A stretch of DNA of 64,000 nt from Bolinopsis microptera. Its lineage: Eukaryota; Ctenophora; Tentaculata; Lobata; Bolinopsidae. Below are positions 1 through 64,000 of this stretch, one piece after another; within the stretch, counting starts at the first letter, position 1, and each line of letters begins with the position of its first letter. The stretch covers positions 16,511,837-16,575,836 of the forward strand of contig NC_087073.1 of the NCBI RefSeq assembly GCF_026151205.1. Reading direction: 5' to 3'. The notes under the pieces are model-generated. The model saw nothing but the letters and a program-made list of their open reading frames with translations, searched no databases and was not told the origin of the DNA. The position numbers and the translations under genes were made by a program.

Positions 1-3000
1 AAACTTGAGATTCTTGTACAGCTCGTATGCTTCAACATCAAACTCATTCTCCTTCATAGGCTCTAGCTCGAAATCCTTACGATTCTCAGCTAGCAGGCTT
101 AAAGGTGTGTTTAACTCACGACCAAATACCAACCTGTTGCTAGAATAACCTGTGTGCCGATTCCGCAACGAGTTAAGTACAAAGACTACTCTAGATAACC
201 AAAGATCCCAGTCCTGGTATCGTCCTGGTGGTAAGCTGGTTCTCAGGGCAGTATTCAACCGACGGTTCGCTCTTTCAACTCTTCCAGTACTTCGAGAAAC
301 GTACGGTTGGCCATGAATGTATTTGCAATCTAGGGCTTGAGCTATGGTCTCGAAATAATTAGCTCTAAAACCTGGATGATTATCAGCCATCATGAATCTA
401 GGCTGGCCAAAACGATCAATCCAAAACCTTCGAATCAATGACACGCTCTCCTTAGCTGTCTGGGTCTTAGTAGGAATAGCTACCACATAATTTGACCAAC
501 AATCAGTTATAGTCAAAATATATTTGTATCCTCTAGGTGTAGCACCAACCTTCTCAGGAACTATATGATCGAAACAAATTGCTGAGTTAAAAGAGTGGAA
601 CAATATGTGCTTGAGAGGTGCCTTATTGTATGCCTGAGGCGGCTTACTTGCTGCACACCTGCAACATGCTGCGATCCATAACTTGAAACATTCACCCATT
701 TTCGGCCAGTAGAAATGTCGTTTACAGACCTCAAGACAATTTTCTACTCCAGCATGTGCAGTCTCCTGGTTATGCACCATGTCCAGGACAGATTCATGCA
801 AGGATTCGGGGACTATGATCAACTCTCTACTTCCCTCCGGATCCCTCACTTCAGTCCAACGTCTCCTAAGTATCCCGTCCTTGATACTTATAAGATCAAA
901 CTGTTTCCAATAACTCAACAGTTCCTGAGGCAGTTTACTAGTCTGAATGGCAACAGGTTTCTCACCCTTGGTAACCCAACTGTAGATCTGGTTTAAAATA
1001 TCATCATCCTTCTGAGCCTGTTTAATCTGCTCATGGGTAGGATTAAGAAACTTTACTCCTCTCTCTAGAGAGCTTACATCACTAGTAACCGCTGAAACAT
1101 TTTCCACTACATCAACTGCTCCCGCAACTACTGATGCTTCCTCTGTAGTATCAGCCTGAGTAAGATTACAATTGCAATGTCGGCTATCAACTTCAGGCGT
1201 AATCTGAACAATGTTTACAACACTAGGGTCTTCACTATTCTCATCAAACAAGAACCCCGGAATCATACTGTCCTCAACACTCACCTCATTGCAAGATTCC
1301 TCAATCAGATTACTGCAATCATCATCAACCACAGTCTCGCTGCTAACTGGTACCTGCATCCTCTTAAACAGTATCGGGTGTTTACATCTATAATGTTCAC
1401 GTCTCACCCGGTTTACTCCCTCTAACGCAGCATCAAGACTAAAAGTGGAACTATGACCAATGCTCGCAACATTTTCTCGAGATTTACCATAAACCTGATA
1501 CTTATAACGACTAAGTCCATCACACATCTGGTTACTCTTCCCCGAGATATGCTTCATGGTAAAAGTATAGTTAGCAAGCTCCTGAAGCTTCCTGATAACA
1601 GATGACGACATTTTAGAAAATATTGTCGTAATATTCAAGAGTGGCAGACAATCTGTGATAACCGTGAAGTTTTTAACGCCACGTAAGTAAACCGAGAAAT
1701 GTTTCAGAGTCTGATATAAAGTCTCAAATTCAATTTGAGTTTGCGGCCATATCCGCTTGTGGTCCGGAACTTTACGAGAAAAGTACGCAATTACCCTCCT
1801 CTTACCTTTGATCCACTGAGTCAAAGTACCACCAAATGCGTGTTTAGAACCATCCAAAGTTACCTCATAACTATTTTCCGGATCACTAACCTCCGGAAAT
1901 GCTAGGACAGGACTAGATATCAACATGTCACGTAACTTCTGAAATGCAATCTGGCAATCCTCGGTCCACTCGAATACCTTGTTCTTACGAAGTAACGCAT
2001 AGAGAGGACGTGCTATCTCGGAATATCCCTTGCAGAACTTCTTGGAATAATTCAACATGCCTAAAACTGATTGCAATTCAGCTCTATTACTGGGAGGTTC
2101 TAGACTCTTAATATGCTCTATACGAGAGTCGTTCATCCTGACTCCTTCCTTAGTTAGAGTAATACCGACATATTCAACCTCCTCACGTAAAAATCTGCAC
2201 TTACGAGGTGTTAGTTTCAGATTACCCAACCTTAGACGAGCAAAGAGTACTGACAGTATCTGAATGTGAGACTTAACATCACGCGTAAATATCAACAAAT
2301 CATCTATGAAGAATGCTAACGCATCAGATATTCCCAGACCGTTTATCAGCCGCATGACCATTCTAGTAAACGTAGCTGAACTAGATTTCAGGCCCATGAC
2401 CATTCTAGCAAACTGATACCGTTTCTGATTGTGCATGAACGCCGTGACATGCCTGGATTCCTTGGTATACGGAACCTGGTGAAAAGATTTACTCAAATCC
2501 ACTGTTGAATACAAATTTTTATCGCCCACCTTGTCTAAAATGTGGTTTAAATTCGGCAGCTCCATTAAATCATCCTGAAGCTCTAAATTTACCATTCTTA
2601 GATCCGCAACCAATCTAGAGCGATCTCCTGATGGCACCAGGAAAAGGGGAGAATTAAAATTAGAATGGTCAGGGCATTCCTCAACCACACCAGATCTAAG
2701 CAAACCTCTAATCTGTCTATCCATTTCCGGCTGCTGCTTAAACGGAATCCTTCTCGATGGAACCCATCTAGGTTTATAGTTATCCTTGAGCTGGAGATGT
2801 GCCTCAAAGAAATTACAACAACCTAAATCATGCTCTCCACTCGAGAAAACGGTTCTATACTCCCACACAGTCTCTCGAAGATCATTCTTGTCTTCCTCGC
2901 TAATCTTCAACTCGTCTAACTTCAACTGCTTGAAAAGACTCTCCCTATCCCATTCCTTAACTAGCGGCTCCTCATCAGCTAGCTGGCTTACCTCCGGCAC

Positions 3001-5067
3001 TGAACAATCAGATGACACCGCATTAACTGTTTCACAGGTCACTCTCATGACTCGCTCACCAAACTCTACAGGCTTCATCTTACCCAGCCACGTTCTCTTA
3101 TTTATCTTCACAGGCTTATCTGTAGGATTCATGACTCTAACAGGGACCATGTTGTCCTCAGACCGTATGAGAGAGTGCGCTGTGAATATGCCAGTACCTA
3201 CAACCGTGTTAATATGAGGTTCTAACTGTCCATAAACGTCATCACGTTGACTTCTAGGTCGCAGCAATTTTCCTTGTATATGAGTGCCCGAGAGAGGTGG
3301 TATAATTACTGTCTCGTTGCATACTACCTTCATGCAGCGTTTAGTGGGTTTAGGTGGTGTTCTAAAACATGATGAACCCTTATTAGTATACAGCAATCTA
3401 TCTCTGGCATTAATATTAATCCCCTGATCAAACATCAGATCCATGCCTATCAGAACCTCTGCCTCATGAAATTCAGAAACAACAAACGTGTGCTCAAAAG
3501 ATTTTCCGGCAATTATCACTGGCAGCTTAATCTGACCGAAAGTCTTTATACTATTTCCCGAAAAGGACTTGAGCTTGAGATTACACGACACAACCTTCTC
3601 AAACTTATCTATAAATCTGACAAATGATTCAGCAATTATAGAAATAGATGATCCCGTATCCACAAAGAAATTTGCTGATCTACCAGCACAATTTCCTCCA
3701 ACCAAAATGCAGTTTCCCTTACTGCCACCAATCTCGTTACAATCCTCATAGAAGTTTAAAGGCGCCTGGTTGTTAGGTCTATACGCTCTGTTCCCACTCT
3801 GTTGGCCATCACCACTCTGATATGGAGACCCTCTGTCTTGATATCTACTTCTATTACCAGCAAATCTGCTCGGACAGTTTCTCTGAAAATGTCCTATATC
3901 ACCACACTCCCAACAACCTTCTAACTGAGAGCGAACGTTACGTGATCCCCGATTATTAGAATTAACCACGTTGCGAGCTGGCTGATAACGTGATTGAACA
4001 GACGTGTTTCTACGATCATCATTTCTCATACCACCCCTAAAACTATTGCTAACCAGATTAGGAGTCCATGATCGGCCTGTGCGCTGGTTAACTTCCGAAT
4101 GGGAAGGAGGACATTCAGGACTGTAACTCTCCTGTCTAGTGCCCGTCATTAAGTGGTCCCGATTTTGCCCAGGTGCTGTAACTCTAGTTCTCTGCCCATT
4201 AAACTCAGAATTATTTACAGCGAAAATCGTATCCTGGGCCTGAGTGAAACTCCCTGGTTCACCACCAACAGCTAACGTGATACGCTCAGTGTGGATTGCT
4301 AGTTTTACTGCCTCTCTATAGGAATGTAACTGGGACTCATAAAGCTTAGTCCTTACAGCTACGTCACGAGCTCCTACAACAAGAACATGCAAGCAACTCT
4401 CGTCCCTCTTCGACTCGCAGTCGTATCCGGCTTTAAAAGCAAGCTCATCTATACGTGAAATAAACTGCTGTAGGTTCTCATTAGCTAACTGACGCAATGA
4501 CATGAGCTCAGTTCTATAGGCCCAAGATTGAGTAGCTGGAAATATCTCCTCTGAGTATCGCTTAATAAGAAGATCAATATTACATCTCTCGTCCGGCCTA
4601 AGAGAGATTTTCTGCAGTATTTCCCAGGTGGATTCACAACGAATGTACGACAACATATACGTGCTAATATCAGAACCACCGCTATGTCCACACAGAATCA
4701 AATGCTCCTTGAACCGCCTGGCAAATCTGATGAAATTAGATCCAGTGTCAAAGTAAGGAGGCTTGGGAGGCTTGGCACCCGTCAAATGTGGACCAGCGAC
4801 TGAACTATTCAATGGGGTTATCATACTGTTGTCAAAATCATCCCCGATGTTCACGTTTCTAAACTTAGTAACTGTGCTAAGTGGTTCTGGCCGTACATTA
4901 TCAATCTTATTCTGCAGGCATTCTAAAGCTGAATTCAACTCCTTCTCTAAATCGGAAATGTCATGGCTATCTGTACCTAAACCATCTATCTCCTCCATAG
5001 TCTTATTTATGTTTGACTCGATAATTGACGTCGCCCACTCCATTTCAGCTGCATAACTATCACACAT
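1..5067 (-). CDS. Ty3/gypsy-like gag-pol polyprotein, 3' end off the window
   Basis: One reading frame stays open from the ATG at 5067 to the left edge, at least 1,689 codons. In order: a Gag-like region with no recognised motif; a CCHC zinc knuckle (CWECGDIGHFQRNC, 3915-3874); an aspartic protease (VDTGSS, about 3663-3646); a reverse transcriptase with the catalytic box FIDDLLIF (about 2307-2284, FIDD in place of the usual YxDD) and the upstream TVDLSKSFHQ block; RNase H (TLDGS, about 1880); and an integrase with an HHCC zinc finger (about 790-640), then ADNHPGF and GRVERANR, which fit the second and third acidic residues. RT-RH-IN order and RT style indicate Ty3/gypsy. Gag and pol are in one frame with no frameshift or stop between them. 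The lack of decay suggests a young insertion. The C-terminus and 3' LTR lie outside the window. Confidence 0.93.
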   Translation of the reverse strand, partial: MCDSYAAEMEWATSIIESNINKTMEEIDGLGTDSHDISDLEKELNSALECLQNKIDNVRPEPLSTVTKFRNVNIGDDFDNSMITPLNSSVAGPHLTGAKPPKPPYFDTGSNFIRFARRFKEHLILCGHSGGSDISTYMLSYIRCESTWEILQKISLRPDERCNIDLLIKRYSEEIFPATQSWAYRTELMSLRQLANENLQQFISRIDELAFKAGYDCESKRDESCLHVLVVGARDVAVRTKLYESQLHSYREAVKLAIHTERITLAVGGEPGSFTQAQDTIFAVNNSEFNGQRTRVTAPGQNRDHLMTGTRQESYSPECPPSHSEVNQRTGRSWTPNLVSNSFRGGMRNDDRRNTSVQSRYQPARNVVNSNNRGSRNVRSQLEGCWECGDIGHFQRNCPSRFAGNRSRYQDRGSPYQSGDGQQSGNRAYRPNNQAPLNFYEDCNEIGGSKGNCILVGGNCAGRSANFFVDTGSSISIIAESFVRFIDKFEKVVSCNLKLKSFSGNSIKTFGQIKLPVIIAGKSFEHTFVVSEFHEAEVLIGMDLMFDQGININARDRLLYTNKGSSCFRTPPKPTKRCMKVVCNETVIIPPLSGTHIQGKLLRPRSQRDDVYGQLEPHINTVVGTGIFTAHSLIRSEDNMVPVRVMNPTDKPVKINKRTWLGKMKPVEFGERVMRVTCETVNAVSSDCSVPEVSQLADEEPLVKEWDRESLFKQLKLDELKISEEDKNDLRETVWEYRTVFSSGEHDLGCCNFFEAHLQLKDNYKPRWVPSRRIPFKQQPEMDRQIRGLLRSGVVEECPDHSNFNSPLFLVPSGDRSRLVADLRMVNLELQDDLMELPNLNHILDKVGDKNLYSTVDLSKSFHQVPYTKESRHVTAFMHNQKRYQFARMVMGLKSSSATFTRMVMRLINGLGISDALAFFIDDLLIFTRDVKSHIQILSVLFARLRLGNLKLTPRKCRFLREEVEYVGITLTKEGVRMNDSRIEHIKSLEPPSNRAELQSVLGMLNYSKKFCKGYSEIARPLYALLRKNKVFEWTEDCQIAFQKLRDMLISSPVLAFPEVSDPENSYEVTLDGSKHAFGGTLTQWIKGKRRVIAYFSRKVPDHKRIWPQTQIEFETLYQTLKHFSVYLRGVKNFTVITDCLPLLNITTIFSKMSSSVIRKLQELANYTFTMKHISGKSNQMCDGLSRYKYQVYGKSRENVASIGHSSTFSLDAALEGVNRVRREHYRCKHPILFKRMQVPVSSETVVDDDCSNLIEESCNEVSVEDSMIPGFLFDENSEDPSVVNIVQITPEVDSRHCNCNLTQADTTEEASVVAGAVDVVENVSAVTSDVSSLERGVKFLNPTHEQIKQAQKDDDILNQIYSWVTKGEKPVAIQTSKLPQELLSYWKQFDLISIKDGILRRRWTEVRDPEGSRELIIVPESLHESVLDMVHNQETAHAGVENCLEVCKRHFYWPKMGECFKLWIAACCRCAASKPPQAYNKAPLKHILFHSFNSAICFDHIVPEKVGATPRGYKYILTITDCWSNYVVAIPTKTQTAKESVSLIRRFWIDRFGQPRFMMADNHPGFRANYFETIAQALDCKYIHGQPYVSRSTGRVERANRRLNTALRTSLPPGRYQDWDLWLSRVVFVLNSLRNRHTGYSSNRLVFGRELNTPLSLLAENRKDFELEPMKENEFDVEAYELYKNLKF

Positions 5068-6196
5068 GCTAAAACGTGAATCTAAATGTAAAAGTACACT
5101 TACAAATAGAGTAGATAAGTACTGGAACAGGCGTACTCCTCACGTAGCTGGAAAATCTTCTAGTCAAGACTTTACTATTCTTTACTGGAACTGTAACTTC
5201 TACGTCTATCACTCCTGAGTAGATGTACGAAAAGTAAGGTTGCTAAACTCACGCAAATCTCACTAACAATCTAGGTAATAACGTACTGAAGTCTACAAGC
5301 GGCTGTAAACTAGGTGCTCGTCAAAACGATCGCACTCAACTGGAATATACAGGTACCACAAAATGGGTAGCTACACTTACCAAATCTAGTAGGAAGTACT
5401 GAAAGATCTCGAACAATCTCCACGTAATTCTTCTGCACTAGAAGATGATATAGGTGATACTAGAAGGATCACGAGCAAAAATAGCAACACTAAAAGTGGC
5501 CTCCAGATATAGAAAACCGCGTTTCTTGGTATTTAGTGTATGCTAGTCAAGCTCTAGTCACGAAGCACGAACGGCAGGGCGTACCGTATAGTAGAAATGA
5601 AACGAGTATATTAAAAAGGATAATTAATTAAATGGAAAAGTAATACAAAGTGAACGTCAACAGATAAAACTTCTAAGTGTTCGCTCCAAACGATTGACGT
5701 GACTATAGATCACTCGACGTGTCTAATCACAAAAGATAGTGCTCAGTCAGACTGGCTATCGTCAATTCGAATCCCTTAAAATGATTAAGGGGCAACTAAG
5801 AAGTGAGCTCTCCACTTCCGGCTCTTCGGGTATACTCTCAAAACTTCGTCACGCCACACTGCGTGACAGCACAACGCATTTGCTTGTACCACGTGACACG
5901 CCGTCTCGCCAATGAGCACTCCACTAGCAGTCACGCTGTGGTCGCGAGGACCAACCACAGGCCTGGCTGTAAGTCAGGTGCAAAGTGAGCGGACGGCTCG
6001 TTTCAGACAGTTAGTCTGACAGTAGTTCTGCCAGCCAACCGACTTACACTCAAAATGTGTAACTCCCAAATACGAACATATAAAAACATTGGTTATTATA
6101 TAATACCCGGAAACACATACTAAATTATACGTCCCGTAAACTTTATACTAAAACTAAGATATCCTAAAAGATATCTCTAAATACCATATTACAACA
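5068..6196 (-). mobile_element. Presumed leader and 5' LTR of the gypsy-like element
   Basis: This non-coding stretch lies directly upstream of the gag-pol ATG, where leader, primer-binding site and 5' LTR should be. A plausible outer end is the TGTAAGTCGG read on the minus strand from about 6049, but the partner LTR is outside the window, so the boundaries cannot be fixed by comparison. No convincing tRNA primer-binding site was recognised. The last ~140 bases (6050-6196) are AT-rich and may already be host flank. Confidence 0.4.
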
Positions 6197-6350
6197 TAGG
6201 CCTCCAAGGAGATAGGGATATATTAAAGTATATTGTAGGTATATTAAAGTATATTAAAGTATATCCCCGGGTCAAAATCGGGAAAAATCCTACATTTTAA
6301 TATACTTTAATATGGTTGCCCCCACCACCCCCCCCCCCCCCCCCCCCCCC
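6197..6350 (+). mobile_element. Hairpin repeat with poly-C end (family P), copy a
   Basis: After TAGGCCTCCAAGGAGATAGG come units of TATTAAAGTA, a centre with CCCCGGGTCAAAATCGGG, then the complementary AATATACTTTAATATGGTTG running into a C tract (6319-6350, interrupted by two As). The flanking arms can fold into a long hairpin. Relatives lie at 12846-12966, 28497-28642, 33683-33821, 33974-34075 and 34541-34657. There is no coding capacity. Here the left neighbour is the gypsy-like element rather than the ~300-bp sequence that precedes most relatives. Confidence 0.8.
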
Positions 6351-6778
6351 AAATAATTATTACCTATTTAATTCGCGTTTTTGACACCACTTGGGAGTCC
6401 AAATTTTGGGCACTAAAATTCTTATTCCTTGGCCAATTTTTATTTTTCATGCTGATTTGAAGGCCACTAAAGCATTTGACCCACTCAAAAAAAGTTTCAG
6501 TTGTATATCTTTTACGGTTTTTGCGGAAAGTCGCGTTAAAGTTGATGCCGTGGTGTCAGTAAAATGGCACGGATCCATCCATCGATATATACATATATAT
6601 CGTCTCGCTTTATATATAGAAAGATAATGGACGATAGTTTAGTCAAACTAAACTGGTTATCTAAGACATAATAATTTCGCAATGAAAGCTCCGATTATAA
6701 GATTACAAGAATGCCTCTGTAGTTAACTCGCCAGTCCAAACGCTCCTATTCTGGACTAAAAATGTCTTCCATGAGAGC

Positions 6779-7095
6779 TAAATACCTCCTCTACTGCAGA
6801 CTGAACAGCTCTATTCAAAAAGTATCACTCCTCCAGATGAATAGTCCTCAATGCCAGCTCGTTGCTTTTAGCCATTATTAGCAGATCAACACAGGTTATT
6901 ACCTCCTCAGACCTTAACAAGCTTGGATGATAATTTAGTGAAACTCAACTGATGATCTTAAACATCATTCTTTCTCAATGATTATTAATATTCGTTCATA
7001 TAAGCTGACATTGAGGACTATTCATCTGGAGAAATGACACGTTTTGAAGAGAGCTATTTAGTCTGCAGTAGATTGAGTATATCTCCTGTTAAATA
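6779..7095. repeat. Imperfect ~85-bp inverted repeat upstream of MFS copy 1
   Basis: The block around CTCCAGATGAATAGTCCTCA (about 6832-6851) returns in reverse complement at about 7012-7031. The similarity extends outward through CTACTGCAGACT, giving two arms of about 85 bases separated by ~140 bases. The same structure stands before MFS copy 2. It could be a fold-back element or a transcribed hairpin; no target duplication was recognised. Confidence 0.7.
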
Positions 7096-7289
7096 CTGTT
7101 CACGACGCCTAAACACTATTGTCTTAATACTTATAAGCAAAATAACCCTCGATCCTCATGGAGCTACTAATTCGCTTGTTTAATACAGCGTACACGCTAA
7201 TTTAATACCAGCTGATCAGTTATATTGATTATTCATGTAAATGTTGTTAAAGATGATTTGTCCTTTCTATTCGCTTGTATGCTTTATAT

Positions 7290-7334
7290 CGGCCATAATA
7301 TCTTTAATAAACGGCCATAATATCTTTAATAAAC
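7290..7334. repeat. 22-bp tandem duplication just upstream of MFS
   Basis: CGGCCATAATATCTTTAATA occurs twice head to tail about 15-60 bases before the MFS start codon, and is present in both copies of the segment. It may be promoter or 5' UTR, but nothing in the sequence proves a role. Confidence 0.7.
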
Positions 7335-7349
7335 CGGTTCAAGCAGCTA

Positions 7350-8738
7350 ATGCGTTTTCACTCAGAAATATTATTTAGGAAAGAAGCATCCTGTAATATA
7401 ATGTCCGACGTAAAGGATGTAGCCATGAAATCTTTTTCCACCTCCGCTTGTGATTCCTCAAGGTCCCACTTATGGACTAAACAGGATTACCTTCTAGCCT
7501 CGCTGGCAGTGCTGATAAATATTGGTGATGGTGTTGAAGCTTTTCTCCCTGGAGTCATTACTCAGACAGTATCATGTGAACTTGGTCTATCGGACTTTCA
7601 AGAAGGAATCCTAGCTGTGATTATGTTTCTGTTTTGGGCAATCGCAACTATGATTTCAGTCCCGATTTCAAAAAAATTAGGAGAAAGATTTACAATGCTC
7701 TTGTCACTCTATCTGTCCATTGGCTTTGCTATCTTATGTGCAGTGGTTCCCAACTATTACACCCTCCTCCTCTCTAGAGCTTTGATCGGTATCTGCGTTG
7801 GATTGAACTTTTGTACAATCGGGATATCCCTCGCCAAGCTCGTTTCTTCTAAAGAAGTTCATACTCACAGCTGTTTTCTTTCAACACTTGGTTTCGCAGT
7901 TGGAGGAACTTGGGTGTCGTTACTAGGATGGGTGATTCTAGACATCGTGAACTGGAGAGTCTTCGTTCTGCTGACTTCTATCCCACTTTTTGTTCCTCCA
8001 ATCATCATTATTCACTTGTTTCTCAATGAAAAGCCCGATGGAGTAGAAGAAGGAGATAACGAGTCTGTGGTAGAGATTTATACTGTTCCAACCGAATCTG
8101 ACGGACTCGTCGACAAAATGCCACAAAATATCCCGAATTCTAATTATACCATAAGAGTCTTCAAAGCAAGTCTATTTCTTTTCTCCAGCATGTGCTCTGG
8201 GTTTGGATGCATTATTCTTGTTCCGTGGTTGATGAGAAGCTATAAGAAAGATCTTGTTCACGATACCGAAAATGGAAATTGCGAGGAAGTGGTGCAAGGT
8301 GACGATTTCCTGATTCTAGCGGCAGTAACTGGTGCAACCAACCTCGTAGGGCGACCACTAGGGTATTTTCTATGGAGTCGTGTAAAGTTCTTGACCCTGC
8401 AATCTACAATCACAGCCATGATGGCTCTGAGTTACGGTTTTGTACTGGCAAAACCTGGTATCGTAGCTTCAGTGATCCTTCTCGGATTGGCAAAATTATG
8501 TTACTCTATACAGTCTACAGAAACTAGAATACTTTTATATGATTACGACTACTACGGAAATTCTGGATTTGAGTTGGGAAGTGCTGTGACTTTAGCCTCA
8601 GGAGTGATTGGAGCCGTGGTGGGCACATCTCTAGCTGCATTCCTCGATCCTTTTGCTGCAATAATTGAACACCTTAGTGATAGTGGGCGTCGAGCTCGTC
8701 GTCATCTGCGTCTTAAGGAGATAAAGGAACGATTTTAA
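7350..8738 (+). CDS. Major facilitator superfamily transporter, copy 1 (C-terminal frameshift)
   Basis: Single-exon frame of 462 codons. The first ATG (7350) adds 17 residues before a second in-frame Met (7401, MSDVKDVAMK), which looks the more natural cytosolic start. About eleven hydrophobic segments follow, with the motif GDGVEAFLPGVITQ at residues ~58-71 in the first membrane segment and a hydrophilic, acidic central loop (~residues 225-275) between the two halves, as in SV2/organic-ion/sugar-type MFS carriers. The substrate cannot be told. At ~8660 an extra base relative to copy 2 (GCAATAATTG versus GCAATATTG) shifts the frame, replacing the last membrane segment with a charged tail ending in KERF. 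Copy 2 keeps the expected ending. The gene may be damaged here, or the base may be a sequencing error. Confidence 0.85.
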   Translation: MRFHSEILFRKEASCNIMSDVKDVAMKSFSTSACDSSRSHLWTKQDYLLASLAVLINIGDGVEAFLPGVITQTVSCELGLSDFQEGILAVIMFLFWAIATMISVPISKKLGERFTMLLSLYLSIGFAILCAVVPNYYTLLLSRALIGICVGLNFCTIGISLAKLVSSKEVHTHSCFLSTLGFAVGGTWVSLLGWVILDIVNWRVFVLLTSIPLFVPPIIIIHLFLNEKPDGVEEGDNESVVEIYTVPTESDGLVDKMPQNIPNSNYTIRVFKASLFLFSSMCSGFGCIILVPWLMRSYKKDLVHDTENGNCEEVVQGDDFLILAAVTGATNLVGRPLGYFLWSRVKFLTLQSTITAMMALSYGFVLAKPGIVASVILLGLAKLCYSIQSTETRILLYDYDYYGNSGFELGSAVTLASGVIGAVVGTSLAAFLDPFAAIIEHLSDSGRRARRHLRLKEIKERF

Positions 8739-9029
8739 TAATTATTATGGGACATATTCAAATATTGGTTATATATAACTAGTAGTTATAGTCGTAGCTT
8801 CTTTATTATTATCATAACAATAATTGTACCTTATTATGGTAACAATTTGGTGGTACCTTTTAAATGTTTCAACTAGTAATTATCTATAATACTATATTTT
8901 AAACTTGACAAAATCTCCCCAGCAACCGGGAAAATTGGACCAAAAAATGACCCTTCTTTGTAGTCAATTTCAGCTCGTAAATGGTGTTAGAACCAAAAAT
9001 TCAAATTGTCGAAACATTCTGACCAAACT
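8739..9029. other. AT-rich 3' flank of MFS copy 1
   Basis: Good-quality sequence closely matching 31016-31320 of copy 2. No gene, RNA or repeat was recognised. Sequence quality falls sharply from about 9030. Confidence 0.6.
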
Positions 9030-12000
9030 GTCAAAAAAAAAAGGATCCCAAAAATTTTTTTTCAAAAAAAAAATCTTTTAAAAAAAAAGTGAATTTTGGG
9101 GAAAAAAAAAAATTTTTAAATCCCGGGAAATCTTTTTTTTAAATTTAAATTTTTTAATACATTTTACTTTACATTTTCAAAATTTTTTTAAACCCCCCTT
9201 ATCCCCCCAAAAAACCCTTTTTTTTAAATAAAAAATTTTTAACCAAATACCCAAAAATTTAAAATTTAAAAAAACAAATTTTTTTTAATCAATTTTTAAA
9301 TTTAATTTAAACCAAATAACTCTAAAATAAATTAAATTTCAAAGAAAGGGGAAGACCCCCTTGAGGAGGAAGAAAAATTTCCCCCTTTTTTCCCCCCCAA
9401 AAACCTTTAACCCCACCCCCTTTAAATTCCCCCTTTTCAAACCCAAAATTTTAAAATTAAAAAAAAACCCCTTTTATTTCCTAAATTTTTTAATAACATT
9501 TTCTTAAAATTTTTAAAATTTAAACCAACCCCCTTATTAAATACACCAAAAAAAAAAAAACTTTACCCTTTACACAAAAATTTTTTAAAAAAATTTTTAA
9601 ACCCCTTAAAAATTTTTTTCCCCTTATCACCCACGGGTTTTTAAAAATAAAAATTTTAATTTCGGCTCAACAAACCAAATCCCAAAACCCCGATTTTCCC
9701 CCCAAATACCTTATAATTAAAAGGTATAATCCCCCCTTTAAAAAATTTCCCCCTAAAAAATTCCCCCACCTTTTTCCCCAAACCCTCCCCCTATTCCCCC
9801 TCCCCCCCAAACCCTTCTCTACCCCCAACAACCCCCCCCCAAAAAACCCCTCCCGAAAATTATATCCGCAAAAATTGTCTACCACAACCAAATTCCCCCC
9901 CCAAATATTTCCCCCCCCCCAATATTCTCCCTTTCCCCCCCAATTTTCCCTTTCTTCCCCCAAAACAATTCCCCTTCCAAACCCAAATTTCTCCCCCCAC
10001 AACATTCTCCCCCAAAAATATTGGGTCCCCCCCAAAAATTCCACTCCCCAAAACCCCAAACATTCTCCCACCCAACTATTCCCCCTACCAATTTCTCTTC
10101 CCCCAACATTCCCCCCCCAACAAACTTTCCCCCCCCACCCCCAATTACCAAAATTTCCCCGACCACAAAAAATTCCCCCCAACCCCCCAAACATTCCCCC
10201 CCCCCCCAACAACCCCTAACCCCCAACAAAACCTTTTTCCCCCCCACAAACTTCCCCAATCCCCCCCAAACCCCCCCTTTCCCAAAAATATTCCCCCCCC
10301 ACAACCCCCAAAAACCCCCACCCCCCCCAAAAAATTCCTCCCAAACCACCCCCCCCCAAAAATTACAACCAAATTCTCCCCCCCAAAAACTTTCCCCCCC
10401 CACCAAAAACACCTCCCCCCAACTAATGCTCAAAACCGCGAACTATTGCCCTTAACCACGAACTTTTTCCTTTTTTTCCCCGAACCTTTTCTCTGAAATG
10501 ACGAACTGATTCTTTTCCCCCCCAAACTAAATTTTCCCCCCAAACCCCCCAACCCCCCCCCTCCCCCGTCCAGAATATTGTTGAGAGAAGTTTCATACCA
10601 CGAACCCCACTTCTCTTAGCCCCCCTAAAACCCCCTGGGCCACAAATTTTCTGAATCCCCCCCTTGCCCAAATTTTCTTGGCCCCCCTGCCTTTAATTTT
10701 CCTACCCGGAAAAAACTTCCCTTTTTAACCCCAAACCTTTTGCCCTTTCGGTAAAATTTTCACCCGCCCACCAAAGGGCACTTTTGGGTAAACAAAATCT
10801 CCTTAAAACTTTGCTTTCTTTTTTCACTTTCCCCTTGCACCCAGCCCCCACTCCCATCATTCTTTTCCTTGTTCCCTCTGGCGCAAAACCTCCGTTAAAG
10901 TAAAAACATAAGGATGGGGGTTTTTGGGAAAGATTTGGTTTCCCATGTATTTGCTGGTTTTTGGCAAAAAGTTTCCCTCCTGTACATTTGGGTAAAACTG
11001 TTTCCTTTTAAAAACCCCGGGCTATCTTTTTTTTAGGGTCAATCCCTGCAACCCCCGCTTTCCCCTTACAAACCCTTTTTTTCCCCTTGTTTTGTCTTAC
11101 AGCAATAGCCCTCCGTAATAAATATGGGGTATGGATAACACCCGGGACATTCGTTGGTGGGGTGGCTTCCCCCTTTTTGCAAAATGGTTTCGCTCTTGAA
11201 CCCCCCGATGGAGGGGCGCTTTGGGGTCATCTCTTCAGGTATTTTCCCACAGCACTCCTTGAGAAAAAAATGTGCTTTAAACAGGAAGACTTTTTAAAAA
11301 ATTAAAATTTTAACTTAATTTTTAAAAAAACCCCCCAAATGGGCCAGGCCCTTTTCGGTTTATATCTGTAGAAATTTTGTTTGCCCGATTTTTTTATCTT
11401 TCCCCCAAAATTTTTGGCCCCAAACTATTTCATTTGGAAAAAATCTTGCTTGGCTTATTAAAAATAAACCCCGTTTAAAAAGGTTTTCCAAGGGGGAAAA
11501 AGAACGACAAATAACATCCGTTTAGGTCCCTTTCCCCCCTTAAAAACCCCAAAAAATAAAAATCCCCTTTTGCTCTGGTTAATAAAACACCCCCCCCTCC
11601 CGATGGGCCCCCCATAATGTTTTTTTCCCCCGATCCCCCGAAAAATTTTAAACCCCAATTTTGGTACCCCAAAAAAATTTTTCTAAAAATGGGGAAAATT
11701 CTTTTTTACCAAAACCGGGTGGAAAATTTTTCCCCGTTTTCCAAATTTTAAAACCCTTTAAAAATGGAAAATTCTATTTTGTATTCCCTTGGTTTTTTAA
11801 TGATTTTTATGGGATTGGGTCGTTATGAGCTTGGTGACTGTTGCTTGTTGGGTTTTTGGGGGTGCGACGGTAGAGTGTAGGGGGGGGTGTAGAGGGAAAT
11901 GGAGGGCAAAAAAAAATAAACCAAATTTAAGGGGGGGGGGGGGGGGGGGGGGGGAACCATATTAAATATATTAAAGTATTCCCCGGGGCAAAATTGGGAA

Positions 12001-12048
12001 AAAAAAATACTTTTTAATTTTACTTTAAAAAAAGGGGTTTGGCCCCCC

Positions 12049-12086
<38 letters not shown>

Positions 12087-12460
12087 AAAGGCCGTGCTTA
12101 TTTCTTACGTTTTACTTGTACTTCGACGCAAAAAAAATTTAATATTTATATGTCATTGGCTTAAAAAACTACCTAATTAAAATTCTTTTTTTTTTTACTT
12201 TTTTTTTGGGGGCAATTTAAAGGGGGTTCCCCCGTGTTTAGCCAAGGGGGGGGGGGGGGGTTGGGGGGGGGGGGGGGGGGAACCATTTTTTTAAAAATAT
12301 TTTTAAAGGGATTTTCCCCGGGGCCAAAAACGGGAAAAAACCCCAAAATTTTAAAAACTTTTAAAATACCTCAATTAGAAAAATTTTTTTCTTTCGTTAA
12401 ATTTTCTTTAAAGAAAATTTATTTTTTCCCCTCAAAATTTGTGTTTGCAAGATAAGCCTG
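9030..12460. other. Corrupted consensus, counterpart of ~31320-34160
   Basis: Anchors such as AACACCCGGGACATTCGTTGG (first 20 bases, ~11129) and CTCTTCAGGTATT show this is the same locus as 31320-34160. Between the anchors bases are replaced by copies of their neighbours and homopolymers are inflated; long runs of C, G, A and T dominate. The Cys-rich gene (around 10700-11310), the 20-bp minisatellite (around 9870-10470) and two hairpin elements (around 11930-12085 and 12245-12375) can be located only roughly. The pattern fits an uncorrected low-accuracy read, not mutation. Reading frames here are meaningless. Confidence 0.85.
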
Positions 12461-12496
12461 TTTTAGGACTAGTACATGAATTTCCATCCAGATTGG

Positions 12497-12966
12497 TCAA
12501 AAATTGGCTGAGCTATGAGCTTTAAAAAATATGCCCATATTTGGGCATACGCTTTTGCCCAATTCGCTTTTGACCAAATTCGATAAAATTTCAATATTTT
12601 TTAATGAGACTAACTCTATGTGAAAGATATAACTCAGTGTTTGTTGAATATAGTGGATACTAAGTAAAAAGACCTCCATGAACAAAATTGGGAAAATTGC
12701 ACATAATATCTCGGTTCGGAATACTAGCCAAAATGACTTCATTAAAATTGAAATAACTCCATCAGTTTTCAATATTTTTTCAAGAACTTTTTGGAATAGA
12801 TTAATAATTGCATTTCAAGCTTATTTTGGGCAACAATTTTTGAAGTAGGCCTCCAAGGAGATAGGGATATATTAAAGTATATTAAAGTATATCCCCGGGT
12901 CAAAATCGGGAAAAATCCTACATTTTAATATACTTTAATATGGTTGCCCCCCCCCCCCCCCCCCCC
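12497..12966. repeat. Composite repeat R1 plus hairpin family P, copy b
   Basis: About 350 bases (R1, 12497-12845, containing CTCGGTTCGGAATACTAGCC) are followed by a family-P hairpin (12846-12966) ending in a 20-base C tract. The same composite stands at 34160-34657 (its duplication partner) and 28200-28642 (outside the partner relation), so R1 is an interspersed repeat in its own right. A ~70-91 codon minus-strand frame in R1 is present in all three but matches no family I know. Confidence 0.75.
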
Positions 12967-14279
12967 AACCCTTTATGATGAGAAATACTTCTCGTTTGAA
13001 TTTGATACCTCACAATACGATACCTCTTTCATTTTAAGGAGAGTTCAGATTTATTATAAAGTCCGTTTCCTTCAGTGTGCCGTTGGAGTTGGCATCCCCA
13101 CTGCCAAAACAAAGCCTCCTACGCATGCGTAAGTATTGTACATAATCTTCCCTAATCTTGCATTGTGCAACTTTAATTTCACTTCGTCGATTTTTAAATT
13201 TGTAGATTGATCAGATCAACTTGAGTGTCTCCCAAATTTTATTTTTTGTCTCTAAAATTTAACTAGCTCCTCTCACAGCCGGTGAACAGAAAAGAGATAA
13301 CACCTGCAGTAATTGTAACGTGCAGAACAAACGCTTCCTGAAAATCGTGAAACCTACTCCCGCTCTTTTCCCAGAGATTTTAGATGAGATAAGAAATTTC
13401 CTATTGGACTATTTAATGACATGACCAATTAGTCTTGTGTTGGGGTTTAAGACTGTTAAATATTTTGTATTGTAATTGTGTTTTGCCAATTTTTGTTTTT
13501 AGTTGCGATATTTTTAACGACATGCTATGCAGATAAATTCAGGGGATAACCCATTATATTGCAGCATTAACTGTATTATTGTTTTTATTCAATAGCTACG
13601 ACTATTTGCATTGGCATGAATTATCAGATTAACTTATATTCGGAGTTTGGACTAAAGTCAAAATCACTCGTGCCACAATCGTGACTGAAATTAGAATTTA
13701 ATTGGTATGAATCTCTTTTATATCAAAAGGTTTTGAAAATCAGGTAAACTCTTGCTAACAATTGTATTTTAAATTTTCGTCCTTTGGGCCATTACTTATT
13801 ACTTATGTTTACTGGGACGTCATTTTTGGGAGAACAGTTTCGGTAAATTTCTATGAACTATTTGTGTATATAATGTTAGTGTTTTAGATCATAGATATCT
13901 ATTTTAGATACTTGCTTTATCTCTATCATCTACTTGCTACTATGGTGCCAGAATCTGAATGAGTTAAACTTAAAGCTTCTTGTGCGATGAGGTCAGAGGT
14001 AGAATTTGATAAAAATTTGACAAGTGCTTTCGTTATACTTTTAAAGTAATTGCAGTGTTGGTATCAAAACTGATTTTAATAACATTAACAGGAAGATCAC
14101 GGGCAACCCTGAAATGTTTTTGCCATAACACACAAGTTTGAATATAATATTAATTGTCATCTCCGAAGTTAAATATTGTTGTTTGTTGTTGAGTCCTCAC
14201 GACCTAATTAGTTGTCTAATTTGTTGGAACTGAAAATGTATTTGTTGAATCAGAATTTAAGCTGCTTGATTATGATTAA
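12967..14279. other. AT-rich non-coding stretch
   Basis: No gene or repeat family was recognised; matches 34658-35970 closely with scattered substitutions. No frame of useful length. Confidence 0.6.
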
Positions 14280-15590
14280 CAGTGCAGGCGCGGCGCTCTT
14301 TTCATGCAGCGTGAGAAGCAAGCTAGGTAAGATCATGGTTCCTAGCGACATGTAGTCAGATCTTGACCATTGTTAATGGTCTGGCCCGGCGCGCGCTACT
14401 TCGTAGCACTTGCCGTCGGGCCAGTAACATTTCGAGAAGAAAGCGGCGCGCGCTACTTCGAAGAAATTTAGACGAGTAACATCCGTCAAAGTCAGATCCC
14501 TCGAGCACGCACAGTGCTTTATATTATAGTGTTTGGTTGATACACGTAACTTTCTATACCACTTTTTGCGCGCGAAACGAGGTACACAACGTGGAAAAAC
14601 ACTAAGACGGCCCCGCCCCAGGCTAGTTATTGGTTGTAGCGCGATTTGTACATTGTAGGTTAATAACCTACCAAGACGCGCGCCGAGTTGGACTCGTCGA
14701 CGGTCTAATATTTGAAATAAATATTTTACGAGTATCACTTGTTAAAACGCGCGCGATGCGCTACTTCATACTTTTGACTTTGCCGCGCATCCAACAATCC
14801 TTTACTTCTCGCAACAGCCATTCGTTAGATCGGCGATGCGCTACTGCGGCCTCGCCGAGCTATGAATAATATATTTGTATCACGTGGTGACCCCACTGTC
14901 GCTTCACTATAGTAGAGTTGACGAGTTGTAGAATTTTTCACCTGTAGAGTTTCTACGATACAGGATTCACATAGCCATGTGTATACGCGTACTGCGTGAC
15001 GCGCTTGTTTCACAACAAGCGGTCGCGCGCTACTGCAAGCGAGAGGGCTCTGGTTAGAGCAAGATACAGGAGGAGCCGCGCGCACTCGTGCGCGGCGGGT
15101 CATACAACGTATGATAAGATACACCTGGTTGATACAAAAGTGATAATTACTTTATTGAGTATAACAACACAATAGTTGTTATTCCGAAATAATTTAAGTT
15201 ACACAATTTTAATTATTTGCAAATGTGTAGGGATAATTTAGAAATTTTATATAATACTATATTTGATATTGTACTAGTTTAAAAAATAAATAAATCGAGT
15301 TTGTATTTTAAGGACCTATAGTAATATTTAATTGACGAAACCAATTCTTCGCAGCTCGGTGAGGCCCAATAGCACATTTCGTTAACGGGTGATACTCGTA
15401 AAATAGTTGTTCCATATATTGGGGACCGTCGACGAGTCCAACTCGGCGCGCGTCCTGGTACATGGTAGGTTGTAACAACCTACAAACATTTCGCCGATCT
15501 ATCGAGGTTGTTGTTGCGAGAAGCATAATTGAGTGCGCAGCGCGGTCCAGTAACGCATCGCGCTACAATAGCACTATGCACTTGCTAGTA
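14280..15590. repeat. GC-rich island of repeated and inverted modules, copy 1
   Basis: Modules GCGCGCTACTTCG, CGAGTTGGACTCGTCGACGG and TTTTACGAGTATCACYYGTTA recur. The left set (about 14664-14745) returns in inverted orientation at about 15375-15470. A short palindrome CCGCGCGCACTCGTGCGCGG lies near 15076. Related modules occur at 50870-51275. This looks like a fold-back or non-autonomous element assembled from several repeats; no frame with a recognisable product. Confidence 0.6.
14363..14490. mobile_element. 128-bp insertion with 8-bp target duplication
   Basis: Copy 2 has a single GTCAGATC at this site. Copy 1 has it twice (14355-14362 and 14491-14498) with 128 bases between, so the empty and filled sites are both visible. 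The ends TTGACC and GTCAAA are short imperfect inverted repeats. An 8-bp duplication is typical of hAT-type non-autonomous elements. It contains two GGCGCGCGCTACTTCG modules like those of its surroundings. Confidence 0.75.
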
Positions 15591-16460
15591 TGTAGTATTT
15601 GAATGGAAATCTGGGCTTTTAATACATATTATAGGCTGTATATTGTTCGTTCACAAAGAAAACAACAATTTCAAGAAAACAACAATTTTATTTATTATCA
15701 ATTAAAGCAGACAAAAATATATTTCATATATATATAACTAGCACGAACTTTAGATCAGATATCTTAGGGGACTTGGAGTAGCAAGAGATTGACTAAAAGG
15801 TATATAACTTTTACAAAGATACGTCGAGAAGAATCCAGGGTGATACAGGATCGGAGAGTGCAGACCAAAAGTTTACGCACCCACCTTTGCCTCCTGAGTT
15901 CTTGGTTGGGTAGAAATTTATGCAAACTTGGTCGTTTATACTCCAAGTCCCTTTCTTAAAAGAAGTAGTATTAACTATGTCTAGAGTTAGCTTCGTTCAA
16001 TAATAACAATATCAATATAATCAATATCAATACCAGATAAACCTACCGAATAAATTATTAAATATCAATTAATTCATTCCGATAAAAAATTTTATAGATT
16101 TAGATATTTAACTTATCTAAAAACATTACAACAAATGTTTAAAAAGCGCCCAAAATCGATTTGAAAGATTTTCTGTCTATAGTACAATCATGATAGTAAT
16201 AGTAAGTGTGTGCCGCTGCAATTAGATTTGATTACTGCAATTTAAAATTGTTTGGAGTCCAAGTATCTTTTAAGTCAGCTGCCTGTGCTTGTATTAATAG
16301 TGCTTTGGTTCTCAGTTTTATCAAGCTAATGGACGTTTCTAAGCAATTGCTTGAAGTTAAAATTCAAGCAAAAAAGAACTGAATGGATTGCTCTTGTTGT
16401 GGCAGTAAATTTGTTAGGCTGTAGAGTTTTGTTGGAGAGCAGACCGGGCGCTTTACTAGG
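15591..16460. other. Non-coding stretch containing the copy-2 insertion sites
   Basis: AT-rich with no recognised gene. It holds the empty sites for both retrotransposon insertions of copy 2: TTAAATATCA (about 16055) and CAATTGC (about 16344). Confidence 0.6.
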
Positions 16461-16735
16461 TCAGTGATGTTTTGGGGATGGAAGTTTAATTTTTTGCTTT
16501 ACTGAGGAGTAAAGGAAACAGTCTATTAATACGTGATTTTCGTCCTCAATAGGCTTGAGCCCTTTGCTAAAAAGCAGTAAGTGCTCCAACGTTCTTCTCT
16601 TAGTACACTGTATATACAAGGGGGGGGGGGGGGGGGGGGGGGGTTCGTATCTGTCCCTTTCGACGTAGAGGTTGTGCTGTGGCAGCTGATATGTGATACG
16701 AAACCTTGTCAAGCTTTTTCAAACATCAGCTATTT
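16461..16735 (-). pseudogene. LINE ORF C-terminal remnant, copy 1
   Basis: The minus-strand frame reads EHLLLFSKGLKPIEDENHVL then IDCFLYSSVKQK. This resembles the C-terminal zinc-binding region of many non-LTR retrotransposon reverse transcriptases (IEDExHxLxxCxxY). No catalytic RT core remains nearby. A 24-base G tract (16620-16643) interrupts the frame; the partner in copy 2 has only 7 Gs there. Confidence 0.4.
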
Positions 16736-16904
16736 TGATCATTCGTAGATGTGCCTCTGGTTCAAAATCATGTTTAATTGGATAACAGAATTTAAGTTTT
16801 GGCGAGGAGGTATTCACGAATTCTTCCCTCATGTTATGACTGATTTGGGCGGAGAGCTTAGATTTTGAGGAAGATGAGTGGTGAAACTTGTATTTGGTGA
16901 GAAT

Positions 16905-17390
16905 CAACACATTCATTTTTCGAGGGTGTCTATCCTTATAGCTAGACAATTACCATTGCTTAAATTATCTGTATACTGTTCGAAACATTTTTGGTCAGGT
17001 AGATTTGCTTACGTAAATTTTGTAGATATTTTACTGTACTATTTTATATTGTATACAATTTTACGGACGAAATGATCCCAGGGGGGACTCCTAACCCACC
17101 GCTTCGGCTGGTAGTTGATTCACCGATCACAAGCAAGAGCCACTTTGGTCTACTTGCTGTGAGGTGTCTCAGCTACATGGGTTGGGGGTCCCCCCCCCCC
17201 CCTTTTTTTTGTTTTTGTAAAAATCAACACATCTGTGCAATATTTCCTCGAGTTTTCAAAATGTGTGCCATTTTTATAACTTCTAATCCATTGTATTGGT
17301 TTATTCATTTTTCGAGGGTGTCTATCCTTATAGCTAGACAATTACCATTGCTGGAATTATCTGTATACTGTTCAAAACGTTTTCATATCT
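16905..17390. repeat. ~80-bp direct repeat, two units
   Basis: CATTTTTCGAGGGTGTCTAT and the following ~60 bases occur at about 16914-16990 and again at about 17306-17385, in the same orientation, with a few substitutions. Both are present in copy 2. Probably part of the decayed LINE zone. A C tract at 17190-17202 lies between them in copy 1, where copy 2 has a short deletion. Confidence 0.65.
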
Positions 17391-17925
17391 CCTCGGTTGT
17401 ATGAAGATGGGTCCTACCAAAAGATCAACATCTTCTTGTGGTACTCCTTTAGTACATCAATGTAGTGTACTGTTAACATAGTACTATACTACAATATGCA
17501 TGTACAGGGAGTTCCCAATTTTCAGCTGAGAATGCTCAATTCAATATATACATGAAACTCTGCTACTTTGGCCAATCAGGTTAGGTACCTAAGTGGACAT
17601 TCCAACACCACTCACCAGTGCGCCGGGTCAGTGTTGGACTGCCTTAGGATGTGTTCAATGAAACAATAAGTTTTGAATGAATGAAATACCTGACAATCTA
17701 CACTCCTATAAAAATTAAAAAAGCATGAGTAACTCGTAGTGATTTATGATTTCTAAAAACTTTAAATTAAACTTGGCGCTCACAGGTCCTCATGATCATG
17801 TGATCGCCGCATGAGGTTCTGTAAATGCGCAGGGCACCTTCGAGCTTATATTATTCACCTTACTGAGGCAGTCAACCAACGCGCAGCTTTATTTTTATGA
17901 TATGATATGTTTTGATTGTTATTAA
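17391..17925. other. Non-coding stretch
   Basis: No gene recognised. Matches 42150-42670 of copy 2 apart from the private insertion at 42005-42148. Confidence 0.6.
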
Positions 17926-17927
17926 TA

Positions 17928-19355
17928 CGGGTATCGGCCTTACAAAATGACATGAAAAAGGAGATGGCTCTGAAATGCACAAAAATGAGTTTTGTTCATG
18001 TTTTATTATCCAGATAGGTAGTTCAACAAGTATATTTTTCTTCCCGGGGGTTGATTTCATTAAATAACCGTAAATTTTGCGATAAAAATTGTCATCTTTG
18101 AAATCTTCCAAAAAAACATGCCTTACAAAATGACAATTTCGTTACAGCTGTCATTTTTTAACAGCAGCCTATAGAAATTTGATTTCACCTAGGACAGTTA
18201 GATAAATATAATATATTGAAGATTAGAATAGCTTTTACAGGAAAAAGGATGGTTGGAAAAAGTTGGGCAACTTTGCGTGAGATTGTGCCTTACAAAATGA
18301 CAACCCAAAACGGCATCACTCCAAATCCGATTTGGGAAAAAGTTTCATTATTCTTTCACGTGTCTTACTGTTAGATATATATGTTGTTTATATTATACCA
18401 GTTCTGTTTTTACCAGAATATATTAAAAAAGGAACATTTTTTATACTTTGAAAAAATTGAAAAAATGTCATTTTGTGAGGCGTAAAAATCATTTTTTGTT
18501 TTCATACTTGAACACAGTATTTGGTTCTATTTGATATGTTCTATGCCTGGATAGATCACTTTTCAGTGTTTAGTTAACGTTTGACATGTATTACTCTCTG
18601 CTTTCACAAAATAGAAGCTTTATTTCGTTGAGTTTTGAAATATTTTTAAAACGTTTTGATATCAGAGCTGCACTTTTGTAATGCTTACTTGATTGTTAAC
18701 TGTCAGATTATGATTATATTTAACTCCTTCTTGTATTGACTGTTTCTGATCCATTTTAGATGATGAAAGTAATTCAATCTGAAACACTGTCATTTTGTAA
18801 GGCTTTCGGTGTCATTTTGTGAGGCATTTTTATCAAAATTGATGATCAAACGAACACATATAGGCTCATCATAAGCTTACTGGGTTTTAGAATACCAATG
18901 ATTAGACAAGGTGCATCCAATATAAATATGCCATCTTTGTATCATAAAATAAAACTGTCATTTTGTGAGGCATAACACTGTCATTTTGTGAGGCTAGGTC
19001 GTTTTTTTGTCATTTTTCCTACCAAAGTCACTAAATCAGTTTTTTTATTTAACCAGAGTAGTCTTTGATTGACATAAGTCATGGTAGTACCTGGTTTCCT
19101 GGGGTTAAATTCAAAACTTTGGTCTCCATTCTGGTTAACAGTTAGGCGGGGCAATGACTGAACAGCAAAAACGTCCAAATTTATGTAAGAAATATAGATT
19201 TTATGTCATTATCATTCCTTGGGAAGTGTTAATTAATGCTTTTTCTTTCATACAGTAAAAGGAATAGGGTTCAATGTATAGGGAACCTAAGCTACAGCAT
19301 GGTCTATGTCGACTGTCATTTTGTGAGGCCTGTCATTTTGTAAGGCCGATACCCG
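17928..19355. mobile_element. 1.43-kb terminal-inverted-repeat element with TA target duplication
   Basis: Copy 2 has the intact empty site ATTAATAAATACC. Copy 1 has the element between two TA dinucleotides (17926-17927, 19356-19357). The ends are perfect 25-base inverted repeats starting CGGGTATCGGCC and continuing TTACAAAATGACA. The 16-mer GCCTTACAAAATGACA occurs three times in the left half (17937, 18120, 18287). Its reverse complement occurs seven times in the right half (18466, 18788, 18810, 18956, 18979, 19314, 19331), five of these with G for A. No transposase frame is present, so it is non-autonomous. TA duplication suggests a Tc1/mariner-like or related partner; the 16-mers may be transposase-binding sites (inference). 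Confidence 0.88.
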
Positions 19356-19357
19356 TA

Positions 19358-20704
19358 AATACCAAAATTTAAATTTGTTTTCCTAAAAAAAATTTGTTTT
19401 CCTTTTCAATGAAACAATAAGTTTTATTTTACATTCCTTTCATAAATAAAATAAGAGCTTAAACCACGAATTAGTTAACTAGAAGTAAACTTGAGGAAAT
19501 ATTCTTTAGTGGTTGTATATAATTATTTAAAAAACTTTATTTGTTAGATCCCAAAGAAGCCCCATCCTCTGCTTTATCTCAGTAGCAGCATGAGCCCTGG
19601 TTTCCTGCCATATTGAAGGTACAGGTACGGTAGTGGATTGAGGGTACCAAGATCTTCCCTGTTGAGACACTTCTTCAAGATACCGACATCCCTCTTTTGG
19701 ATATGTGCCAAGGGTCGACACTCAACATTGTAGTTCCTTGATGATTCTCTAATGTAGAATTATTATTATTATTATTCTAATGTAGCTATGATTATTGTTC
19801 ATGATTGAAAACTTGATAAACCGGATAAAACTATTGTTAAAAAAAGTAAAGGAAAGTGGAGCAAAATGTATTCGACATTACATTATCACACATCTATGCA
19901 AAGTAGCATCAAACTATAACATGATAAAAAGTCAAATACAATCAAATACAATTTGAATAAATATTACCTTGTATACATTATAATTGAAATGAAATAAAAT
20001 ACAGTATGTTTATCCTGCTTACATCAACACTCAAAATTAAAATAAAGATTGCCGATGTCGAAGAAGCCTTACAACATACTCAAAAAACTAGGTACTCAAT
20101 TTGTGAATGTGATAGTAAAAAATGTAAGAACCAAAGTACTTTATTTGACATAAAAATTGTATCACACATGCGCTGCTTATCACTCATTATTATATATCAC
20201 TCACTTTAATATCTTATTCTCACAAAAAAAATTACCACTTCACTTCTGATATAATAATGTTTATTTTTGTCTACTTTGGCTACTTTGGCTATCTGTTGAC
20301 GAATAGCTTGATCTTCAGGTGATCGATCTGGAGAAATGAAAACAGGTTTATGATCTTGACACAGTCTCAGTTTTCAGATATTTACAAATATCTGATGAAC
20401 GGTACTAGAATTACCTAGCGAACTTATAGTCTATCCAGTTTATCTAGCCCTTTCTCTGTCACTTACTTAACAACAGTAGAACTGTTACATACAGTTTTGC
20501 CTCAGTATGTGGACTACAATATTGGGTACAATTTGGCTGTGCCTTCTTTGTTCATTATTTGAACCAGTAGTTTTCTATCATTGTGGCATCTAAAACAAAT
20601 CTTTTTAAATCTACATTTTTCTAATCTTCAACCCTTGAATAGAATGGAACTGAAAGTTATCATGTGAGTTTATCAAGATAGAATGGAAACATACGACCGG
20701 CAAG
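19358..20704. other. Non-coding stretch upstream of DCAF12-like copy 1
   Basis: AT-rich with no recognised gene. A 64-codon minus-strand frame (19527-19721) is kept in copy 2 but has no recognised match. Any 5' UTR exon or promoter of the DCAF12-like gene should be here but cannot be pinpointed. Confidence 0.5.
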
Positions 20705-23700
20705 ATGGGAAAAATGGAAAACATTATCGGGCACCTGTACAACAGGGACAGTAAGAGACCTATACCCTACAACCATCGCAAGCAAATAATAGCCAAGTCC
20801 CGGAACTGCAGCTACCTGACTGAGAGATGTATCGAAGTGCCCAACACTTACAATAAGATATTTGCTTCTGTTTGGGTGGACACTGACCATGTGGTTGTGG
20901 GCACCAAATGTAATCGTGTAAGTGTAAACATTCAACAAAACGATACATTCCTCTAACTAACACAGCACACTGCTGAACTTAAATAATTGCATTGACTGAC
21001 AATACATCAGAATTTCATATTGCTTCAGCAAGTTTTTATTGTCTAGAACTGCCTGTTCTTCTAACTTATACTACTTATAATTCTGTTATAACTATCGATG
21101 ATTTCAGTTGTTAGAAATTAATGTGCAGAATGGATCAAAACGAGAGATACCATTAATGAGATCACCTTACCCGCGGGAAGTACCAGACCAGACTGCCGGG
21201 ATACACGCTATCGCTCTCAACCCCAGCAAATCCTTCATGGCTACTGGAGGTCAAAATGTCAACGATTTAGCACTGTACTCCCTGCCAGATTATCAGCCGT
21301 ACGCTGTCGGAGAGTTTCACCAAAGCTGGCTCTTCGGAATATCGTGGATCAACGACTTCATGCTTTGTACTGGTTAGTGTTGTCTTTATTTGTCCAGCAA
21401 GTAAAACTGTAAAACCCTGATTTAACGTGGCCATTTCCTTTCCTCCTTTCCTCCAAACATACTTAATAAAAAACAAACCGATTTACTGGGACTGTTTCCC
21501 TTTCCCCAAACTCTGCAGTAAATCGGGTTTAACTGTCGAAAGATCAGCCTCACACATCTACAGATGAATTTTAGCTTTCGACAATGAAAAGTAGTAGTAA
21601 TAAAGTTGTGCAGCTCATAAATGACTTAGCTAAAAGGTGGATGTTCCGTTTGCGGTTTGTGAATGCATGTTAATTTAAGTGCATTATTTCTTTAACAACC
21701 GGACACTACACGGACATCCAAGGAAAATGACCTGTGTAGTAATTTGGTCGCATTCCAAATGTTTTCCTCCAATCACCAATATTGAAGTAACTGTGACCAA
21801 GATCTGCTCTTTTGATTAGATAATTGTAAGATAATTGTCTTGCTGTTTTGAAGCTAGTTACAGACAAGGAAACACAGGATGTATTTTAAGCAGAATTCGA
21901 TTTAGTGATCCTATAAATAGAGAAATAGGGTAAATAGTGAAATTGGTGGTGTGCGATGGGCGCGTTTTCATTTCCAATAATATACTCGCATTGTATGGTT
22001 CAACTATGAGGTGTTTCTATCATATAAACTGCAATAATACACTACATTATTTAATGTATGATCCAGGAAACATATGCTGGCGTCATTCGCACTAAATACA
22101 TTTAATATGCGATGTTGACTCGCCAAGATTTAGAGTCAAGTATATAAAAAGTTTTGAATAAAATGTATTTAAAAGATTCCCTTCTAACCAGGTGCACGGG
22201 ATGGTAACGTGTGTTTGTGGACCATATTCGACGTTGATGGCTTCTCAACATATGAAGAAGAATGTGGAATGTACCGGAAAACACCTATCGAGATACTGAG
22301 AACTGAGGGTATTATCCGGATACGAGATACACACTACAATCCCACCTGTGAGGTAACTATTTGTTATTATACAAGTTTAACTTGTACGAATTAAGAATGA
22401 AGTAGAAATGAGAAATATGTATGGCATGTTGTGGTGGACAAAATTATGATGAAAATTTGGTATACATACCCATTTGTGGAAGCACTAAAACTGCCATATT
22501 TTAGGTTAGAGTACTGAATATTTGCGGGTGATAAGTCTCATTGTACATTATGTTTCTGGTGTAGGTATCATGTTGTACAACGTTAATTTAAAGAGTGTAC
22601 CAGTGGCCCGTTATTATGCACTTCTGTCTTCTATTCAATATTATAATTTGTGGCGCAACAACGTCCTGGCCATGGTATAATGACGCTATTCAGGGTTAAA
22701 TCAGGGTTTATTATTGACTTTAATTGAATGAGCCCGAAATATAACAACACATGTTGAGATATTAAACAAAGGAAAATAGCTCTGCACTATAAATAGTTGT
22801 GCCTAGAGTGTTTCAATAACATTAGATCTGTCTGGATTATTACACTCGTGTACTGTAGTGAGCACATTCAGGTCAATTAGTTAAGTATATAGTTTCATGT
22901 ACAGTGTACAGTGTACACACTGCTTACGTCACGTGCGCTGTCACGTGCGCTGGAGATCTATTTTTAGTCCTACTCAGCTGCTCTTCCTGCAATTGTAGGT
23001 CGGCTAAGTGGTTCCAGGTTTCAACGTGATTTATTAACTTAGTATAAGGTCATATTGCAAATCTAATTTGAACACATGTTTCAAATATGATATACATGGT
23101 TTGACTGTTGACTGTTGAGTTGATTATTTGCAACTTAAGTGCATGCTATCAGCGAAATTCATGGAATTTTCCAGAAGCTTCCTTGCGTGATAGTATAATA
23201 GCATATTGAAGCCGTTTAAATCTATGATTGGACATGCAGAATACATTGAAACTAGTTATTAAAGATCGAGACTATCATCATATTATGGCTAGGATTATTA
23301 TATCGCATATATTGTACTTTTTAATCATGTTTATATGATTAAAATACAAGTACAATCATTGGGAGCTAATCAAAGAATTTAATTGACACTGTGGTGAACA
23401 GTTTGCGAAAATTCCTGGTTATAAATTCCGCCTTAACGGCAAGTTGATGGTGGACAACTCCAGGTCAAATTTCGCCACAGTGACGTGTACAGTTATAATT
23501 GAACTACATTGGCATATGCCACGTGGAATGTAACGCATAAATTCCATTTTTAGAGATTGGGGACTATAGGATATGGAGCTGGTAAATACGACGCTAAAGT
23601 CTGTTTTGTGGACATCAGGCAACCGGTAATAACTTAATTAATTATTTAATTGGGCTGTGACCTGAGATTTCACATCTATGTAATCCTACCACCCTCTTAT

Positions 23701-24975
23701 CTTTTTCTTGATGTGATCCGTCTCTTATCGCGAATACGATCACCTATTTGGAAAATCACCCATTTGGAAAATATAAACTGATAAATCTGAGATCCGCCAT
23801 CATTGTACTTATTAAGGAGACTTTTTCAGCTGCAGAAAAGAGTGATAACATTGCCTCAAAAGGAGGAGAATATAGTGATATCAGGACATGACAGCAGCCC
23901 TCTATTTGCTGTTGGCAGCCTCTCCCATCTCATGCTTATCGATGATCGAGATCCCAATACAACCGATATTACTTCAGTTAAAATCCTCGAACCCGCTCAA
24001 GGCATTAGGTATGTTATATCTTTGAAAGTATTGGTATTTAACTTCGCCTTCTTTTCAAGAATTTGGTGTAGTTTATGATAGAATGGAATGTGTGGAATAC
24101 CAACTAAATGTAATTTTGCAGGTCGTTATCGTTTCAAGGAGACATCATTACAATAGGGGCATGTAAAACCAGCCTTATGTTCTACGACGTCAGAAATCGA
24201 AAATATGTAACCGATCACGACGAAAATCCAGTCAAACGAAAACTCAAGCAGGGATATGTTGTAAGTTCTTTTGGTATCATTGCTTTGTTGATAGAGTTGT
24301 GTTTATATCATTTAATTGTGTTAATAAAATTGGTGTGACTGGGTCATGACTCATGGGTGATAAACTTCAGTGAGACAGCGTTATCAAGGTCTCGGTGTTA
24401 TGAAAATAATTTGAATGCTTGTGTAACGTAACACGCGAACTGTCTAACTGCGTCAAAAATGCACTCCTGTGAACATCTACTGTATTATTTTTGGAAAATT
24501 TAGTGCGCGGCTCAGGTCAGATGACATTTGTTTACGTCTTGTTTACGTCTTTCCAAAGCCTACATACCTATTAATAGAACACGCATTGTTCACTAGTATA
24601 TCTGTTGCAAATTTTGTATGATGAAACATACGCTGCAACTTCATTGGTAGGCTGAATGGCATCACTTATGTGGTCGAATCAGTTATTGTGTGGTCGAATC
24701 AGTTCAAATGGATAAACATTTTATCAAGCCCATGGCAGCTAACAAAGTAAACAAATCAGTTTTATTACCAATAACTTCAGAGTCTAAACTTTATAATGTT
24801 TCAGGCAGAAAATATGGACTGGCACATGCACCGCTACTCATTTTACCCTCCCTCAACATCAGATGTCATCAGCATTATGACTCACTGCTACGATGATTCG
24901 GGACTCCGACTTTTCGCAGCCGGAGGTCCATTACCTTTAGAACTTATCGGTAACTACGCCTCGATCTGGGAGTAG
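20705..24975 (+). CDS. DCAF12: DCAF12-like WD40 protein, copy 1
   Basis: Eight exons join in frame: 20705-20917, 21108-21372, 22192-22352, 23402-23442, 23556-23625, 23830-24008, 24122-24260, 24805-24975, giving 412 residues. The fourth exon and the second acceptor AG used for the fifth are my inference, chosen because they restore length and frame against DCAF12. WD40 blades are clear: [66 protein letters not shown], and the end [18 protein letters not shown] then GNYASIWE. These track vertebrate DCAF12, a substrate receptor of the CUL4-DDB1 ubiquitin ligase that recognises C-terminal acidic degrons. The vertebrate N-terminal ~80 residues are largely absent; an upstream exon may exist. No stops or frameshifts were seen. 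Duplicated at 44286-48558. Confidence 0.9.
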
Positions 24976-26587
24976 ACTGTATTTACTGAATACATAGTGA
25001 ACTGTGATATTCCATTCGCAATTACCGGCCCTTGGTTCTACGGTCCTAGTATCTAACTTGAGTTTGTCCATGCATTTTAGTTCGGAATTTGGATGTACCG
25101 GTTCTAAATTGGTCCAGTATTATCTGGTGTTAAGAGGCGAAAATAAGAATTTGGCAAACAGGTGAGTCTGAAAAAAGCCGGCAACGCTTTTGTCCGGACA
25201 ACTTAAGACCGATAAAGTGTAAGCGTACAAAATTGAACGGAGAAAAAGTTTCATAGTTCAGTTTTAGTCAAGTGTCAGACCTTAATTAATGATTCGGTTT
25301 TTCTATAAATTTGGGAAATTTTTTGATGCTCTTTACGGCTTGTAACTAATTATGTAAACCTACATTTGGGATTTTAATAAACTAGATGTTTTGGCGGTGG
25401 AACACTGCTTCAGTGCTGGTACCTTCGGGTCGACCTGTTCATTGATAATATAATCATCTGGGTAGTTGGTACAATTCTTAAAACCCACGTTTAGAATGAC
25501 CTGTAAAACCTAGGTTAAACTGCAACAGGATTATAACGTGATAGAGAACTTGTGGGCGATTTTGTAACTGAAAAGAAAGTCGAAATGTACGACGTTCAGT
25601 AAAGCGCGTGTATACTCTCAAGATATTGGATATTGATAACAATAATATGGAGAATGGAGATGAACCTAGCAGTGGAAAAAAAGAGTAAACGAATTTGTTC
25701 AGGTTACCTTTATTTTGGTTTTGAAGGAAATCTAAGAAGGAGCCTATCACAAATACACATTGGTCTAATATCAAGATATGCGGTAGTTTTCACTCAATCA
25801 ATTCAGCAAGCACGTTAGAGGAGAACTTGCTGTTTAGAGTTCTGTGTATTTCCAGTTGAAGTCTGCGTATTTTGAAAACCTGCCTGAAACAATATCTTGC
25901 GAGCTGGAATAAGAGACCGATTCGCTTGAAGAAGAATTTGGTGGCTCTTGATGTCAGTTCTCAATTTTATGTACCATTTGTGCAGCTTTTCTTCCGTTAT
26001 GTTAGTTGGTTTTAAGTATAGTAATCATTGAGTATCTGCTTCAGGAATCAACTAGTAGATGGTAAACCAAATGCGACTTTTTAGTGTACGATATTTTGTA
26101 TTGAAGAGCGTGATTTGATGATGTTTTCTCAGGGTCGTCAAATGATTCTGATTAAAGACCGGGCAAATGATATATTTATTTGGATTCTTACTGTTTTTCG
26201 ATTCTTAATAAACATAAAATACCCAACACATTAAATTATGATATGAAAGTGTTTTATTTTTGGGTAGGTATAAACTTGTACAATTTTATTTATACACAGT
26301 TCAAGAATTGTTGTGTGTAACAAAACATTTTCCCAAATATAACTTATCGCCTTATTGTTTGTCAGCTTGAATTTGAGCGATATTTAATCCTTGTTAATAT
26401 CATTATTTCTATATGTTTCTTCAGTGAATGTTACAAATTGTATCGAATAACAGAAGTTTCATTTTTCACTGATGAAAGGTTCGAAAAATCGGGCTAAAAT
26501 CTGCTTAATCCGAAAACAAAATCAGTCGAATGGGAATAGGATTTATCATTTATTGTGTATTATATATTGGGCAAACTGTCACCTAGA
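24976..26587. other. 3' flank of DCAF12-like copy 1
   Basis: AT-rich; no gene recognised. AATAAACAT occurs near 26207 and could serve as a poly(A) signal, but it is 1.2 kb past the stop codon. Confidence 0.5.
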
Positions 26588-26727
26588 TGTAACCCTGTTA
26601 AGGTCCTTAATAATGCGCGGCTTATATGTAAATTACATGTATTTGTAAGCCGCGCATTGACGCATTGTTTGTTGTTAAGGACTTTGAAATCTTGTTAATA
26701 TAATAAGGACCTAATTACAGGGTTACA
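26588..26727. mobile_element. 140-bp terminal-inverted-repeat element (MITE-like), copy 1
   Basis: Starts TGTAACCCTGTTAAGGTCCT and ends with the near-complement (AAGGACCTAATTACAGGGTT then ACA). An inner palindromic arm AATGCGCGGCTTA / TAAGCCGCGCATT surrounds TGTAAATTACATGTA. No coding capacity. Present at the same place in copy 2, so it predates the duplication or haplotype split. Confidence 0.75.
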
Positions 26728-26814
26728 TATTGGTGACAGTAACGATCAACAATTGACAATGGAACTTGCGTCATGCTTGAAATAAAAATGCCGAACAGAT
26801 GTAAAGGGCCCTTA

Positions 26815-28199
26815 CACTGGTGTGCCCACCTACGAGTGAAATTGAAACGTAGCGCGCCTGAAACGTCGCGCGCCTGAAACGTCGCGCGCCTGAAAGCATG
26901 ACAATGTCAGCTGCGCCGAAAGCTTTCATAAGGTTTCAGTAATCGCGTCTGCGGCAAATTAGAAAATTTTTAAAAATTTGCCAGTATTTGTCACAATTTG
27001 GCGGGACTGGAATATGATGCATTGGTTCGGTTAAAAAACCACCAGATATAATGATAACAAGATTAACGGTGACTGAAATATGGCGAAAACTTGTTTAGCC
27101 CACAGCTATTGAAAATGTCGAGTTTACGAAGCTTGATGACTTAATGATAACACAATTCTTTTAGGCAGATAAAGATATTAAATCAAATACGTGAAAACAT
27201 AGCACAGTATGATAAATAAATGAACATTATTCTTAGTTTATTCCTTTTGTGTGAATAAGATCACCGTAGCAGACAGCAGTTCACGCAACATTGGCCGTGT
27301 GGACTGCTTGTCACTTGCGGAGGACATTTAAAAAACACGTTCTAGAAAAGTACACGTGTTAGTCAAAACAATACATGCACGTATTACAAAAATAATTACA
27401 AGTGTTAAATTACCAATTCTTAAAAATACACGTGTTACAAATACAAATACACGTGTAACAAAATACTGAGCACATATCAGGCCATATATTTGCTTAAATT
27501 TGAAGTGAGTTAAGTTTTAGAACCCTTTAAAAGCAACTCTAAAACTCAATTTCTTACCAGTTCTGAAGGATTGGGAGCTAAAAACGATGAAGTATCGTTG
27601 ATCAGGAGCTCATTTATCAGTTTTATAAAAACGCCAATAGCAAAATGCGAAGATATTTTTTTTATAGGGTCGCCCAGGAGAAAAAAAAATTCTTTGTACT
27701 TCCAAAGTATACATCCTTTTTTTTTCGCAAGTATTTCGAGAAATGTCCATGCTTGTTATGTATGCAGTTTCATTGACCTAAAACAAATGAAGGAATTAAA
27801 GTGAATTAATCTGGCGGTTTGAGTTTTCCTTTATGCTGATAAAGAGCTGATTAGTGGTCCTAAGAATGGACGCCATAACTTATCTCTGGATCTCAATTCG
27901 GTTGACTAATTAAAAATAATAATGCAATCTTTGTCCTTGTCCTCTCCCGCAGAAACCAAAAGATGGTTTAGGAGAATCGTCGAGGACAAGCCCGGCGTCC
28001 GAAGAGCTTCCGAAGAGGCTTTTTTCAATCAGTATCCAGCCTTGAAATGAACAGTTTTCACAGACGATCTGCATAAAATTCAATTAATATAAGCTGGACC
28101 TGTTCTTATGATAAATTAATTAAAAATAAACATGTATCCCCACTTGGAAACGATGTCACAGACAACACAGCCACACAATTTAACGTTAAAAATTTTTCA
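26815..28199. other. Spacer between the two segment copies
   Basis: Not repeated elsewhere in the window. Includes three head-to-tail copies of GAAACGTCGCGCGCCT-like 17-mers (about 26847-26895, first unit one base different), a cluster of ACACGTGTTACA-type motifs (about 27340-27465), and the orphan exon described separately. A 77-codon plus-strand frame at 27571-27804 has no recognised product. Confidence 0.55.
27953..28050 (+). pseudogene. Orphan terminal exon, GST C-terminal-like
   Basis: A good acceptor (TTGTCCTCTCCCGCAG) is followed by a phase-1 frame TKRWFRRIVEDKPGVRRASE and then EAFFNQYPALK and a stop. The RWFxRIxxxPGVxRA pattern resembles the end of the C-terminal helical domain in Ure2/YfcG-type glutathione transferases. 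No other exon of such a gene was found upstream; the segment boundary lies 1.1 kb before it. It may be a severed last exon or the end of a gene with distant exons. Assignment is tentative. Confidence 0.3.
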
Positions 28200-28642
28200 T
28201 TAAATAACCCAAATTCGCTTTTGCCCAAATTCGATGAAATTTCAATATTTTTTAATGAGACTAACTCTATGTGAAAGATATAACTCAGTGTTTGTTGAAT
28301 ATAGTGGATACTAAGTAAAAAGACCTCCATGAACAAAATTGGGAAAATTGCACATAATATCTCGGTTCGGAATACTAGCCAAAATGACTTCATTAAAATT
28401 GAAATAACTCCATCAGTTTTCAATATTTTTTCAAGAACTTTTTTGAATCGATTAAGAATTGCATTTCAAGCTTATTTTGGGCAACAATTTTTGATGTAGG
28501 CCTCCAAGGAGATAGGGATATATTAAAGTATATTGTAGGTATATTAAAGTATATCCCCGGGTCAAAATCGGGAAAAATCCTACATTTTAATATACTTTAG
28601 TATGGTTGCCCCCACCCCCCCCCCCCCCCCCCCCCCCCCCCC
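28200..28642. repeat. Composite repeat R1 plus hairpin family P, copy c
   Basis: R1 (28200-28496) and the adjoining hairpin with C tract (28609-28642, one interrupting A) repeat the arrangement at 12497-12966. The hairpin portion from 28497 is also the start of segment copy 2, partner of 6197-6350. Confidence 0.8.
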
Positions 28643-29072
28643 AAATAATTATTACCTATTTAATTCGCGTTTTTGACACCACTTGGGAGTCTAAATTTTG
28701 GGCACTAAAATTCTTATTCCTTGGCCAATTTTTATTTTTCATGCTGATTTGAAGGCCACTAAAGCATTTGACCCACTCAACAAAAGTTTCAGTTGTATAT
28801 CTTTTACGGTTTTTGCGGAAAGTCGCGTTAAAGTTGATGCCGTGGTGTCAGTAAAATGGGACGGATCCATCCATCGATATATACATATATATATCGTCTC
28901 GCTTTATATATAGTAAGATAATGGACGATAGTTTAGTCAAACTAAACTGGTTATCTGAGACATAATAATTTCGCAATGAAAGCTCCGATTATAAGATTAC
29001 AAGAATGCCTCTGTAGTTAACTCGCCAGTCCAAACGCTCCTATTCTGGACTAAAAATGTCTTCCATGAGAGC

Positions 29073-29390
29073 TAAATACCTCCTCTACTGCAGACTGAAC
29101 AGCTCTATTCAAAAAGTATCACTCCTCCAGATGAATAGTCCTCAATGCCAGCTCGTTGCTTTTAGCCATTATTAGCAGATCAACACAGGTTATTACCTCC
29201 TCAGACCTTAACAAGCTTGGATGATAATTTAGTGAAACTCAACTGATGATCTTAAACATCATTCTTTCTCAATGAATATTAATATTCGTTCATATAAGCT
29301 GACATTGAGGACTATTCATCTGGAGAAATGACACGTTTTGAAGAGAGCTATTTAGTCTGCAGTAGATTGAGTATATCTCCTGTTAAATAC
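29073..29390. repeat. Imperfect ~85-bp inverted repeat upstream of MFS copy 2
   Basis: Partner of 6779-7095, with the same arms around CTCCAGATGAATAGTCCTCA and only scattered substitutions. Confidence 0.7.
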
Positions 29391-29643
29391 TGTTCACGAC
29401 GCCTAAACACTATTGTCTTAATACTTATAAGCAAAATAACCCTCGATCCTCATGGAGCTACTAATTCGCTTGTTTAATACAGCGTACACGCTAATTTAAT
29501 ACCAGCTGATCAGTTATATTGATTATTCATGTAAATGTTGTTAAAGATGATTTGTCCTTTCTATTCGCTTGTATGCTTTATATCGGCCATAATATCTTTA
29601 ATAAACGGCCATAATATCTTTAATAAACCGGTTCAAGCAGCTA

Positions 29644-31015
29644 ATGCGTTTTCACTCAGAAATATTATTTAGGAAAGAAGCATCCTGTAATATAATGTCC
29701 GACGTAAAGGATGTAGCCATGAAATCTTTTTCCACCTCCGCTTGTGATTCCTCAAGGTCCCACTTATGGACTAAACAGGATTACCTTCTAGCCTCGCTGG
29801 CAGTGCTGATAAATATTGGTGATGGTGTTGAAGCTTTTCTCCCTGGAGTCATTACTCAGACAGTATCATGTGAACTTGGTCTATCGGACTTTCAAGAAGG
29901 AATCCTAGCTGTGATTATGTTTCTGTTTTGGGCAATCGCAACTATGATTTCAGTCCCGATTTCAAAAAAATTAGGAGAAAGATTTACAATGCTCTTGTCA
30001 CTATCTGTCCATTGGCTTTGCTATCTTATGTGCAGTGGTTCCCAACTATTACACCCTCCTCCTCTCTAGAGCTTTGATCGGTATCTGCGTTGGATTGAAC
30101 TTTTGTGCAATCGGGATATCCCTCGCCAAGCTCGTTTCTTCTAAAGAAGTTCATACTCAAAGCTGTTTTCTTTCAACACTTGGTTTCGCAGTTGGAGGAA
30201 CTTGGGTGTCGTTACTAGGATGGATGATTCTAGACATCGTGAACTGGAGAGTCTTCGTTCTGCTGACTTCTATCCCACTTTTTGTTCCTCCAATCATCAT
30301 TATTCACTTGTTTCTCAATGAAAAGCCCGATGGAGTAGAAGAAGGAGATAACGAGTCTGTGGTAGAGATTTATACTGTTCCAACCGAATCTGACGGACTC
30401 GTCGACAAAATGCCACAAAATATCCCGAATTCTAATTATACCATAAGAGTCTTCAAAGCAAGTCTATTTCTTTTCTCCAGCATGTGCTCTGGGTTCGGAT
30501 GCATTATTCTTGTTCCGTGGTTGATGAGAAGCTATAAGAAAGATCTTGTTCACGATACCGAAAATGGAAATTGCGAGGAAGTGGTGCAAGGTGACGATTT
30601 CCTGATTCTAGCGGCAGTAACTGGTGCAACCAACCTCGTAGGGCGACCACTAGGGTATTTTCTATGGAGTCGTGTAAAGTTCTTGACCCTGCAATCTACA
30701 ATCACAGCCATGATGGCTCTGAGTTACGGTTTTGTACTGGCAAAACCTGGTATCGTAGCTTCAGTGATCCTTCTCGGATTGGCAAAATTATGTTACTCTA
30801 TACAGTCTACAGAAACTAGAATACTTTTATATGATTACGACTACTACGGAAATTCTGGATTTGAGTTGGGAAGTGCTGTGACTTTAGCCTCAGGAGTGAT
30901 TGGAGCCGTGGTGGGCACATCTCTAGCTGCATTCCTCGATCCTTTTGCTGCAATATTGATCACCTTAGTGATAGTGGGCGTCGAGCTCGTCGTCATCTGC
31001 GTCTTAAGGAGATAA
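29644..31015 (+). pseudogene. MFS transporter, copy 2 (internal 2-base deletion)
   Basis: Same gene as 7350-8738. At ~30000 the sequence reads TTGTCACTATCTG where copy 1 has TTGTCACTCTATCTG. The loss of two bases shifts the frame inside the third membrane segment, splitting the gene into 29644-30069 and 30035-31015. Downstream of the break the protein is intact to its natural end, including the last membrane segment (AAILITLVIVGVELVVICVL) that copy 1 has lost. Thus each copy carries what the other lacks. It is a pseudogene if the deletion is real; a base-calling slip or haplotype difference is equally possible. Confidence 0.82.
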
Positions 31016-32130
31016 AGGAACGATTTTAATAATTATTATGGGACATATTCAAATATTGGTTATATATAACTAGTAGTTATAGTCGTAGCTTCTTTATTAT
31101 TATCATAACAATAATTGTACCTTATTATGGTAACAATTTGGTGGTACCTTTTAAATGTTTTCAACTAGTAATTATCTATAATACTATATTTTAAACTTGA
31201 CAAAATCTCCCCAGCAACCGGGAAAATTGACCAAAAAATGACCCTTCTTTGTAGTCAATTTCAGCTCGTAAATGGTGTTAGAACCAAAAATTCAAATTGT
31301 CGAAACATTCTGACCAAACTGTCAAAAAAAAAGGATCAAAATTGTCAAAAAAACATCTTTCAAAAAATAGTGAATTTTGAGAAAAAGAAAATAGTAAATC
31401 GGGGCGCGGTAAATCGGGGTTTTACTGTACATTGTATTTAAATACAGTCGACTGGGACATGTTTCATATTGTAGACCCTTCCTTAGTCCTGAATTAAACA
31501 GTTTTTGTTTTTATCAGTTTTTTAGACTTAGGTCACCAAATTAGACTTAGATGTTATCGTTATTTATCAAGGTCAATTGTAATTGGGTGAATTGTAGTAA
31601 CCATAGTAACGTCTGAAGATTGATGGAGAGTCCGGTTCACAAACATATGGATTATTTGACGCCCTGAGCCGAGCAAGAAATTCCTTCGTGAGTCTACAGT
31701 AACCGTGGTTATCCCAGCAACTGTAGATTTCATTTTCTAGTAACCGTATTTATTTTAACTGTGGTGACATGAGCATTGTTATTGTGCCGTATGTTATGTA
31801 GTGATGCACATTTCGTGTTTAGTTTTATTATCAATTATTAAACACTTGGATGAATTTTGTATAAACTATAATTATAAATAATAAACTTTACGTGTCCTCA
31901 GCTATATTAATTTAGTTTTTATAATCATATTTAAATTCTTTTCCGCTTATTGTTTTCAACCTGTATCACCAGGCAGCTGAAATTGATATCTGAAGTAAGG
32001 TAAACATTTTATTTGGCGAAGGCTCAACGAAGACCGGAAGATCCGGCGAAAACCCGGCGATTTCGACAAATACGCTTATAATAGGGATAATACGTGATAA
32101 GGTAAACGTTTTACTTTTGCCTACTGATAG
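31016..32130. other. 3' flank of MFS copy 2
   Basis: AT-rich, no gene recognised. Provides the reliable version of the first part of the corrupted block in copy 1. Confidence 0.55.
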
Positions 32131-32568
32131 TGCCGCGCACTTTTGCTCTGAGCCGTGCACTATTGCTCTGAGCCACGAACCATTGCTCTGAGCCACGAAC
32201 CATTGCTCAGAGCCACGAACTATTGCCCTGAGCCTCGAACTATTGCTCTGAGCCGAGAACTGTTGCAGGTTGCTCTGAGCCACGAACTATTGCTCTCAGC
32301 CACGAACTATTGCTCTCAGCCACGAACTATTGCTCTCAGCCACGAACTATTGCTCTCAGCCACGAACTATTGCTCTGAACCACGAACTTACGAACTATTG
32401 CTCTGAGCCACGAACTGTTGCTCTGAGCCACGAACTATTGCTCTGAGCCACGAACTGTTGCTCTGAGCCACGAACTACTGCTCTGAGCCGCGAACTATTG
32501 CTCTGAGCCGTGCATTATTGCTCTGAGCCGTGCATTATTGCTCTGAGCCGTGCATTATTGCTCTGAGC
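32131..32568. repeat. Minisatellite, ~21 units of 20 bp
   Basis: The unit CACGAACTATTGCTCTGAGC is repeated head to tail about 21 times. Variants are ordered along the array: CGTGCATTATTG units at the right, a run with CTCTCAGC in the middle, and two longer irregular units (about 32241 and 32386). It abuts the 3' end of the Cys-rich gene. The long plus-strand frame through it is a by-product of the repeat, not a gene. Confidence 0.9.
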
Positions 32569-32583
32569 CAGGAAGACTCTTAT

Positions 32584-33186
32584 TTACCTACCTTCTGCTT
32601 TCTGGTAGTTTTCACACGTCCCACAAGGACACTGGGTAAACACATCTCCTTCACAACACGTGCTATCTTTTTCTAGCTCACTCCCATTGCACCCAGCTCC
32701 ACTCCCATCATTCTTTTCCTTGTTCGTCTAGCAGCAATAACCTCCGTTAAAGTAAGCATAAGGATGGGTTATTGTGCATCGATTCGGTTGCCTATGTATT
32801 TGCTGGTTGTTGACACAGTTCCCTCCTGTACACTGGATAAAACTGTTTCCTTCACAACACGTGCTATCTTTTTCTAGCTCACTCCCATCGCACCCTGCTC
32901 CGCTTACACCATTATTTTCCTTGTTCGTCTTACAGCAATAGCCTCCGTAATAGTATGCGTATGGATAACACCCGGGACATTCGTTGGTGATGGCTTCCCT
33001 CTTCGCAAAATGGTTTCGCTCTTGAACAGCCCAGATGGAGACTGCTTTTGGTGTCATCTCTTCAGGTATCTCGACAGCACTCTCTTGAGAAATATGTAGC
33101 TGAAACAGGAAGACGAGTATTATCTTCATGTTCAGCTTCATTTTAGGAACATCCAACTGAGGCCGAGGCCCTTTTGACGTAGTCAT
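32584..33186 (-). CDS. Secreted cysteine-rich repeat protein with in-frame TAG
   Basis: From an ATG at 33186 (or the third Met, MKLNMKII, which better starts a signal peptide) the frame gives a hydrophobic leader (IILVFLFQLHIS), a short pro-region, and a Cys-rich module: CPGCYPYAYYYGGYCCKTNK followed by CDGSELEKDSTCCEG and CTGGNC. A second module begins (HPYAYFNGGYCC) but meets TAG at 32728-32730, where module one has AAG (Lys). Past the stop the homology continues without a gap (TNKEKNDGSGAGCNGSELEK, then DSTCCEG, CPCGTC) to a TAA at 32584-32586. So the stop interrupts an otherwise intact second repeat. It may be a nonsense allele, an error or readthrough. The copy-1 version is unreadable. 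I do not assign a function; the modules are extracellular in style. Confidence 0.65.
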
Positions 33187-33682
33187 ATCTGTAGAATGGT
33201 GTTAGTCAGATTTATTTTTTATCTTGTCAATTTTAGGCAAAGCTATTTCATTTGGAAAACTCTTGCTTGGCTTATTCATACATAACAGTTAACAAGGTGT
33301 CCAATGGGGATATAAGAACGACAAATAAACATCCGATGCAGGTCCGGTGACCACTTATATCAGAACATAAAAATACCTTCTGCTCTGGTAATAAGCACCA
33401 AAAGATGGCACATAATGTTTTTCTCTCCGATCGCGATTTTAATAAATTTGGTACAAAAAATTGTCTAAAAATGTAAATAACATAATTTCACCGTGAAATT
33501 TGCTGTTTTCCACTTTTAAATCTGTAAAGCTGTAACTTCTATAGTATCAGTTGGTTTTTAAATGATTATTATTGTATTGGGTCGTTATGAGCTTGGTGAC
33601 TGTTGCTTGTTGGTTGTTAGAGGTGCGACGTGTAGAGTGTAGAGTGTAGAGGTAATGGAGGTCAAAAAGAATAAACAAATAA
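33187..33682. other. 5' flank of the Cys-rich gene
   Basis: No other gene recognised. Promoter and 5' UTR of the minus-strand gene should lie here. A splice-acceptor-like CATTCTACAG directly precedes the start region on the minus strand, so a 5' UTR intron is possible. Confidence 0.45.
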
Positions 33683-33788
33683 GGGGGGGGGGGGGGGGGG
33701 GGGGGCCAACCATATTAAAGTATATTAAAGTATATCCCCGGGTCAAAGTTGGAAAAAAACCTACATTTTAATATACTTTAATATGGTT

Positions 33789-33821
<33 letters not shown>
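33683..33821. mobile_element. Complete hairpin element (family P) with poly-G and poly-C ends, copy d
   Basis: G(23), then CCAACCATATTAAAGTATAT, a short centre with CCCCGGG, then AATATACTTTAATATGGTTG, then G and C(31). The whole unit is one inverted repeat whose outermost arms are homopolymers. It is flanked on both sides by AAATAAG (left just before the Gs, right just after the Cs), a 7-9 base target duplication that shows it moved as a unit. No coding capacity. Confidence 0.82.
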
Positions 33822-33823
<2 letters not shown>

Positions 33824-33973
33824 ATAAGGCCGTGCTTAGTGCTTACTGTTTTACTTGTACTTCGACGCAAAATTGAATATCATATGTCATGACTTAAAAA
33901 CTACCTAATTATATTCTTATTTTTTACTTTTTTGTGGACAATAAGGTGGTTCACCGCTGTTTAGACCAGAGTT

Positions 33974-34075
33974 GGGGGGGGGGGGGCAACCATATTAAAG
34001 TATATTAAAGTATATCCCCGGGTCAAAATCGGGAAAAATCCTACATTTTAATATACTTTAATATACCTACAATTA
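33974..34075. mobile_element. Hairpin element (family P) with poly-G left end only, copy e
   Basis: G(13), then CAACCATATTAAAGTATATT, CCCCGGGTCAAAATCGGG, then AATATACTTTAATATACCTA. The right arm changes after ATAT and has no GGTTG or C tract, so it is truncated or recombined relative to 33683-33821. Confidence 0.75.
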
Positions 34076-34159
34076 GAAGATTTCTATTCTTCGTTAAGAT
34101 TTACATGATGAACTATATTTTTCACTCATATTTGCTGTTTGCAAGATAAGCCTGTTTTA

Positions 34160-34657
34160 GGACTAGTACATGAATTTCCATCCAGATTGGTCAAAAGTTG
34201 GCTGAGCTATGAGCTTTAAAAAATATGCCCATATTTGGGCATACGCTTTTGCCCAAATTCGCTTTTGACCAAATTCGATAAAATTTCAATATTTTTTAAT
34301 GAGACTAACTCTATGTGAAAGATATAACTCAGTGTTTGTTGAATATAGTGGATACTAAGTAAAAAGACCTCCATGAACAAAATTGGGAAAATTGCACATA
34401 ATATCTCGGTTCGGAATACTAGCCAAAATGACTTCATTAAAATTGAAATAACTCCATCAGTTTTCAATATTTTTTCAAGAACTTTTTGGAATAGATTAAT
34501 AATTGCATTTCAAGCTTATTTTGGGCAACAATTTTTGAAGTAGGCCTCCAAGGAGATAGGGATATATTAAAGTATATTAAAGTATATCCCCGGGTCAAAA
34601 TCGGGAAAAATCCTACATTTTAATATACTTTAATATGGTTGCCCCCCCCCCCCCCCC
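34160..34657. repeat. Composite repeat R1 plus hairpin family P, copy f
   Basis: Partner of 12497-12966. R1 runs to 34540; the hairpin starts TAGGCCTCC at 34541 and ends in a 16-base C tract (34642-34657; 20 bases in copy 1). Confidence 0.78.
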
Positions 34658-35970
34658 AACCCTTTATGATGAGAAATACTTCTCGTTTGAATTTGATACC
34701 TCACAATACGATACCTCTTTCATTTTACGGAGAGTTCAGATTTATTATAAAGTCCGTTTCCTTCAGTGTGCCGTTGGAGTTGGCATCCCCACTGCCAAAA
34801 CAAAGCCTCCTACGCATGCGTAAGTATTGTACATAATCTTCCCTAATCTTGCATTGTGCAACTTTAATTTCACTTCGTCGATTTTTAAATTTGTAGATTG
34901 ATCAGATCAACTTGAGTGTCTCCCAAATTTTATTTTTTGTCTCTAAAATTTAACTAGCTCCTCTCACAGCCGGTGAACAGAAAAGAGATAACACCTGCAG
35001 TAATTGTAACGTGCAGAACAAACGCTTCCTGAAAATCGTGAAACCTACTCCCGCTCTTTTCCCAGAGATTTTAGATGAGATAAGAAATTTCCTATTGGAC
35101 TATTTGATGACATGACCAATTAGTCTTGTGTTGGGGTTTAAGACTGTTAAATATTTTGTATTGTAATTGTGTTTTGCCAATTTTTGTTTTTAGTTGCGAT
35201 ATTTTTAACGACATGCTATGCAGATAAATTCAGGGGATAACCCATTATATTGCAGCATTAACTGTATTATTGTTTTTATTCAATAGCTACGACTATTTGC
35301 ATTGGCATGAATTATCAGATTAACTTATATTCGGAGTTTGGACTAAAGTCAAAATCACTCGTGCTACAATCGTGACTGAAATTAGAATTTAATTGGTATG
35401 AATCTCTTTTATATCAAAAGGTTTTGAAAATCAGGTAAACTCTTGCTAACAATTGTATTTTAAATTTTCGTCCTTTGGGCCATTACTTATTACTTATGTT
35501 TACTGGGACGTCATTTTTGGGAGGACAGTTTCGGTAAATTCCTATGAACTATTTGTGTATATAATGTTAGTGTTTTAGATCATAGATATCTATTTTAGAT
35601 ATTTGCTTTATCTCTATCATCTACTTGCTACTATGGTGCCAGAATCTGAATGAGTTAAACTTAAAGCTTCTTGTGCGATGAGGTCAGAGGTAGAATTTGA
35701 TAAAAATTTGACAAGTGCTTTCGTTATACTTTTAAAGTAATTGCAGTGTTGGTATCAAAACTGATTTTAATAACATTAACAGGAAGATCACGGGCAACCC
35801 TGAAATGTTTTTGCCATAACACACAAGTTTGAATATAATATTAATTGTCATCTCCGAAGTTAAATATTGTTGTTTGTTGTTGAGTCCTCACGACCTAATT
35901 AGTTGTCTAATTTGTTGGAACTGAAAATGTATTTGTTGAATCAGAATTTAAGCTGCTTGATTATGATTAA
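34658..35970. other. AT-rich non-coding stretch
   Basis: Partner of 12967-14279. Nothing recognised. Confidence 0.55.
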
Positions 35971-37140
35971 CAGTGCAGGCGCGGCGCTCTTTTCATGCAG
36001 TGTGAGAAGCAAGCTAGGTAAGATCATGGTTCCTAGCGACATGTAGTCAGATCCCTCGAGCACGCACAGTGCTTTATATTATAGTGTTTGGTTGATACAC
36101 GTAACTTTCTATACCACTTTTTGCGCGCGAAAAGAGGTACACAACGTGGAAAAACACTAAGACGGCCCCGCCCCAGGCTAGTTATTGGTTGTAGCGCGAT
36201 TTGTACATTGTAGGTTAATAACCTACCAAGACGCGCGCCGAGTTGGACTCGTTGACGGTCTAATATTTGAAATAAATATTTTACGAGTATCACCTGTTCA
36301 AACGCGCGCGATGCGCTACTTCATACTTTTGACTTTGCCGCGCATCCAACAATCCTTTACTTCTCGCAACAGCCATTCGTTAGATCGGCGATGCGCTACT
36401 GCGGCCTCGCCGAGCTATGAAGAATATATTTGTATCACGTGGTGACCCCCACTGTCGCTTCACTATTAGTAGAGTTGACGAGTTGTAGAATTTTTCACCT
36501 GTAGAGTTTCTACGATACAGGATTCACATAGCCATGTGTATACACGTACTGCGTGACGCGCTTGTTTCACAACAAGCGGTCGCGCGCTACTGCAAGCGAG
36601 AGGGCTCTGGTTAGAGCAAGATACAGGAGGAGCCGCGCACTCGTGCGCGGCGGGTCATACAACGTATGATCATACAACGTATGATACACCTGGTTGATAC
36701 AAAAGTGATAATTACTTTATTGAGTATAATAACACAATAGTTGTTATTCCGAAATAATTTAAGTTACACAATTTTAATTATTTGCAAATGTGTAGGGATA
36801 ATTTAGAAATTTTATATAATACTATATTTGATATTGTACTAGTTTAAAAAATAAATAATCGAGTTTGTATTTTAAGGACCTATAGTAATATTTAATTGAC
36901 GAAACCAATTCTTCGCAGCTCGGTGAGGCCCAATAGCACATTTCGTTAACGGGTGATACTCGTAAAATATTTGTTCCATATATTGGGGACCGTCGACAAG
37001 TCCAACTCGGCGCGCGTCCTGGTACATGGTAGGTTGTAACAACCTACAAACATTTCGCCGATCTATCGAGGTTGTTGTTGCGAGAAGCATAATTGAGTGC
37101 GCAGCGCGGTCCAGTAACGCATCGCGCTACAATAGCACTA
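35971..37140. repeat. GC-rich island of repeated and inverted modules, copy 2
   Basis: Partner of 14280-15590 without the 128-bp insertion. CATACAACGTATGAT is doubled near 36655-36685 relative to copy 1. Confidence 0.6.
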
Positions 37141-37631
37141 TGCACTTGCTAGTATGTAGTATTTGAATGGAAATCTGGGCTTTTAATACATATTATAGGC
37201 TGTATATTGTTCGTTCACAAAGAAAACAACAATTTCAAGAAAACAACAATTTTATTTAGTATCAATTAAAGCAGACAAAAATATATTTCATATATATATA
37301 ACTAGCACGAACTTTAGATCAGATATCTTAGGGGACTTGGAATAGCAAGAGATTGACTAAAAGGTATATAACTTTTACAATGATACGTCGAGAAGAATCC
37401 AGGGTGATACAGGATCGGAGAGTGCAGACCAAAAGTTTACGCACCCACCTTTGCCTCCTGAGTTCTTGGTTGGGTAGAAATTTATGCAAACTTGGTCGTT
37501 TATACTCCAAGTCCCTTTCTTAAAAGAAGTAGTATTAACTATGTCTAGAGTTAGCTTCGTTCAATAATAACAATATCAATATAATCAATATCAATACCAG
37601 ATAAACCTACCGAATAAATTATTAAATATCA

Positions 37632-38294
37632 GAGCTATTAGAAACTGCTGGCTGTAAAGATGTTACCACTGAACCTCTCCTCATTCCTGTCAACGGGAGA
37701 GAACTTCCTGCAGGGGCCAACAAAGCAGATGGAGCTAGATTAGATGTTAGTGCTAGGAGTGTATGGAACCCATTGGAAAGGGCATTTTTAGATGTAAGAG
37801 TATTTCATGCTCAAGCTCCTTCCAATAAGGCTCTTGGATCTCCAACCACTATGTACAATAGCCACGAGAGACAGAAAAAGAATTTATACAATAAAAGGAT
37901 TGTAGAAGTGGAACATGGGACGTTTACACCGATAGTCCTATCAACCACTGGGGGTATGGGAAGGGAAGCTAATAAGTTCTTCAAGAAATTAGCGGATAAA
38001 CTTTCTAGGAAATCAGGCCAACGATATAGTGAGGCAATGACATTTATTAGGAAGAGAGTAAGATTTGACCTTTTGAGAACAACAGTCATAGCTCTTAGAG
38101 GAGAGAGAGGGTTAAAAAGTAGTAGTGCAGTAAAAATAGCAGAATTAGATATAAATTTGGAGCCAGTTCTTTAAACTGGCTTACTTATACTACTTAAAGG
38201 GTGTTTATTTAGTTTTCTATTGAATTTATATTGAATTTTTATATAGGGTAATTGTTATATTATGTGTATATTGTTTGAATCTTACTCTCTTTTT
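37632..38294 (+). mobile_element. 5'-truncated retroelement fragment with C-terminal ORF
   Basis: Absent from copy 1. It is bounded by direct repeats TTAAATATCA (37622-37631, 38295-38304), a ~10-base target duplication. From its first base a frame is open to a stop at 38174 (about 180 codons, no ATG at the 5' end, so truncated). It contains KADGARLDVSARSVW, then AFLDVRVFHAQAPSNKAL, EVEHGTFTPIVLSTTGGMG and RVRFDLLRTTVIALRGER. I recall this conserved C-terminal block from retroelement proteins common in cnidarians and sponges. The spaced D and DxR residues would suit a restriction-like endonuclease fold, which is inference. An AT-rich 3' tail of ~120 bases ends in a T run, with no poly-A. Confidence 0.7.
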
Positions 38295-38587
38295 TTAAAT
38301 ATCAATTAATTCATTCCGATAAAAAATTTTATAGATTTAGATATTTAACTTATCTAAAAACATTACAACAAATGTTTAAAAAGCGCCCAAAATCGATTTG
38401 AAAGATTTTCTGTCTATAGTACAATCATGATAGTAATAGTAAGTGTGTGCCGCTGCAATTAGATTTGATTACTGCAATTTAAAATTGTTTGGAGTCCAAG
38501 TATCTTTTAAGTCAGCTGCCTGTGCTTGTATTAATAGTGCTTTGGTTCTCAGTTTTATCAAGCTAATGGACGTTTCTAAGCAATTGC

Positions 38588-41018
38588 CTCATATGACGAT
38601 GTGCCTCTATTTTTACTTAAGCAAGCTGTACCACACATAGTTGAGCCACTGACCCATATTGTCAATTTGAGCCTTAATACAGGTGTTGTACCAACACTTT
38701 GTAAAAAAGCTAGAGTAACTCCCATCCATAAGGCAGGAATGAAAGATGATCCTAATAATTACAGGCCAATATCCATCCTTCCACTTGTAGGAAAACTTAT
38801 AGAATACTTTGTCGGCAAGCAACTCACTGATTACATGGAAGAGAACAAACTTTTCATCCGGCATCAATATGGCTTTCGGAAAAATCACTCCACAACTTAT
38901 TTGATGTACGATCTGATGGACGAAATATATATGAGTAAATCTAAGTCTTATAAACCAGGAATCATCTTTCTTGATCTTAAGAAGGCCTTTGACACAGTGA
39001 ATCATGAAATATTGCTTCAAAAATTGGCATATTATGGAATTGGTGGCATTGCTTTAACCTGGTTTAAGAACTTCTTATCTTGTAGATATCAATGCACTAG
39101 GATCAATGGCAAACTAAGTTCATTTTTAGAAGTTCTGAGTGGTGTACCACAAGGAAGCATCATTGGGCCTATATTATTTAGTATCTTCATAAATGACATC
39201 ATTTATGCCTGTAACCTATCTAAGCCCTTTCTATTTGCAGATGATGGTGCACTATTCTTTGATCAAACCTGCAGAAGCACATTTATAAACATGAAAATAG
39301 AACTTATGACAATCTTTAAATGGCTCAGTGTAAATAAATTATCACTCAATGAAAAGAAGACTGAATTCCTATTGTTTGATTCTGTTGATCAACATGATGA
39401 ATTAACCATTGAATGTAATGAGGTAACTTTCACAATCAAGGAGTGCAAAGAGACAAAATATCTTGGCCTCATTCTAGATAGTAAATTAAACTTCAAAAGC
39501 CATGTAGATTATATTATTAAGATGGTCATGAAGAGAATTGGTGCCATGTATAGAAGTAAAGCACTGCTACCCATTAAATATAGGAAAATGTTTGCCAATG
39601 CACTCATGTTGCCACAATTCGATTATTTAGACACGATCTATTGTAGAGCTGGCAAGACAAAACTTGCTGAACTTGACACTCTGTACAAAAAGGTAGCCAA
39701 AATAGCTCTCAACGTTCCACAAACAGAGAGCAGCCTTAATGTTTATAGAGACATGAAATGGTTACCACTCCATCTTAGACGGCAACTCCATCTGTCAAAT
39801 TATATGTTTAGAATCATCCATGACAATTGTCCTACAAACTTTATGAACAAATTTAGTTACATATCAGGAGGTAGTAGGAGCGGCGAAAGCTGCAACCTAT
39901 ATGTTAATAGATCAACATCACATGAAAACTTTCAATACTTGGGGGCAAAATGTTGGAATAATGTTCCAACAGATCTACGAAATCTGCCCGATGTTAAAAG
40001 CTTTAGTGATTCGTATAAGAAACAGTTACTCTCATCTATAACAACAGACCCTAATTATACCGTCGACAATTCATATGACAAATTTTACACTGCAATCATA
40101 GTCGACGATAACTAAGTATCTTCTAATTCTTTTAAATCTGAGGCATATATAATTGATGTATCGAAAGGATTTTCCCTTTTTTACCACCTTACCATTTTGA
40201 TTGATTTTGCACATGACTGACATGTTTTAACTGGAGAAAGGGTTCGCACAGTGGTAGTTTTATAAACCACTTTTAATTTATTGACCTATTATACCTAGTT
40301 GTAGTTTTATAGACCACATTTAATTTATTTACTTATTATACTAAGTATTTATTTTTGGTGACTGTATCACCCAGTTTTAACATTTGATAATTGTACAGTT
40401 TATTGACGACACATTGACTGAATGTTATTTTATATTCTAATTTATATTCTAGATATTTTATTTATTTTTCAACAGACGACAACTTCCTGTTTTTTCTTCT
40501 ATATTAGTTACTCATATCTCTTTTACAGACTTTTTTACAAGGACATTGACAGATGATACTCACATTAGGCATTCATTATTGCATCTAAATTATTTCACTT
40601 GCATTAGGTTTAGAAATTTATTCTCTGGTTAACAGATTTCAAATGTTTAATTAATTTGTAGTATGACAGTAAGGTATATAAGAAGTTATTTAATTTTGCT
40701 TGGGCTATTATATTGACTATTGAGGTTTAATGATGATATGGAATTTGAATTCTATATAAATTTACACTATGTGGTTGGGGCATTTTGCATAGTAAATATG
40801 GTTACTACTCCTATATATCATATTATTTGATTGGTATTCGATTTCTGATTATTTCTCTAGGAATATGATTATTATATCTCAATTTGGCTTTAGGTAGGGT
40901 GCCCCGCTAAAAGAACTGGATTCTTCCAGGAAGCATCCCGTGCACAGACCTTGGTCTACATATATAATATTAAATGATTAACCATTCATTCTGTATGTGC
41001 ACGAAAATTTATTTCAAT
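38588..41018 (+). mobile_element. 5'-truncated LINE (Jockey/CR1-like) insertion
   Basis: Absent from copy 1. Flanked by CAATTGC on both sides (38581-38587, 41019-41025). The truncation starts within the RT frame. A long 3' region follows the stop (40116-41018) without a poly-A tail; its last bases are GAAAATTTATTTCAAT. With an intact frame and an empty site in copy 1, this is a recent insertion. Confidence 0.88.
38590..40115 (+). CDS. Non-LTR retrotransposon reverse transcriptase, N-terminally truncated
   Basis: The frame is open from the insertion junction (YDDVPLFLLKQAVPHI...) to a TAA at 40113-40115, ~508 codons. RT blocks in order: HKAGMKDDPNNYRPISILP, QYGFRKNHSTTYLMYDL, IIFLDLKKAFDTVNHEILLQ, GVPQGSIIGPILFSIFINDI, catalytic FADDGALFF (~39235), then the thumb-like LSLNEKKTEF and KYLGLILDSKLNF. 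A C-terminal region follows (CPTNFMNKFSYISGG ... WNNVPTDLRNLPDVKSF). The endonuclease and ORF1 are missing through 5' truncation. Block style fits the Jockey/CR1 superfamily. The frame has no internal stop. A cellular start codon is not expected; GTG at 38601 is not meaningful. Confidence 0.9.
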
Positions 41019-41118
41019 CAATTGCTTGAAGTTAAAATTCAAGCAAAAAAGAACTGAATGGATCGCTCTTGCTGTGGCAGTAAATTTGTTAGGCTCTAGA
41101 GTTTTGTTGGAGAGCAGA

Positions 41119-41381
41119 CCGGGCGCTTTACTAGGTCAGTGATGTTTTGGGGATGGAAGTTTAATTTTTTGCTTTACTGAGGAGTAAAGGAAACAGTCTA
41201 TTAATACGTGATTTTCGTCCTCAATAGGCTTGAGCCCTTTGCTAAAAAGCAGTAAGTGCTCCAACGTTCTTCTCTTAGTACACTGTATATACAAGGGGGG
41301 GTTTCGTATCTGTCCCTTTCGACGTAGAGGTTGTGCTGTGGCAGCTGATATGTGATACGAAACCTTGTCAAGCTTTTTCAA
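41119..41381 (-). pseudogene. LINE ORF C-terminal remnant, copy 2
   Basis: Partner of 16461-16735, with the same IEDENHVLIDCFLY motif. Here the internal G tract is only 7 bases and the frame continues through it, so the tract expansion in copy 1 broke an otherwise open stretch. Confidence 0.4.
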
Positions 41382-42004
41382 ACATCAGCTATTTTGATCA
41401 TTCGTAGATGTGCCTCTGGTTCAAAATCATGTTTAATTGGATAACAGAATTTAAGTTTTGGCGAGGAGGTATTCACGAATTCTTCCCTCATGTTATGACT
41501 GATTTGGGCGGAGAGCTTAGATTTTGAGGAAGATGAGTGGTGAAACTTGTATTTGGTGAGAATCAACACATTCATTTTTCGAGGGTGTCTATCCTTATAG
41601 CTAGACAATTACCATTGCTAAAATTATCTGTATACTGTTCGAAACATTTTTGGTCAGGTAGATTTGCTTACGTAAATTTTGTAGATATTTTACTGTACTA
41701 TTTTATATTGTATACAATTTTACGGACGAAATGATCCCAGGGGGGACTCCTAACCCACCGCTTCGGCTGGTAGTTGATTCACCGATCACAAGCAAGAGCC
41801 CCCCCCCTTTTTTTTGTTTTTGTAAAAATCAACACATCTGTGCAATATTTCCTCGAGTTTTCAAAATGTGTGCCATTTTTATAACTTCTAATCCATTGTA
41901 TTGGTTTATTCATTTTTCGAGGGTGTCTATCCTTATAGCTAGACAATTACCATTGCTGGAATTATCTGTATACTGTTCAAAACGTTTTCATATCTCCTCG
42001 GTTG

Positions 42005-42148
42005 ACTCAGTCGAATGATCAGGGGACCTTGATTTAGGGTTGTATTGACACACGTTGTAGACCTGCTGCACACAAGTGTGCAGCTGTATCGTGGCTTTTG
42101 CCACGATAGTGAAACGACAATGGGGTTCACGACGTGATACAAGGGTTG
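42005..42148. mobile_element. ~140-bp insertion private to copy 2
   Basis: Copy 1 reads TCCTCGGTTGTATGAAG. Copy 2 has 144 extra bases after GGTTG, ending in a second GGTTG (42144-42148), a possible 5-base target duplication. Internal palindrome CACACAAGTGTG and GTGGCTTTTGCCAC. No clear terminal inverted repeats; class unknown. Confidence 0.6.
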
Positions 42149-43502
42149 TATGAAGATGGGTCCTACCAAAAGATCAACATCTTCTTGTGGTACTCCTTTA
42201 GTACATCAATGTAGTGTACTGTTAACATAGTACTATACTACAATATGCATGTACAGGGAGTTCCCAATTTTCAGCTGAGAATGCTCAATTCAATATATAC
42301 ATGAAACTCTGCTACTTTGGCCGATCAGGTTAGGTACCTAAGTGGACATTCCAACACCACTCACCAGTGCGCCGGGTCCGTGTTGGACTGCCTTAGGATG
42401 TGTTCAATGAAACAATAAGTTTTGAATGAATGAAATACCTGACAATCTACACTCCTATAAAAATTAAAAAAGCATGAGTAACTCGTAGTGATGTATGATT
42501 TCTAAAAACTTTAAATTAAACTTGGCGCTCACAGGTCCTCATGATCATGTGATCGCCGCATGAGGTTCTGTAAATGCGCAGGGCACCTTCGAGCTTATAT
42601 TATTCACCTTACTGAGGCAGTCAACCAACGCGCGGCTTTATTTTTATGATATGATATGTTTTGATTGTTATTAATAAATACCAAAATTTAAATTTGTTTT
42701 CCTAAAAAAAATTTGTTTTCCTTTTCAATGAAACAATAAGTTTTATTTTACATTCCTTTCATAAATAAAATAAGAGCTTAAACCACGAATTAGTTAACTA
42801 GAAGTAAACTTGAGGAAATATTCTTTAGTGGTTGTATATAATTATTTAAAAAACTTTATTTGTTAGATCCCAAAGAAGCCCCATCCTCTGCTTTATCTCA
42901 GTAGCAGCATGAGCCCTGGTTTCCTGCCATATTGAAGGTACAGGTACGGTAGTGGATTGAGGGTACCAAGATCTTCCCTGTTGAGACACTTCTTCAAGAT
43001 ACCGACATCCCTCTTTTGGATATGTGCAGAGGGTCGACACTCTACATTGTAGTTCCTTGATGATTCTCTAATGTAGAATCATTATTATTATCATTCTAAT
43101 GTAGCTATGATTATTGTTTATGATTGAAAACTTGATAAACCGGATAAAACTATTGTAAAAAAAGTATAAAGGAAAGTGGAGCAAAATGTATTCGAAATTA
43201 CATTATCACACATCTATGCAAAGTAGCATCACACTATAACATGATAAAAAGTCAAATACAATCAAATACAATTTGAATAAATATTACCTTGTATAGTATA
43301 CAAGGTAATATTTATTCAAATTGTAATGTATTCAATTATATTAATGTATACAATGTATACATTATAATTGAAATGAAATAAAATACAGTATGTTTATCCC
43401 GCTTACATCAACACTCAAAATTAAAATAAAGATTGCCGATGTCGAAGAAGCCTTACAACATACTCAAAAAAATAGATACTCAATTTGTGAATATGATAAT
43501 AA

Positions 43503-43671
43503 TTTATTATTATCAAGTAACCTTGATAAAGTCCAATGCGTGACGAAAATTTGGTTTTACAGTTTACTTAGTTCCTTGTTTCACTTTGTTCACAGTTTTA
43601 TTTCGGGAGACGTGAAGTCTAAAATGAAAGCTAAATTCGTCTCAAACTCACGCTCAGCCTTAAGATCTATT
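43503..43671. mobile_element. 169-bp retroposon-like insertion private to copy 2
   Basis: Flanked by a 15-base direct repeat TGAATATGATAATAA (43488-43502, 43672-43686) that occurs once, in diverged form, in copy 1. A target duplication this long is usual for target-primed retroposition. No poly-A tail, tRNA head or recognised family. Confidence 0.6.
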
Positions 43672-44285
43672 TGAATATGATAATAACAAATGTAAGAACC
43701 AAAATACTTTATTTGACATAAAAATTGTATCACACATGCTTAATCCTTATCACTCATTATTATATAGCTCACTTTAATATCTTATTCTGACAAAAAAATT
43801 TACCACTTCACTTTTGATATAATAATGTTTATTTTGGTCCACTTTGGCTATCTGTTTCATCTCCAAGACCAACTGTTGCTAAATAGCTTGATCTTCAGGT
43901 GATCGATCTGGAGAAATGAAAACAGTTTTATGATCTTGACACAGTCTCAGCTTTAAGATATTTACAAATATCTGATGAACTGTACTAGAATTACCTAGCG
44001 AACTTATAGTCTGTCCAGTTTATCTATTCCTTTCTCTGTCACTTATTTAACAACAGTAGAACTGTTACATACAGTTTTGCCTCAGTATGTGGACAACAAT
44101 ATGTAATACACTTTGGCTGTGCCTTCTTTGTTCATTATTTGAACCAGCAGTTTTTTTATCATTGTGGCATCTAAAACAAATCTTTTTAAAACTACAATTT
44201 TCTAATCTTCAACCCTTGAATAGAATGGAACTGAAAGTTATCATGTGAGTTTATCAAGATAGAATGGAAACATACGACCGGCAAT

Positions 44286-47200
44286 ATGGGAAAAATGGAA
44301 AACATTATCGGGCACCTGTACAACAGGGACAGTAAGAGACCTATACCCTACAACCATCGCAAGCAAATAATAGCCAAGTCCCGGAACTGCAGCTACCTGA
44401 CTGAGAGATGTATCGAAGTGCCGAACACTTACAATAAGATATTTGCTTCTGTTTGGGTGGACACTGACCATGTGGTTGTGGGCACCAAATGTAATCGTGT
44501 AAGTGTAAACATTCAACAATACGATACATTCCTCTAACTAACACAGCACACTGCTGAACTTAAATAATTGCATTGACTGACAATACATCAGAATTTCATA
44601 TTGTTTCAGCAAGTTTTTTATTGTCTAGAACTGCCTATTCTTCTGACTTATACTACTTATAATTCTGTTATAACTATCGATGATTTCAGTTGTTAGAAAT
44701 TAATGTGCAGAATGGATCAAAACGAGAGATACCATTAATGAGATCACCTTACCCGCGGGAAGTACCAGACCAGACTGCCGGGATACACGCTATCGCTCTC
44801 AACCCCAGCAAATCCTTCATGGCTACTGGGGGTCAAAATGTCAACGATTTAGCTCTGTACTCCCTACCAGATTATCAGCCGTACGCTGTCGGAGAGTTTC
44901 ACCAAAGCTGGCTCTTCGGAATATCGTGGATCAACGACTTCATGCTTTGTACTGGTTAGTGTTGTCTTTATTTGTCCAGCAAGTAAAACTGTAAAACCCT
45001 GATTTAACGTGGCCATTTCCTTTCCTCCTTTCCTCCAAACATACTTAATAAAAAACAAACCGATTTACTGGGACTGTTTCCCTTTCCCCAAACTCTGCAG
45101 TAAATCGGGTTTAACTGTCGAAAGATCAGCCTCACACATCTACAGATGAATTTTAGCTTTCGACAATGAAAAGTAGTAGTAATAAAGTTGTGCAGCTCAT
45201 AAATGACTTAGCTAAAAGGTGGATGTTCCGTTTGCGGTTTGTGAATGCATGTTAATTTAAGTGCATTATTTCTTTAACAACCGGACACTACACGGACATC
45301 CAAGGAAAATGACCTGTGTAGTAATTTGGTCGCATTCCAAATGTTTTCCTCCAATCACCAATATTGAAGTAACTGTGACCAAGATCTGCTCTTTTAATTA
45401 GATAATTGTAAGATAATTGTCTTGCTGTTTTGAAGCTAGTTACAGACAAGGAAACACAGGATGTATTTTAAGCAGAATTCGATTTAGTGATCCTATAAAT
45501 AGAGAAATAGGGTAAATAGTGAAATTGGTGGTGTGCGATGGGCGCGTTTTCATTTCCAATAATATACTCGCATTGTATGGTTCAACTATGAGGTGTTTCT
45601 ATCATATAAACTGCAATAATACACTACATTATTTAATGTATGATCCAGGAAACATATGCTGGCGTCATTCGCACTAAACACATTTAATATGCGATGTTGA
45701 CTCGCCAAGATTTAGAGTCAAGTATATAAAAAGTTTTGAATAAAATGTATTTAAAAGATTCCCTTCTAACCAGGTGCACGGGATGGTAACGTGTGTTTGT
45801 GGACCATATTCGACGTTGATGGCTTCTCAACATATGAAGAAGAATGTGGAATGTACCGGAAAACACCTATCGAGATACTGAGAACTGAGGGTATTATCCG
45901 GATACGAGATACACACTACAATCCCACCTGTGAGGTAACTATTTGTTATTATATAAGTTTAACTTGTACGAATTAAGAATGAAGTAGAAATGAGAAATAT
46001 GTATGGCATGTTGTGGTGGACAAAATTATGATGAAAATTTGGTATACATACCCATTTGTGGAAGCACTAAAACTGCCAAGTGTACATATTTTAGGTTAGA
46101 GTACTGAATATTTGCGGGTGATAAGTCTCATTGTACATTATGTTTCTGGTGTAGGTATCATGTTGTACAACGTTAATTTAAAGAGTGTACCAGTGGCCCG
46201 TTATTATGCACTTCTGTCTTCTATTCAATATTATAATTTGTGGCGCAACAACGTCCTGGCCATGGTATAATGACGCTATTCAGGGTTAAATCAGGGTTTA
46301 TTATTGACTTTAATTGAATGAGCCCGAAATATAACAACACATGTTGAGATATTAAACAAAGGAAAATAGCTCTGCACTATAAATAGTTGTGCCTAGAGTG
46401 TTTCAATAACATTAGATCTGTCTGGATTATTACACTCGTGTACTGTAGTGAGCACATTCAGGTCAATTAGTTAAGTACATAGTTTCATGTACAGTGTACA
46501 GTGTACACACTGCTTACGTCCCGTGCGCTGTCACGTGCGCTGGAGATCTATTTTTAGTCCTACTCAGCTGCTCTTCCTGCAATTGTAGGTCGGCTAAGTG
46601 GTTCCAGGTTTCAACGTGATTTATTAACTTAGTATAAGGTCATATTGCAAATCTAATTTGAACACATGTTTCAAATATGATATACATGGTTTGACTGTTG
46701 ACTGTTGAGTTGATTATTTGCAACTTAAGTGCATGCTATCAGCGAAATTCATGGAATTTTCCAGAAGCTTCCTTGCGTGATAGTATAATAGCATATTGAA
46801 GCCGTTTAAATCTATGATTGGACATGCAGAATACATTGAAACTAGTTATTAAAGATCGAGACTATCATCATATTATGGCTAGGATTATTATATCGCATAT
46901 ATTGTACTTTTTAATCATGTTTATATGATTAAAATACAAGTACAATCATTGGGAGCTAATCAAAGAATTTAATTGACACTGTGGTGAACAGTTTGCGAAA
47001 ATTCCTGGTTATAAATTCCGCCTTAACGGCAAGTTGATGGTGGACAACTCCAGGTCAAATTTCGCCACAGTGACGTGTACAGTTATAATTGAACTACATT
47101 GGCATATGCCACGTGGAATGTAACGCCTAAATTCCATTTTCAGAGATTGGGGACTATAGGATATGGAGCTGGTAAATACGACGCTAAAGTCTGTTTTGTG

Positions 47201-48558
47201 GACATCAGGCAACCGGTAATAACTTAATTAATTATTTAATTGGGCTGTGACCTGAGATTTCACATCTATGTAATCCTACCACCCTCTTATCTTTTTCTTG
47301 ATGTGATCCGTCTCTTATCGCGAATACGATCACCTATTTGGAAAATCACCCATTTGGAAAATATAAACTGATAAATCTGAGATCTGCCATCATTGTACTT
47401 ATTAAGGAGACTTTTTCAGCTGCAGAAAAGAGTGATAACATTGCCTCAAAAGGAGGAGAATATAGTGATATCAGGACATGACAGCAGCCCTCTATTTGCT
47501 GTTGGCAGCCTCTCCCATCTCATGCTTATCGATGATCGAGATCCCAATACAACCGATATTACTTCAGTTAAAATCCTCGAACCCGCTCAAGGCATTAGGT
47601 ATGTTATATCTTTGAAAGTATTGGTATTTAACTTCGCCTTCTTTTCAAGAATTTGGTGTAGTTTATGATAGAATGGAATGTGTGGAATACCAACTAAATG
47701 TAATTTTGCAGGTCGTTATCGTTTCAAGGAGACATCATTACAATAGGGGCATGTAAAACCAGCCTTATGTTCTACGACGTCAGAAATCGAAAATATGTAA
47801 CCGATCACGACGAAAATCCAGTCAAACGAAAACTCAAGCAGGGATATGTTGTAAGTTCTTTTGGTATCATTGCTTTGTTGATAGAGTTGTGTTTATATCA
47901 TTTAATTGTGTTAATAAAATTGGTGTGACTGGGTCATGGGTGATAAACTTCAGTGAGACAGAGTTATCAAGGTCTCGGTGTTATGAAAATAATTTGAATG
48001 CTTGTGTAACGTAACACGCGAACTGTCTAACTGCGTCAAAAATGCACTCCTGTGAACATCTACTGTATTATTTTTGGAAAATTTAGTGCGCGGCTCAGGT
48101 CAGATGACATTTGTTTACGTCTTGTTTACGTCTTTCCAAAGCCTACATACCTATTAATAGAACACGCATTGTTCACTAGTATATCTGTTGCAAATTTTGT
48201 ATGATGAAACATACGCTGCAACTTCATTGGTAGGCTGAATGGCATCACTTATGTGGTCGAATCAGTTCTTGTGTGGTCGAATCAGTTCAAATGGATAAAC
48301 ATTTTATCAAGCCCATGGCAGCTAACAAAGTAAACAAATCAGTTTTATTACCAATAACTTCAGAGTCTAAACTTTATAATGTTTCAGGCAGAAAATATGG
48401 ACTGGCACATGCACCGCTACTCATTTTACCCTCCCTCAACATCAGATGTCATCAGCATTATGACTCACTGCTACGATGATTCGGGACTCCGACTTTTCGC
48501 AGCCGGAGGTCCATTACCTTTAGAACTTATCGGTAACTACGCCTCGATCTGGGAGTAG
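44286..48558 (+). CDS. DCAF12: DCAF12-like WD40 protein, copy 2
   Basis: Exons correspond one to one with copy 1: 44286-44498, 44690-44954, 45774-45934, 46992-47032, 47146-47215, 47420-47598, 47712-47850, 48388-48558. The encoded protein looks unchanged; the differences I noticed in the exons are synonymous or in flanking introns (for example the fifth exon is preceded by CAG here and TAG in copy 1). Both copies are therefore potentially functional, in contrast to the MFS gene. As in copy 1, the short fourth exon and its join to the fifth are inferred. Confidence 0.9.
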
Positions 48559-50170
48559 ACTGTATTTACTGAATACATAGTGAACTGTGATATTCCATTC
48601 GCAATTACCGGCCCTTGGTTCTACGGTCCTAGTATCTAACTTGAGTTTGTCCATGCATTTTAGTTCGGAATTTGGATATACCGGTTCTAAATTGGTCCAG
48701 TATTATCTGGTGTTAAGAGGCGAAAATAAGAATTTGGCAAACAGGTGAGCCTGAAAAAAGCCGGCAACGCTTTTGTCCGGACAACTTAAGACCGATAAAG
48801 TGTAAGCGTACAAAATTGAACGGAGAAAAAGTTTCATAGTTCAGTTTTAGTCAAGTGTCAGACCTTAATTAATGATTCGGTTTTTCTATAAATTTGGGAA
48901 ATTTTTTGATGCTCTTTACGGCTTGTAACTAATTATGTAAACCTACATTTGGGATTTTAATAAACTAGATGTTTTGGCGGTGGAACACTGCTTCAGTGCT
49001 GGTACCTTCGGGTCGACCTGTTCATTGATAATATAATCATCTGGGTAGTTGGTACAATTCTTAAAACCCACGTTTAGAATGACCTGTAAAACCTAGGTTA
49101 AACTGCAACAGGATTATAACGTGATAGAGAACTTGTGGGCGATTTTGTAACTGAAAAGAAAGTCGAAATGTACGACGTTCAGTAAAGCGCGTGTATACTC
49201 TCAAGATATTGGATATTGATAACAATAATATGGAGAATGGAGATGAACCTAGCAGTGGAAAAAAAGAGTAAACGAATTTGTTCAGGTTACCTTTATTTTG
49301 GTTTGGAAGGAAATCTAAGAAGGAGCCTATCACAAATACACATTGGTCTAATATCAAGATATGCGGTAGTTTTCACTCAATCAATTCAGCAAGCATGTTA
49401 GAGGAGAACTTGCTGTTTAGAGTTCTGTGTATTTCCAGTTGAAGTCTGCGTATTTTGAAAACCTGCCTGAAACAATATCTTGCGAGCTGGAATAAGAGAC
49501 CGATTCGCTTGAAGAAGAATTTGGTGACTCTTGATGTCAGTTCTCAATTTTATGTACCATTTGTGCAGCTTTTCTTCCGTTATGTTAGTTGGTTTTAAGT
49601 ATAGTAATCATTGAGTATCTGCTTCAGGAATCAACTAGTAGATGGTAAACCAAATGCGACTTTTTAGTGTACGATATTTTGTATTGAAGAGCGTGATTTG
49701 ATGATGTTTTCTCAGGGTCGTCAAATGATTCTGATTAAAGACCGGGCAAATGATATATTTATTTGGATTCTTACTGTTTTTCGATTCTTAATAAACATAA
49801 AATACCCAACACATTAAATTATGATATGAAAGTGTTTTATTTTTGGGTAGGTATAAACTTGTACAATTTTATTTATACACAGTTCAAGAATTGTTGTGTG
49901 TAACAAAACATTTTCCCAAATATAACTTCTCGCCTTATTGTTTGTCAGCTTGAATTTGAGCGATATTTAATCCTTGTTAATATCATTATTTCTATATGTT
50001 TCTTCAGTGAATGTTACAAATTGTATCGAATAACAGAAGTTTCATTTTTCACTGATGAAAGGTTCGAAAAATCGGGCTAAAATCTGCTTAATCCGAAAAC
50101 AAAATCAGTCGAATGGGAATTGGATTTATCATTTATTGTGTATTATATATTGGGCAAACTGTCACCTAGA
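48559..50170. other. 3' flank of DCAF12-like copy 2
   Basis: Partner of 24976-26587. No gene recognised. Confidence 0.5.
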
Positions 50171-50310
50171 TGTAACCCTGTTAAGGTCCTTAATAATGCG
50201 CGGCTTATATGTAAATTACATGTATTTGTAAGCCGCGCATTGACGCATTGTTTGTTGTTAAGGACTTTGAAATCTTGTTAATATAATAAGGACCTAATTA
50301 CAGGGTTACA
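50171..50310. mobile_element. 140-bp terminal-inverted-repeat element (MITE-like), copy 2
   Basis: Partner of 26588-26727, same ends TGTAACCCTG and CAGGGTTACA. Confidence 0.75.
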
Positions 50311-50397
50311 TATTGGTGACAGTAACGATCAACAATTGACAATGGAACTTGCGTCATGCTTGAAATAAAAATGCCGAACAGATGTAAAGGGCCCTTA

Positions 50398-50716
50398 GGG
50401 GGTACCAATGGCATAAATGGCATACGTTTTATGTCATAAATGGAAATTTTTATTGGCCAATTCTCCATTTATGCCATGAATTTAGGTCTTCATATTTGAC
50501 TTTAAATTCGCAAATTATTATTAGTACTTGAATGAGAGACATGTTTCATGCTTTATAACGCTTGGAATGATCGTTAAAGATTCATATGACAAATAAAGAA
50601 AATAGAAATGTATTATATCATAAATGGCATACGTTTTATGGCATAAACGGAAATTTTTATTGGCCAATTCTCCATTATGCCATTTATGCCATTGGTACCC
50701 CCCCCCCCCCCCCCCC
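50398..50716. mobile_element. 319-bp hairpin element with G/C-run ends, second family
   Basis: Begins GGGGGTACCAATGGCATAAA and ends in the complement TTTATGCCATTGGTA followed by C(19). Each half also contains CATACGTTTTATG and GGAAATTTTTATTGGCCAAT in the same direction, so the element combines inverted ends with an internal direct repeat. Flanks GCCCTTAG and GCCCTGAG may be an 8-base target duplication with one change. Unrelated in sequence to family P, but with the same homopolymer-capped design. Confidence 0.75.
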
Positions 50717-50859
50717 GCCCTGAGGATATGAAAGTAATCACAAATCAAGATCGATGTATTTTATGTTTTAGGACCAAGGACGATAATTCTGAGTCAACGC
50801 GCATTCGGATTGTGGATTGACAAATTTAATCGCCCTAGCCTATAGCCATCACTAACAGT

Positions 50860-51300
50860 TTTGCTCTAACCAGAGCCCTCTCGCTTGCAGTAGCGCGCGA
50901 CCGCCGAAGGCAGCAAAGCACAAAATGCAAAAGAAACAAGGTGCAGTACGCGTATACACATAAGTATAACATGGCTATGTGAACTAACAGTTTATGATTC
51001 AGTTTAAGACGAGTGATACGCTTAATTTTAAAATATAATTTGTTCTAAATATTGCATATTGACCGCGTCGTTGTAGGTTTATAATATAAAGTATATAATA
51101 TAACCTACCAGGACTTACCTGGGGACCTCAGGCTATTATGTTCATAGATACTGATAGAGCTAGAGATTCGGCGGAATGACAGGCTGAGCGCGGCCCAGTA
51201 AACCAGGACGCGCGATGAGTTGAAACAAATATTTTACGAGTATCACCCGTTAACCACGTCGATGAGTCCAACTCGGAGAGGGTTTTGATAAATTATAAAT
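50860..51300. repeat. Repeat modules related to the GC-rich island
   Basis: CCCTCTCGCTTGCAGTAGCG and GTACGCGTATACAC match, in reverse complement, 14980-15060. ATTTTACGAGTATCACCCGT and GATGAGTCCAACTCGG match the modules at 14690-14760 and 15375-15440. A ~75-base unit (51117-51195, minus orientation) contains GGCGGAATGACAGGCTGAGC, shared with 51752-51832 and 52053-52132. Confidence 0.65.
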
Positions 51301-51399
51301 TTACAATTTTTAAATAAATATATTTGAATTTACAAAAAAAATGGAGGACTTCGCCGCTTCGACGCGCCGCGCAAACTGGCATTCTTGCTTCACCTGACA

Positions 51400-51432
51400 A
51401 GATCGTTGCTCTGCTTCGCAGAGCAACGATCT
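51400..51432. other. Perfect 15-bp stem-loop
   Basis: AGATCGTTGCTCTGC, loop TTC, then the exact complement. It is isolated between repeat modules and the SINE; no U-run or gene end suggests a terminator. Confidence 0.7.
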
Positions 51433-51541
51433 GGAAGGGTTGACATCGTCAATCAACAAAAAATTTATCATTTTGTATTTTGGTTTATTTTCTGTTTTCA
51501 CATGACGGCTTTGTGGCTCGTAACGGCTTAGTGGCTCAAAC

Positions 51542-51832
51542 GGCTTAGTAGCTCAGTTGGTTAATCTGCCTGGCATTGCTTGAGGTACCAGGTTCGATTC
51601 CCGACTCTGTCACTAGCCGTGGGGTGAGCGTCGTCGACGCTCAGCTAAGGATCCTGAGTGGTCTATGCAGCCCCCCGGTCCACTCAGCCAAATACTCGAG
51701 AAATCGGGTGTGAGGGTTAAATGAGGAGCTGCCCATTGCTTACTGGGCCGCGCTCAGCCTGTCATTCCGCCAAATCTTTATTCAAATATTTATTTATATG
51801 TTAATGAACATAATAGCCTGGGGTCCTCAGGT
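51542..51832 (+). mobile_element. tRNA-derived SINE
   Basis: The head carries RNA polymerase III promoter boxes in tRNA spacing: A box TAGCTCAGTTGG (51548-51559) and B box GGTTCGATTCC (51591-51601), with a partly paired acceptor end GGCT/AGCC. The cloverleaf is degenerate, so it is not a working tRNA gene. A tRNA-unrelated body follows (GAGTGGTCTATGCAGC...CTCAGCC), then the ~75-base unit CCGCGCTCAGCCTGTCATTC shared with two neighbours. No poly-A tail. Confidence 0.7.
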
Positions 51833-52052
51833 AACCCATTGCAGCAAAGTCTCGGGCGAAGAAAGTATGGTACACACTACCTTAACCGTCACTGGCCTAA
51901 AGTATAATTGAATCCTTCGGCTTCCTGTAATTGGCTGGTTACACACTTGTGTAACAATGTGGCTGTTGGAATGTCCGAAGTAAAATAAGTGTTGAGATGT
52001 GTGATCTGTGAACCAATTTTCTGGTTTAATCCATTACGTTACTGTTTACTGC

Positions 52053-52132
52053 ATGGGCCGCGCTCAGCCTGTCATTCCGCCGAATCTCTATTGATTATGA
52101 ACATAAATATAATAGCCTGAGGTCCCCAGGTA
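52053..52132. repeat. ~80-bp repeat unit (third copy)
   Basis: GGCCGCGCTCAGCCTGTCAT through AATAGCCTGAGGTCCCCAGG, in the same orientation as 51752-51832 and inverted relative to 51117-51195. All three share both ends, so the unit behaves as a small element or the tail of the SINE. Confidence 0.65.
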
Positions 52133-53188
52133 ACGTTACTGTTTACTAAAATCATATGTTTAGCAAGACTAAAAATTTGAATGGCGCCGCTCACATTTCA
52201 TATGCTCTCTTCAAACCACAAACAAATATAAAGTATAGTGCTACAAAATCGAGCGCTATTGTACTTCAATCTTCGATGTTTTATTTTAAAGTTTTTAATT
52301 GTAAACATTTTTGTTTATCTCCTGTACTACATGACCAACCTGAGGGTTTAAGGATAGCAAGAAAAGAAAACTGAGTACATTGCGTGAAAGATGATTACAT
52401 TGATTTCGGCTATGTTATATATTATGTTTGCGTGTTACAGAAATCACAGATCAGGGAAGAACTTTGTTTATTTGGACCTACATACCCTAGAATGATGTAT
52501 TCGAATAATTTAATTGGATCACTTAATTACTGGCACATACAATCTACCAATTAGCAATTACCAAAACCAACAATACATCACTGCAGTCCTTTTACACTCA
52601 TTTTTAAAACTTTTTTTTCTAAATTTTTTTGAAGTAATTATATTTGTATATGAGATGCCCAGAGAGGCATAAATTTAAATCTTATCTTATCTAAATTTAA
52701 TGTTGAACTTTATGGTTACTGGACAACACATTAAACCATTAACATCCTAACAGTGCAGTATCATTTGTCGCAAGAAATCAGAATAATCAGAAATTATTTG
52801 GAACCCCCAAAAACTGTCTATTAATGAGTCTATTCGTTGTGTTTATTGTACTGTAAGGATTAACGGTCAGTTTTACTTAGAACTCAGTATGCTCTTTTAG
52901 GATTTGTATATCCATCTTATTTACAGCTACATATGTCGTATAATCTATAAGTTGATAATACATTACACGTTTAAAACAATTGTCAGTAAATAGTGAGCAC
53001 CACACACTTGACTTGGTAAAGGAAAGTCTCGTTGTTACAGCTGTTAGAATCCTACAGAGAGTTAACACAACTAAATTAAAAGAAGAGTGCCTTTTTACAT
53101 CAAGAAAGCTGGATTCCTTTCATCGGGTTGTAAATTTAATGATAATGATAATTTGTTCCTCACCAACTTGTTGTTAACAATTAGTGTA
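52133..53188. other. Upstream region of the coiled-coil gene
   Basis: AT-rich; short frames only. The promoter and any 5' UTR exon of the gene starting at 53189 should be here but cannot be located. Confidence 0.45.
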
Positions 53189-56100
53189 ATGAAATTTGTT
53201 CAATTATGGAATTTATCTAACGAGTTACATGAAATTGATAGCCTAGGTAGCATGGGTGAACTGGAAACGGCTGTAACAAAGTCCTGGGCTTCTATCTTTA
53301 TTGATACCACAAACACAGAACAGCTGGTGTACGAAGATTTTATTGCAATTTACCATGTCATGAATGGCTTGGAAATACCTGGTATGTTTTTGATGATATT
53401 TAACATTCTGTTCCAATTGTTTAATGACAATGCTTTTGAAGATAAAGTTGTGTCATCAATAACCAGTCTTAGTTATTAGCAGTAAACATAAAACATAAAA
53501 TATTTCAGAAGAGCCTATAAAAAATGTTGCGGAGTTCCTGGTTGAAAACCTGAAGAAAAAAATCGGTTTACCAGATTGCACCCTCAGAAATGCAGATTAT
53601 CAGTTAAAAATTCTGGTTTATCTGTCCTGCAGTTCTGAGTAAGAAAATTTATGAGCTATATTTTAAACCTGACTGATTCCTGTCAGCAAACTCCAGCAAG
53701 TTGTGCTTTACTATCTATAACACTGTTCAGTGATACTCTTAAACTTCTTGATCTTTAACACTTGTTGTAGATCACTTGTTGTAAATCATGATATGCAAGT
53801 TTTAACTTTAAAGTTTTTGGTTTTTTAAAGAATAAACGATAAAGGTTACATCATAATTTTCAATTCTCATTTTCACTTATATTAAATAAAATTATATTGT
53901 TATGTATCATATGTATGATTTTGTAAACATTGGCTGGTGTACCAAAAACCGGTCCCCAAACAAACAAACATAATACTTGTCTCCTTTCAGTTGCCCAACC
54001 CAAGCATCTACAATAGAGAGGGTGACACGTTTAGAAAAGGAGGAACAGATTCTTATATATGAGATTATTCAAGACATAGACGGGCTTGTAGCATCACATG
54101 CTAGTAAGTTTATTTCACTAAAGTTTACTGGTAATACATTTACTGCTATCTGCTAAGATGACGAAAATTAACTGGTTCATGTTGTGTTGTGAATCTAGTT
54201 TTGGAACTTTGGTTGTAATTGAGCATTTCAATTGATTTAAGTTCTTACTCTACATGAAATTTCCCAATCAGATAAACAAGAAACAGGGAAATCTTCTGAA
54301 ACATGTATCACTACCACTCCAGGTAAGATTTTATTTCATTTATACTTATGCAGTGAGCCATATTTAATACTTTCAATAAGAAATATTTGACAATCAAAAC
54401 CATGATTTATTGAAATCTGCGATCAATCAGGGTTTTACTGTATTTATACTTAATTAGGAAAGAAGCAAGAAAATGCTATAAAGACTTTGGAAGAGTCATT
54501 CTCAAATTCAACTGAGACAGAAGAGGTTTGATCTCATTACTACTACCGGTGCAGTGCATATTCTTGAAAGAATTGTGAATATTTGTTATGCAATTGATAA
54601 ATTATTTGAAAATCTTCACTCTGAAGTGTGACAGCATGGACATGGTTTAGCAAACATTTGTCACAAATAATTACCAAATTTTCAAAATTATTTATACATT
54701 AAATTAATTATATAGAAAGTTGTAAAATAGTTGAAACATCAGAGTTGGAAGGAGAAGTACAATGCTCTGCGACTGCAACACATCTCAGACGAGGCAGAGA
54801 TACAGGAGCTGAATGACAGATTGGAGCAGTGCTTTGAAGAAATATCACGTGTCAAAACAGAGAGCACACATTTACAGGTTTAGTGAGCGAGAAAATAACA
54901 TTGGTATCATGGGATGGGTAGTTCGAAAGTGTTTGCTGAATGCTGAATCAACAACCATTTTCTTCGATTGAGATCAAAATTATCAAGATTTAATCTATAC
55001 TATATTTTAATTTTCAGAGCCAAATCGTGGAGAAGAACTCTATGAAGTTACAATTGGACGATTTTAAACTTGCAAATGCCGACTTAGTGGATCAGTTGGA
55101 AAAATCTCAGAAGAACGTCTCAAAACTGAAATTAAAGGTTTTAAAAACTATTTTAAATTCGGTATTCAATGTCTATTTACATTGCATACACAACTTTCCC
55201 TTTGATCTGTTATGTACTAAACACCTTTTAAATCTAAAACTTTACACAGTGATTCCGTTCCAAATCGTTTAATAAGGTTAAAAAATACATATTTTACATC
55301 AGGTAAAAGACGTAGCTGAACTGGAGAGCGCTTTGAGTGACAATCAGAATGAAGTAGCAAAACTAACAGAAGATCTCGCCCAGGCCCAGAGGCTCAACTC
55401 TCAAAACCAACTTGCCAGGTTACTAAAGAGTAACTGTAACAATCATAATGTTGAAATAACATGTTCGCCGAGCAATCCAAAATTAGCTGGCAATATTTGT
55501 GTCTACATAAAATAGCATAACAGTTTTAATCACAATTTTTCCAAATTATGTGTTCCCAGGCAAGAACAGCGTAAAGAATATCAAGAGAAGTGTAGAATAC
55601 AAGTTGAGAACAAAACGTACCTTGCTCTTATTGCACAGCTTCGAGCTGAAAACGAGGTAATTTATGGCTTGTTATCATTGCTGGAGTTTTCGATACGGAT
55701 GTTTGACTTGCAATTTAACTGGACTCAACATCTTAATTTTTCCATGGATTGATTATTAGGACCTTCTAGAACCTTTAATAGCTGACTCATAACCCACTAC
55801 AGACCCTAAAGCAAGATCGGCGTCAGAGCTTGTTACCAATGAACAGGCTCAACAACATCCCTGACTCCAGTTTCGAAGCTTTACCTTCTCTAGCTGATGA
55901 ACTGATGACTGCTGAAGCTCCTCCTACTAACGAGGAACTAGAGACTCTGAAGACAGAGAACACTGAGCTGAAAACTAATGTAAGAGACTGGTCAATTCAA
56001 TCGCCATGTCTGTTGAATGTTATGTAGCTTTCATAAGCACGTATACACTACCTTTTTTTGAATAGATCAACCCATTTTATCCTAGCGTGCTCACTCCGAC

Positions 56101-59100
56101 CCTCGCAGAAAAATAACCCTTGTTATTGGCCTTATGTTTTCACTCTATAGGTGGAGAACCTACAGATTGGGGAGAGAGTAATGCAGGAGCAGATAGAGTC
56201 TCAAGTTGAAGAGATCACCAAACTGACCAACAAGTACCATGAACTGGAGATGTCTCACTTCAGGAAGGCTGAGCAGCTCGAGTCCTGGAAAGCTATGTAC
56301 CAGAAGTTCAAATACGAAAGCGAAGCCAAGTCAGTTTTAAATTCATTTGTCGTGATATGATTTTTTGTAATGATATCGTTGAATTAACCAAATTAATTTT
56401 GATCCGATTGAGCTGTTTTTTTGCGATTTAACTGCACTGTAAGACAGAAGTTTATTAACTGACGTAATTCATTTTACAGGTACGACGAGATTGTACACGA
56501 GCACCGACAAGAACTTAGCAAAATAAAATCTGACCTCCACGATTCACTGTTTGTCGCTAAGAAGGATCTCCTTGACAAGGTATGATTCTAATTATTATGT
56601 ATTACAAGTACGATGAATCCTAACCTAACGTGGATTCTAGTCTGACACCTTTCTTTATTCATCCAGTGAAATGTACGTCGCACGTTATATTAAGTATTAT
56701 AAATCATTTGATCAAGTTTTTAAGTAAGTGCTTATATAGGAGTCAGCAATAAAGAAGCTACAAAGACAACTGGAGATGCAGAAGACCCGAGCAGTGGCTG
56801 CTCGACCTGAATACTCCTCACCGTCCCCCAATACACCTGTCATCATCAAGCGATACAGGACCCCTAAAACTCCATCTAATATTCCTAGACTTTTGGTAAA
56901 CTTTTTCGTTATATATAAAATATTGTTCACTTAGGTAATCTAAGTTAGGTTTTTAAAATGATGAGATTCTGTACGTACCAATCGATCGAATGCGTCAAAC
57001 AAAAATCTACGAACTATAGACTATACAGTACCATATATATTACATCACCATTGGTTCATTTCAGACTCCGAAAAGAAATTACGTCAGAGACTTTGACAAT
57101 TCTAGAATGGACGAAATGTCAAAACGAAACCAATCTGTGCTGCCACATTTAAGGTAAATTCAGAAAACCAATCTGTGCTGCCACATTTAAGGTAAATTCA
57201 GCATAATCGTTAAATGAATATATAATAAGGGCTGTATTAATGATAACCACTACTTTATCATCTCAATTCTGATCACCTAACAGCTAACTCTGCTTAACCC
57301 TAACAGTGACCTCTGGTGACACTACCTCATGCTCATTGTCCATCACCACACACACGTACTGACCAGCACTACTTACCGGAGTACTGCCCTTCTCTCCCAC
57401 TCTCCTAGCAAATACTCCTTCCTTTCTTACCCATCCTATCTTACAGTCCTCCAACCCACCCTCCATCATTTTCTTGCAAATAGAAACATTTACCGGATCA
57501 ACATTCCCACCTCCAACTCTAAAGACCCTGAACTCAACTACACAGTTTCCTTTCCTTGCCTTGCAGGTTACCTTAGTCCTGAGTGGGTCTATGTGAACGC
57601 TTTGTTCTGGTACCAGGACGTTTACCGTGAACACTGCCTCCCCCACTGACTCTCCCTTCTGAACCGCACATGTGTAAGTTCCGTTATCAGCTGCTGATAC
57701 CTCTGATAATCTCAAAACTAGCCCGCTAGTGGACACTCCTGTTTCTATCTTATCATCTCCCTTATACCACGATATATCCTGTGGGGTGATCCCTCTTGTG
57801 TTAACCTGACAAGTAATACTGAGATCCTGTCCTACACTCACACTCTCTACAGGATCTACTGCTTCAACCCAGGAACTATCACAGAACGGACAGCACAGGT
57901 CGTCTCTACTGGCCAGTATCTCCTCATCTTCACAGGTCAACTCACGGCAGGAGATGGGAGTGCAAGTTATCTGACCTGCTGTGTGGCAAACACATTCCTG
58001 ACATTCCCCCTCCTCTCGAACAGTATCACCTGGCTGGTAGAATGCTCCTTCGTACAAACACTCACATTCCTCACTAGTCACACATAACCCGTCCTGCAAG
58101 AACTTTCCTACCGGACAGAAACAGCCCTCAATAGTTCCTTCCGGTACTGGATGCTGGTCTAAACAGGTGGGGGTTGGTGTTGGACCCTTTGTTAGGTATA
58201 TTAGCTCTTCTGAGCACTCAAACGGGCAATAGTTAACAACCTCTCGCCAGCCTGATACATCTACTCCAGCTTCATAGCATGTAGAAACATAGTTTTCATA
58301 CTGCGAGCAAGCTGAGTTAACTACCAAGAGATGGACACAGACCTCTGACATACAGTTGTGATAGACACCTTGATCCATATCTCCTATAGGAACACTCGAG
58401 TGACACATCGAGAAAGGAGGAAGCTTTAGAACATCACACAAGGTGCTAGCTAGTTCATATCCCATGATGACATCATCACACGGGTGATATGGTGGTGGTG
58501 GAGGGTGACAGTGCTCGTCGTACTTCTCGTGAAGCATTCCCAGACTGTTAGCTGATCCTCCAGTCAGATCATCACCAGGGTCTCCATTCCAGTTGCCGCA
58601 GAGTCCCTCGGTTATATTAGCACATGAACCATGTAACCAGAGCTCTGCCTGGATGTAGGTGCCAGCGTTAGTGGCTCTGGTTCTTACTGCTGGGATCCTG
58701 TCTTTGCTGTATTGGTACAGCCTTATCTCCAGCTGCCCGTGGTTTACTATTTCTAGCCTGTCTCCGTTCTTGTGTGATTTGTAGTATGGTACTTGAACTT
58801 TCTGGTCGTTAACAAATGCGTGATACTGATTGGATATAGCAAACTTTGTCCCTTTGAAGACCACTTCGATCCGTTTAGCAATGCTAATAGCATGCCTTGG
58901 CCTGCCTAGATCCACTTCAAGGTCTGCATTCTTAAAGTAAACCACAAAATCCTCACAACTAGCAGCCTGGTAAGTACATCTCCCATCAAAGTCGTAGTAC
59001 TCCATATCAAATGTCTTATAGTGGGGGTCTCCACTACTTGTACAATAGCCCTGATTCTTTACACACAGATCAGTGCAGGTATCCTGATCTACCCAGCTGG

Positions 59101-60865
59101 TTTCCCCTTCCGGACACTTTCTCACATCCCCCACCTGCCCACCATCACACTTGCAGATAATCCCATGAGCAGTACACTCACACATCTTCCCCTCCTGGTG
59201 ATACCTATCCCCTCCCCTGAGAGACCTGCCCAGAAAGTCTACACAGGTCACATCACGTGGTGCCCCGTACACCTCTATCTCGGTCACGTGTAGAGCACCT
59301 GACTCTCCTCCCCACACTGTTATCTCTCGTCCTACCACGTTCAGCTTATCAAATACATATGCTGGTTTTCCAGGCTCGTAGTTTATTATACCGACAGTGT
59401 TACCGTCCACTGTTACGATGGCTTGGTTGAGGTTTTCCTGGCAGCAGTCCATTCTATTGAATACAACTATGCTGTGTATGAAAACGTATGTTGGGAATTT
59501 CAAACTCCACCACGCAGCTTGACCTTCAGTTATCGTTCTCTGAGGATACGCAGTGTTCGTTTGAGGAGAAAATATTATTACGGGTTAAAATATTGGTTGC
59601 ACACGTTAAAACTCCTCATTATTCCCTTAAATTGCAGTTCTTTCTTTACCTGAACTGAGTTGTCAAAAGAGCTTTTCCAATAACCATCTTTATTACTGTC
59701 AATCGCTTTCCATGCCTGACTGTTAACACCAAATCTATCTATTTGCGTCGCTACACCTTTACCTGCTATGTTCTCGTACCCAATGTTACTCCTGAAAAGT
59801 AGGGAACAGTTCTGTCATGTTTGCAGGCCATGGGCTATCGTTATCAAAAAGTTACTGTTGAGCCACAAGAATTGGTCTCACTTAAAAAAGGCTTCTCAAG
59901 AAGGTACGCAGTGATTTATGAGACAAATTAAACTCGTTACAAAACAGTACATATGATTTATACGTATGAAAAATCATAAATATAACTAACTATAAGGCTT
60001 ACCGTATAATGACCAAAGAAACAAGAGCAACTTTGAGGATGTCATATAGCTCCCATGCTAGTTCGCCGATATTAGGAATGGCAGAAAAAAAGGACTCCAG
60101 ATTGTTTTGCTGGGCACAAGGAAGTCCACTGCTTTACAGTAAGCGAGAAATCTGTATGCAATACAGTAGCAGGGTCCGACAAAAACAAGGATCAACAGAA
60201 TTTAATCTGAAATAACGTTCCACTAAAGCGAAGTAACCCGTAACAAAATTCGATGTATTTACAGAATATTGATTTCATCCCTTCATCAAATAGTTTGACT
60301 TCTCTCAAGTTACCCAGGCTTACATTCCATGATGAACTAATATTGCAGACGCACACAAGTTATTAGGCTTGCTAATGACTCTGAAAATGGTCTGTGTTCA
60401 GTCTAATCATGGTTTTAATACATAGTGGATAGCAGGATAGTGGCGGGAGAAGAAATTTGTTGTGACACGTGATCAAAATCTGTCACTCAGCAAATTTTAC
60501 CATGTTATTATGTGAATAAACCAAATTTATAATATATTATGGAGGTTTGAAGATATTGATCACCTCCAATGTCTATCCTTATATCCTTGTATGGTAAAAT
60601 CACAGCCCTATTCCACAGGAGCTGTATTTCATGTCCAAATTTGGTCATTTAATAACGATACAAGGTTAAAATGTAAAACGTCCGTTTTCAGGTCTACCTA
60701 CCCAGTAGAAGTGCAGTACAGTGAGAAACCTATCGCTCTGGACGGCTCCGGCAAGATCACCAACAGTCAACCTTTCAACCATTCAACCAGACACAATTAC
60801 AACTTCAACTCTGAACCAGCTAAGCCCAGTGCTGCTTTTGAGATTCCCAACTCTCCCAAAACCAG
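53189..60865 (+). CDS. Coiled-coil protein, 15-exon gene, function not recognised
   Basis: Exons with GT/AG borders in consistent phase: 53189-53381, 53509-53638, 53991-54103, 54272-54322, 54458-54525, 54743-54877, 55018-55137, 55303-55418, 55560-55656, 55803-55979, 56151-56329, 56480-56579, 56740-56895, 57065-57153, 60692-60865; at least 632 codons. The N-terminus (MKFVQLWNLSNELHEIDSLG... GLPDCTLRNADYQLKILVYL) looks like a small helical domain. From the sixth exon the protein is heptad-rich coiled coil (LNDRLEQCFEEISRVKTEST, KLTNKYHELEMSHFRKAEQL). The C-terminal part is Pro/Ser/Thr-rich (PSPNTPVIIKRYRTPKTPSN). The layout suggests a cytoskeletal, centrosomal or vesicle-tethering protein, but I recognise no family. 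The last listed exon either splices on (AG at 60865, then GTTTCA) or reads on to a stop at 60912-60914. The first ATG is assumed; an upstream exon is possible. Confidence 0.8.
57127..57203. repeat. 38-bp tandem duplication spanning a splice donor
   Basis: AAACCAATCTGTGCTGCCAC through TTTAAGGTAAATTCAG occurs twice head to tail. The first copy holds the 3' end of exon 14 and its donor (AAG|GTAAAT, exon end 57153); the second repeats both, 38 bases on. Use of the second donor would read into an in-frame TAA, so the first is the functional one. Confidence 0.85.
57284..59791 (-). CDS. Secreted F-type lectin / VWD / C8 / TIL / VWC / Ig protein, 5' end missing
   Basis: Two exons join in frame: 59791-59650 (SNIGYENIAGKGVATQIDRF...) and 59539-57284, ending at TAG. 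Together the first exon and the start of the second (QAAWWSLKF, VFNRMDCCQENL) form an F-type lectin-like domain. Then come: a Cys-rich VWC-like stretch; a von Willebrand D domain (CTSSGDPHYKTFDMEYYDFD ... CGNWNGDPGDDL); a C8 module (HPCDD to CPFEC); TIL and VWC modules (GCFCPVGKFLQDGLC, CECLYEGAFYQPGD, CCPFC); an Ig domain (ITCQVNTRGITPQDISWYKG, DNGTYTCAV); and a second Ig-like domain to the end. Such proteins are extracellular, in mucus, clotting or adhesion (family knowledge). The signal-peptide exon was not found. The gene lies inside the 57154-60691 intron of the opposite-strand coiled-coil gene. Confidence 0.85.
59906..60691. other. Rest of the host intron
   Basis: AT-rich. The promoter and first exon(s) of the minus-strand lectin/VWD gene are expected here or just beyond, but no exon fits by phase. 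Confidence 0.45.
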
Positions 60866-60954
60866 GTTTCAATATTACTTTAACTTTTTCAATTTAATGA
60901 AACATGTTACATGATGGATTTTGTGAACATTTCCAATCTTGTACCACTATTAAT

Positions 60955-61214
60955 CAACTTAATAACACCAGAATGTGTGTGTGTCTGGTGTCTGTCTGTC
61001 TGTCTGTCTGTCTGTGTGTAATTTCCGAACGGTTATACAAAAAAAACGGTAAGAGTTACGGGACTGGTTTTTCGGTATAGTGTCGACAAAACTCTGATGA
61101 AGCCCATAAGCAAATTTTTTTAAATCGGCCGGTGGTAAGTGGTTTAATTGATGGTTTTGTACCACAAATGTTACATAAAATGGCTTGAGAAGAACGGCAA
61201 GAGTTACGGGGCTT

Positions 61215-61255
<41 letters not shown>

Positions 61256-61741
61256 TGTATAATATGTTATAGCTGCATTTAAGTAGCGTCATAATTGGAT
61301 TAGCCCGGAAGATTCGCTGTAATGTTATACCTTAAGCTTATTAGGGGAGGGGGACTGTTAGTGTTTGGGGTCTGTTTGGACTGCAGAGAGAGAGAGAGAG
61401 AGAGAGAGAGTTCATACGACAATGTTATGCGTGTTTTCAAATATAATAGGCGGGTGTGGTGCGGAGTTAACAAGGGTTAATTTCTATAACGATTTAAATA
61501 AAAATGGAAAGCGGTTCAAGACGGGAGTGATGAGGTGTAATAGTCGGTGTTCAGACCTTATGATCATGGAATGTGGTGCCTCATGGCTAATAATGACTTA
61601 ATTATCCACAACAAATAACTGATTATGAGATTATTGTTTAAGAAACTATTGGGTCACCTAATGCAGGTATTGACTCAGCGGGTAATTACTCCTACCCTTT
61701 TTAACTGCGGCAGTGAAAACCCGGCCGAAGGCCGGGTTACA
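60955..61741. repeat. Microsatellite-rich mobile DNA
   Basis: Contains (TGTC)n at 60989-61014, (CT)n at 61215-61250 and (GA)n at 61385-61410. The phrase AAGAGTTACGGG occurs before and after the first gap (about 61048 and 61199). (CT)n and (GA)n are complementary and could pair. Frames through these tracts (runs of RE or ER) are artefacts. Likely one or more non-autonomous elements ending at 61745. Confidence 0.6.
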
Positions 61742-61745
61742 CTAG
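61718..61745 (+). mobile_element. Candidate Helitron-like 3' terminus
   Basis: AACCCGGCC, loop GAA, GGCCGGGTT form a perfect 9-bp hairpin, followed three bases later by CTAG and then T. Helitrons end in a short GC-rich hairpin, a few bases, CTRR, and insert before T. The 5' end is not identified, so the element's length is unknown. Confidence 0.4.
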
Positions 61746-62352
61746 TATATAGATATAACCATTTCATTAACTATTTCCTCTATTACAACGTAAAAGAAGA
61801 AATAATGTCATATTAGTAACAGCATCAAAACTTGACACTGAACTATTCAATGCCACGTCTTGACGCTGAATTCACTATTATGACACACTTTGTTATATCG
61901 CTTGTTAATTTTGTAGTATGTATCAAGTTGTACCAGCTGATAATTAGCACACAGACCTCATGAAATTCTGCAAGGGGTTATGGCGGTTGCATTTGCTTAA
62001 AATTTACATTCCTTTTCCGGATGAGAGCTTGTTATCAAGTGCAGCTGAGTTCAGCTCTTTTCGTTGTGCATTGCGACACTGTGTGTAACTTTGGTGACTC
62101 TATTTCAATCTGTTGAGGGATTGCGATCCAGCTTGAGTAGTTATTCATTTGCCAAGTTTCATAGTTTTTTGTTTTTTCTCAATTATTGATAGAATTAGTA
62201 TTACTTGCCATCTGATAATATACTTTGATTTAAAAAAGTTATGCTCTCTTTCTATTACCGAATACCGGGCCTATATTATGTTGCCTCAGCTCTGGTTACT
62301 TTAAAACCGATTCACCGCTTTTAGATTCTGATCATTAATGTAATAGGATAAA
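61746..62352. other. Upstream region of the zinc-finger gene
   Basis: No gene or repeat recognised. A TAG at 62344-62346, in frame with the ATG at 62353, closes the frame upstream. Confidence 0.5.
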
Positions 62353-63180
62353 ATGTTTCGTGAGGGGGATATCGCCAGGACAGCACAGTATCGAGTCAAC
62401 TTGTTCATAGATTCTTACTTAAAAGGGAACACTAAAAATTACTCTACTATAAGTGATGGTGCCTGTGAAAATGGCAACGACCCAACTGAGTTTAATCGCA
62501 AGATAGAGGGTGAAAAGTCTTTGTGCAAAGAAATTTCTCTAAATGATGAAACAATTCTTAAGAACTGTCTTGAAACTCAAACAGTAGCCCAAACAAGCAA
62601 AGAGCTGTATAAATGTTTTATGTATGAGAGTGCAGAAGAACGGCTACTAGCGCTATCTCAACCAGTGCAATCTCAACCAGTGCAATCTCAACCAGTGCAA
62701 CCTCAACCAGTGCAACCTCAACCAGTGCAATCTCAACCAGTGCAATCTCAACCAGTGCAATCTCAACCAGTGCCACCTCAACCAGTGCGATCTATAAGTG
62801 AAGGTCCTGTTTTTGTAAATTGTCGACGACCACCATCTCAAAAAGTAAAATCTCGACCAGTTGACGATCGAAAACTGTACTCTTGCCGCAAGTGTGACTA
62901 CAAGTCTAAAGCAAAATGGAACCTCCAATCCCATCAACTTACTCACACTGTTGAAAAGCCCTACCAATGTTCCCGCTGCCACTTCAAATCAAAATGGGAA
63001 TCTAGCTTCGACATGCACATGAAAAGACACGACATGATAAAACCATACAAATGTCCCACATGTGACTTTAGAACCCGCAGTAAAAATGTTCTTATCCGCC
63101 ATCGCAAAGTTCACTACAGCAACAGGAGATTTAAATACAGGGTGTTTCAAGACTCGTGTCCAAATGTCTGCTTTCCCTGA
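62353..63180 (+). CDS. C2H2 zinc-finger protein with QPV pentapeptide repeat
   Basis: Intronless frame of 275 codons with an in-frame TAG just upstream of the ATG, so the start is secure. Residues 1-101 are hydrophilic without a known domain. Residues 102-146 are nine units of [SP]QPV[QPR]. Three C2H2 fingers follow: C178-C181-H194-H198, C206-C209-H222-H226 and C234-C237-H250-H254, all CX2CX12HX3H. Linkers are TVEKP and DMIKP, near the usual TGEKP. The arrangement suggests a sequence-specific nucleic-acid-binding regulator; the target is unknown. Most three-finger proteins of this kind are nuclear (family knowledge). Confidence 0.88.
   Translation: MFREGDIARTAQYRVNLFIDSYLKGNTKNYSTISDGACENGNDPTEFNRKIEGEKSLCKEISLNDETILKNCLETQTVAQTSKELYKCFMYESAEERLLALSQPVQSQPVQSQPVQPQPVQPQPVQSQPVQSQPVQSQPVPPQPVRSISEGPVFVNCRRPPSQKVKSRPVDDRKLYSCRKCDYKSKAKWNLQSHQLTHTVEKPYQCSRCHFKSKWESSFDMHMKRHDMIKPYKCPTCDFRTRSKNVLIRHRKVHYSNRRFKYRVFQDSCPNVCFP
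62656..62790. repeat. Coding minisatellite, nine 15-bp units
   Basis: The unit TCTCAACCAGTGCAA is repeated nine times in frame inside the zinc-finger gene. Units differ mainly at the first codon (TCT or CCT) and in the last two units. Confidence 0.95.
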
Positions 63181-63471
63181 CATCAGTATTTTCCCTCAGC
63201 CAACCCAAACTTTTATGGACTCGGATAACTTTCCCATGCAACATAGCGATATAATTTGCTGTCCTTATCGTGTCTGCCTTCTCATCTTCATTTTCGAAAA
63301 AATGGGATCCGAAGACACCATGGTTACCGAGGCCCATCCAAACAGTCACATTTTCCCTAGTCTTTGGACCTTCCACAGTCTCAAATGTCGTCACCAGTGT
63401 TTAAAGTTTATAAGAGACACTCTGAAAATACCCGAAAGGTTCAGAAACAAAACTTTGTGGCTTATATATTC

Positions 63472-63477
63472 AATAAA
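63472..63477 (+). promoter_or_regulatory. Poly(A) signal for the zinc-finger gene
   Basis: AATAAA, about 290 bases past the stop codon, in a context (CAATAAAGTCTC) typical of metazoan poly(A) signals. Confidence 0.6.
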
Positions 63478-63499
63478 GTCTCATAAAATGGTATAGCAT

Positions 63500-64000
63500 G
63501 AATGATATTATGATTGGTGTAACCGAGATTGACTCAAGGCTTGGGAAACTATTTTAGAATTCCGTCAGTGTCCGTGCCTATTTTTGCTTACGGTACTACT
63601 TACTTTGAGGTACTTGACGACGTTATACATAAATATATTTAAATTCGATATGTATGTATATTTATTTCAAGTTATATTCAATGTCCAATGTGTTTTCATT
63701 CTTGGATATAATTACGATTAAGACGCGCGAACATAATGAAGTTGACTTGAACTCGACTATAGGTAAAACACTCGACGAGTGATCATAAATATTTACTTCA
63801 AAGATATTTGCATAGAAGAAACTAGAGGGTGAGAGGTTCTTTAGTAATATAGAACAATTAAATATACTTACTTAATGCCTACATTACACTGTCTGTAACT
63901 GAGGATGTTGCACGTGTCACTTGATGTGGCACGTGTCACTGAATATGACGGTTTACATCTCAACATCTGATCTAGCTACTGATATATTAGCAGTGAGGTG
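63500..64000. other. Right-edge non-coding stretch
   Basis: No gene recognised. GCACGTGTCACT occurs twice (about 63910 and 63929), a small direct repeat. Confidence 0.5.

What the first reader, a model, noticed from the sequence alone, without database searches (positions are those of the whole stretch)
33683..33821. Hairpin elements capped by long poly-G and poly-C (family P)
The complete copy is G(23)-CCAACC...GGTTGG-C(31): the outermost part of the inverted repeat is a homopolymer. It is flanked by a 7-9 base direct repeat (AAATAAG), so it transposed as a unit. Five relatives in the window share the core and at least one G/C cap, and cap lengths vary. I know no described MITE family whose termini are G/C homopolymers in an AT-rich genome. 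The caps might be recognised by the transposase, copied by slippage, or form quadruplex/i-motif ends.
Basis: partly seen in the sequence, partly recalled or inferred. Interest (0 to 1): 0.8.

Follow-up and report, generated by a model that had tools for sequence, protein, structure and literature searches.

The report
Mobile DNA with poly-G tips
Hundreds of small, non-coding jumping DNA elements in this genome start and end with a run of G/C that arrives with the element at roughly nine bases and seems then to stretch by copying slippage, as G runs do elsewhere in the same genome, so the striking caps are real but probably a side effect of an ordinary process.

Summary
The hairpin is the shortest form of a MITE-like family (P): 477 exact 18-mer ends genome-wide. 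Of 245 exact reverse-strand ends, 230 have eight or more G within six bases; in 80 loci plus the window I judge two ends genuinely uncapped. The target duplication is 6 bp, not 7-9: 37 of 66 pairs have exactly 6 and 56 of 66 have 5 or more (shuffled pairs about 2%), consensus AAWWTT. For one insertion, ten of ten unfilled sites read have a single AATTTT and no G run there, so its caps came with the element. Cap lengths pile up at 9-10 (30 of 153), range 5-59, differ between duplicate copies of one insertion, and follow neither divergence nor relatedness. G runs lengthen elsewhere too: 9,557 tracts of 18 or more; a dispersed repeat's G6 is G8, G21 or G27 in the copies lacking an interrupting A. 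No autonomous partner was found. Best reading: MITEs whose terminal repeat starts with about nine G, lengthened by slippage. Assembly error in homopolymers is not excluded for individual lengths.

The parts
33677..33682 (+). left target duplication AAATAA of the reported hairpin
   Evidence: read directly; 6-bp length from the family
33683..33705 (+). left cap, G23
33706..33790 (+). 85-base hairpin core CCAACC...GGTTGG (solo form of family P)
33791..33821 (+). right cap, C31
33822..33827 (+). right target duplication AAATAA
33974..34657 (+). full-length A-type P copy, caps G13 (33974-33986) and C16 (34642-34657), no target duplication
28209..28642 (+). truncated P copy keeping the right end, cap C28 (28615-28642)
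6197..6350 (+). second copy of that right end, cap C23 (6328-6350)
11931..12084 (+). second, poorly resolved copy of the reported hairpin
12246..12966 (+). second copy of the 33974-34657 element; left part in the poor stretch, right cap C20 (12947-12966)
50398..50716 (+). member of another G-tipped family (Q): G5-TA-CCAATGGCATAAATGG ... TA-C19

Best explanation
Family P is a set of non-autonomous, non-coding DNA transposons (MITE-like) whose terminal inverted repeat begins with about nine G followed by C(C)AACCATATTAAAG. Shown: insertion duplicates 6 bp of AAWWTT; caps are nearly universal; in one insertion with readable unfilled sites the caps came in with the element; cap lengths differ between duplicate copies of the same insertion in this assembly; long G runs also occur in varied lengths outside these tips. 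Inferred: an unseen transposase or integrase cuts at or within the G run with a 6-bp stagger; replication slippage then stretches the run, commonly to 12-30. The 85-base hairpin is the solo form left when the middle of a full element is lost between the directly repeated hairpin units at its two ends (inferred); it could instead have moved on its own.
For: 230 of 245 exact reverse-strand ends capped. Target duplication of 5 or more bp in 56 of 66 pairs, exactly 6 in 37; shuffled pairs about 2%. Unfilled sites of the L034/L035 insertion: ten of ten read have one AATTTT and no G run there. Lengths pile up at 9-10 (30 of 153), median 18, range 5-59. Duplicate copies differ: L038/L039 9/22 and 10/15 with no substitution between the interiors, L034/L035 15/16 and 23/21; window C23/C28 and C20/C16. 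Growth away from these tips: seven of ten repeat copies with CAGGGGGG have G6, the three without the A have G8, G21, G27; 9,557 tracts of 18 or more. Hairpin unit directly repeated at both ends, 73 of 73 bases.
Against: No transposase or autonomous copy was found. In A-type copies cap length does not rise with divergence (rho -0.03, n = 48) and the three least diverged have long caps (25/13, 18/30, 22/27); growth in place fits only if slippage is far faster than substitution. In C. elegans one tract per chromosome was found unchanged in length between two strains (PMC2211496, passage), which speaks against very fast change there. Homopolymer lengths are prone to assembly error, so differences between duplicate copies may be partly technical. 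Ten of 66 pairs have no usable target duplication, including the full window copy. Only two solo forms were in the sample, one (L002) without a duplication. Unfilled sites were read for one P insertion only.
Confidence: 0.7

Rival explanations
1. The poly-G tip is a required signal: the transposase needs it, as sequence or as a quadruplex/i-motif, and resets it to about 9-10 G at each jump, so the caps are functional and not merely tolerated.
For: Two uncapped ends in the sample; lower edge with 30 of 153 caps at 9-10 and 4 below 9; the less diverged B-type has 10 of 14 caps at 11 or less against 27 of 96 in A-type (Fisher p 0.004); no sign of inheritance of cap length among related A-type copies (Mantel rho -0.07, p 0.83, 46 copies).
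Against: Simply being part of the terminal repeat explains near-universality. The three least diverged A-type copies have long caps. No excision or binding data.
Confidence: 0.2
2. The caps are untemplated C tails added to the 3' ends of a free linear copy before integration (tailing by a polymerase or reverse transcriptase).
For: Each strand ends in C at its 3' end; lengths vary independently at the two ends (rho 0.08, n = 48).
Against: Tailing predicts a spread from zero; only 4 of 153 caps are below 9 G and the mode is 9-10. The same tip architecture with shorter runs (4-7 G at 15 of 18 R ends) looks templated.
Confidence: 0.06
3. P inserts into pre-existing poly-G/poly-C target tracts.
For: The genome is rich in such tracts.
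Against: Ten of ten unfilled sites read lack a G run; the target is AT-rich, AAWWTT, and duplicated outside the caps.
Confidence: 0.01
4. The long caps are mainly an assembly artefact.
For: One stretch of the window (about 9.3-12.5 kb) is clearly homopolymer-inflated; homopolymers are error-prone.
Against: Caps are present at ends on all sampled contigs, also where neighbouring A/T runs are not inflated: outside that stretch the window has 10 G/C runs of 12 or more and no A/T run of 12 or more.
Confidence: 0.04

Closest known systems
[quoted passage not shown]
   Same: Short, non-coding, hundreds of similar copies, terminal inverted repeats, target duplications, types that share ends but not middles (A and B).
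   Different: The terminal repeat starts with a homopolymer that becomes very long; no superfamily could be assigned.
Polinton/Maverick
   Same: 6-bp target duplication (PMC10045372, passage).
   Different: No polymerase or integrase in any P copy read; five pieces near polymerase genes of this genome hold no G run of 7 or more; the AG start of Polinton ends is recalled, not from a call.
IS3EU / GingerRoot
   Same: 6-bp target duplications (PMC10045372, passage).
   Different: Their termini are TA..TA, occasionally TG..CA (same passage); P ends in G..C.
Poly-G/poly-C tracts of Caenorhabditis (PMC2211496; abstract, outline and passages seen)
   Same: Large excess of long G/C homopolymers over expectation (396 of 18 or more in C. 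elegans).
   Different: The main text never uses the word transposon (0 occurrences); here part of the tracts are transposon tips. Tested C. elegans tracts were constant in length between two strains.
MuTAnT, Mutator-like elements targeting TA microsatellites (PMC4486113; listing and start of abstract only)
   Same: A MITE-like family next to simple sequence.
   Different: There the simple sequence is the target; here the G run comes with the element.

Membership tests
MITE / non-autonomous DNA transposon | terminal inverted repeats | tested here: met
MITE / non-autonomous DNA transposon | target duplication of constant length | tested here: met
   6 bp: 37 of 66 exactly, 56 of 66 with 5 or more
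MITE / non-autonomous DNA transposon | short, non-coding, many similar copies | tested here: met
   477 exact ends; 48 A-type copies on average 1.13% from their majority sequence; no long reading frame seen in L008, L001, L012
MITE / non-autonomous DNA transposon | an autonomous partner with the same ends | tested here: inconclusive
   none among the 80 sampled loci or L106-L108; the rest of the genome was not screened
Polinton/Maverick | 6-bp target duplication | tested here: met
Polinton/Maverick | same ends as an element with protein-primed polymerase and integrase | tested here: inconclusive
   20 PF03175 matches; five pieces near them hold no G run of 7 or more, but the ends of those elements were not located
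IS3EU / GingerRoot | 6-bp target duplication | tested here: met
IS3EU / GingerRoot | TA..TA (or TG..CA) termini | tested here: not met
   P ends are G..C; the base outside the cap is T in 124 of 153, but it is duplicated with the target (termini)
IS3EU / GingerRoot | transposase of that family | not tested
   no autonomous element found

The most novel reading that the evidence does not exclude
DNA-transposon tips seed and spread poly-G/poly-C tracts. Three families in this genome have G-run tips (P with 6-bp, Q and R with 8-bp target duplications); their transposases may require such a tip and reset it to about 9-10 G (P) at each jump, after which slippage grows it. P tips alone would be roughly 3-5% of the tracts of 18 or more G (my estimate: 477 to 972 ends, 79 of 153 sampled caps at 18 or more, 9,557 tracts) although the elements cover about 0.1% of the genome (estimate). 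This offers a testable origin for part of the excess of such tracts known in Caenorhabditis.
Probability: 0.2. Interest if true: 0.55.

Novelty: new variant of a known kind. Interest (0 to 1): 0.38.

Why it matters
It shows a transposon end that is a variable homopolymer in hundreds of copies that evidently moved, and gives many insertions on which G-run change can be measured. If such tips really seed poly-G tracts, the excess of these tracts in some genomes gets a testable origin. As a mechanism it is otherwise ordinary.

Tried and rejected
Polinton origin through sliding-back of a protein-primed polymerase: attractive because of the 6-bp duplication, but five pieces near the PF03175 genes (15.8 kb) contain no G run of 7 or more; three of them lie in head-to-head palindromes. 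The ends of those elements were not located, so the link is unsupported, not excluded.

Autonomous partner: longer P-ended stretches proved to be nested insertions or composites (L001, L008, L012). Two end variants (L106, L107) and the 1.4-kb pair L108 are P copies without long reading frames of their own that I could recognise.

Cap length as a clock: no correlation with divergence in A-type and no relatedness signal.

'Family S' (G15-CCAACATGG beside L034) looked like another tip but is a resident G run of a dispersed repeat. 'Family T' (L109:180-1537) rests on one copy.

That it is an animal is my impression from the reading frames, not a result.

Literature: (listings only; one search found nothing) showed no title or abstract start that describes homopolymer-G transposon tips. 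One search (passages of PMC1852546) showed its 6-bp duplication belongs to a non-LTR element. Subscription papers and Repbase were not searched.

Full report
Observation. The reported hairpin is in the sequence as described: G23, an 85-base core, C31 at 33683-33821. The core is a strong hairpin. Its 20-base arm occurs at 602 places with up to two mismatches, against 2 for the reversed pattern; a 28-base arm at 972 places with up to three mismatches, reversed control 0. The window lies in an unnamed 264.65-Mb genome of 232 contigs.

Anatomy. The hairpin is the smallest member of a family (P) whose usual form is about 620-680 bp between the caps. I read 80 loci on contigs C1-C5, chosen from the core matches listed without regard to caps; not every listed place was taken, and exact core matches favour well-kept ends. 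Among 66 capped pairs (window included) 51 are A-type, 9 B-type, 2 solo hairpins, 4 others. A and B share about 106 bases at one end and 110-120 at the other. In the full window copy the hairpin unit is present at both ends as a direct repeat, 73 of 73 bases identical; the solo hairpin matches 74 of 78 bases at each end. Loss of the middle between these repeats would give the solo form and keep the target duplication. That step is inferred.

Caps. Genome-wide, 230 reverse-strand ends have at least eight G within six bases of CAACCATATTAAAGTATA, out of 245 exact reverse-strand matches; the forward count is inflated by overlapping starts and is not used, and the 15 others were not looked at as a set. 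Lengths run from 5 to 59, median 18; 30 of 153 are 9-10, 41 of 153 are 11 or less, 4 are below 9.

Target duplications. Of 66 pairs, 37 have exactly 6 bp, 12 have 5, 6 have 7, 1 has 8 and 10 have two or fewer; mismatched pairs give 5 or more in about 2%. The 37 six-base duplications read AAWWTT; positions outside look near background by eye. The full window copy is one of the ten without a duplication, as are both members of the L038/L039 duplicate.

Unfilled sites. The flanks of the L034/L035 insertion are a dispersed repeat. The joined flanks matched 40 scored places, 38 of them over all 143 bases (the tool scored 40 of 1,723 candidates). I read ten: all have one AATTTT at the site and no G run there, while L034 and L035 have AATTT(T)-cap...cap-AATTTT with caps 15/16 and 23/21. 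This is one insertion (L034 and L035 are duplicates). For family Q, L056 sits in a P copy at AATTGCAT, duplicated, where another P copy (L027) has the site once.

Why the caps are long. Duplicate copies of one insertion differ: L038/L039 9/22 and 10/15; L034/L035 as above; window C23/C28 and C20/C16. Cap length tracks neither divergence (48 of the 51 A-type copies, those of 550-720 bp; rho -0.03; the two ends are uncorrelated, rho 0.08) nor relatedness (46 copies after one of each duplicate pair was dropped; Mantel rho -0.07, p 0.83). Runs of other places behave alike: in the dispersed repeat seven of ten copies have CAGGGGGG with six G, and the three without the A have 8, 21 and 27 G. There are 9,557 tracts of 18 or more, 36 per Mb, against 396 in the 100-Mb C. 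elegans genome (PMC2211496, passages). The first 100 listed tracts lie in the first 2.62 Mb of C1, before the first exact P end there (3.87 Mb). P should supply roughly 3-5% of tracts (estimate; 79 of 153 sampled caps reach 18). In the window itself the share is high: 8 of 10 G/C runs of 12 or more outside the poor stretch are P or Q tips, with no A/T run of 12 or more.

Results against this reading. The least diverged A-type copies have long caps, while the B-type (7 of 9 copies measured; mean divergence 0.52% against 1.13%) has 10 of 14 caps at 11 or less against 27 of 96 (p 0.004). Ends with a single C inside the cap are rarely short (4 of 47 at 11 or less), CC ends often (36 of 91; p 0.0001). 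These leave room for resetting by a transposase or source-specific lengths, which I cannot separate. One tract per chromosome was constant between two C. elegans strains. Assembly error may contribute to differences between duplicates; the poor stretch of the window shows that the assembly can inflate homopolymers. After the recount I set confidence at 0.7 instead of 0.75 for these two reasons.

Other G-tipped families. Q (CCAATGGCATAAATGG...; 168 places with up to one mismatch, reversed control 1): of 12 loci and the window, both ends were found in 4; three have 8-bp duplications, one of them (L059) inside a tandem repeat, the window copy none exact. R (...GCAACGACCATTAATG; 244 places with up to two mismatches, control 0): 4-7 G at 15 of 18 ends, the rest longer or interrupted; of 10 measured pairs five have exactly 8 bp, two have 7 or 8 depending on a tip G, three none. 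An R copy has a 465-residue open frame without a Pfam match or a meaningful PDB match (best E 1.8) and 95 matches in the genome, a lower bound. P's 6-bp duplication argues against R's protein moving P. No P transposase was found.

Verdict. A real MITE-like family with an unusual tip. The caps enter with the element and seem then to be lengthened by a tendency that this genome shows at other G runs. Membership in a named superfamily is not established: the 6-bp duplication is shared with Polinton and IS3EU/GingerRoot (PMC10045372, passages), but IS3EU/GingerRoot termini do not match and no Polinton link was found.

Noticed in passing
window 6197-19975 and 28497-43295: Near-duplicate segments (five of seven matching blocks 98% identical or more); an uncollapsed second haplotype or a recent duplication.
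   Followed up: partly
window about 9300-12500: Poor stretch with inflated homopolymers (38 C runs of 6 or more, against 1 in 31.0-34.2 kb); looks like an unpolished consensus.
   Followed up: partly
L044:568-1962 (minus strand); 95 matches genome-wide: Transposon family R (elements up to about 3 kb, mostly 8-bp target duplications) has a long open frame with no Pfam match at E up to 10; probably a transposase of a poorly described group.
   Followed up: partly
L061, L062, L063 (contigs C9 and C7): Polinton-type polymerase matches occur as outward-facing pairs around long near-perfect palindromes (L062 is 99% self-complementary over 3.07 kb).
   Followed up: no
L109:180-1537: A 1.3-kb stretch with tips G9/G11-CCAATGGATATTTT and a possible TTAA duplication; perhaps a further G-tipped family, one copy seen.
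   Followed up: no
L111-L120: A dispersed repeat in which copies with CAGGGGGG stay at six G while those without the A have 8, 21 and 27: a natural test of a threshold for G-run growth.
   Followed up: partly
window 16620-16643: A G24 tract with no P, Q or R end beside it; origin unknown.
   Followed up: no
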